Assembly (NCBI GenBank): GCA_017650905.1
Contig: JAGCDZ010000094.1
Span: forward strand, 1-35,845
Length of the DNA stretch: 35,845 nt
Direction of reading: 5' to 3'
Source: Prevotella sp.
Lineage (GTDB): Bacteria > Bacteroidota > Bacteroidia > Bacteroidales > Bacteroidaceae
The notes under the pieces are model-generated. The model searched no databases. It saw nothing but the letters and a program-made list of their open reading frames with translations, and was not told the origin of the DNA. This document shows positions 1-35,845 of the stretch, piece by piece; within the stretch, counting starts at the first letter, position 1, and each line of letters starts with the position of its first letter. The translations under genes were made by a program, and so were the position numbers.

Positions 1-1
1 C

Positions 2-49
2 ATAGAGACTATCCGGATAGCACGAAGAGACTATTTAAACGACGCGTAG
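2..49 (+). CDS. possible 3' end of an upstream gene (partial)
   Basis: Reading from base 2, a short open frame runs into the window edge and ends with TAG at 47-49; its last residues would be IARRDYLNDA. Nothing here identifies a family. The stretch from 50 to 80 is GC-rich and without an evident hairpin. This could equally be non-coding. The call rests only on an open frame at the window edge and is weak. Confidence 0.15.
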   Translation: METIRIARRDYLNDA

Positions 50-80
50 TTGACCCCCTCCCGCCTCGGCTGCCCAAAAC

Positions 81-104
81 ATTATCATTTATCAATTATC
101 ATTT
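81..104 (+). repeat. heptamer tandem repeat directly before a start codon
   Basis: Three and a half 7-nt units (ATTATCA, TTTATCA, ATTATCA, then TTT) end exactly at the ATG of the HU-like gene at 105. No Shine-Dalgarno-like GGAG is visible. Similar 7-nt tandems precede three other genes in this window, on unrelated operons, so this looks like a recurrent type of initiation spacer. The function is unknown. Confidence 0.7.
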
Positions 105-950
105 ATGTCACAGAAGTACATTAAATCACAGAACAGGAATTCGCATAATGCGAAGAGTTACGGCAAGTACTACGCGACTGCCGTTTACGACAACCATTTC
201 ATCGGCACTGAGGAGCTGGCCGAGTTCATTCAGACGCAGGCGTCGGTGAAGAAGTCGGACATCAAGGCTGTGCTCGACGAGCTGGGCGCTGCCATGAAGC
301 ACTACTTCGAACTGGGCCAGAAGGTGAAGCTCGACGGCATCGGCATCATGAAGGTGGGCTTCTCGTCGATCGGCGTGGCCAGGATCGAGGACTGCACCTC
401 GGCCACCATCACCACACGCCGCGTACTGTTCCAGCCGGAGACGGAGCGTGTCGTGGTGGGTCAGGAGAAGAAGCCTGACGGCAGCGTCAAGCAGAAGTAC
501 GTCAACGCCATCACGCTGCTGAAGGACGTGGTCTTCGAGGAGACGCACGACAACGCCATGAACGCGGAGCCGGAGGAAGATGGCGGGTCTTCGGCAGGCT
601 CAGATGCCGGTAACGGCGGCAGTCAGAATTCTCAGAACACTCCGAGTAATTCAGAGAACTCCGATGGCTTTGCGCTGACCATCTCGACCAGCGGCAGCGG
701 CTCCGCTACCGTGACGCTCAACGGCAATGCCGTGACCTCGGGTTCGAGCCTGAGTGAGGACGATGAGGTGGCCATCAGCATCACGCCCGCAGAGGGCCAG
801 GTGCCCACCGCTACCCTGAACGGCTCGACGATCGAGCTCACTGAGAACGATGGTGTCTACACCGGTAACTTCGCCATGCCCGGTGAGGCCAGCACGCTGG
901 TCATCAACACGGGTACGGCTGAGGGTGATGACGGCTTCGACAAGGATTAA
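105..950 (+). CDS. HU-like DNA-binding protein with a C-terminal Ig-like extension
   Basis: A 281-residue protein. Residues about 20-140 match the HU/IHF-like family of Bacteroidales: a helical dimerization segment (residues 35-70) followed by the beta-arm motif around GQKVKLDGIGIMKVGF. A Ser/Asn/Gly/Glu-rich linker (about 148-188) leads to an all-beta domain (about 190-270) with TVTLNGNAV and ATLNGSTIEL repeats, as in the DUF4469-type Ig-like tails of this family. The tail is acidic, which is odd for a nucleoid protein. The next two genes, a smalltalk-type peptide and an amidase, form a cassette that recurs in Bacteroidales genomes (known association). No stronger in-frame start lies nearby, and the ATG follows a heptamer spacer. 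HU-like membership is secure; the role of the cassette is not. Confidence 0.88.
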   Translation: MSQKYIKSQNRNSHNAKSYGKYYATAVYDNHFIGTEELAEFIQTQASVKKSDIKAVLDELGAAMKHYFELGQKVKLDGIGIMKVGFSSIGVARIEDCTSATITTRRVLFQPETERVVVGQEKKPDGSVKQKYVNAITLLKDVVFEETHDNAMNAEPEEDGGSSAGSDAGNGGSQNSQNTPSNSENSDGFALTISTSGSGSATVTLNGNAVTSGSSLSEDDEVAISITPAEGQVPTATLNGSTIELTENDGVYTGNFAMPGEASTLVINTGTAEGDDGFDKD

Positions 951-969
951 GCACTGAGTTTGTGAATGG

Positions 970-1083
970 CACACAGATCTCACAGATCTCACAGATTGTG
1001 TCCCTCACGGGACGAGCGAACAAATGAGATCTTGTTATTCCGAAGGAATATGAAATCTGTGAAGATCCGTGAAGATCTGTGTG
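970..1083. repeat. large imperfect inverted repeat with CAGATCT-type units
   Basis: The left arm (970-997) consists of repeated CACAGATCT-like units; the right arm (1054-1083) is its near reverse complement with AATCTGTGAAGATC-like units. A smaller perfect hairpin, ATTCC-GAA-GGAAT (1037-1049), sits between them. The fold spans the gap between the HU-like gene and the small peptide gene. There is no T-run, so it is not a classical terminator. Repeats of this CACAGATCT style are common between genes in Bacteroidales (general knowledge). An mRNA-stabilizing or processing role is possible. Confidence 0.7.
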
Positions 1084-1102
1084 ACAATAAAAAAACAACA
1101 CT

Positions 1103-1195
1103 ATGAAGAAGAGATTCATTGAGGTAGCGGCGAAGGTGATAGTAGCCGCGCTCACGGCCTTCCTGACAGCCATCACAACGGTGAGCTGCATGTGA
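1103..1195 (+). CDS. smalltalk-type small membrane peptide (30 aa)
   Basis: ATG at 1103, TGA at 1193-1195. The peptide starts MKKRFIEVAAKVIVAALTAF and ends TTVSCM: a short basic N-terminus, then one hydrophobic segment of about 20 residues, then a Cys next to the end. Size, sequence style and position between an HU-like gene and an amidase match the 'smalltalk protein' family annotated in Bacteroidales. It begins 8 nt after an A-rich tract (1088-1097). Its function is not known; a single membrane span or lipid-modified Cys beside an amidase could suggest a holin-like or envelope role, but that is inference. Confidence 0.8.
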   Translation: MKKRFIEVAAKVIVAALTAFLTAITTVSCM

Positions 1196-1213
1196 ACGTC
1201 AAAACTGACCAGT

Positions 1214-1633
1214 ATGAGAACCATCACCATGATTGTGATTCACTGTTCTGCAGTGAGGCCCGACCAGACAAGCTCGGCCGCTCAGATTGACACATGGCAT
1301 CGCCGCCAGGGCTGGAAGCTCGGCATCGGCTACCACTACGTGATCCGTCGTGACGGAACGATAGAGCCAGGCCGTCCGGAATGGCTAACAGGTGCCCACT
1401 GCAAGAACCACAATGCCCACTCGATCGGCGTCTGCTACGAGGGCGGGTATGACATCCGCGGTCAACCCGCCGACACGCGCACTGAGGCGCAGAAGGCATC
1501 CATGCGACGACTGCTTGAGGAACTGCACGCGCGTTACCCCCGCGCCGTGATCGTAGGTCATCACGATCTGAATCCTCAGAAGGATTGTCCCTGCATCAAG
1601 AACGTCGTTCACGAGTATGCCGACCTGAAATAA
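1214..1633 (+). CDS. N-acetylmuramoyl-L-alanine amidase (T7 lysozyme type)
   Basis: A 139-residue single-domain Amidase_2 protein that would cut the amide bond between MurNAc and L-alanine in peptidoglycan. The catalytic set of T7 lysozyme can be read directly: zinc ligands H10 (VIHCS), H117 (GHHDL) and C125 (KDCPC), with Y40 (GIGYHYV) and K123 as the catalytic pair. The H117-C125 and K123-C125 spacings equal those of T7 lysozyme. No signal peptide is present, so export would need help, perhaps from the adjacent small hydrophobic peptide. An alternative start is M6 (1229). It is the last gene before a strong terminator. Such amidases are often phage-derived, but no other phage genes lie nearby. 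Confidence 0.93.
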   Translation: MRTITMIVIHCSAVRPDQTSSAAQIDTWHRRQGWKLGIGYHYVIRRDGTIEPGRPEWLTGAHCKNHNAHSIGVCYEGGYDIRGQPADTRTEAQKASMRRLLEELHARYPRAVIVGHHDLNPQKDCPCIKNVVHEYADLK

Positions 1634-1635
1634 GT

Positions 1636-1660
1636 AATCCCGCCGATGGCGGGATTTTCT
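1636..1660 (+). terminator. rho-independent terminator after the amidase
   Basis: A perfect 9-bp stem AATCCCGCC / GGCGGGATT with a 3-nt GAT loop (1645-1647), followed by TTCT. It begins 2 nt after the amidase stop codon and isolates this cassette from the regulator gene that follows. Confidence 0.88.
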
Positions 1661-1670
1661 TGTCCCCAAA

Positions 1671-1702
1671 TTTGGCCATGTCGTAAATTCTTCGTATCTT
1701 TG
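1671..1702 (+). promoter_or_regulatory. Bacteroidetes-type promoter of the araC-family gene
   Basis: A -33 TTTG (1671-1674) and a -7 TATCTTTG (1695-1702) are separated by 20 nt, matching the Bacteroidetes primary sigma consensus. Transcription should start near 1706, leaving about 24 nt of leader before the ATG at 1730. Confidence 0.75.
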
Positions 1703-1729
1703 CGCCATGATCAGAATCATGGAGTTTTG

Positions 1730-2614
1730 ATGGAAACAGGAGTATTACGCGAAATCACCCCGTTGGGTGAGCACGACTTTATGTATGTGGCCGACCGTCA
1801 CAAAAAGGAATTCGACTTCCCCATTCACTGTCACGATGTGATGGAGTTGAACTTCCTGGAGAATGCGGCGGGAGCATGTCGCGTAGTAGGCGATTGCAGT
1901 GAAGTGATAGGCGACATCGACCTGGTGCTCATTACCAGTCCGAATCTGGAACACGTTTGGGAGCAACACGAGTGTCAAAGTGATGACATCCATGAGATAA
2001 CAGTTCAGTTTAATATCTATTTCGAGGAGGAACGCTCTCCTTTTCATACCAATCCCTATAAGAGCATCTATCAGATGATGATGCGGGCCAAGCATGGCCT
2101 GGCTTTCTCACGACAGGCCATCATGACGGTATACCAGCGCCTGGTAAACCTGGTCTCTATTGAAGATAAGTTTCTGATGGCTCAGGAATGGTTCTATATT
2201 CTCTATGAGTTGTCGAAGTTCGATGATGCCCGCGAACTGGCTTCCTCCACCTTTGCCAAGGTTGCGGTAAGCAGCGAGTCGCGTCGGGTGCTGAAGGTGA
2301 AGGACTATATTAATCATCATATCAATGATGACCTGCGATTGGATCAGCTGGCCGACCTCGTTGCAATGTCGCCATCAGCCTTCAGTCGTTTTTTCAAGTT
2401 GCGCACAGGCAAGAACCTCTCTGAATATATCATTGATATCCGCTTGGGACATGCTGCGCGCCGGTTGGTCGACACCATCGATAGTATCAGTGAGATCTGC
2501 TGGAGTTGTGGCTTCAACAACTTGAGTAACTTCAACCGCCTCTTTCGCAGTCGCAAAGGATGTACTCCCACCGAGTTTCGCGAGAAATACCAGAAGACAA
2601 AAATCATTGTCTGA
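1730..2614 (+). CDS. AraC-family transcriptional regulator (cupin plus HTH), probable mannan-locus activator
   Basis: A 294-residue soluble regulator. The N-terminal half (about 1-160) has the AraC-type cupin pattern with the ligand-loop region FPIHCHDVMELNFLE. The C-terminal ~100 residues carry two helix-turn-helix motifs (LRLDQLADLVAMSPSAFSR and SISEICWSCGFNNLSNFNR) with the family ending CTPTEFREKY. The start at 1730 is preferred because GGAG at 1721-1724 lies 5 nt upstream and the promoter ends at 1702; an upstream in-frame start at 1646 would lie before the promoter. It sits just before GH130 and manA, as AraC regulators of glycan loci often do. A shared motif 49 nt upstream of the -7 elements of both mannan transcripts is its best candidate site. 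Confidence 0.9.
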   Translation: METGVLREITPLGEHDFMYVADRHKKEFDFPIHCHDVMELNFLENAAGACRVVGDCSEVIGDIDLVLITSPNLEHVWEQHECQSDDIHEITVQFNIYFEEERSPFHTNPYKSIYQMMMRAKHGLAFSRQAIMTVYQRLVNLVSIEDKFLMAQEWFYILYELSKFDDARELASSTFAKVAVSSESRRVLKVKDYINHHINDDLRLDQLADLVAMSPSAFSRFFKLRTGKNLSEYIIDIRLGHAARRLVDTIDSISEICWSCGFNNLSNFNRLFRSRKGCTPTEFREKYQKTKIIV

Positions 2615-2630
2615 CCATTCTGGATTATAT

Positions 2631-2687
2631 AGTATCAGCATTGGCAAAGATTGTGCATCCTTCTTTGCCCGAAACCCTGTACCTTTG
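2631..2687 (+). promoter_or_regulatory. mgp promoter with candidate AraC operator
   Basis: The -7 element TACCTTTG is at 2680-2687. No TTTG lies at the expected -33 spacing, which suggests activator dependence. The sequence AGTATCAGCATTGG (2631-2644) starts 49 nt upstream of the -7 element. A near match starts 49 nt upstream of the susC -7 element. The ATG of mgp is at 2726. Confidence 0.65.
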
Positions 2688-2725
2688 CATCTGGATATAA
2701 ACACTTACTCAATTGTTATAATGCG

Positions 2726-3931
2726 ATGACAACATTTGAACAGAAAACAAAAGCTTTGTATCAACAGCATGAGGAATTGCTGACGCGTAAGAATGAACCT
2801 GTAACGGCGGGAAACAGCAGTCTTGGCACCTTCCGTTTTTCACAGAATGGCATCTATGAGAAGTATCGCTATCCTGTGCTGACGGCCGAGCATACGCCAT
2901 TGGAGTGGCGCTATGACTTTTCAGAACAGGACAATCCCTTTTTGATGCAGCGCATCATGATGAATGCTGTGTTGAATGCCGGCGCCATCAAATTTAACGG
3001 CCGCTATCTCGTGGTGTGCCGTGTAGAGGGTGCCGACCGCAAGAGTTTCTTCGCTGTGGCCGAATCGCCTAACGGCATCGACAACTTCCGTTTCTGGGAG
3101 GAGCCTGTCACCATGCCCGACGATGTAATTCCTGCCACGAATGTTTACGATATGCGAATCACCCAGCATGAAGACGGTTGGATCTATGGCGTGTTCTGTG
3201 CTGAGCGCCATGACGACTCACAGCCCGGGAATCTCTCTGCAGCGACGGCTACGGCCGGCATCGCCCGTACCAAGGACCTGAAGACCTGGGAACGTCTGCC
3301 CGACCTGAAGGCCAAGAGTCAGCAGCGTAACGTGGTGCTGCATCCGGAGTTCGTCGATGGGAAATACGCCTTCTATACCCGACCTCAGGACGGTTTCATC
3401 GATACTGGCTCGGGCGGCGGTATCGGTTGGGCTCTGGTCGATGATATCACCCATGCAGAGGTGAAGGATGAGAAGATTATCTATGAGCGTAAATACCACA
3501 CCATCACCGAGGTGAAGAACGGTGAGGGTCCGCATCCCATCAAGACTCCCATGGGCTGGCTGCATCTGGCACATGGTGTGCGCGGCACGGCCGATGGCCT
3601 GCGCTACGTGTTGTATATGTATATGACAGCACTTGACGACCCAACTTGCGTCATTGCCCGTCCTGGTGGTTACTTCCTCGTGCCGGAGTGCGACGAGTAT
3701 CTGGGCGACGTGATGAACGTGGCCTTCTCGAATGGATGGATCAAGGATGATGACGGGCGGGTGCTCATCTACTATGCTTCGGCCGATACCCGCCTGCATG
3801 TGGCTGTATCTACCGTCGACCGCCTCATTGACTACTGCATGAACACGCCCGAGGATGGACTGACCACCAGTGCCAGTGTGGAAACGATCAAGAAGCTGAT
3901 AGAAAAGAACAGGCAACTCGCCAATAAATGA
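2726..3931 (+). CDS. mgp: 4-O-beta-D-mannosyl-D-glucose phosphorylase (GH130)
   Basis: A 401-residue cytoplasmic phosphorylase that uses phosphate to split beta-1,4-mannosyl-glucose into alpha-mannose-1-phosphate and glucose. It closely resembles the Bacteroides fragilis enzyme as I recall it, through motifs such as [52 protein letters not shown] and [11 protein letters not shown]142 in NVYDMR aligns with the proton-relay Asp of that enzyme. There is no signal peptide. The ATG at 2726 gives the family length and lies downstream of the -7 element; an upstream TTG at 2651 would precede the promoter. The manA start lies 1 nt after the stop, so the two are translationally close. A related GH130 mannooligosaccharide phosphorylase is the main alternative, but the similarity is to the mannosylglucose-specific type. 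Confidence 0.93.
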
Positions 3932-3932
3932 T

Positions 3933-4907
3933 ATGAAACCCTACAAGTTTGAACCCTATCTCAAGACCACCATCTGGGGTGGCTATCAGATTGCTCCCTT
4001 CAAGGGCATCTATACGGCGCAGCCGAATATCGGCGAGAGTTGGGAAATCAGTGGTGTGCCAGGTCATGAGAGCATTGCCGTGGAGCGTGGGCTTGTCGAC
4101 GATGTTGACGTAGGCTTGAATCTTACCCAGCTCATCGACAAATACAAAGGACTGCTGATAGGTCAGAAGGTCTATAAGCGTTTTGGCAACAAGTTCCCGC
4201 TGCTGGTGAAGTTTATCGACTCTCGTCAGGACCTTTCCGTTCAGGTGCATCCCGACGACAAACTGGCGATGGAGCGGCACGGCTGTGCCGGCAAGACGGA
4301 GATGTGGTATGTCATCAAGAGCGATGTTGGCTCAAAAATCTATGCGGGACTGTCGAAGAGCATTACACCCGATGACTATGAGCAGCTGGCCTATACCGAA
4401 CCCGTCAATGGCCATTCGCCCATGCAGGACGTTCTGGCTACCCATGAGGCTCATGAGGGCGACCTCTACTTCCTTCCTGCAGGACGCCTGCATGCCATTG
4501 GCGCCGGTAACTTCCTGGCGGAGATCCAGCAGACGAGCGATATCACCTACCGTGTCTATGACTTCGGGCGCAAGGATGCGCACGGCAATCCGCGGGAGCT
4601 GCATGTGGAGCAGGCTCGCGATGCGATCGACTATCAGGTATGGCCGGAATATCGTACCTCCTATGACTCTACTAAGCCCACCAGTCAGCTGATCAACTGT
4701 CCCTATTTCGTGGTTCATCGCGTGGTTGTTCAGGTGGCTCAGCAGATAGACTTCCACTGCGACTCCTTTATCATCGTGATGTGTCTCTGGGGCGAAGCCA
4801 ATATCAATGGCATCCATATCCGGCAGGGCGAGACCATATTAGTCCCCGCCTGCGAGAATATCCTTTATATTTTCGGAAACGCCACCTTCCTGACGGCTAC
4901 AATTTAG
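3933..4907 (+). CDS. manA: mannose-6-phosphate isomerase, class I
   Basis: A 324-residue cupin-type isomerase interconverting mannose-6-phosphate and fructose-6-phosphate, feeding mannose from the GH130 reaction into glycolysis after a phosphomannomutase step not encoded here. The class I zinc ligands are visible: Q104 and H106 (LSVQVHPDD), E123 (KTEMWYV) and H187 (PAGRLHAIGAG). The short bacterial form lacks the insertion of the eukaryotic enzyme. It starts 1 nt after mgp and is the last plus-strand gene of the mannan locus. Its TAG (4905-4907) overlaps the TAA of the convergent GH26 gene, with no terminator between. Confidence 0.95.
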   Translation: MKPYKFEPYLKTTIWGGYQIAPFKGIYTAQPNIGESWEISGVPGHESIAVERGLVDDVDVGLNLTQLIDKYKGLLIGQKVYKRFGNKFPLLVKFIDSRQDLSVQVHPDDKLAMERHGCAGKTEMWYVIKSDVGSKIYAGLSKSITPDDYEQLAYTEPVNGHSPMQDVLATHEAHEGDLYFLPAGRLHAIGAGNFLAEIQQTSDITYRVYDFGRKDAHGNPRELHVEQARDAIDYQVWPEYRTSYDSTKPTSQLINCPYFVVHRVVVQVAQQIDFHCDSFIIVMCLWGEANINGIHIRQGETILVPACENILYIFGNATFLTATI

Positions 4908-6169
4908 TATTTTACCTGCGAACGGGTGATGACGATGTCGGCATTGGCTTTCTTCATGGCCGACGACCACCAGGCGTCGCTGACCATCGTACCCGACTTA
5001 TTGCCGGCATTGCCGTCATACCACACCATGAAGTGTCCCCACTTGGCACCGGCATTCCAGCATTCTACGATATCGCCCTGAGGCTTGCCCGTCTTGTCGT
5101 TGCCGTCCCAGCCACACTCGCCCAGCACCACCATCTTGTTGGGGTAGGTGGCTTGGATTTCCTTGAATTCCTGGGCATTCTGTGCGGCTGTGTAGCCGTA
5201 GAGGTCGCGGGCTATCATGTCGCAATAGTTGTCACCCGGATACCAGTAGGTGTCCTGGTTATAGCTGGCACTGTTGCCGTTGTAGTTTTGGGTGGTCCAG
5301 ATCCAGATGAGGTTGTTGACACCTTTCTGTTTGAAGTAGTCATACATGGCTATCCAAAGACGCTTGAACGTCTCCGCGCCGTCGTAGCCCCACCAGAACC
5401 ACGCCTTCGTCCAGTTGGCCTGTTGCTTTGCGGTGGCATTGCCGGCAGCCTCGTGGAAGGGACGCCAGGTAGCGGCGATACCGGCTTCCTGAAGTTTCAG
5501 GATGACGGCAATGACGCGGTCCATCTGGGCATAGAAATACTTGTTTTCCCAAGTACCGCTTACTAAGGCGTTCGAGGCCTTAAAGGTGGTTTCACCTGGG
5601 GAACAGGTCACGCCGCTGCCGTTGGTGCCGACAGTGGTGTCCTCGCTCTTCGGCACATTGAAATGCCACATCAGCTGGACGATGCCACCCGCATCCGCCC
5701 AATCTGTTACAGGTGTGATATTGGAGTAGTCAATCCAGCCGTTGCCGTCGGGCACCTGTATATGAATGAAGTCATAGCAGTTCATGGCAGGCCACTTGCC
5801 GGAGATATTCTTCTTGATGTTATTCGCGCACGTGTTGTTCCAGGCCACCTCGGCCATCACACTCGATATCACCTTCTTGCCATAGTTGTTGCGGAAGTAG
5901 CGGTAGAGTCGCTTGGCGGCCTCTGTCGTACCGGCCACAGGAGTGGTGGCGATGTTGGCGTTCTCGGTGTCGATGTCGATATTCGTGACCTGATAGGCTT
6001 GTCCTCCGATGGTGAGCGTGCCGTCAGTCTGATTGTACGTCATGGTTCCGGCAGTCGCGGCACTGATCTGCTTCGTGCTCCCATCGGCATTGGTCACACT
6101 GATGGTCTGGGACGTCATGCTGACCACCCAAAGCGCTGTAGTTATGAGGGAGATGAGTCTGTTCTTCAT
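4904..6169 (-). CDS. secreted GH26 endo-beta-1,4-mannanase
   Basis: A 421-residue enzyme expected to cut beta-1,4-mannan. An N-terminal signal peptide (about 1-21, MKNRLISLITTALWVVSM) lacks a lipobox Cys. Residues 22-77 form a short beta-rich module (NADGSTKQIS ... TLTIGGQAYQVTNIDI) resembling the neighbouring small protein. The GH26 barrel spans about 80-420, with general acid/base E240 in WRPFHE and nucleophile E351 in VLGECGWDG. Further family signatures are VMAEVAWNN and QLMWHFNVP. It is the last gene of the susCD operon, and its ATG overlaps the stop of the preceding gene by 4 nt (ATGA). Whether it acts at the surface or in the periplasm cannot be told from sequence; the absence of a lipobox favours the periplasm or T9SS-independent secretion. 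Confidence 0.93.
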   Translation of the reverse strand: MKNRLISLITTALWVVSMTSQTISVTNADGSTKQISAATAGTMTYNQTDGTLTIGGQAYQVTNIDIDTENANIATTPVAGTTEAAKRLYRYFRNNYGKKVISSVMAEVAWNNTCANNIKKNISGKWPAMNCYDFIHIQVPDGNGWIDYSNITPVTDWADAGGIVQLMWHFNVPKSEDTTVGTNGSGVTCSPGETTFKASNALVSGTWENKYFYAQMDRVIAVILKLQEAGIAATWRPFHEAAGNATAKQQANWTKAWFWWGYDGAETFKRLWIAMYDYFKQKGVNNLIWIWTTQNYNGNSASYNQDTYWYPGDNYCDMIARDLYGYTAAQNAQEFKEIQATYPNKMVVLGECGWDGNDKTGKPQGDIVECWNAGAKWGHFMVWYDGNAGNKSGTMVSDAWWSSAMKKANADIVITRSQVKY

Positions 6170-6567
6170 CTGACTTGCAGTTTTTGGGTTTTCGTGCCTT
6201 TCCTAACGAGATAGACGCCTTTCTTAAGCGGTGCGCTTGCAGGCAGTTTCTGGCCTTGGAGGGTAAAGACGGCATCGGCATCCTCGATACTGATTGATTC
6301 CTCGGTTTGGATGCTGCGGATACCCGTTGTCTCATCGTTGTTCGAGAAGTTCATCGAGGCGAGGTCGCTCAGGGCTATGGTCTTCGACTCGTCGGTATAG
6401 GCATTGGTGAGGGTCAGTTTATCGCTGCTGAAGGTCAGACTCAGTCCCACGGCCGTCAGCGAGGTCTTGGTGCCGTCGGTCTCAACGATGGTCAGATAAT
6501 AATAGTCTTCGGCATGGACTGTTGCCATGCCGAAGAGGACTATTATTAATAGGAGAACCTTTCTCAT
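6166..6567 (-). CDS. small secreted protein with a DG-beta module and T9SS-like C-terminal tail
   Basis: 133 residues with a signal peptide (1-19, ending TVHA). Residues 25-76 hold a beta-strand module (ETDGTKTSL, LSLTF, LTLTN, KTIALSDLASMNF) of a type frequent in Prevotella secreted proteins. The end (98-133, AVFTLQGQKL ... KKGVYLVRKG ... KLQVR) looks like a type IX secretion C-terminal signal or an Ig-like remnant. The gene is coupled by 4-nt ATGA overlaps to the gene before it and to GH26 after it. No enzyme motif is present. It might be an accessory subunit of the mannanase, or a separated N-terminal part of an ancestral fusion. Function unknown. Confidence 0.78.
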   Translation of the reverse strand: MRKVLLLIIVLFGMATVHAEDYYYLTIVETDGTKTSLTAVGLSLTFSSDKLTLTNAYTDESKTIALSDLASMNFSNNDETTGIRSIQTEESISIEDADAVFTLQGQKLPASAPLKKGVYLVRKGTKTQKLQVR

Positions 6568-8414
6568 TGAAGAACGATCTTCTTACAGATGATACCAGCA
6601 CCGCAAATGACCAGACCGCCACTGTTGATCAGCTGATCCATGTCAGCCTCAGTGAGGACCGTCTTGATACTTGTCTCAGAAGGATCGGGAGAGGCATTAC
6701 CATCATTGCCCCAACTCAGTGTGGAAGGCAGGGCAGCCCAACTGCCATTGCCGAAGCGGATGTTGATGTAGCCTACTGACGGGTCAACCTCGTAATAGAG
6801 CTTCAGGGTTGTGCCTGCAGAGACCTGACTCCAGTCATAGCCACCCCATGAGAGGTCGCCCAGACCTGCTGCCCAGCTTCCTAAGGCAAAGTTGCCGCTC
6901 CAGATGACATCCTCGAGAACCGAGAGCGTGATCTTCGTGATGGTGAACCATGCACCGCAGATGACGAGACCGCCATTGGCTACCATCTCATCGATCATGG
7001 CCTGTGTGAGTGTCACCGTGAACTTGGTATCCTCTTCTGCCAATGGATTCACATCGGCCGTACCAGGTAATGCTGCCCAAGATCCGTTACCGACGCGGAT
7101 CTGCGACCAGCCCTCTACCCAGTTTGGCTTGAGATAGATGGTCAGCACCTGTCCGGGCTTAACAGTCGACCAGTCATAGCCGCCCCAAGCCAGTTCCTGC
7201 ATGCCAGCATTCCAGCTTCCAATCTCGAAGTTACCAGCCCAGATAACGGTCTCAGGCGCCTCACTGTACATCATGAACTTCTGGGTGACTGTGATGAAGC
7301 TGTTCTGGTAGAGTTCGAGGTTACCGTCTGACATGCCCTCGGGAACGGTGAAAGTCAGCGTATTGCCAGAAATGGTGTACTCATCGTCGGCCAGGATGCC
7401 ATAGCCCGGAAGGGTGATGGTTTCGATGCGGTCGAAGTTCTCACCGGTAATCACAATCACATCGCCAATCTTGACATCCTTCTCCTTTGAGACACCGGTG
7501 ATGGCAATCGTAGGCACGCTGATTTCCTTTGTCGTGATAGCATCGCCGGAATAGAGTAACAGCGAAACCGATCCGGACTTGGTCTCTGCGGGAACGGTAG
7601 CCGTTATTGTGGTGTGATCGTCAGAAACGGTAAAGTCGGCTGTCACACCACCTGGGAAGATGACGCTCTCAACCGTGTGCAGGTTGACACCGACAATCTG
7701 AATCTGCTGTCCGAAGTCGGTCTTCTCTGTTATGCTACTTACAGAAGCCGTGACCACTTCCAATGGTGTCTTGAATTCTTCTTCCCAGTCTGCGCCATCA
7801 TTGAATGTCAGGGTTCCGGACTCGGCTGCCAGAGGAACAATCACGCGTATTTCACGTCGTGACACATAAGTGAAGTCCTCGGCCAAGACAGGCGCTCCTG
7901 ATACACCAGAGGGGAATATCACTTCTGCGATATTATAGACATAGTCACCCTTGATCGATATTTCGTCACCTGCGTTCAGACCGGTGGTGGGGGATACTGA
8001 TGTCACTGTAATAGGCTCCTGGAAAGTGAGCGTGCCTACTGAGACAATTGTGTCGCTACCTGCTATGAGGCGGATCTTTCCAGGAACAGACTCATCAGGG
8101 ATGTTGACGTAGATATTCTCATTGTCAACCGAATTGAAAGCAGCTTTCTCAACTTCTGCACCTGTGATGTTGATGATTTTTCCTGCTCTTTCCAAGGTGC
8201 CTCCAGGGAATACCACCTTGTCGACACTGTTCAGATTGGTACCCGTAATGCGGATTTCCTGAGCACGTGTGGTGGGCGACGGTCCAAATGCAAGCAGGTT
8301 GACACCCGACTTGTTGTATGGATTGGTATCGTAGTCATCCTCGCTACAGGCTGTCAGGGATAGCCCGACGAGGGCTACCACTAACAGGGCGAATACATTA
8401 TATATCTTTTTCAT
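6564..8414 (-). CDS. IPT/TIG-repeat surface glycan-binding lipoprotein with two tandem C-terminal carbohydrate-binding-like modules
   Basis: 616 residues. The lipoprotein signal ends LSLTAC-SEDD (Cys at 23, acidic +2 region as in surface-exposed Bacteroidetes lipoproteins). About four IPT/TIG Ig-like domains follow (about 40-385), each with patterns such as SISPTTGLNAGDEISIKG and IVGVNLHTVESVIFPGG. Two homologous modules of about 113 residues close the protein (390-502 and 503-616). Both contain WGGYDWS, [RI]-x-GNGSWAALP, an LT-x-x-x-[MI]D helix and GGLVICGA. The exposed Trp/Tyr-rich pattern fits glycan binding. It follows the other binding lipoprotein by 15 nt and overlaps the next gene by 4 nt. 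Assignment as a SusE/F-position surface binding protein is by context; the ligand, probably mannan, is inferred. Confidence 0.85.
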   Translation of the reverse strand: MKKIYNVFALLVVALVGLSLTACSEDDYDTNPYNKSGVNLLAFGPSPTTRAQEIRITGTNLNSVDKVVFPGGTLERAGKIINITGAEVEKAAFNSVDNENIYVNIPDESVPGKIRLIAGSDTIVSVGTLTFQEPITVTSVSPTTGLNAGDEISIKGDYVYNIAEVIFPSGVSGAPVLAEDFTYVSRREIRVIVPLAAESGTLTFNDGADWEEEFKTPLEVVTASVSSITEKTDFGQQIQIVGVNLHTVESVIFPGGVTADFTVSDDHTTITATVPAETKSGSVSLLLYSGDAITTKEISVPTIAITGVSKEKDVKIGDVIVITGENFDRIETITLPGYGILADDEYTISGNTLTFTVPEGMSDGNLELYQNSFITVTQKFMMYSEAPETVIWAGNFEIGSWNAGMQELAWGGYDWSTVKPGQVLTIYLKPNWVEGWSQIRVGNGSWAALPGTADVNPLAEEDTKFTVTLTQAMIDEMVANGGLVICGAWFTITKITLSVLEDVIWSGNFALGSWAAGLGDLSWGGYDWSQVSAGTTLKLYYEVDPSVGYINIRFGNGSWAALPSTLSWGNDGNASPDPSETSIKTVLTEADMDQLINSGGLVICGAGIICKKIVLQ

Positions 8415-8429
8415 ACCTTTAATACTTTA

Positions 8430-9839
8430 TTATTTGTTAGGAACAATACGGATGTTGTCGATCTTGATGATGGGCGTACAGTCGGTTCCTTCGACACCAC
8501 CACCATAGAGGGCCATCCAGAGACTGGCGAAGGAGTCCTTACTCATTGGATTGCCACAGAGCGTACCGTCGTAGCTGTAGACAAACGAGGCTGCCAGGGG
8601 GAGAGAAACGGTAATCCATTCATCACCAGTATCATAACTACCAGTGGCCGTCCAAGGACGATACAGGGCGCGTGGCACTGACTTGTCGTTCAGATATTCA
8701 TTGCTCTGTACGTGAATGGCATTGCCGTATGCATCTACACCTCCAGCTCCGTATGTGGTCTTGTCAGTACCGGCAAATACAATCTGCATGGCACCACCCG
8801 TCCAAGGATTGCTGGAAGGGATGAACATTTCGAACTTCATGGTCATATTCGACCAGTCTGACATGTCTACCAGGTCGTAGAGACGTGGATAAACCTTGAA
8901 TGTCTCGGGATCTTCCCAGTTGCCAGGCCAGTAGGCAAACGAGTGCCAGCTTTCGTCGGGCCAACCGTTGTCTGCAGTACCGGGACAATTTGAGGTTCCG
9001 CTACCAAACTGCCAGTAGTTGCCGGAAATACCTGTCCCGTCGTCCACAGTCATGGTATGACCATTCCAGGCATGCATGTCAAGCACCACATCCGAAATGC
9101 CGTTAGGCGTATCGAAGTCGAACAGCAGACCGCGATTGTCCTTATACCAGAATGAACTCTTCGAGGTGCCATAGACAGAGGTGGCTACGATAGGACCAGA
9201 AACGGCACCATCAGGAATAATAATGTCGACAGACGTGAAATCTTGGGCAATATCGATCACTTTTGCAGGTAATAATGACCCGTCAGCCGCTGGGAAAGAA
9301 ATACTCAGAGGTGTTCCAGGATCATCAATGAAATAATTGCCTTTAAGAGTCTGTCTGGAACCTGCTGCGGCATACTCATTGGCGATGGAGTTGACGATAG
9401 GTGCTGAAATAACGACCTTGAAGTCATAAGCGACCGTGTCTCTACTTGTTGTTATGAAGTAAATCTTATCGGTCACCTCTCCTGGCACCTTACCAGGTAT
9501 GGTTACAAAAAGGCTATTATCTGTCAATGTACTTTGATTGAGTGATGCTCTAAGGTCATTGAACCAGATTTCATATACACTGCGCAAATTGTCGCCGATG
9601 ATAGCCAGTGTGCTACCAGGGCTTGCGCTGGTAACCAATTGACCATCAGTATACTGCGTGTCAGGTTCGTCATCCCAATTGTGTATTTCAGACGACATAC
9701 AGCGAATATACTTGATAGTGGGCTTTCCATCTGTTGGCTCAAACTTGTCGGGCTCGTCCTTACAAGAGGTCAACGCCATGGTGCTGATGGCAGCAACTGC
9801 CAGCAACAATCCTTTACTATATTGTTTAATCCTATTCAT
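8430..9839 (-). CDS. surface glycan-binding lipoprotein (SGBP-B type)
   Basis: 469 residues, lipoprotein signal ending MALTSC-KDEPD (Cys 26). The first ~240 residues are Ig/IPT-like (GSTLAIIGDNLRSVYEIWF, GSRQTLKGNYF). The second half (about 245-465), starting LLFDFDTPNG and rich in Trp (WHSFAYWPGNWEDPETF, WTGGAMQIVF, RPWTATGSY), ends in IIKIDNIRIVPNK. This architecture matches surface glycan-binding proteins encoded after susD in Bacteroidetes glycan loci, with the C-terminal domain doing the binding. It lies between SusD (19 nt) and the IPT lipoprotein (15 nt). The ligand is inferred as beta-mannan from GH26 and GH130. Confidence 0.87.
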   Translation of the reverse strand: MNRIKQYSKGLLLAVAAISTMALTSCKDEPDKFEPTDGKPTIKYIRCMSSEIHNWDDEPDTQYTDGQLVTSASPGSTLAIIGDNLRSVYEIWFNDLRASLNQSTLTDNSLFVTIPGKVPGEVTDKIYFITTSRDTVAYDFKVVISAPIVNSIANEYAAAGSRQTLKGNYFIDDPGTPLSISFPAADGSLLPAKVIDIAQDFTSVDIIIPDGAVSGPIVATSVYGTSKSSFWYKDNRGLLFDFDTPNGISDVVLDMHAWNGHTMTVDDGTGISGNYWQFGSGTSNCPGTADNGWPDESWHSFAYWPGNWEDPETFKVYPRLYDLVDMSDWSNMTMKFEMFIPSSNPWTGGAMQIVFAGTDKTTYGAGGVDAYGNAIHVQSNEYLNDKSVPRALYRPWTATGSYDTGDEWITVSLPLAASFVYSYDGTLCGNPMSKDSFASLWMALYGGGVEGTDCTPIIKIDNIRIVPNK

Positions 9840-9858
9840 ATCTTAAACCTTTTATTAT

Positions 9859-11652
9859 TTAGTAACTGTAAGTAGCACGAATATCAACATGCTGAGCTTC
9901 TGCACTTGCTGCGAGATTGGGGTTGAACACCACATCGCGTTCCGTCATCGGAATGGCAAAATACTTCTTGCCGGAGTCGGGATCGTCGCGCATGAGCTGC
10001 TCTACAAGAGGTGCTGTCGTATTCTCCGGATACTTGGCAGTGGCAGGAACAACCCAGTCGCCGGTCTTGTAATAATTCTCGTAGATTTCATTGAGTGTAC
10101 CGTTTCCGATCACGTCACGCTTCTGGGCCTTCAGTTCGTTGATACAGAACTGCGGATTATAATAGCTTATACGTACAAAGTCGTACCATCTGTCACCTTC
10201 AAAGGCCAGCTCTAAACGACGCTCTTTCCAAACATCGTCAAAGGATACGCGGGTCAATGCGGTCAGGCCAGCTCTTTGACGAACGGCATTGATAGCATTG
10301 AGTGCCTCTGAATCGGTGGTAGAGGCGGCCTGAGGATTGCCAGGACTGCTGAGAATGACCTTTGCCTCGGCAAGAATCAGCATGACGTCGGCGACACGCA
10401 ACAGCGGCGTTGCCAAGCTGTTGGCCATACGGGCTGCGGGATAACCAATACCTGCTGTATGGTCTGCATTGTTGCCATAGATGTGCTTAACAGGATAAGC
10501 ACCCGTAGGACAAACGAGATGCGGCTTGTCGTTTTCAATTTCAACAGAGGGGTTGTATTCCTGATCATAAACAAAGCGAATGAAGTCGAAACCACCCTTG
10601 TCCGTCCAGAAGTAATCATACTTATAACCCGGAAGCATCATGGTTGCCTTCAGGCGGGCGTCGCGATGGTTAAGCCAGATGTCAGGCGTCTGTTCCAAGA
10701 CCTTGATGCCAAAAGCCTCCTGTAAGTCCGTGCTCATGCCTTTCCATTGTCCCCAACAGTCATCATCGCCCATGCCTTTCGGTGCATAGTCGTTCTGCAT
10801 AAAGCTTTGATCAGTCCATTGGTTGTTGTTGGCATTCCAACGCCAGGAAATCAGACACTCAGGATTGATATTGTTGGCCAGACGGAACACATCTGCATAA
10901 TTCTCCATCAGCGAGTGACTGCCATGTCCAAGACACAAGCGCGCATATTCAACGGCTTTGTTGAGGTCGTCGGTGCTGATAGAACCGCTGATACCTGCCT
11001 TGGTCAGATAAACCTTGGCCAAGAGACCTTCTGCGGCAGCCTTGTCAATGCGGCCAGCCTGCATGGGGGTCTCAGGTAGGATTTCGATGGCCTTTTCCAA
11101 TGTCATGATGATATATTCCATGACATCAGCCTTCTTCACTTTGACGGCCGTGTTATAGCTGCCGGATTCAAGTTCTGCGGTGTTGTCGTGGATAATGGGA
11201 ATATCACCAAAGGTACGTTCGAGGAAGAAATATGCCAGAGCCTTCCATACCAGGCATTCGCCCATGGTCTGGTTTTTGCCGGCTTCTGAAGCACCTCCCT
11301 GTTTGATATAGTTGTAAACGGTGTTACAGTGAGCTACTGCCGACCACAAAGAGTTCGACATGGCGCCAAGTTCGGAGTCAGATCCATTCAGCGAGAAGTC
11401 CAAGTATGGGCTTGTACCCGGATAGTAGTTTCCGGACAAGACCTCACCAACATTGATAAAGTTTCGTGTGAAGTCACTCCATGGAGAACTGTACAAGTAG
11501 GATGTTCCAGAAAGACATTCTGTATCAGAGCCATAGTAATTGTCGGCATTATAGTTGTCGATTGTCGGCTTGTCCAGGAAGTCCTCACAGGCAGTGAGAC
11601 CAAAGCCAATGAACGCAACAAGTGCAACGGTCTTTATATTCATGAATTTCAT
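9859..11652 (-). CDS. SusD/RagB-family nutrient-uptake lipoprotein
   Basis: 597 residues. Lipoprotein signal ending GFGLTAC-EDFLDKP (Cys 22), the classic SusD start. Helical TPR-like pairs follow (ECLVWKALAYFFLERTFGDIPII, GRIDKAAAEGLLAKVYL), and the RagB/SusD C-terminal section reads LRVADVMLILAEAKV, LNAINAVRQRAGL, VWKERRLELAFEGDRWYDFVR. It forms the lid of the SusC channel and binds glycan at the cell surface. It starts 13 nt after the susC stop in the same operon, which is the standard pairing. Confidence 0.97.
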   Translation of the reverse strand: MKFMNIKTVALVAFIGFGLTACEDFLDKPTIDNYNADNYYGSDTECLSGTSYLYSSPWSDFTRNFINVGEVLSGNYYPGTSPYLDFSLNGSDSELGAMSNSLWSAVAHCNTVYNYIKQGGASEAGKNQTMGECLVWKALAYFFLERTFGDIPIIHDNTAELESGSYNTAVKVKKADVMEYIIMTLEKAIEILPETPMQAGRIDKAAAEGLLAKVYLTKAGISGSISTDDLNKAVEYARLCLGHGSHSLMENYADVFRLANNINPECLISWRWNANNNQWTDQSFMQNDYAPKGMGDDDCWGQWKGMSTDLQEAFGIKVLEQTPDIWLNHRDARLKATMMLPGYKYDYFWTDKGGFDFIRFVYDQEYNPSVEIENDKPHLVCPTGAYPVKHIYGNNADHTAGIGYPAARMANSLATPLLRVADVMLILAEAKVILSSPGNPQAASTTDSEALNAINAVRQRAGLTALTRVSFDDVWKERRLELAFEGDRWYDFVRISYYNPQFCINELKAQKRDVIGNGTLNEIYENYYKTGDWVVPATAKYPENTTAPLVEQLMRDDPDSGKKYFAIPMTERDVVFNPNLAASAEAQHVDIRATYSY

Positions 11653-11665
11653 AATGCTACAGTGT

Positions 11666-14600
11666 TTAGAATGTTACGTTAATACCAAATGAATAGGTAG
11701 TCGGGGAGGGATAACGACCATTGTCGAGTCCGGCAACGAAGCTGGACTGGGTGCTGGTACCTACCTCAGGATCGTATCCGTCATAGCCGGTAATAGTTAA
11801 CAGGTTCTGGATGTTGACATTTACACGGAGCGTCTCCAACGAGAGTCTGCGAACCATCTTCTTGGGGAATGTATAACCTAAAGAAATGTTCTTAAGACGG
11901 ATATAGCTTGCATCTTCGATATAACGGTCGCTCCAGCGGTCGTTGTCATTGGGGTCGCCCATTGACATACGAGGCAGAGATGCACCGGGATTAGCTATAC
12001 GTACATTATTAATATCATCGTACCAATTCCAAATCAACTGGCCGTCACCACGGTCTACACCTGCAGAGTAGTCCTTGTTAGGATCGATGGGCTCCAGACG
12101 GGTGGCACCAAGAACATCATCGAGCTGGTTGATCCAGGTGTTATTCATGTGGGTGAGCTTGTACTTGTTGTAGTTACCGACCTTGTTACCATAAGAACCG
12201 TTGATGAAGATATTCAGGTCGAAGTTGTTCCAGCGGAAAGTGTTGGTCCAACCGAAGGTGAATTTGGGTAAAGGCGAACCGATATCAGTACGGTCGTATG
12301 CATCAATCTTTCCATCGGGCACACCGTCAGGACCGCTCAGGTCCTTGTACTTGATATCACCAACCCATACGGTGCTGTTCTTGGCATAGACGCCGTCGAC
12401 GCCAGGATGAACTGGTGTGGGGGAATTCTCAATATCCTCTTTGGAAGTATAGTAGCCATCACAGACATAACCATAGAAACTGAATAATGAGCCACCTACT
12501 TCTGTCTGCGACACTTGAGGCTCCTGGTCACCCCACTGGCCCCAGCCTTTCAAGGTCGCATTACCGGTTCCATCGTTCAAAGCAACCAGTTTGTTCTTGT
12601 TAAATGAGATCTGGAACTCTGAATCCCATTCAAACTTACCAACGATAGGATGGGTGTTCAGTGTTATCTCAAGACCAGTGTTGCGGATGGTGCCATAGTT
12701 GCCTGAAGGTGCTTCGAGGGCAGAAGAACTATTGCCGCTGGTACCCATATATGCTGGGAGCTGAAGACCCATCAGCATGTCTTTCGACTCCTTGCGATAC
12801 CAGTCGACGGTCAGATTGACGCGGTTGTTAAAGACGCCAAGGTCAAGTCCTACATTAAACTGCTCCTGGCTTTCCCACTGAATGGCCGTGTTGGCAATGT
12901 TTGCAGGTCTGTTACCAGAACCAAGTGCTGAGGTCTGTGTCTTCAAAGCCACGCCCCACTTATAGGCACCGATACTGGAGTTACCAGTTTGTCCCCATCC
13001 GAGTCGTAGCTTACCATTGCTGAGCCAAGTCAGGTCTTTCATAAAGACTTCATTATTGAAACGCCAGCTGGCAGCAAAGGAATGGAATCCTGCCCAACGT
13101 TTGTTCGGACCGAAATTTGAGCTGCCATCGTAGCGGTATGTATAGGTGGCATTGTAACGGTCGTTGTAGCTATAAGTCCATCGTGTGAAGAATGAAGCCA
13201 TGGAAGCTTCGCCGAAACCGGAATCAACAGTGGGGTTTCCCGTTCCTAATTTGACATTGTGAACCTTATCGTTGGGAAGACCGGTATTGGAGGCACTTAA
13301 ATAGTCCCATGACGACTCCCAGGCTTCCTGACCCACCATACCCGTCACATGATGCTTGCCGACAAAGGTGTGAGTCCATGTTACATAGTTCTTAATCTGC
13401 CAGAACTTATTAGAGTTCTTCTGAGTGGAAGCAGTGTTATTGTTCTGATGATAGGTTGCCAGGCTAATAATAGGACGATAACGGTCTGCCTTGCTCCATC
13501 CAAGGTCGAAACCCAATTCTGTGTGCCACGTCAGATCTTTATAGAACTTGACATCGAAGAAGATGTTACCATTCAACTTCTGACGGTTCAGTTTGTTTTC
13601 GTTCAATAAAGCCAATGCAATGGGGTTCGGGCTTGAAGAACCTTCATAAGAACTGGAGGCGTAGTTGCCGTCCATATCGTAAATAGGCAGGTTTGGCGTA
13701 GTGGTCAGAGAGTAGTTGATGATGCCTTCTTCACCATCGGCCAGCTTCAGATCATCATTAGAATCAGAGAAAGCAACATTAATACCCATCTTCAGCCAGG
13801 ACTTCAGATCTGCATCAACATTGGCACGAGCCGACAGACGATTGAATTCCGATCCGATAATGGTTCCCTCCTGCTTCATATACGAACCACTGACGTAATA
13901 GCGAACCTTGTCAGTACCGCCTTGTGCACTCACTTGATGCTGATGCATCAAGGCTGTCTGAAAAACGGCGTCTTGCCAGTTCGTACCCTTGCCAAGCAGA
14001 CTCTTGTCGAGGAATATCGGGTTTGCCGTGGCTTCACCAATCTCCACATAGGCATTATAATAGTCGGCATATTCGCGCAGATCAAGGATGTCGAGTCGCT
14101 TGGTCTGGCGATTTAATGCAATCGTTCCACTATAAGAGAACTTGGCCTCGCCGGCTTTACCATGCTTAGTCGTAATCAGCACGACACCGTTGGCGCCTTG
14201 GGCACCGTAGATAGCGGTGGCAGAGGCATCCTTCAGAATCTCCATGCTGACAATGTCCTGTGGGTCAATGGTAGATAATGGGGAGATGGTTGATACCGAA
14301 CCATTACCAAGGGCGTCACCCAGTCCGTAGTCATAGCCTGTCAGACCTTGGCTTTGGACAATCACACCATCGATGACGTACAGAGGTTCGGCATTGGCAT
14401 TGATAGTGGCTGTACCACGAACGCGGATAGATGAGCCGGAGCCGGGAGCACCAGAGGTGGATACGGCACTGACACCAGCAGCATGGCCTTGCAGGGCTTG
14501 GTCGAGTGAGGTAATGAGAGAACCTTTAATGGCACTCTCACCAACTGTTGCAGAAGCACCCGAGATGTCGCTCTTCTTCATCGTACCGTAACCGACGACT

Positions 14601-14959
14601 ACAACCTCGTCTAATACTTTCTTGTCCTCCTCGAGGGTGACGTTGTACTTGCTCTGGGCAGCGGTGATCTTAATCTCCTTAGTCAGGTAACCAATGTAAG
14701 AGATAACCAGGGTCTGACCCGGGCTGGCGTTCAGTGAGAAGTTACCGTCGAAGTCGGTGGCGACACCATTCGACGTACCTTTCACGACAACACTGGCTCC
14801 GATAACGGGGCCCATAGCGTCGACCACAGTTCCTGTGATCTTCTTTGCCTGCTGAACTTCCTGCGGGGAAGCAGCGGCATAGGCATCAGGTGAGTAACAC
14901 AATCCCAATAGGGAGAATGCACCCACCAACAGCGCTGTTTTCCTAAAAGTTTTGTTCAT
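11666..14959 (-). CDS. SusC/RagA-family TonB-linked outer-membrane transporter
   Basis: 1097 residues, the usual length. Signal peptide about 1-29 (DAYAAA). A carboxypeptidase-regulatory-like domain spans about 41-112 (ITGTVVDAMGPVIGASVVVKG), followed by the SusC signature DEVVVVGYGT (117-126). The plug domain (about 127-245) has ISGASATVGESAIKG and SIRVRGTATINANAEPLYVIDG, and the beta-barrel ends in the expected terminal aromatic (SFGINVTF). It imports oligosaccharides across the outer membrane with SusD as lid. It is the first gene of a six-gene minus-strand operon ending in GH26, which points to manno-oligosaccharides as cargo (inference). No N-terminal anti-sigma-interaction domain is evident, consistent with AraC-type rather than sigma/anti-sigma control. 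Confidence 0.97.
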   Translation of the reverse strand: MNKTFRKTALLVGAFSLLGLCYSPDAYAAASPQEVQQAKKITGTVVDAMGPVIGASVVVKGTSNGVATDFDGNFSLNASPGQTLVISYIGYLTKEIKITAAQSKYNVTLEEDKKVLDEVVVVGYGTMKKSDISGASATVGESAIKGSLITSLDQALQGHAAGVSAVSTSGAPGSGSSIRVRGTATINANAEPLYVIDGVIVQSQGLTGYDYGLGDALGNGSVSTISPLSTIDPQDIVSMEILKDASATAIYGAQGANGVVLITTKHGKAGEAKFSYSGTIALNRQTKRLDILDLREYADYYNAYVEIGEATANPIFLDKSLLGKGTNWQDAVFQTALMHQHQVSAQGGTDKVRYYVSGSYMKQEGTIIGSEFNRLSARANVDADLKSWLKMGINVAFSDSNDDLKLADGEEGIINYSLTTTPNLPIYDMDGNYASSSYEGSSSPNPIALALLNENKLNRQKLNGNIFFDVKFYKDLTWHTELGFDLGWSKADRYRPIISLATYHQNNNTASTQKNSNKFWQIKNYVTWTHTFVGKHHVTGMVGQEAWESSWDYLSASNTGLPNDKVHNVKLGTGNPTVDSGFGEASMASFFTRWTYSYNDRYNATYTYRYDGSSNFGPNKRWAGFHSFAASWRFNNEVFMKDLTWLSNGKLRLGWGQTGNSSIGAYKWGVALKTQTSALGSGNRPANIANTAIQWESQEQFNVGLDLGVFNNRVNLTVDWYRKESKDMLMGLQLPAYMGTSGNSSSALEAPSGNYGTIRNTGLEITLNTHPIVGKFEWDSEFQISFNKNKLVALNDGTGNATLKGWGQWGDQEPQVSQTEVGGSLFSFYGYVCDGYYTSKEDIENSPTPVHPGVDGVYAKNSTVWVGDIKYKDLSGPDGVPDGKIDAYDRTDIGSPLPKFTFGWTNTFRWNNFDLNIFINGSYGNKVGNYNKYKLTHMNNTWINQLDDVLGATRLEPIDPNKDYSAGVDRGDGQLIWNWYDDINNVRIANPGASLPRMSMGDPNDNDRWSDRYIEDASYIRLKNISLGYTFPKKMVRRLSLETLRVNVNIQNLLTITGYDGYDPEVGTSTQSSFVAGLDNGRYPSPTTYSFGINVTF

Positions 14960-15009
14960 ACTTGAGTTATTAATGTTAGAATTGGAGTCCTATAGTTAGA
15001 AAATCGTTG

Positions 15010-15066
15010 CAAAGGTATATTGGTTCATTGAATTGTTTGCAACTTTATTTGACTATTGTTGATACT
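15010..15066 (-). promoter_or_regulatory. susC operon promoter with candidate AraC operator
   Basis: On the minus strand, TACCTTTG (15017-15010) is the -7 element; the nearest upstream TTG is 22 nt away, a weak -33. The sequence AGTATCAACAATAG begins at 15066, exactly 49 nt before the -7 element, matching the mgp promoter in sequence (AGTATCARCAWTRG) and spacing. The leader to the ATG at 14959 is about 45 nt. Confidence 0.65.
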
Positions 15067-15100
15067 TTTTTGCTATTCCCTGTTAAAATAGCGAATAAGT

Positions 15101-15136
15101 GTAAATAGTACACGGGCGAAACCTGGTACTATTTAC
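15101..15136. repeat. perfect 11-bp inverted repeat upstream of the susC promoter
   Basis: GTAAATAGTAC (15101-15111) and its exact reverse complement GTACTATTTAC (15126-15136) are separated by 14 nt. It lies between the stop of the aldolase gene and the susC promoter. No T-run follows on either strand. It may be an operator for a dimeric regulator or an RNA stem at the 3' end of the aldolase transcript. Confidence 0.75.
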
Positions 15137-15142
15137 GTTAAA

Positions 15143-15159
15143 AAGGATGTCTTATCCTT
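15143..15159 (-). terminator. weak hairpin at the 3' end of the proline/arginine operon
   Basis: On the minus strand, AAGGAT-AAGAC-ATCCTT is followed by TTT. The stem is only 6 bp and overlaps the stop codon of the aldolase gene. Together with the 11-bp inverted repeat just downstream it may end the operon transcript. Low strength makes this tentative. Confidence 0.35.
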
Positions 15160-16190
15160 TATGTGTTCAGGATTCTTTCGAGTTCATCGATCTCCTCTTC
15201 CGTCGTCGACCAACTGGTGACGAACCGACAGATGGTATGATAATGGTCTGTCTGACCGAAATGGGTGAACTGCACCTTTTGGCTGAGACGCTCTGCCTGT
15301 TCGTTGTCGATGATGACAAACTGCTGATTGGTGGGGGAGTTGACCAGAAACCGGAAGCCTTTTTTAGTGAAGATTTCCTTCATCCGCATGGCCATCCTGA
15401 TGGCATGCTCTGACAGACGGAAATACAGATCGTCGGTGAACAGTGCCTCGAACTGCAAACCGATGAGCGCACCTTTGGCTATCACAGCTCCATGCTGCTT
15501 CTGGATGGAGAAAAAATGCTTGTGAGCCTTGCGATTGGTGAAGACCACGGCCTCGCCACAGAGGGCTCCAATCTTCGTGCCACCGATATAGAAGACGTCG
15601 CAGTGGCGGGCCAGATAGGGTAGTGAGATGTCGTTACCAACGGCCATCAGACCATATCCGAGGCGGGCGCCGTCGATATAAAGGGGTATCTCATAGTTCT
15701 TACATACCTGGTAGATGTCGTCCAATTCCCTGGCACTGTAGAGCGTACCGAACTCCGTGGGGAAGGTGATATAGACGAGTCCCGGATGCACGGCATGGTC
15801 CTTGTTGCCATCGTGCATGTAGTCGTCGAGGTATTTGTCGAGTACTCTGGCTTCCAATTTGCCATCTGTGTCAGGCAGGGTAATGATCTTATGTTCGGTG
15901 AACTCTACGGCGCCGGCTTCATGCACATTGATATGCCCCGAGCCCACACAGATCACGCCCTCATATTGATAGAGCATCGAATCGATGGTGGTAGCATTGG
16001 TCTGGGTGCCGCCGGTGAGGAAGAATATCTGTGCGTCGGGCAGTCCACAGGCCTCACGGATGCGGTCCTTGGCCCGTTCAGAGAATTCGTCGAAACCGTA
16101 TGGTGTCGGCTTGGTGTCGTTGTACTTCACCAGATTGTCGATTACCTGCTGACAGGCGCCGTTGTTGTAGTCACACTCGAATGAAATCAT
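15159..16190 (-). CDS. PLP-dependent low-specificity threonine aldolase / beta-eliminating lyase family
   Basis: A 343-residue fold-type I PLP enzyme. K206 in YIGGTKIGA is the Schiff-base Lys, D173 in PLYIDGARLG binds the pyridine nitrogen, and FLTGGTQTN (57-65) forms the phosphate cup. The family cleaves L-threonine or L-allo-threonine to glycine and acetaldehyde; some members act on other beta-hydroxy amino acids. It is the last gene of the minus-strand proline/arginine operon, 39 nt after argF', and its start follows a heptamer tandem repeat. Its link to arginine or proline metabolism is not obvious and may only reflect operon placement. I give no gene symbol because substrate preference cannot be read. 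Confidence 0.87.
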   Translation of the reverse strand: MISFECDYNNGACQQVIDNLVKYNDTKPTPYGFDEFSERAKDRIREACGLPDAQIFFLTGGTQTNATTIDSMLYQYEGVICVGSGHINVHEAGAVEFTEHKIITLPDTDGKLEARVLDKYLDDYMHDGNKDHAVHPGLVYITFPTEFGTLYSARELDDIYQVCKNYEIPLYIDGARLGYGLMAVGNDISLPYLARHCDVFYIGGTKIGALCGEAVVFTNRKAHKHFFSIQKQHGAVIAKGALIGLQFEALFTDDLYFRLSEHAIRMAMRMKEIFTKKGFRFLVNSPTNQQFVIIDNEQAERLSQKVQFTHFGQTDHYHTICRFVTSWSTTEEEIDELERILNT

Positions 16191-16193
16191 CTA

Positions 16194-16220
16194 TAAACAA
16201 TAAACTTTAAACAATAAACT
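16194..16220 (-). repeat. heptamer tandem repeat before the aldolase start
   Basis: TAAAC occurs at 16194, 16201, 16208 and 16215 on the plus strand, a strict 7-nt period; on the coding strand this reads GTTTATT, GTTTAAA, GTTTATT, GTTTATA, G, then ATG at 16190. Taken differently it is a perfect 13-bp direct repeat with a 1-nt gap. Confidence 0.85.
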
Positions 16221-16229
16221 TTCTTGCCC

Positions 16230-17195
16230 TTATAAGGCTTCGAGCATCCGCTTGATGACGACGGAGCAGGAAATCTCACGGTTAGCAGCCTCGGGAATGA
16301 CGAGGGAATTGGGTGACTCGATGACATCGTCGGTCACGATGAGGTTGCGGCGGACGGGCAGACAGTGCATGAACTTGCCGTTGTTAGTCCACGACATGTG
16401 TTCAGTGTCGACAGTCCACGACATATCCTTTGAAGTGATCTTGCCGTAGTCGGCAGGATTGGTCACACCAGGGTTGCTCCAGTTCTTGGCGTAGATGAAG
16501 TCAGCACCTTCAAAAGCCTTCTTCTGGTCATACTCTACCTGAGCATCGCCGATGAACTTTGGATCGAGCTCATAGCCTTCGGGGTGGGTGATGACGAGGT
16601 CCACATCGGGCGCGGCATTCATCCACTGAGCGAAACTGTTGGGTACGGCCTGAGGCAAGGCACGGCAATGAGGCGCCCAGGTGAGGACGACCTTGGGTCG
16701 CTCTACCACCTTATGCTCCTCGATGGTAATCAGATCGGCGAAAGCCTGCAAAGGGTGAACGGTGGCGGTCTCCATGGCGAAGACAGGGCGGCCACTGTAC
16801 TTGATGAACTGATTAAGCACTGTTTCGGCATAGTCGTATTCACGGTCGGTGAGACCAGCAAATGAACGTACACCGATAAGATCGCAGTAGCATCCCATAA
16901 CGGGGATGGCTTCGAGCAGGTGCTCGCTCTTGTCGCCATCCATGATGACACCACGCTCGGTCTCGAGTTTCCAGGCACCGGCGTTCACATCGAGCACGAT
17001 GACGTTCATGCCGAGGTTCATGGCAGCTTTCTGGGTAGACAGACGGGTGCGCAGACTATTGTTAAAGAAGATCATCATCAGGGTCTTGTTCTTGCCAAGA
17101 TGCTGATACTTGTAGCGATCGTTCTTGATCTCAAATGCTTCGGCCATCGCCTTGTCCAGCGGGCCGAGGTCTTGTACGTTAATGAAAGTTTTCAT
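16230..17195 (-). CDS. argF': N-acyl-ornithine (acetyl- or succinyl-) carbamoyltransferase
   Basis: A 321-residue transcarbamylase of the Bacteroidetes type, making N-acyl-citrulline from N-acyl-ornithine and carbamoyl phosphate. Carbamoyl-phosphate loop SLRTRLSTQKA, HPLQAFADL, and HCLPVRRN near the C-terminus are all present. It aligns closely with the B. fragilis N-succinylornithine enzyme as I recall it. At the position recalled as deciding acyl specificity (Pro90 in B. fragilis, Glu92 in the Xanthomonas N-acetyl enzyme) this protein has Ser90, in GDKSEH. I chose M at 17195 because it matches the B. fragilis start; M at 17210 would add 5 residues. It lies 24 nt after proA, with a short heptamer repeat in the gap. 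Confidence 0.93.
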   Translation of the reverse strand: MKTFINVQDLGPLDKAMAEAFEIKNDRYKYQHLGKNKTLMMIFFNNSLRTRLSTQKAAMNLGMNVIVLDVNAGAWKLETERGVIMDGDKSEHLLEAIPVMGCYCDLIGVRSFAGLTDREYDYAETVLNQFIKYSGRPVFAMETATVHPLQAFADLITIEEHKVVERPKVVLTWAPHCRALPQAVPNSFAQWMNAAPDVDLVITHPEGYELDPKFIGDAQVEYDQKKAFEGADFIYAKNWSNPGVTNPADYGKITSKDMSWTVDTEHMSWTNNGKFMHCLPVRRNLIVTDDVIESPNSLVIPEAANREISCSVVIKRMLEAL

Positions 17196-17219
17196 ATTGT
17201 TTAAACTCAAAACTCATTA

Positions 17220-18461
17220 TTATTCTCTAATTTGCCCTTCGCCCTCGATGAGCCATTTGTAGGTGCAAATTTCTTCGAGCGCCATTGGGCCGCGAGGACC
17301 GAGCTTCTGGGTGGAGATGCCGATCTCGGCACCAAGGCCGAACTGAGCGCCATCGGTAAACGAAGTAGGGGCATTCCAATAGACGCAGGCAGCGTCAATA
17401 TGCATCTGGAATTGGTGAGCTGTGGCTTCGTTCATCGTGATGATGGACTCGCTATGGCCGGAACCATACTGGTCGATATGGTCGAGTGCCTCCTCCAAAG
17501 AGGCGACGGTCTTGATAGCGAGCTTATAGTCCATGAACTCTGTGCCGTAACTGTCGGCAGTGGCATGCTCCAGATAAGGGTATTTTCCGTCGAGGCTGGC
17601 ATAGGCCTTTTCATCGGCATAGATGATGACGTTCTTTTCGGCCATAGGCTCTACTAGCTTTTCTAGATCATCTAGTCTCTCTAGATGGACTAGTAGGCAG
17701 TCCAAGGCATTGCAGACTGACACACGGCGAGTCTTGGCATTGTTTATGATGGCGCGCCCTATTTCCAGGTCGCCGTCTTTGTCGAAATAGGTATTCACCA
17801 CGCCTGCACCCGTTTCGATGACTGGGATGCGGGCCGTATCGCGGACAAAGTCGATGAGCTTGCGACCGCCACGGGGGATGCAAAGGTCTACATAGCCTAC
17901 AGCATTGAGCATCTCACCCGTAGCCTCGTGGGTGGCGGGCAGCAATGCGACGACATCTTTCGAAATACCGAATTTCTCCAGTACTTCATGAATCAGCGCC
18001 ACCTCCTCGCGATTGCTGCAGTCGGCGTCCTTACCACCCTTCAACACGCAGGCGTTGCCGCTCTTGAAACAGAGTGAGAAGACATCGAAGGTGACATTGG
18101 GACGGGCTTCGTAGATCATACCAATCACACCGAAGGGCACGCTAATGCGGCAGAGGCGCAGACCGTTGGGTAGTGTCTTCTGCTTGGTGATATGTCCTAA
18201 GGGCGAGGGCAGGGTGGCGACGTTGCGCATATCGGCAGCGATGCCTTCTAAGCGGCTCTCTGTCAACTGAAGACGGTCGTATAGAGGACTTGATGGATCC
18301 ATCTTGGCCAGATCTTCGCTATTAGCCTTAAGGATTCTTTCCTGATTATTGATGATGGCATCAGCCACGGCCAGCAGAATCTCATTCCGCTGCTTGTCGC
18401 TTAACAGGGGCAGCGTCTTGCTTGCCCGCTTTACTTTTTCAAAAGTTTCTTTCAGTTGCAT
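17220..18461 (-). CDS. proA: gamma-glutamyl phosphate reductase (glutamate-5-semialdehyde dehydrogenase)
   Basis: 413 residues. Second step of proline synthesis: NADPH-dependent reduction of gamma-glutamyl phosphate. The active-site Cys is C250 in [14 protein letters not shown]; other family signatures are [14 protein letters not shown] (111-124) and [13 protein letters not shown]. The gene overlaps proB by 10 nt, so the two are translationally coupled, as expected for enzymes that pass on a labile phosphate. Residues 257-270, right after the catalytic Cys, have Leu at every third position, all encoded by CTA followed by G, giving a strict 9-nt DNA repeat. Function is secure. Confidence 0.97.
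17654..17693. repeat. five CTAG tetranucleotides at exact 9-nt spacing inside proA
   Basis: CTAG starts at 17654, 17663, 17672, 17681 and 17690. On the coding strand each is a CTA leucine codon followed by G (L257, L260, L263, L266, L269). The intervening five bases vary. CTAG is usually rare in bacterial genomes, and CTA is an uncommon Leu codon next to the CTG/CTC used in neighbouring genes. Confidence 0.9.
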
Positions 18462-19228
18462 GGCAGGAATTCGGTATGTGGGGTTTGGTCTTTGCGTTCT
18501 ATCAGGTCTGTAAGGATGTTCTCGCGCTCGCCATTGGCGATGATGACACGGATGCCAGACTGGGAGACCTTGCTGGCTGTGGTGTATTTGGAATGCATGC
18601 CACCGCGGCCAAAAGCACTCTTTTCAGGCTGGATGTATTCAGAGAGGTCACGACCCGGGGCAACTTCTCGGATCAGTTCTGCAGTAGGGTCATCGGGATG
18701 GGTGGTGAAAATACCATCAATGTTAGAAAGCAGAATCAGTGTGTCTGCTTCCATCATTTGGGCGATAAGGCCGGAAAGTTCATCATTATCCGTAAACATC
18801 AGCTCAGTAACGGATACGGTGTCGTTTTCGTTGACGATAGGCAGGACATTGTTCTCCAGCATCACCATCATACAGGCCTGCTGGTTGCGGTATTGCTCGC
18901 CCGGCTCGAAGTTCTCTTTCATGGTCAGCACCTGGCCAACATGAATGTTGAACTCACGGAAGAGGTCATAATAGAGTCCCACGAGTTTCACCTGTCCTAC
19001 GGCAGAGAAGAGCTGGCGCTGTTCTACGGAGTCCAAAGAGTGATCTACGGTTAATTCTCTTCGTCCACAGGCCACAGCACCGGAGGATACAAGAATGACC
19101 TCTATATCATGTTTCCGTAGCCAGGCTATCTGGTCGACGAGTGCCGACATCCTGGTGACGTCGAGTTTGCCATCCTGGCGTGTTAGCACATTTGAGCCTA
19201 TTTTTATAACGATACGTCTTTTCTTCAT
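18452..19228 (-). CDS. proB: glutamate 5-kinase, short form without PUA domain
   Basis: 258 residues of amino-acid-kinase fold. First step of proline synthesis: ATP-dependent phosphorylation of glutamate. Signatures: [12 protein letters not shown] (4-15), [22 protein letters not shown], and [19 protein letters not shown] near the C-terminus. The protein stops right after the kinase domain, about 110 residues shorter than E. coli ProB (367), which carries a C-terminal PUA domain. There is no frameshift: the stop overlaps the proA start region by 10 nt, so the short form appears native. It overlaps yraN by 4 nt (ATGA). Confidence 0.95.
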
Positions 19229-19587
19229 ATAATTGCTACATCCATGATGTGGTTGATTTCTGGTTCTGAGTCTGTCGTGCCAACGATACTGATGATATCG
19301 AAGCGCACCTCGCTATTGATATGGTGAAACTTGATATAGTGGTTGATGGCCTGTTGGAGGCTCTGCATTTTCCTATAGTCGACGGCTTCCTCCGGTTCGC
19401 CAAACACCCGATTGCGGCGTGTCTTCACCTCTACAAACACAATGGTTCCGGTTTCATCTTTGGCGATGATGTCGATGTCGCGACGCCCAGATTTCCAATC
19501 ACGCTCGATGATGGTATAGTCTTTTTCTTGCAGATAGGCTATAGCCAGGTCCTCTCCCCACTTTCCAAGTTCGTTATGCGCCGCCAT
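19225..19587 (-). CDS. YraN family protein (UPF0102)
   Basis: 120 residues with the endonuclease-like fold of UPF0102: GKWGEDLAIAYLQEKDYTIIERDWKSGRRDIDIIAKD then VFVEVKTRRN. The D-E-K pattern (DIDII, EVKTR) resembles Holliday-junction-resolvase-like nucleases, though activity is not well established in the family. It starts 3 nt after the ligase stop and overlaps proB by 4 nt. Its place in a metabolic operon is common for yraN-type genes in Bacteroidales and probably does not reflect function. Confidence 0.93.
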   Translation of the reverse strand: MAAHNELGKWGEDLAIAYLQEKDYTIIERDWKSGRRDIDIIAKDETGTIVFVEVKTRRNRVFGEPEEAVDYRKMQSLQQAINHYIKFHHINSEVRFDIISIVGTTDSEPEINHIMDVAII

Positions 19588-19590
19588 ACA

Positions 19591-21258
19591 TTATTTCTCC
19601 GCATCCTTCTTGCGGATTTCCACGCGACGGATCTTTCCGGAAATCGTCTTTGGCAATTCATCGACGAACTCCACGATACGTGGATATTTATAGGGTGCCG
19701 TCTCGCGCTTCACGTGCTGCTGCAGTTCCTTGATGAGATCTTCACCAGCCTTGTCCTTCCACTCCTTGCCGAGTACGACAGTTGCTTTAACCACCATACC
19801 GCGGATATCATCAGGCACACCAGTGATAGCGCATTCTACAACAGCTGGGTGGGTCATCAGAGCACTTTCCACTTCAAACGGACCAATACGGTAGCCGGAA
19901 GACTTGATTACATCATCGATGCGGCCCTCAAACCAGTAGTAGCCGTCCTCATCACGCCAGGCCATGTCACCTGTGTGGTAGAGCCCGTTATGCCAGGCTT
20001 CGCGGGTGAGCTCCTCATCACGATAGTAATATTTAAAAAGACCAATGGGTTTACGATCGCCTACGCGAACCACGATTTCACCCTTTTCACCATCCTCACA
20101 TGGCGTGCCGTCAGCGCGGATGAGGTCGATGTCGTATTGAGCATTAGGGATGCCCATAGAACCAGGCTTCGGTGTCATCCAAGGGAAGGTGCCCAGAGTC
20201 ATAGTGGTCTCCGTCTGTCCGAAGCCCTCCATCATCCTGATGCCAGTCTTCTCAAAGAACTTATCGTAGACGGCCGGGTTCAAAGCCTCACCAGCCGTTG
20301 TGCAGTATTCGAGGCTTGACAGGTCGTACTTCGACAGGTCTTCGCGTATCATAAAGCGGTAGATGGTGGGCGGGGCACAGAATGAAGTGACGTGGTATTT
20401 CTCCATCTGTCGGAGGAGAGTGTCGGCATTGAACTTCTCATGGTCGAACACGAACACTGTTGCGCCAGCAAACCACTGGCCATAGAACTTACCCCATACA
20501 GCCTTTCCCCAACCGGTATCGGCTACTGTCAGATGGAGCGAACCCTCGTGGAGGTTATGCCAGAAGACACCTGTTGACAGATGCCCCATGGCGTAAAGAT
20601 AGTCGTGGGCTACCATCTTCGGCTCACCGCTGGTGCCAGAAGTGAAATACATCAGCATAGTGTCATCGTTTTCGTTGACGAAGGCGGGGCGTACGAATTT
20701 CGGCGCCTGCTGCCACTCACTCTGCCAGTCGCGGAATCCCTCTGGAATGGGCTTGCCGTGATCTGTGATGGCGATATACTGTTTCACTGAGGGGCTTTCA
20801 GCCATGGCCAACTGTATCTGACTAACGACATAGGGATCGTCTACACAGATGATGGCCTTTACTGAGGCACGGGTGTTACGATATACGATGTCATGTTTTG
20901 TCAGCATGTGGGTGGCGGGAATTACGATAGCACCGATCTTACAGAGGGCTAGCATCACCACCCACCACTCGTAACGACGCTTCAGAATCAGCATCACAGG
21001 GTCGTTTTTGCCAATGCCTAATGTCTGCAGATAGCTGGCAGCCTGATCGGTCTGTTCTTTCAGCTGTCCGTATGTGGTGCGTATCTCTTCGCCCTGATCG
21101 TTTGTCCAAAGGATGGCGAGCTTCTCAGGTGCCTCCTCAGCCCACGCGTCCATCACATCGTAGGCGAAATTGAAATTCTCAGGGATAATGAACTCCAGGT
21201 TCTTGTTGTAATCCTCAACAGACGTGAACTTCGTCTGCTTTAAAAATCTCTCTATCAT
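19591..21258 (-). CDS. AMP-forming acyl-CoA synthetase (acetyl-/medium-chain type)
   Basis: A 555-residue ANL-superfamily ligase that activates a carboxylic acid as acyl-AMP and then acyl-CoA. Motifs in order: P-loop YFTSGTSGEPKMV (about 204-216), GFGQTETT (about 346-353), YHTGDMAWRDEDGYYWFEGRIDDVIKSSGYRIGP and catalytic Lys motif KTISGKIRR close to the C-terminus. It lacks the long N-terminal extension of E. coli Acs, fitting the short acyl-CoA synthetase branch. It lies 11 nt after a gene for an XRE-cupin regulator, a pairing that suggests local sensing of an acid or related ligand (inference). Substrate cannot be read from sequence. Confidence 0.9.
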   Translation of the reverse strand: MIERFLKQTKFTSVEDYNKNLEFIIPENFNFAYDVMDAWAEEAPEKLAILWTNDQGEEIRTTYGQLKEQTDQAASYLQTLGIGKNDPVMLILKRRYEWWVVMLALCKIGAIVIPATHMLTKHDIVYRNTRASVKAIICVDDPYVVSQIQLAMAESPSVKQYIAITDHGKPIPEGFRDWQSEWQQAPKFVRPAFVNENDDTMLMYFTSGTSGEPKMVAHDYLYAMGHLSTGVFWHNLHEGSLHLTVADTGWGKAVWGKFYGQWFAGATVFVFDHEKFNADTLLRQMEKYHVTSFCAPPTIYRFMIREDLSKYDLSSLEYCTTAGEALNPAVYDKFFEKTGIRMMEGFGQTETTMTLGTFPWMTPKPGSMGIPNAQYDIDLIRADGTPCEDGEKGEIVVRVGDRKPIGLFKYYYRDEELTREAWHNGLYHTGDMAWRDEDGYYWFEGRIDDVIKSSGYRIGPFEVESALMTHPAVVECAITGVPDDIRGMVVKATVVLGKEWKDKAGEDLIKELQQHVKRETAPYKYPRIVEFVDELPKTISGKIRRVEIRKKDAEK

Positions 21259-21269
21259 GTTTGTCTAGT

Positions 21270-21827
21270 TTATTCTACTGTGAATGCTAGGAATTTCACG
21301 GGTTTATCGCCGACGGCCAGCATACCATGAGGTTTTGTTGAGTCGAAGTAAATACTATCGCCCTCCTCTAAAATGATGGTCTTTCCGCCGATGTAGAGTT
21401 CCATCTTACCCTCCAGAATCAGGTTGAACTCCTGTCCTGGGTGGGAATTCTTGTAGATAGTGCGAACCCCAGGTTTAGGCTCTACCGTTACAATGAAGAC
21501 ATCGGCCTTGTGCCCCACAAAACCACCTACGAGCGACTGGTACTTGTAAGCCTTTGTGCGTTCAATGCTCATACCCTGTCCCTTGCGTGTTACGTAATAT
21601 GATTTCATGTGTGGTGACTCGGCGAAGATCAGTTCTTCTGTCGACACACCGTATTTATGGGCAATCTTCATCAGGTTCGAAATCGTGATGTCAAGTTCGC
21701 CTGCCTCAATCTTCTCATACTTTTCCGCATTAATGCCGATGGTCTCTGCCATCTCACTCACTGGAATGTCGAGCACATCGCGCAGTCCGCGTAAACGCTC
21801 ACCTATTTGTTTTAATTGTTCGTCCAT
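21270..21827 (-). CDS. XRE-family regulator with C-terminal cupin domain
   Basis: 185 residues. Helix-turn-helix of the XRE/Cro type at about 6-60 (IGERLRGLRDVLDIPVSEMAETIGINAEKYEKIEAG), linker, then a cupin beta-barrel at about 110-183 (HPGQEFNLILEGKMELYIGGKTIILEEGDSIYFDSTKPHG). Proteins of this build sense a small ligand in the cupin and repress or activate adjacent genes. It is encoded directly before the acyl-CoA synthetase inside the proline/arginine operon, so it may control that enzyme or the whole operon. The ATG is at 21827-21825; the 30-nt gap to proC is AT-rich. Confidence 0.92.
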   Translation of the reverse strand: MDEQLKQIGERLRGLRDVLDIPVSEMAETIGINAEKYEKIEAGELDITISNLMKIAHKYGVSTEELIFAESPHMKSYYVTRKGQGMSIERTKAYKYQSLVGGFVGHKADVFIVTVEPKPGVRTIYKNSHPGQEFNLILEGKMELYIGGKTIILEEGDSIYFDSTKPHGMLAVGDKPVKFLAFTVE

Positions 21828-21857
21828 AATCTATTTTTGTCAACTGTAAACTTATTG

Positions 21858-22637
21858 TTATTTCGCTCCTGCCTTGAGGCCTCGGATGACGGCTGAAGTA
21901 AACCCGGCATGTTCCATCTCATTGAGGCCCTTGATAGTGACACCACCTGGGGTTGTCACCAGATCAATGGCTGCCTCTGGGTGTAGCCCGCTGGCTTCGA
22001 GCAATTCCACTGCCCCTTTCATCGTCTGCATCACTATGGTCTTGGCATCGTCGGCCTTAAAACCTAACTCCACACCGCCCTCGGAGGCTGCACGGATATA
22101 ACGCATAGCATAAGCGATGCCACAGGAGGCGAGTGTTGTACCTGCTGCCAGGTGTTGCTCGTCAGTAATCAGGGTGCTGCCCATTTCATCGAATATGTTT
22201 ACCACTGTCTGAGTATCCTCTTCTGATGCGCCTACGGGTACGATAAAGGTCATCGATGCCATTTCTGCGATGGCGATATTGGGAATCACCAGGAACAGGG
22301 GAGGGCAGTTCTCACCCAACCATCCCTTAATGCTCTCAGACGATACGCCTGCTGCAATGACAATCAGTATCTGCTTTTGGGGATTCAGTTCTGGTTTGAT
22401 GTCCGTCAGCACACGCTCTACCAACCAGGGCTTGACGACAACACAGACAATGTCGGCTGTATCAGCAGCCAATTTGTTGTCAGTTGTCACGCTGACGCCT
22501 GTTTTCGCAAATTTTTCTACTACGGCTTGCGAAGGATCGCTCACGGTGATGTCTTCGTTTCTAAACTGCTGGCCTTTAATAAGGCCTTCTACGGTGGCGC
22601 CGCCCATGGCGCCTGCACCGATTACTGCTATTTTCAT
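21858..22637 (-). CDS. proC: pyrroline-5-carboxylate reductase
   Basis: 259 residues. Last step of proline synthesis: NAD(P)H reduction of pyrroline-5-carboxylate. N-terminal Rossmann motif VIGAGAMGGATVEGLI (5-20); C-terminal family signature GVTIKGLNEMEHAGFTSAVIRGL with the preceding VTTPGG. The start overlaps the argD stop by 4 nt. With proB and proA in the same operon, the full proline route from glutamate is encoded here. Confidence 0.96.
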   Translation of the reverse strand: MKIAVIGAGAMGGATVEGLIKGQQFRNEDITVSDPSQAVVEKFAKTGVSVTTDNKLAADTADIVCVVVKPWLVERVLTDIKPELNPQKQILIVIAAGVSSESIKGWLGENCPPLFLVIPNIAIAEMASMTFIVPVGASEEDTQTVVNIFDEMGSTLITDEQHLAAGTTLASCGIAYAMRYIRAASEGGVELGFKADDAKTIVMQTMKGAVELLEASGLHPEAAIDLVTTPGGVTIKGLNEMEHAGFTSAVIRGLKAGAK

Positions 22638-23773
22638 AATTCTTCTGGTTTAACTCTTATCAGCCTCTCTATAAAGTCATCAGCCTCTGCTTTCGTGAGA
22701 CAAAGGGGCGGTAGCAGGCGCAGAATATTCTGTCCGGCACAGCCAGTGAAGCAGTGTTCATGTTTGATAAGAGGCTTGCGTACCATTGCGTGAGGCATAT
22801 CCAGCTCAATGCCAATCATCAGTCCGCGACCACGCACCTCCTTGATGTGAGAACTTCCAATGTTTCTGATGCCTTCCATCAGGTAGTCGCCTATCACACG
22901 GGCATTTTCAACTAATCCCTCATCCTCGAACACGTCGAGCACAGCGAGGGCAGCTGCACAGGCCAGATGGTTGCCGCCAAAGGTCGTTCCCAACTGTCCA
23001 TAGACGGGTTCGAAATCTGGGCTTATCAGTACAGCTCCCATGGGGAATCCATTGGCTATGCCCTTAGCCACCGTGATGATATCAGGCTTGATGCCCAGCC
23101 ATTGGTGAGCAAAAAACTTGCCACTTCGTCCATAACCACATTGTATTTCGTCGCAAATCAGCACAGCACCATAGCGCTTGCAGGCATAAGCCAATCCCTG
23201 AGCGAACTCGGGTGTAGCCATCTGGATGCCACCCACACCCTGGATGCATTCCAGAATCACAGCAGCAACACCTCCCTTCGATAACTCGCGCACCCAGGGC
23301 TCCAGGTCATTCATCGGCAGGAAACGTACATGGTGGTTGTCATTGATGGGAGCGACAATCTTGGGATTATTCGTCACCTCAACAGCCAGTGAAGTACGTC
23401 CGTGGAAAGCTTTCTCGCAACTCAGCACTCGTGTGTTGCCTGTTTTAAAGGATGCCAGTTTCAGGGCGTTCTCATTGGCTTCGGCACCGCTGTTAATCAG
23501 AAACAGCTGGTAGTCGTCATAGCCACAGATCTTACCCAGTCTCTCAGCCAGTTCCACCTGCAGTTTGTTAATTACCGAGTTGGAATAGAAGGCTATCTTA
23601 CTGAGTTGTTCAGTCACTTTTTCCTGATAGTGTGGATGAGAGTGCCCGATACTGATCACGGCATGTCCACCATAGAGGTCCAGATACTCCTGACCTTTCT
23701 CGTCCCATACCTTACAGCCCTTGCCCTTTACAATGTTTACATCGAAGAGCGGATATACGTCGAATAGTTTCAT
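22634..23773 (-). CDS. argD: N-acylornithine aminotransferase (acetyl-/succinylornithine type)
   Basis: A 379-residue class III PLP aminotransferase converting N-acyl-glutamate semialdehyde to N-acyl-ornithine. Features: GGHAVISIGHSHP (35-47), INSGAEANENALKLA (93-107), ILCDEIQ-type motif LICDEIQCGYGRSGK (205-219) and Schiff-base K237 in TVAKGIANGFPMG. It is the first gene of the nine-gene minus-strand operon, with its own -7 element and ArgR-like sequences upstream. In many Bacteroidales argD directly follows argC; here argC ends 7.5 kb away. As with argF', the acyl group (acetyl or succinyl) is not resolved. Confidence 0.93.
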   Translation of the reverse strand: MKLFDVYPLFDVNIVKGKGCKVWDEKGQEYLDLYGGHAVISIGHSHPHYQEKVTEQLSKIAFYSNSVINKLQVELAERLGKICGYDDYQLFLINSGAEANENALKLASFKTGNTRVLSCEKAFHGRTSLAVEVTNNPKIVAPINDNHHVRFLPMNDLEPWVRELSKGGVAAVILECIQGVGGIQMATPEFAQGLAYACKRYGAVLICDEIQCGYGRSGKFFAHQWLGIKPDIITVAKGIANGFPMGAVLISPDFEPVYGQLGTTFGGNHLACAAALAVLDVFEDEGLVENARVIGDYLMEGIRNIGSSHIKEVRGRGLMIGIELDMPHAMVRKPLIKHEHCFTGCAGQNILRLLPPLCLTKAEADDFIERLIRVKPEEL

Positions 23774-23800
23774 ATTGTCAAGTCTTTATATAATCGCGTG

Positions 23801-23913
23801 CAAAGTTACTGCAAAATTCCGATAAACCGTCACTTTCGCTCGTATTTTTGCATAAAATTGTAGAAAATGCCCTTTATTATGCATAAGGCAGGCATAAATA
23901 TGCTGTGCAAAAA
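23801..23913 (-). promoter_or_regulatory. argD operon promoter region with ArgR-like sites
   Basis: A -7 element TAACTTTG reads on the minus strand at 23808-23801; no consensus -33 is seen. Upstream lie TATTTTTGCATAAAATT (23843-23859), an imperfect palindrome around TGCA, then TTATTATGCATAA (23874-23886) and GGCATAAATATGC (23891-23903). The first 11 bases, TATTTTTGCAT, occur again in the argR promoter region (34661-34671) in the same orientation. This supports shared arginine control. Confidence 0.6.
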
Positions 23914-23942
23914 GGTGGGAGCAGCCATCGCCACTCCCACCT
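23909..23942 (-). terminator. rho-independent terminator of the repeat-protein gene
   Basis: On the minus strand, AGGTGGGAG / CTCCCACCT form a perfect 9-bp stem (23942-23934 and 23921-23913) with a 12-nt loop, followed by TTTT. It lies 26 nt after the stop of the 1334-residue protein gene and separates it from the argD promoter. Confidence 0.87.
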
Positions 23943-23967
23943 ATTGTATATGAGATGTTCGTTGATC

Positions 23968-26900
23968 TTACTTGATAATCACCTTGCGAACGTTGTTGCC
24001 CTGACGGATGATGTAGACACCAGCCGGAAGATCCAGATTGGGTGCACCCTTGCCCTTGGCAACGCTGGTACCATTCAGTCGGTTGATGGTCCATTGGTCG
24101 TCAGCAATGGCATTGACAATGCGGATGCCCGTCGGGTTGAAGACAAGGGCCTCAGGAGCCGACTTCTGGGCATTGCCTACATTGTCCACGGCATAGGCGA
24201 TGATGCTATAGTTCGCGTTGGTCTGATCCATCTCAAAGCTGAGACTCGGCTCAATATTATTGCCCAGGAACACATAGTCCTCGCCATCCTTGGAAATATA
24301 GAACTGATAGTGGCTGACACCTGACTCGCTGTCAATACCCTCGCAGGTCACTAAGAACTTTCCGTCATCTTGTTTGGCGACACTCTTCATCTTCGTCGTG
24401 GGCGCTACGAGATCCAGTGTGTTCACATACTCGTTGGTCTCAATCACCTCGTTGTAGTCGAACCTGATAGAAGCCTTGTTCTTAATCTGTGTACCATTCT
24501 TCAGACCTGGCTTCAGGTCAACGCTGAAGGTCACGTAGCCTTCGCCCTCAGGAGCATTCACGTTGGGTGGCAGTTCGATGCCCTCAATGTCCCAGGTAAG
24601 TTTGTTGCCCTCTCGGTTCATCTTCCAGTTGTACCCAACGCCCTCATGGCTGGTAGAGCCAAAGCGGACAGTGTTGAGATCAAAGATGTTCTCGTCGAGT
24701 TCGTCGCTAATGCGGATGCGATAGGCAGGAGCCGTGGCATCCTTCTTGTTCTCAAAGAGAATCTGGTAGTCCATGGTCTTTGCTTCGCTGATATAATTCT
24801 CGTCACCATAGCCAATTGGACCTACCATTTCATTGGGGTCAAACGATCTTACAACACCATTGATACCTTGTTTTGCATCAAGCAGTTTTTCGTTATATTT
24901 TCTCTCCCATTCTTTGTAATTTGCATCTGTGTCCTTTGTGGTAAACCAGAGCCAGCGACGGACGATGGCACCACTGAATGCCTTAGTTGTTTCCAGCAGT
25001 TCTCCGGCAAAGTTAATGAGTCCACCGCCTGGAACTGTTTCAAGCCACTTGGTGGCTACTGTCTTGACTGCACGCCTTGCCACAACAATAGTTTCGCCAG
25101 TCTTGGTCTTTTCTTCGACTAAGCCCCAGTCTACCTTTTTATTCACCTTTTCGCGATAGTATGCCAACTCTTTTTCGTCTAGGTCGATATGGTCATGAAT
25201 GACGTCTGTCATAAACTCTGTCACTTTATCGCCTGCATAATCGAGAGCCACAAGTCCTGCTATGATGAGACAAGTCGTTCCTGAGATGACTATACGATGC
25301 GACTGAGATTTTTTAGAAGAAGTGTCAATCATAAATTCTCGAGCATCCTTCATAACCAGTCCTTCGGCCATAATATTGAACGAGTAGGTCTCAAATGGAG
25401 CCATGCTTGGTACGACGAATACCATGGCAGGATCACCATCGTAACTGATGCTGTCCATTGGCAGTTCTTCTACACCGTTTTTACCAGGTAATTTGCATCC
25501 CAGCAATTTGATATCGTCTGTGGCATGAACCAGCAGGAAGAACTTTGTGCTTGGGCGACTGTCAATATTTTCAATCTTCACAGTGTATTCTGTAGGAACA
25601 CCAAGACGAACTTTGTCTCTTCCAACGAATGTAATGCGAATCTTTGAGTCTGCTGCGCGCTCAATGGTACCGTAGGTCAGGGTGTAGCCGCCATGACCTC
25701 CATCCCGGCAGAGATGTGCATAATAGGTGGCACCTTCTTCTATTTTATCTATATTGAATGTATAGGGTTCATTGATATACCACTTATTGGCAACAACTTT
25801 TGACTGATCACCTTTTATTTGTACAATATCAACCCACTTCAACTTTAGTGTTGATGTGGTGTCGGGCGATACGGTAATGTTCATCATTGTGGTGGCATTT
25901 TGGGTGTCCAGCTTAATCCAGTCTTCGTTGTCGCGCTTATCATTGGCGTCGAGATAGCCCAAATGACCAGAAATAGAAGCATTGTTCTCCAGCAAATCGG
26001 TTGCTTCTGCCTGCTCGTTGTTAGGCTCTGTGTCGGTTGGGAAGTTATAAGGCGTGAAGATATACTTCAGTCTGTAACCGCCAAAGCCTTTATCACGATT
26101 CAAATGCAGATAATAGGTTCCAACACCCGCGTCCTCAATGGTCAGCGTATCGTTGAGCATATACCACTTACTTTGACGGGAATAATAAGTCTCTTTATTC
26201 TGATCATAACGTTTGAAGTCCAGCCATTTCATCTGCAATCCGTATGTCGGCTCACAATTCACCACCAATTGCACACGGCCGTCCTGTGGTACTTGAATCT
26301 TGTAACAATCATCATTGTCGCGATAGTCGTTGGCATCAAGATAACCGATATGTCCTTGCACGGTCTGTCCGTTGACAATCTCTGTGCCTTCTCCATCCTT
26401 ATCGTTAGACTCGGCATCGTTAGCATAGCGGTTAGGCGTGAAGATATACTGTAGGGTGTATCCACCATGACCTTTGTTGCGATTCAGATGCAGGTAGTAG
26501 GTGCCGACACCAGCATCATCTATGGTCAATGTATCATTGCTCATATACCATTTGTTGGCACGGACATAATAACTCGTATTCGGATCCAGTCGTTTGACAT
26601 CCAGCCATTTCATTTCCAGGTCATAAGTCTTGTCGCAATTCACGATTAACTGCACTCGTCCGTCCTGAGGCACTTGAATCTTATAGCAATCGTCATTGTC
26701 GCGGTAGTTGTTGGCATCAAGGTAGCCAATATGTCCCTGCACGGTCTGCCCATTGGCAATCTCAGTGCCTTCTCCGTCCTTATCGTTAGACTCGGCATCG
26801 TTAGCATAGCGGTTAGGCGTGAAGATATACTGTAGGGTGTATCCACCATGACCTTTGTTGCGATTCAAATGCAGGTAGTAGGTGCCGACACCAGCATCAT

Positions 26901-27972
26901 CTATGGTCAATGTATCATTGCTCATATACCATTTGTTGGCACGGGCATAATAACTCGTATTCGGATCCAGTCGTTTGACATCTAGCCATTTCATTTCCAG
27001 GTCATAGGTCTTTTCGCAATTCACGATTAACTGCACTCGTCCGTCCTGAGGCACTTGAATCTTATAGCAATCGTCATTGTCGCGGTAATCGTTGGCATCA
27101 AGGTAGCCAATATGTCCCTGTACGGTTTGTCCGATAGCAATCTCGTCACCCTGCCCGTCCTTATCATTGGGCTCGACATCGTTGGTGTAATTGTTGGGCG
27201 TAAAAACATATCTTATAGAGTAGCCGCCATGACCTTTGTCGCGATTCAGACGCAGGTAATAAGTTCCCACACCAGCGTCGTCAATGGTCAATGTGTCGTT
27301 GCTCATATACCACTTCGTTTTACGGGAATAATAAGTTTTATTGTTTTGATCATAACGTGTGACGTCCAGCCATTTCATTTGCAGGTCATAGGTTTTTTCG
27401 CAATTCACGATTAACTGAACATGACCGTCCTGCGGCACTTGAATCTTATAGCAATCGTTGTTATCGCGGTAGTCGTTGGCATTAAGGTAGCCTATTCGAC
27501 CCTGTACACTTTGTCCAACTGCAATTTCAGAGCCCTGCCCCTCTTCGTCATTCTTTTCTGCATCGTTCGCATAAGCACAGGCTGTAAATTGGTAATTCAG
27601 AGAATAAGATCCGGCACCACCGTCACGCTGAATTTTAAGATAATAGGTGCCCGAGCCGGCATCCTCGACAATAAGACTCTCGTTGTTCTTCATATACCAC
27701 TTGCAGGAGCGAGAATAATCGGCATTGTTTGCAACCCATTTAAAGTCAAGCCACTTGATGCTGAGATCGCCACTTAGCGTTAAAGTTATCGCGACTCGCC
27801 CTTCTTCAGGCACTTCAATCTTAAACCAGGCAGATTCGTTGTTCTTGTCGAGCGTACCGTTACCTGATCCGCCTTGTTTAATGAGCGTGGCCGTCTGCCA
27901 CGAATTTCCTTGTGCCAGCATCCCTATTGGCAACGCCAGCAGCAACAATAATAGTTGTAGTTTTCTTTTCAT
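23968..27972 (-). CDS. 1334-residue secreted protein with six PPC-like repeats, a helical segment and a T9SS-like tail
   Basis: Signal peptide 1-20 (ending GMLAQ). Residues 22-765 hold six tandem domains of about 127 residues, each built around EIANGQTVQGHIGYLDANDYRDNDDCYKIQVPQ-like text (first part) and NDTLTIDDAGVGTYYLHLNR (last part), resembling pre-peptidase C-terminal (PPC) beta-sandwiches. A beta-region (770-885) is followed by an unusual segment (about 890-1045) with a hydrophobic helix (TTCLIIAGLVALDY) and charged helices. Residues about 1044-1185 (RSFDPNEMVGP ... FDYNEVIETNEYVNTLD) match the DUF7619-type domain of Bacteroidetes surface proteins. An Ig-like region and a tail (LPAGVYIIRQGNNVRKVIIK) like a T9SS signal end the protein. 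No catalytic motif is seen. Surface adhesin or binding scaffold is a guess. Confidence 0.85.
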   Translation of the reverse strand: MKRKLQLLLLLLALPIGMLAQGNSWQTATLIKQGGSGNGTLDKNNESAWFKIEVPEEGRVAITLTLSGDLSIKWLDFKWVANNADYSRSCKWYMKNNESLIVEDAGSGTYYLKIQRDGGAGSYSLNYQFTACAYANDAEKNDEEGQGSEIAVGQSVQGRIGYLNANDYRDNNDCYKIQVPQDGHVQLIVNCEKTYDLQMKWLDVTRYDQNNKTYYSRKTKWYMSNDTLTIDDAGVGTYYLRLNRDKGHGGYSIRYVFTPNNYTNDVEPNDKDGQGDEIAIGQTVQGHIGYLDANDYRDNDDCYKIQVPQDGRVQLIVNCEKTYDLEMKWLDVKRLDPNTSYYARANKWYMSNDTLTIDDAGVGTYYLHLNRNKGHGGYTLQYIFTPNRYANDAESNDKDGEGTEIANGQTVQGHIGYLDANNYRDNDDCYKIQVPQDGRVQLIVNCDKTYDLEMKWLDVKRLDPNTSYYVRANKWYMSNDTLTIDDAGVGTYYLHLNRNKGHGGYTLQYIFTPNRYANDAESNDKDGEGTEIVNGQTVQGHIGYLDANDYRDNDDCYKIQVPQDGRVQLVVNCEPTYGLQMKWLDFKRYDQNKETYYSRQSKWYMLNDTLTIEDAGVGTYYLHLNRDKGFGGYRLKYIFTPYNFPTDTEPNNEQAEATDLLENNASISGHLGYLDANDKRDNEDWIKLDTQNATTMMNITVSPDTTSTLKLKWVDIVQIKGDQSKVVANKWYINEPYTFNIDKIEEGATYYAHLCRDGGHGGYTLTYGTIERAADSKIRITFVGRDKVRLGVPTEYTVKIENIDSRPSTKFFLLVHATDDIKLLGCKLPGKNGVEELPMDSISYDGDPAMVFVVPSMAPFETYSFNIMAEGLVMKDAREFMIDTSSKKSQSHRIVISGTTCLIIAGLVALDYAGDKVTEFMTDVIHDHIDLDEKELAYYREKVNKKVDWGLVEEKTKTGETIVVARRAVKTVATKWLETVPGGGLINFAGELLETTKAFSGAIVRRWLWFTTKDTDANYKEWERKYNEKLLDAKQGINGVVRSFDPNEMVGPIGYGDENYISEAKTMDYQILFENKKDATAPAYRIRISDELDENIFDLNTVRFGSTSHEGVGYNWKMNREGNKLTWDIEGIELPPNVNAPEGEGYVTFSVDLKPGLKNGTQIKNKASIRFDYNEVIETNEYVNTLDLVAPTTKMKSVAKQDDGKFLVTCEGIDSESGVSHYQFYISKDGEDYVFLGNNIEPSLSFEMDQTNANYSIIAYAVDNVGNAQKSAPEALVFNPTGIRIVNAIADDQWTINRLNGTSVAKGKGAPNLDLPAGVYIIRQGNNVRKVIIK
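25678..27909 (-). repeat. six in-frame tandem repeats of about 381 bp
   Basis: The DNA for residues 22-765 is a tandem array with a period of about 381 bp (127 codons); for example, GACTCGGCATCGTTAGC begins at 26408 and again at 26789. The third and fourth units are nearly identical at the DNA level (about 26408-27100), including synonymous positions, while the outer units have diverged strongly. This points to recent duplication or gene conversion in the centre. Confidence 0.9.
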
Positions 27973-28030
27973 ATTGTGATTGTTTTGTTAATAAATATGC
28001 TTTGATTATTGCTTGAGCTTAATCTGACTA

Positions 28031-28038
28031 CAAAGATA
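28031..28038 (-). promoter_or_regulatory. -7 element of the repeat-protein gene
   Basis: TATCTTTG reads on the minus strand at 28038-28031, about 59 nt before the ATG at 27972. No TTTG lies at the proper -33 distance, so an activator may be needed. Confidence 0.55.
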
Positions 28039-28080
28039 AGGGAAATATTTTTAAATGCACGTATCTTATTCACAGAAACT

Positions 28081-28140
28081 TTTCCCGAATTCGCAATACT
28101 TGAAAATCCTAATGCATAAATCTTTCCCGAAATCGCAATA
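28081..28140. repeat. two 18-nt direct repeats upstream of the repeat-protein promoter
   Basis: TTTCCCGAATTCGCAATA (28081-28098) and TTTCCCGAAATCGCAATA (28123-28140) differ at one base and are 42 bp apart, four helical turns. They lie 43 bp upstream of the -7 element TATCTTTG, in the 285-bp gap before the repeat-protein gene. The rest of the gap (28141-28257) shows no gene or hairpin that I trust. Confidence 0.75.
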
Positions 28141-28257
28141 ATCTGGCCAAAAACAACGATTTCATCGGTAGAACTACAAATTGAGATGGGTAAACGTACA
28201 CTTATCGTTTTTGGGCCTTCTGCTGTCACCGCCACCGCCTTCGTAGCAGGCCAGCAA

Positions 28258-28920
28258 TCATTTCAATTTCCTTCTTACCCAGACTTTATGCGTGTGGTCT
28301 CCCCAGGCGATGATGCCAGAATTGCCGTCGGCCACCAGTTGCCTGAGGTCTTTTGAGGCGCCGCTCATGGACAGGCCGGTTGCCGCAGCATAGTTAGATA
28401 GCGTCATGAATCCCTGCTTGTCAATAATCTCCTTGGCCTTTGCCAGACGCTCTTCGCGACTGAACCGGCTTTTCCTTTGAGGTACAAACTCTACACCATC
28501 GTTTTCGAACGTTGCCACCCTGTTCATTCTCCTCAGCAATTCCGGGTCGGGCCTGAAATTGATGCTCTTGATGCGCACACGCCTGTATCTCAGTTTGGGG
28601 TCGTCACCGTCGTCGAACTCCTGTTTACGTGCAAGTTCTTCTTCTGAAGCCTTGGATGTGTCGAATTCTAAGGACAGTGAGAATACGCCCAGTCCGTCAA
28701 TCTTGATGTTGTGCCCATTAGGCAGGCTCGTCAGCATCTCATCCGTCAGCGCATCGAAGACAGTTCGGATAATCCCCTCGTTAAGGATTGGGGATAACTT
28801 GCACATGTGCTGGATGACCATCTCATAGTCAAACAGCGAGTATCTCTGCATCTTCGGATAAATCACCGTCCTGCCCTCTGTCATTTCCCCTGGAAGTTCC
28901 TTTAAAATATACTTTGCCAT
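28258..28920 (-). CDS. HU-like DNA-binding protein fused to a winged-helix domain
   Basis: 220 residues. The N-terminal ~125 match the Bacteroidales HU-like family (YEMVIQHMCKLSPILNEGIIRTVFDALTDEM, then NGHNIKIDGLGVFSL and RRVRIKSINFRPDPELLRRM). A basic linker (QRKSRFSREERLAKAKE) leads to a winged-helix-like end (about 160-215: GFMTLSNYAAATGLSMSGASKDLRQLVADG ... HKVWVRRKLK). The kind with an HTH tail is known in Bacteroidetes, but its targets are not. It has a strong promoter and a long, repeat-rich leader of about 280 nt, unusual for so small a gene. It may regulate itself or the adjacent surface protein. Confidence 0.87.
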   Translation of the reverse strand: MAKYILKELPGEMTEGRTVIYPKMQRYSLFDYEMVIQHMCKLSPILNEGIIRTVFDALTDEMLTSLPNGHNIKIDGLGVFSLSLEFDTSKASEEELARKQEFDDGDDPKLRYRRVRIKSINFRPDPELLRRMNRVATFENDGVEFVPQRKSRFSREERLAKAKEIIDKQGFMTLSNYAAATGLSMSGASKDLRQLVADGNSGIIAWGDHTHKVWVRRKLK

Positions 28921-29088
28921 CTTTTTAAATTGTTTTTAATTGATTACTATTCTACTTATCATTTTTTTGTTGCTTTTTAATTTTGTCTTTGCTGCTTATC
29001 TATCTGATCTTGCTTACAATTGTTTTCACTCTTAACAGCTAAAATTAAAACTCTTAACTGAAAAAGTCTGAAGTCTTATCGATAAATG

Positions 29089-29191
29089 TTCTTTTCCGTT
29101 CTAAACATTCTATTTCTGCTCTGTAAAATCTATTTTTACACGCTGAAATTGTATCTTTATGTGCAGAAAACTCTATTTCACGTCCTGAAAA
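29089..29191 (-). repeat. five degenerate ~20-bp repeats in the leader of the HU-like gene
   Basis: Plus-strand units start at about 29090, 29109, 29129, 29149 and 29171 and share the pattern TCTATTTnnnCnCnCTGAAA; examples are TCTATTTCTGCTCTGTAAAA (29109) and TCTATTTTTACACGCTGAAA (29129). All lie inside the predicted transcript of the minus-strand HU-like gene, right after its start point. The rest of the AT-rich 438-bp gap (28921-29358) contains poly-T tracts and the two promoters but no gene. Confidence 0.65.
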
Positions 29192-29206
29192 TACTTTTTC
29201 AGTTTG

Positions 29207-29238
29207 CAAAGATACATTTTTTTTTCGATTTCACCAAA
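29207..29238 (-). promoter_or_regulatory. consensus promoter of the HU-like/winged-helix gene
   Basis: On the minus strand, TTTG (29238-29235), 20 nt, then TATCTTTG (29214-29207) fit the Bacteroidetes consensus exactly. The start would be near 29203, giving a leader of about 283 nt to the ATG at 28920. Confidence 0.75.
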
Positions 29239-29321
29239 TTATATGGCCAGAAATGACAAAAGACTGCTTAAGATTCCGATGGTCGTTTTTTCATCTTTTT
29301 GACCTCTTTTTTCTTGTTTTT

Positions 29322-29353
29322 TTTGTTTTTTTGAGGGAAATGCACTAATTTTG
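29322..29353 (+). promoter_or_regulatory. promoter of the membrane AraC gene, giving a near-leaderless mRNA
   Basis: TTTG (29322-29325), 20 nt, then TAATTTTG (29346-29353). The expected start near 29357 is only about 2 nt before the ATG at 29359. This promoter and that of the HU-like gene are divergent, about 110 bp apart. Confidence 0.65.
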
Positions 29354-29358
29354 CAGCC

Positions 29359-30492
29359 ATGATTAGCGTCTTAATTGCTGCTTTGCCCATGATGGTATGC
29401 TGTGTCCTCTCAGTGCTGATAGCCCTGAGCCTATTCAGTCGTAGGAATATGGCAAAGGCGCGTCTATTGGTGTTTATGCTAACGGCGGCGGTGTTGTATC
29501 TGGCTCATTTTGTGTATTTCAACCGTCAGATGGCCGTGATACCTCTGACCGATATACTCTATAACTTCTGCAATCCAGCTGTGTTCCCCCTCTATTACTT
29601 ATATATAGAAGAACTGACGGAGTATCGTCCGAATCGCAGGGCACAGATTCTCTGTCTGCTCCCGTCGGTACTTTGTTTCCTGGCTGTTAGCATCATTTAT
29701 CTGTTGATGGATGACGAGGAGACTACGCGTTTTATCCAGCAATATCTCTATGGAAATGAATTCACCTCTCTTTCTGGCTTTCCCTGGTGGCAGGGGGTTG
29801 CACATTCAGTTGTGAGAATCGTGTTTGCGATACAGATACCTCTGGTGTTGTTCTTTGGATTCCGACGTATTACGGCTTATAATACCGTGGTGGAGTCGAA
29901 CTATTCGAACATAGAGGGCAAACGGATTGTAGGTGTGAAGACGCTGCTGGTGCTTTTTGCCATCACCTCGTTCCTGGCTTTTGTCTTCAATCTGATAGGG
30001 CGCCAGCGTTTTGCCGAAGGACCAGAACCCTTAGCCTTCCCGTCCATGATGTTCTCTTTGCTGTTACTCCTGATAGGGCATGTGGGTCTGAGCCAGCAGT
30101 TTTCGGTACAGGACATCGAAGCTGAGGTGTTTCAGGAATCAGAGTCCATGCCTGAAGACGGTGGTGCTAGCGAATTGTTGGAAGGTATCAAGAAGCTGGT
30201 GAACAACGAGAAACTTTTCCTTTATCCTAACCTGAAAGTCAGTGACTTGGCCACTCGACTTCATAGTAATCGCAACTATATTTATCACGCCATCAATGTG
30301 GAAATGGGCGTGTCGTTTTCGGATTATATCAACGGCCTGCGTATTGACTATGCTTCACGACTGCTTGAGGAGTGTCCTGAGTTGTCAATCAATGATGTAA
30401 TACAGAAGTCGGGCTTTACCTCCAGTAGTGCATTCTATCGCAACTTCAAGAAATTTAAAGGCATCACTCCGACAGAGAAACGTTCCAAGTAG
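29359..30492 (+). CDS. membrane-anchored AraC-family regulator
   Basis: 377 residues. About seven hydrophobic segments fill the first ~245 residues (for example LPMMVCCVLSVLIALSLF, LLVFMLTAAVLYLAHFVYF, ILCLLPSVLCFLAVSIIYLL, LLVLFAITSFLAFVFNLI, MMFSLLLLLIGHVGL). A cytoplasmic AraC HTH domain follows (about 270-375: LKVSDLATRLHSNRNYIYHAINVEMGVSFSDYINGLRIDYASRLL ... SINDVIQKSGFTSSSAFYRNFKKFKGITPTE). This one-component membrane layout is known in Bacteroidetes; the signal would be sensed in or near the membrane. If the mRNA is leaderless as predicted, M1 at 29359 is used; M11 (29389) is an alternative. It is divergent from the HU-like gene, which is one possible target. Confidence 0.9.
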   Translation: MISVLIAALPMMVCCVLSVLIALSLFSRRNMAKARLLVFMLTAAVLYLAHFVYFNRQMAVIPLTDILYNFCNPAVFPLYYLYIEELTEYRPNRRAQILCLLPSVLCFLAVSIIYLLMDDEETTRFIQQYLYGNEFTSLSGFPWWQGVAHSVVRIVFAIQIPLVLFFGFRRITAYNTVVESNYSNIEGKRIVGVKTLLVLFAITSFLAFVFNLIGRQRFAEGPEPLAFPSMMFSLLLLLIGHVGLSQQFSVQDIEAEVFQESESMPEDGGASELLEGIKKLVNNEKLFLYPNLKVSDLATRLHSNRNYIYHAINVEMGVSFSDYINGLRIDYASRLLEECPELSINDVIQKSGFTSSSAFYRNFKKFKGITPTEKRSK

Positions 30493-30535
30493 TACTTGTC
30501 GACATAGTAATCCATGAATTATGCACAAACTGACC

Positions 30536-30582
30536 ACAAAGGCACAAAGGATTATTAATGTATAGTTCCTTCGTGTCTTTGC
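30536..30582. terminator. shared hairpin between convergent genes
   Basis: ACAAAGGCACAAAGGA (30536-30551) and TCCTTCGTGTCTTTGC (30567-30582) pair with two mismatches or wobbles around a 15-nt loop. It lies between the AraC gene (plus) and the nitroreductase gene (minus). No strong T-run is present. Repeats of this CACAAAGGCACAAAGG kind are common between genes in Bacteroidales. Confidence 0.5.
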
Positions 30583-30647
30583 GTCTCTTCCTATTCGGCC
30601 AGTCTTCTGTGGCATATGCTTGAAATAGTTTGGGCAAAGATAGGCGT

Positions 30648-31274
30648 TTATTTGCCGAAGCCGATGGGGTGGTTCAGCAGAATGATGCTGGTGTCGGCAA
30701 GCTTCAGTTCACGCTTGATGGCATCCTTGTCCATCATGGCGCGTGCTACAGTATGCAGGCCGAGAGCCGTACAGGCCAGATAGATGTTCTGCGACACGTA
30801 GCCGGCATCCACTCCGCCGTAGCGGTTATTGTCCATCCGCTCGTTGTCTTTCGTGCTGACGAGTATCAGGGCTACAGGAGCCTTTTTGGCGAAGTCCTGT
30901 CCTGCGGCGAGGCTGGGGCGTATGTCCGTCGTCGTCACAGGTACCAGCGTATTGTCTTTGGGCATGTAGCGGCAGACACCATATTGTGAGCAGACAAACA
31001 CCTTGATGTCCTGCATGTTGACAGCCGAGGGAGCTGTTATCTTACCTGAGGCTGGGTCACTGATGCCGCAAGCAGCCCAGAGTATGGTTGATACAGTCTG
31101 AAGGTCGACTTCCTGTTCCGTCATATCACGGTAGGAACGACGCTGTTTCAAGGCATCGCCGAGCGACATGTTGAGTTTCTGTACTTCGGGTTGTGGCAGC
31201 TGGATAGCATCCTGTGCCTTGACTGTCGTGCCCATCATCATCAGGGCCAGCATTGTGAAAAGAACCTTTTTCAT
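30648..31274 (-). CDS. exported nitroreductase / SagB-type oxidoreductase
   Basis: 208 residues with a signal peptide (1-20, ending TVKAQ). The mature part has the FMN-binding nitroreductase fold: SLGDALKQRRSYRDMTEQEVDLQTVSTILWAACGI at the start and YGGVDAGYVSQNIYLACTALGLHTVARAMMD near the end. The RRSYR motif fits phosphate binding by FMN. Family members reduce nitro groups or quinones, or oxidize thiazoline rings (SagB/ThcOx); substrate unknown. Export of an FMN enzyme is unusual, since FMN must be supplied outside the cytoplasm. It follows argC by 36 nt and is the last gene of the argR operon, although the link to arginine is unclear. Confidence 0.88.
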   Translation of the reverse strand: MKKVLFTMLALMMMGTTVKAQDAIQLPQPEVQKLNMSLGDALKQRRSYRDMTEQEVDLQTVSTILWAACGISDPASGKITAPSAVNMQDIKVFVCSQYGVCRYMPKDNTLVPVTTTDIRPSLAAGQDFAKKAPVALILVSTKDNERMDNNRYGGVDAGYVSQNIYLACTALGLHTVARAMMDKDAIKRELKLADTSIILLNHPIGFGK

Positions 31275-31310
31275 CTTAGTTTCGTGTTTAGTGAATAAAT
31301 CGTTAGTATA

Positions 31311-32276
31311 TTAAAAAGCTGATGCCTTCAAGCGAAGGCCTGCAGTCTCATCAATACCGAACATGAGGTTCATGTTCTGCACGGCCTGACCCACGGCACC
31401 TTTCAGTAGGTTGTCGATGCAAGAGGTGACAAGTAATTTATTGTCGAAAGCATCGATGTGGACAAGGCATTTGTTGGTGTTGACCACTTGCTTCAGATCG
31501 AGCGACTGCTCGCTGTAGTGGGTGAAGGCGGCTTCACAGTAGAAGTCCTTGTAACCTTGTATGATTTCATTAGCATTGGCCTTCGTGCGGATAACTTCTG
31601 TGCAGAAGATACCACGGGCAAAGTCGCCGCGATAGGGGATGAAATCGATGTCGACATCGAGTGAGCCCTGTGTCTGAATCAGCGACTGACGGATTTCGGC
31701 CAGATGCTGGTGGGTGAAGGGCTTGTAGATGCTCAAGTTGTTATTGCGCCAGGAGAAATGGGTTGTAGCGCCAGGCTTCTGACCAGCGCCAGTGGAACCA
31801 GTGATGGCGTTAACGGCAACATCGTATTTCAACAGTCCCATTTTTGCAGCAGGTAGCAATCCTAACTGGATGCAAGTAGCAAAACAACCAGGATTGGCCA
31901 CGTGTTGGGCTTTAATTATCTCTGCTTTGTTGATTTCCGGTAGGCCATAGACATAGTCGTGGTCGCCCTTAATGCGGAAATCCTGTGCCAGATCGATGAT
32001 TTTGACGTCGGTAGGAATGGTGTGCTCCTTGAGGAAGGCCTCGCTCTTGCCGTGACCGAAACAGAAAAACACGACATCGATGTCTTCGAAGGGCATCTGG
32101 TTGGTAAACTTCAAATCTGTCTCACCGATGAGTCCCTCATGTACATCGCTGACCAGATTACCAGCGTTACTCTCAGAGTTGGCAAAGACAATCTCCGCCT
32201 CAGGGTGGTTGAGTAACAGGCGGATGAGTTCTCCACCTGTATACCCTGCTGCACCTAATATGCCTACCTTAATCAT
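31311..32276 (-). CDS. argC: N-acetyl-gamma-glutamyl-phosphate reductase
   Basis: 321 residues. NADPH-dependent reduction of N-acyl-glutamyl phosphate to the semialdehyde, the substrate of ArgD. Rossmann motif VGILGAAGYTGGELIRLL (4-21) and active-site C131 in VANPGCFATCIQLGLLP; GSTGAGQKP and HQHLAEI further on. It overlaps argG by 4 nt. In many Bacteroidales argD comes next, but here a nitroreductase and a 7.5-kb accessory block intervene. Whether the acyl group is acetyl or succinyl in this organism is open. Confidence 0.96.
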   Translation of the reverse strand: MIKVGILGAAGYTGGELIRLLLNHPEAEIVFANSESNAGNLVSDVHEGLIGETDLKFTNQMPFEDIDVVFFCFGHGKSEAFLKEHTIPTDVKIIDLAQDFRIKGDHDYVYGLPEINKAEIIKAQHVANPGCFATCIQLGLLPAAKMGLLKYDVAVNAITGSTGAGQKPGATTHFSWRNNNLSIYKPFTHQHLAEIRQSLIQTQGSLDVDIDFIPYRGDFARGIFCTEVIRTKANANEIIQGYKDFYCEAAFTHYSEQSLDLKQVVNTNKCLVHIDAFDNKLLVTSCIDNLLKGAVGQAVQNMNLMFGIDETAGLRLKASAF

Positions 32277-33475
32277 CTTTTCTCGTCTTTATGGATGCCG
32301 TAGTAAACGCGGAGCGGTGTGGAACTAACCTTGATAAAGCCCTTGGCCTCGTCGGCGGTCCAACCTGTCTGTGTCTCACCGTATTCGCCCAACTTGCTCT
32401 TGGTTAGGTCGTTGACAGAGTCTACGCCCACCGTCTCGAAGCCATAAGGACGCAATTTCAGAATAGCTGTACCAGTTACATTGCGCTGGCTGGAGGTCAG
32501 CATGGCCTCTATGTCCGGCATGACGGGCTCCAGGTACTGGCTCTCGTGTAGGAACATGCCATACCAATTAGCCACCTGGTCTTTCCAGTATTGCTGCCAT
32601 TTCGAGAGTGTCGACTTCTCCAACAGACGGTGTGCCTCGATGATAAGTTTGGGAGCGGCGGCCTCAAAGCCCACGCGACCTTTGATGCCGATAATAGTGT
32701 CACCCACGTTGGCGTCGCGCCCGATGGCATACGAAGCACCAATCTCCTCAATCTTCTGGATGGCCTTGATCCTGTCGTCGAATTGCTCGCCATTGACAGC
32801 GACGATTTCACCTTTCTCGAAAGTAATCTTCAGCGTGGCCTCCTGTTCTTTGGCAGTGACATGTTTCAGATAGGCGTCTTCGGGCAGTCCCTGTGTGGCG
32901 TCGAGTAATTCGCCACCGCAGATGCTGGTGCCCCATATACCTACATTATATGAATACTTCAGTTTGGTGAAGTCAGCAAAGAATCCGTGTTCATTTAGGA
33001 AGTCAACTTCCTCCTTGCGCGTCAGTTTCTTATCACGCGTCAGGGTGATAATCTCTACGCCAGGTGCCATCACGAGGAAGGTCATGTCGAAACGGATCTG
33101 GTCATTGCCGGCACCTGTGCTTCCGTGAGCAATGGCGTCAGCTCCGATCTCCTTGGCATAGCGGGCGATGGCAATGGCTTGGAAGATACGCTCACTTGAA
33201 ACTGAAATAGGGTAACAGTTGTTACGCAGCACATTGCCGAAAATCATATATTTCAGGGATTTGGCGTAATACTCTTGTGTCACGTCGAGGGTGACATACT
33301 GAACGGCACCTAATTTATACGCGTTCTCTTCGTTGGTCTTTAACTGTTCGGCACTGAATCCACCGGTATTGGCGCAGGCAGCATAGACATCCCAGCCGTC
33401 CTGTGCTAACTTCATGACTGTGTAGGAGGTGTCGAGGCCTCCGGAAAATGCGACTACTACTTTTTTGTTTGCCAT
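32273..33475 (-). CDS. argG: argininosuccinate synthase
   Basis: 400 residues, standard length. ATP-dependent joining of citrulline and aspartate. PP-loop SGGLDTS at 11-17, followed by family blocks AIAHGSTGAGNDQIRFD and YSYNVGIWGTSICGGELLD. The start at 33475 follows the GNAT stop by 14 nt. It is the third gene of the argR-GNAT-argG-argC transcript. argH, argB and argJ are not in the window, so the pathway is incomplete here. Confidence 0.97.
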   Translation of the reverse strand: MANKKVVVAFSGGLDTSYTVMKLAQDGWDVYAACANTGGFSAEQLKTNEENAYKLGAVQYVTLDVTQEYYAKSLKYMIFGNVLRNNCYPISVSSERIFQAIAIARYAKEIGADAIAHGSTGAGNDQIRFDMTFLVMAPGVEIITLTRDKKLTRKEEVDFLNEHGFFADFTKLKYSYNVGIWGTSICGGELLDATQGLPEDAYLKHVTAKEQEATLKITFEKGEIVAVNGEQFDDRIKAIQKIEEIGASYAIGRDANVGDTIIGIKGRVGFEAAAPKLIIEAHRLLEKSTLSKWQQYWKDQVANWYGMFLHESQYLEPVMPDIEAMLTSSQRNVTGTAILKLRPYGFETVGVDSVNDLTKSKLGEYGETQTGWTADEAKGFIKVSSTPLRVYYGIHKDEKR

Positions 33476-33489
33476 ATCTTTTGTTGTTT

Positions 33490-34104
33490 TTATTGTTCTT
33501 CTAATTCTTGGAGATGACGGATACGCGAGAGGGCTTCATCGGGAATCTTGGCAGGCAGATGCTCTGTCGGATCATAGAGCATGGCTGTACAGATGCAATA
33601 TTTCCGGCCAGTACGATGTAATACGTCGACGTTGACACAACCCTCGCAGCCTTTCCAGAAGGCCTCGTCTTCCGTCAGGTCGGCAAAGGTGACAGGCTGA
33701 TAACCTAAGGCTGTGTTCATGGCCATGACAGCGGCACCACTTGTCAGTGAGAATATCTTGGCATGGGGCCAACGGGTCCGGGCCAGTGTGAATGTCAAAT
33801 CCTTGATGCGCTTAGCGACATGATGTCCTCGGAAGTTTGGATGTACAATCAGACCGGAGGTCGTCACATATTGCTGGTTCTCCCAAGTCTCGATGTAGCT
33901 GAATCCGGCGAATTGGCCGTCTTTCGTTAAGGCGATAACTGCCTTTGCCTCTAACATTTTCTTCGTCAGATACTCATGTGTGCGTTTTGCTATACCGGTA
34001 CCTCGCACTTTTGCAGCGTCAGCAATCGTCTCTAAAATGGTGTCGACGTACTTCTCGTGCTCCGGCCCAGCTATTAACACTTCAATTTCAATTTCTTGTT
34101 CCAT
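33490..34104 (-). CDS. GNAT N-acyltransferase with a CxxC/CxC segment, candidate first arginine enzyme
   Basis: 204 residues. GNAT fold with the acetyl-CoA motif IVHPNFRGHHVAKRIKDL (87-104; RGHHVA at 92-97). Near the C-terminus are four cysteines (C153, C156, C170, C172: CEGC ... CIC) that could bind zinc or another metal. No annotated N-acetylglutamate synthase of the classic type is in the window, and a gene of this type stands between argR and argG in many Bacteroidales. The conserved place suggests it makes N-acetyl- or N-succinyl-glutamate, the first step of the pathway (inference). The ATG follows a heptamer tandem repeat. Confidence 0.85.
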   Translation of the reverse strand: MEQEIEIEVLIAGPEHEKYVDTILETIADAAKVRGTGIAKRTHEYLTKKMLEAKAVIALTKDGQFAGFSYIETWENQQYVTTSGLIVHPNFRGHHVAKRIKDLTFTLARTRWPHAKIFSLTSGAAVMAMNTALGYQPVTFADLTEDEAFWKGCEGCVNVDVLHRTGRKYCICTAMLYDPTEHLPAKIPDEALSRIRHLQELEEQ

Positions 34105-34111
34105 TAGTCTA

Positions 34112-34138
34112 TAAACTATAAACTTTAAACTCTAAACC
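34112..34138 (-). repeat. heptamer tandem repeat before the GNAT start
   Basis: TAAAC occurs at 34112, 34119, 34126 and 34133 on the plus strand, a strict 7-nt period. On the coding strand GTTTAGA, GTTTAAA, GTTTATA, GTTTATA and GACTA lead to the ATG at 34104. The argR-GNAT gap is almost entirely this repeat. Confidence 0.85.
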
Positions 34139-34143
34139 ATACA

Positions 34144-34620
34144 CTATCGCATATTGGGGATGACATCATTCAGGGCTTCAATCACTTCCTGATGTCTGAT
34201 CCCTTCCTTGATTACGATGAAAATCGTATCATCGCCAGCAATGGTACCAATGATTTCAGGAATGTCGCTGCTGTCAATGTTCCAGGCAATAGCACTGGCA
34301 TAGCCAGGTCGTGTCTTGATGACGCCCATATTGCCAGAGAAGTTGATGCTGACAAACCCAGGTACCTGCATCATTTCTTTAATGTTGCTTGGCGTAGTTA
34401 TACGTTTGTACATCGTATCGTTGGGCAAAACATAAATATATTTGCCGCCCATTGTGGCAGCCTTGGCCACCTTTAGTTGCTTAAGATCGCGACTAAGTGT
34501 TGCTTGCGTGAGTTTGAAACCTTCTTTCTGAAGCGCAATGAGCAGTTCATCCTGACTGCCAAGTTGTTGACTTGAAATGATGAGTCGCAATGCCTCCAAA
34601 CGGTTGTTCTTTTCCTTCAT
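34144..34620 (-). CDS. argR: arginine repressor
   Basis: 158 residues. N-terminal winged helix (EALRLIISSQQLGSQDELLIALQKEGFKLTQATLSRDLKQLKVAKA, with the ArgR TQATLSRDL motif) and C-terminal hexamerization/arginine-binding domain (PGYASAIAWNIDSSDIPEIIGTIAGDDTIFIVIKE, containing the GTIAGDDT site). The start at 34620 (MKEKNN) gives the family length; an upstream in-frame ATG at 34659 would lie within the promoter. The first gene of the arginine operon, it is preceded by a 12-bp palindrome over its own -7 element, suggesting autorepression. Confidence 0.95.
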   Translation of the reverse strand: MKEKNNRLEALRLIISSQQLGSQDELLIALQKEGFKLTQATLSRDLKQLKVAKAATMGGKYIYVLPNDTMYKRITTPSNIKEMMQVPGFVSINFSGNMGVIKTRPGYASAIAWNIDSSDIPEIIGTIAGDDTIFIVIKEGIRHQEVIEALNDVIPNMR

Positions 34621-34641
34621 CTTGGTATATTTATTCAAAAA

Positions 34642-34703
34642 TCGGATGCAAAAGTACAACTATTTTTGCATCCGACCAAATATTTCTGCATATTTTTGCA
34701 GAA
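34642..34703 (-). promoter_or_regulatory. argR promoter with overlapping palindromic operators
   Basis: Minus-strand TTTG (34680-34677), 20 nt, TACTTTTG (34656-34649) form a full consensus promoter. A perfect inverted repeat of 12-bp arms, TCGGATGCAAAA (34642-34653) and TTTTGCATCCGA (34664-34675) with a 10-nt spacer, covers the -7 element. A second palindrome, TTCTGCA-6-TGCAGAA (34684-34703), sits just upstream of -33. Both contain the TTTTTGCA core also seen before argD. Confidence 0.8.
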
Positions 34704-34733
34704 GGAATAGAATTTTACCTTTTTACTTTCTAC

Positions 34734-35333
34734 TTATCTCTTCATGTCGAAACCAACGCGTACGCCATCGTATTGTTTGCTCAAGTCGCCAATAGTCTGA
34801 AGATTGGCATTACCGCTGAGGGCAGACATTGTCTGTAAAACGGTCAGCAGTTTCTTAGCTTCAAACAGAATAGAAATACCGTTGACTTCCTTCTTGGTAT
34901 AGCAGTTGATAGATAGCAGCAAGCCTTTCAGTTTAATCTGCTGAGATGCTTCGTCGAAGGTATAGGTGCCACTGAAGTTTGTGCCGGCAATCTTCGATGA
35001 GAAGGTCCCATCCTGATTGAAAGTGATTTGAGTGTTGCTGGCAGAAATGCCGACCTGCTGATAATAAGGCTTTACTTTTTCCTCAATTTGTGCAGCTGCA
35101 ACTTCACCACCGGCTTTGGCCAACAGGTTCTCACTTGTGAAGGCACATCCGGGACCATTGTAAGTCCAAGATCCGATAAGATTCTGGGCTGATACTTTGT
35201 CGAGACCAATCACACTTGTGATGGCGTTGATCACACTGCCATTCTGTATGGCACTAAGCACCTGATTCATGTTGCCACAGCTAACTAAAAGGATACTGAC
35301 AACCGCTACTACTAATAATTGAATCTTTCTCAT
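34734..35333 (-). CDS. DUF4923-like lipocalin-type lipoprotein
   Basis: 199 residues. Lipoprotein signal ending SILLVSC-GNMN (Cys 19). The mature part has lipocalin-like strands (LIGSWTYNGPGCAF, ITFNQDGTFSSKI, SGTYTFDEASQQIKL) and a helical insert (AAAQIEEKVKPYYQQ), fitting the DUF4923 family of Bacteroidales. The start at 35333 gives a proper signal peptide; an in-frame upstream ATG at 35402 would lie before the -7 element. Function is unknown. No terminator separates it from argR on the same strand. Confidence 0.85.
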   Translation of the reverse strand: MRKIQLLVVAVVSILLVSCGNMNQVLSAIQNGSVINAITSVIGLDKVSAQNLIGSWTYNGPGCAFTSENLLAKAGGEVAAAQIEEKVKPYYQQVGISASNTQITFNQDGTFSSKIAGTNFSGTYTFDEASQQIKLKGLLLSINCYTKKEVNGISILFEAKKLLTVLQTMSALSGNANLQTIGDLSKQYDGVRVGFDMKR

Positions 35334-35375
35334 ATTCTTATTCCATTGATTGTTATTGTCGTTATTAAAACTCTG

Positions 35376-35383
35376 CAAAGATA
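35376..35383 (-). promoter_or_regulatory. -7 element of the DUF4923-like gene
   Basis: TATCTTTG reads on the minus strand (35383-35376), 43 nt before the ATG at 35333. No consensus TTTG occurs at 19-21 nt spacing. Confidence 0.55.
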
Positions 35384-35428
35384 CGAACTTTTCCGTCAAC
35401 AACCATCGTTTTATCAGAAATTAACTTA

Positions 35429-35521
35429 GAAATGCTTGTTTCTTCAGCACGTAGTATTCCTGGCTTCGGTTCCCTCTGATTGCGATGCCTGACGAGGGAT
35501 GAACCAAGCATTTCCTTTTTT
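35429..35521 (+). ncRNA. candidate structured small RNA ending in a terminator-like T-run
   Basis: The arms GAAATGCTTG (35429-35438) and CAAGCATTTC (35505-35514) pair perfectly and enclose about 66 nt, followed by CTTTTTT. Inside, GTTC-CCTC (35469-35476) pairs with GAGG and GAAC (35494-35504, 3-nt bulge), giving a multi-branched fold. There is no open reading frame of note. The orientation follows from the T-run on the plus strand. A clear promoter is not visible. I cannot place it in an RNA family. Confidence 0.45.
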
Positions 35522-35632
35522 GTTTTGCCCTAATATATTATATAATAATAATGTGTAGGCTGGTTTTTGACTTGACTTTTATCAAGAAGTGGAAATGTTA
35601 CACTCAAAAACTGAAATTTTTTTCAGAAAAGT

Positions 35633-35663
35633 TTTGGTGGTTCGGAAAAAAGCAGTACCTTTG
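35633..35663 (+). promoter_or_regulatory. rRNA operon promoter
   Basis: TTTG (35633-35636), 19 nt, TACCTTTG (35656-35663). AT-rich DNA (35530-35555, and the hairpin CTGAAA-TTTT-TTTCAG at 35611-35626) lies upstream and may act as an UP-like element. The transcript would start near 35668. Confidence 0.75.
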
Positions 35664-35667
35664 CACC

Positions 35668-35845
35668 CGCTTTCGCCCAAAAACTTGGGTTTGAGGCAAA
35701 AAATGAGTTCTTTGAAAGATTTACATAGACAGAAGTAGTACAAGAAGCGAGTGCCTATTATATGATAGGTACTTGGGTAGAAGAAACGAACCGTTTAATT
35801 CTTGAAATACTGGATAGTCGTTCTGAGACAGAGACAAGACCGGAA
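35668..35845 (+). other. rRNA operon 5' leader (16S gene starts beyond the window)
   Basis: The sequence resembles pre-16S leaders of Prevotella: a first hairpin CCCAA-AAAC-TTGGG (35676-35689), a boxA-like antitermination element GAGTTCTTTGAAAG (35705-35718), and a hairpin GTGCCTAT / GATAGGTAC (35751-35772). The conserved 16S start (GAGTTTGATCCTGG) is not reached, so the window ends inside the leader. Assignment rests on similarity to known leaders and on the promoter. Confidence 0.7.

Follow-up and report, generated by a model that had tools for sequence, protein, structure and literature searches.

The window analysed here, a stretch of 35,845 nt, constitutes contig C93 of a rumen-type Prevotella draft genome (2.9 Mb in 110 contigs, approximately 72% complete). 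Searches with Pfam and TIGR profiles bore out the earlier naming of its central genes as an AraC-family regulator, a GH130 gene and susC (Table 1). The regulator gene, whose ATG at position 1730 sits inside a longer open frame (1646-2614), is followed on the same strand by a predicted short operon of GH130 and manA-like genes, and on the opposite strand susC heads a predicted mannan PUL transcript ending with GH26. From strand and spacing, we infer that the genes from susC to GH26 are read as a single transcript.

Table 1 Genes, predicted operons and putative regulatory elements in the window.
Feature	Position	Strand	Basis
AraC-family regulator, stand-alone, 294 aa	1730..2614	+	Pfam HTH_18 3.1e-23, residues 207-285 (C-terminal)
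GH130 family protein (mannoside phosphorylase type), gene 1 of short operon	2726..3931	+	Pfam Glyco_hydro_130 5.2e-23
Type I phosphomannose isomerase (manA-like)	3933..4907	+	PMI_typeI_cat 2.3e-8; TIGR00218 slightly under cut-off
SusC-type TonB-dependent transporter, gene 1 of mannan PUL transcript	11666..14959	-	TIGR04056 7e-275
Remainder of predicted susC operon	4904..11652	-	gene calls and Pfam
SusD	9859-11652	-	in predicted susC operon
SGBP-B-like protein	8430-9839	-	in predicted susC operon
Two proteins without Pfam match	6564-8414, 6166-6567	-	in predicted susC operon
GH26	4904-6169	-	last of predicted susC operon
Putative distal half-site, GH130 operator, core AGTATCA at 2631	2625..2637	+	matrix match and orthologue comparison
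Putative proximal half-site, GH130 operator, degenerate AAAGATTGTGCAT, at place of would-be -33 box	2646..2658	+	
-7 element TACCTTTG of GH130-manA promoter	2680..2687	+	
Putative distal half-site, susC operator, core AGTATCA from 15066	15060..15072	-	matrix match and orthologue comparison
Putative proximal half-site, susC operator, CAAATAAAGTTGC	15039..15051	-	
-7 element TACCTTTG of susC promoter	15010..15017	-	

The original prediction concerned two 14-mers at matching distance from the promoters of these two operons, and inspection of the sequence returned the same geometry: AGTATCAGCATTGG, starting at 2631 on the plus strand, lies exactly 49 nt before the element TACCTTTG that starts at 2680, and AGTATCAACAATAG, starting at 15066 on the minus strand, lies exactly 49 nt before the copy of that element starting at 15017, with 11 of 14 bases in common. 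In the sigma-ABfr promoter, the -7 box reads TAnnTTTG and the -33 box TTTG (PMC7366714), and both promoters indeed lack a good -33 box, as had been claimed, with TTTG found at 22-26 nt before the start of the -7 box in neither. The best -33-like match of the susC promoter is GTTG, 26 nt before the -7 box; the GH130 promoter has no three-of-four match to TTTG at 22-26 nt, its TTTG being placed 16 nt before the -7 box. The short motif by itself is weak evidence, as the 14-mer with up to three mismatches matches the window 32 times (16 expected), and it is the spacing and the recurrence elsewhere that make it more than a chance match. In the 2.9-Mb draft genome, AGTRTCA at 48-50 nt before TAnnTTTG was found five times and the reversed pattern not at all. 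The three occurrences other than those of the window were rejected, their score on the operator matrix described below being at background level; two of them are covered by open frames that exceed 100 codons, and one by no such frame. An exact relative of the 14-mer elsewhere in the genome (C81:2892) was likewise discarded, as it falls within a coding frame.

Analysis of 509 upstream regions, taken from the window and from 80 loci that surround AraC homologues, revealed that AGTATCA precedes TAnnTTTG by 28 nt in seven cases and by 49 nt in six, every other distance occurring at most once; three scrambled controls, two of the string and one of its reverse, gave no distance peak. The two preferred distances differ by 21 bp. 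Comparison with relatives shows the 14-mer to be just one half, the distal one, of a predicted tandem operator whose period is 21 bp.

Loss of the motif at this spacing in orthologous loci had been named as the result that would overturn the prediction. For susC, the genomes from which 40 of the 80 loci derive supplied 17 genes for close SusC relatives, one of which (L119, with just 67 bases before susC owing to a nearby contig end) was set aside. In 12 of the remaining 16, AGTRTCA is found upstream of the -7 box at a distance of exactly 49 nt, at SusC protein identities of 60-99.8%, and the core is missing in four (L122, L127, L128 and L134). Five GH130 orthologues directly follow an AraC homologue. 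Four of these (L039-L042, 91-97% identical) carry AGTATCA 49 nt before TACCTTTG, and the fifth (L024, with GH130 83% and AraC 70% identical) carries TGTGTCA at the same distance from TACCTTTG. The closest relatives, with an AraC protein 97-98% identical, are Prevotella MAGs, including L039 from water-buffalo omasum and L041 from rumen. GH130 is placed elsewhere in the locus in L054, L056, L073, L104 and L105, which have no matrix match immediately before it; in L054 and L056 it is located downstream of an operator-bearing gene, GH36 in L054 and, in L056, a gene that, like that of L054, encodes 728 aa.

The survey was extended to 200 genomes of the genus, 99 of which, including the window's own, contain an AraC homologue and 101 of which contain none. 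A loose pattern (core, 48-50 nt, -7 box) gave 266 matches vs 87 for its reverse, and 179 of the 266 are found in genomes with the AraC gene vs 87 in genomes without it (p 8e-7). A refined pattern, which prescribed the AGTRTCA core, YAANA and the -7 box but neither the A-tract preceding the core nor columns 21-27, returned 72 sites vs two for its reverse; at least one site is present in 46 of the 99 genomes with the AraC gene, being absent in the other 53, vs ten of the 101 without it (p 5.9e-9). As the refined pattern was made after AraC-adjacent sites had been seen, linkage is tested with less bias by the loose pattern. In genomes with the AraC gene, 21 of 61 refined sites are situated less than 25 kb from it, where about one would be expected. 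The other 11 of the 72 sites belong to genomes in which no AraC homologue was detected, some of them incomplete: three precede susC genes (L225, L236, L270), L224 sits where its contig ends, L214 is a good-looking repeat followed by an unclear frame, and six lack a convincing gene downstream. The window's two sites do not themselves match the refined pattern, and their own genome contributes none; the sites of other genomes are more regular.

For a sequence logo and matrix, 13 of the 72 sites were excluded by judgement on account of a short, absent or doubtful gene, a reading frame or a contig end, and four frame-covered sites were retained (L226, L230, L266, L271); omission of a further four with a spacing other than 49 nt from the remaining 59 left 55. 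At least two of the 13 excluded sites, L214 and L217, have a good-looking repeat. In the 55 sites, positions -6 to +6 have the consensus CAAAAAAGTRTCA and positions +15 to +25 the consensus YAAAAWARTAT. The half-sites are CAAAAAAGTATCA (distal, strong) and CAAAATARTAT..A (proximal, weaker), with core starts 49 and 28 nt upstream of the -7 box. At +21 the core is repeated with 4.73 of seven matches vs a background of about 2.2, and the predicted sites thereby show the tandem direct half-sites, about two turns apart, of an AraC/XylS-type operator. Near-copies are rare, with identity above 90% in two of 1,485 pairs of promoter segments, and the genes behind the sites form 36 clusters at 75% identity; the median segment identity of 0.59, a value inflated by the pattern-fixed columns, compares with 0.30 for the upstream bases. 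A T-run that follows the proximal half-site, 14-16 nt before the -7 box, was considered as an extra operator element and rejected, since control promoters have it too.

A matrix covering operator and -7 box was built from the 55 sites, with those of the window excluded. Scanning both strands of the window placed the susC site first (43.9) and the GH130 site second (30.8), followed by a third match at 0.1; among 60 random sequences matched in dinucleotide composition, the highest score was 10.9. Because the 55 sites include promoters of close SusC orthologues, the scan was repeated with a 36-site matrix restricted to genes less than 50% identical to the window proteins compared, which gave 42.7 for susC, 29.3 for GH130, 4.0 for the third match and 9.6 for the best random sequence. 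As the training search shares core and spacing with the window, the operator was also rescored without the core over 71,620 positions, upon which susC ranked second with either matrix and GH130 93rd (55 sites) or 133rd (36 sites). The proximal half of the GH130 site is therefore weak, yet it is kept among GH130 orthologues. In the 80 AraC loci (1.39 Mb), a scan with a threshold of 15 and a penalty of 2 bits per base away from 49 yielded 53 matches, 51 of them at exactly 49 nt, and none in the reversed sequences. At least one match is present in 34 loci, ten of which are from Bacteroides (L103, L106, L107, L109, L111-L114, L116 and L118), including B. rodentium (L103), B. muris (L111) and B. 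cutis (L118); the 46 loci without a match include some short contigs. Since pattern and matrix were both seeded by AGTRTCA, the 49-nt spacing and the -7 box, independent support comes solely from the columns outside these, from AraC linkage, from the target genes and from the missing -33 box.

Among the genes behind the 72 genus sites, 40 match SusC (28-97% identity to that of the window), two GH26, one GH130 and one ManA, one has a weak match to a 616-aa window protein, and 27 match no window protein. Pfam analysis of ten of these 27 and further genes of this kind, with L265 as the weak 616-aa match, identified two AXE1 acetyl esterases, GH36, GH27 and one weak DUF, with five assigned to no family. 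Ten window-unmatched genes picked from the 53 matches at AraC loci comprised GH36, GH59, AXE1 (2), GH2 and GH5, and four without a family above its cut-off. Most of the named genes fit galactomannan deacetylation, debranching, cutting and import, and in relatives the predicted regulon extends further. GH59 and GH2 are less specific to galactomannan. Many SusC targets elsewhere are just 28-39% identical to the window SusC, and SusC genes in this range that stand behind similar sites may in part be targets of other AraC-type or HTCS regulators. The gene right behind AraC varies by locus (GH130, manA, GH36, GH26 or AXE1), so that the predicted operator seems to persist as the adjacent genes change.

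Direct-repeat operators of similar period have been predicted for hybrid two-component regulators, for which, as for the other published systems compared here, we draw on extracts of the cited papers. Ravcheev et al. 2013 predicted direct repeats with an average distance of 21 bp for 16 HTCS regulators (PMC3878776), among them the alpha-mannan HTCS_Man operators of B. thetaiotaomicron with 16-bp sites and a 5-bp spacer; in the same extracts ManR is a GntR protein, and RhaR is the sole AraC-family entry in the monosaccharide table. HTCS_Man resembles the present system in its AraC-type DNA-binding domain and in a repeat of 21-bp period before mannan-related genes, but is a hybrid two-component protein acting on alpha-mannan, whereas here the regulator is a 294-aa stand-alone protein and the genes look beta-mannan-directed. 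The B. ovatus beta-mannan PUL likewise places GH26, GH36, GH130 and SusC/D-like genes under mannan control; its named regulator differs, however, in being an HTCS, bacova_02097, that binds manno-oligosaccharides (PMC5217682, PMC5094572). An AraC-type factor within a beta-mannan PUL holding GH26 and GH130 is found in Muricauda (FG28_RS02325), although that PUL, unlike the window, has an HTCS as well, and the extract gives no operator (PMC9860051). XylRA of the Vibrio beta-1,3-xylan loci also has a DNA-binding domain of AraC type, and genome comparison there likewise revealed AT-rich direct repeats upstream of several promoters in a single utilization locus. It differs in its LacI-type ligand domain, xylose effector and gammaproteobacterial origin, and in that its binding was shown by gel shift (PMC12125979). 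No comparable operator for Bacteroidota mannan genes appeared in the extracts of PMC10766802, PMC13357471, PMC11107044, PMC12125979 and PMC11253607, and in the literature surveyed, with subscription journals and supplements outside its scope, no operator of a stand-alone AraC beta-mannan regulator stood out. The predicted operator of the stand-alone AraC-family activator, a 21-bp direct repeat, resembles those predicted for Bacteroides HTCS regulators.

The protein encoded at 1730-2614 carries the C-terminal double helix-turn-helix domain of the AraC/XylS family (HTH_18), and one of its sequence matches in the PDB is the AraC chain 2k9s, over residues 185-285; Pfam finds no domain in residues 1-200. 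With 294 aa and only HTH domains in Pfam, it does not combine sensor, histidine kinase and receiver in one chain as an HTCS does. Mean identity is higher in the DNA-binding domain than elsewhere, both across the 80 homologues (71% vs 66%) and among 13 Bacteroides-type homologues (63% vs 55%), which accords with a shared operator but is usual for such proteins. None of the 53 matches at AraC loci is directed towards the regulator gene, as an autoregulatory operator would be, and two point away from it at up to 132 bp from its start; hence, the regulator is probably made constitutively or controlled otherwise. As a second candidate, the other AraC-family protein of the window (29359-30492) was rejected, since it has no homologue in the 80 loci at E 1e-15. 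The AraC gene might still be a mere neighbour of operators that serve another protein, a view favoured by the repeats of equal average distance predicted for Bacteroides HTCS (PMC3878776), by the use of an HTCS in the B. ovatus beta-mannan PUL (PMC5217682) and by the 11 sites in genomes without a detected AraC homologue. We regard it as improbable, given that no HTCS was found among the 20 window proteins scanned, all further frames of the window being at most 400 aa long, that the second AraC-family protein is not shared, and that presence and position of the sites follow this AraC gene, with 22 of the 53 matches directly behind it.

The promoter context bears on a less probable alternative still, in which the motif would be a general Prevotella promoter feature, such as an upstream A-tract or a -33 variant, and no operator at all. 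The -7 box and the T-run are indeed general, the latter being shared by 156 control promoters that were taken from the same loci and selected for absence of the core. In these controls, however, the proximal half-site columns are absent and TTTG at the -33 place is frequent (58 of 156), as opposed to one of 55 operator promoters (p 2e-8). Comparison of 23 SusC-matching stretches with flanks in the window's own genome gave 43.9 for that of the window and background scores of at most 9.4 for the other 22, which include part-genes and contig-end cases and cover the promoters incompletely, the genome being about 72% complete; a second GH26/SusC cluster of this genome (C78) showed no composite operator in the stretches scanned. 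Together with the largely mannan-related genes named behind the sites, these results leave the general-feature view very unlikely. That two short strings match purely by chance can practically be dismissed: the 14-mer with three mismatches may be common in the window, but the same spacing is conserved in orthologues, 72 sites stand against two, and the two matches hold the top two matrix ranks.

Thus, we are confident in reading both motifs as predicted operators of the AraC-family protein of 1730-2614, each a tandem repeat, through which both operons would be switched together. The original AraC-operator proposal is thereby supported and extended, with the spacing conserved and the sites tracking the AraC gene. 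A class II activator site is one that overlaps the upstream core promoter box, a pattern known for activation by dimers of E. coli AraC and its relatives; here, the proximal half-site covers the -33 place and the -33 box is degenerate. At araI1-araI2, E. coli AraC binds as an activator dimer to two direct half-sites with a 21-bp offset, of which the proximal one adjoins or overlaps the -35 region. The half-site layout of the window's sites is alike, whereas sequence, sigma factor and effector differ. Building on the observed sequence, spacing, repeat structure, recurrence, AraC linkage, target genes and missing -33 box, we infer the following mode of binding and activation. An AraC-type dimer would occupy the tandem repeat from one face of the DNA, the 21-bp period equalling two helix turns, and would presumably be switched by a mannan-derived sugar acting on it. 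Its proximal subunit would take the place of the missing -33 box, and the dimer would bring RNA polymerase to the -7 box, TAnnTTTG. GH130-manA and the putative single transcript from susC to GH26 would be turned on together, one AraC-type protein thus probably controlling both plant-mannan gene sets jointly.

We lean, with distinctly less assurance, towards the wider reading that a single AraC activator and operator design governs beta-mannan use across Prevotella and Bacteroides, in which genes and operons would have been reshuffled and the operator, retained at distances of 49 and 28 nt upstream of the -7 box, would replace the sigma-ABfr -33 box. For common rumen and gut bacteria, the analysis offers a concrete predicted operator of fixed geometry, together with its putative regulator and regulon for beta-mannan use, and the search pattern flags candidate mannan genes distant from the regulator gene, some of which encode secreted proteins that belong to no Pfam family. 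It also gives rise to the hypothesis that AraC-type activators take over the role of the -33 box in Bacteroidota; if general, such activators, HTCS included, would make promoters conditional by replacing this box.

Within the window, the predicted susC operon encodes two proteins that lack a family assignment (see the table); these are also found in L040, L041 and L058, which belong to the loci fetched around homologues of the AraC gene. As the gene for GH26 converges with that for phosphomannose isomerase, with an overlap of 4 bases, the two transcripts, predicted to be co-regulated, run into each other. The interval separating the PLP-enzyme gene from the susC operator contains a perfect 11-bp inverted repeat (GTAAATAGTAC/GTACTATTTAC, loop of 14 nt), which may represent either the upstream gene's terminator or a different control site. 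The 1334-aa protein has, by annotation, no relation to the mannan genes.

Features of the window outside the two operators
Feature	Position	Strand	Annotation
GH26/phosphomannose isomerase gene overlap	4904-4907		
Protein of predicted susC operon	6166-6567	-	No Pfam or NCBIfam match
Protein of predicted susC operon	6564-8414	-	No Pfam or NCBIfam match
Inverted repeat	15101-15136	-	
1334-aa protein	23968-27972	-	DUF7619 and PPC domain

Upstream of susC, the AGTRTCA core was absent in four orthologues (L122, L127, L128 and L134) whose genomes carry the AraC gene, while A-tracts were retained at unchanged positions ahead of the -7 box; the operator has perhaps been altered or else lost there. In the own genome, contig C78 (L306, L298) harbors a second GH26 gene adjoining a SusC gene. 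No composite operator was found in the stretches examined, so this cluster is probably not part of the mannan AraC regulon.

In a relative's genome, G040, operators precede each of two divergent SusC genes (G040:C5:76677, L276, and G040:C5:76773, L277) sharing 33% and 63% identity, respectively, with the window SusC, which suggests that a further mannan transporter is controlled in the same way. Operators of their own were likewise located upstream of genes for predicted proteins of ~320-550 aa with signal-like starts (L216, L219, L221, L235, L246 and L269, and also L237, L265 and L272). A Pfam scan of six of these (L219, L221, L235, L237, L265 and L272) returned no match or a weak match only. 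In G080, one such gene is located 1.3 kb upstream of a SusC gene that has a separate operator. These proteins are candidate mannan-binding surface proteins.
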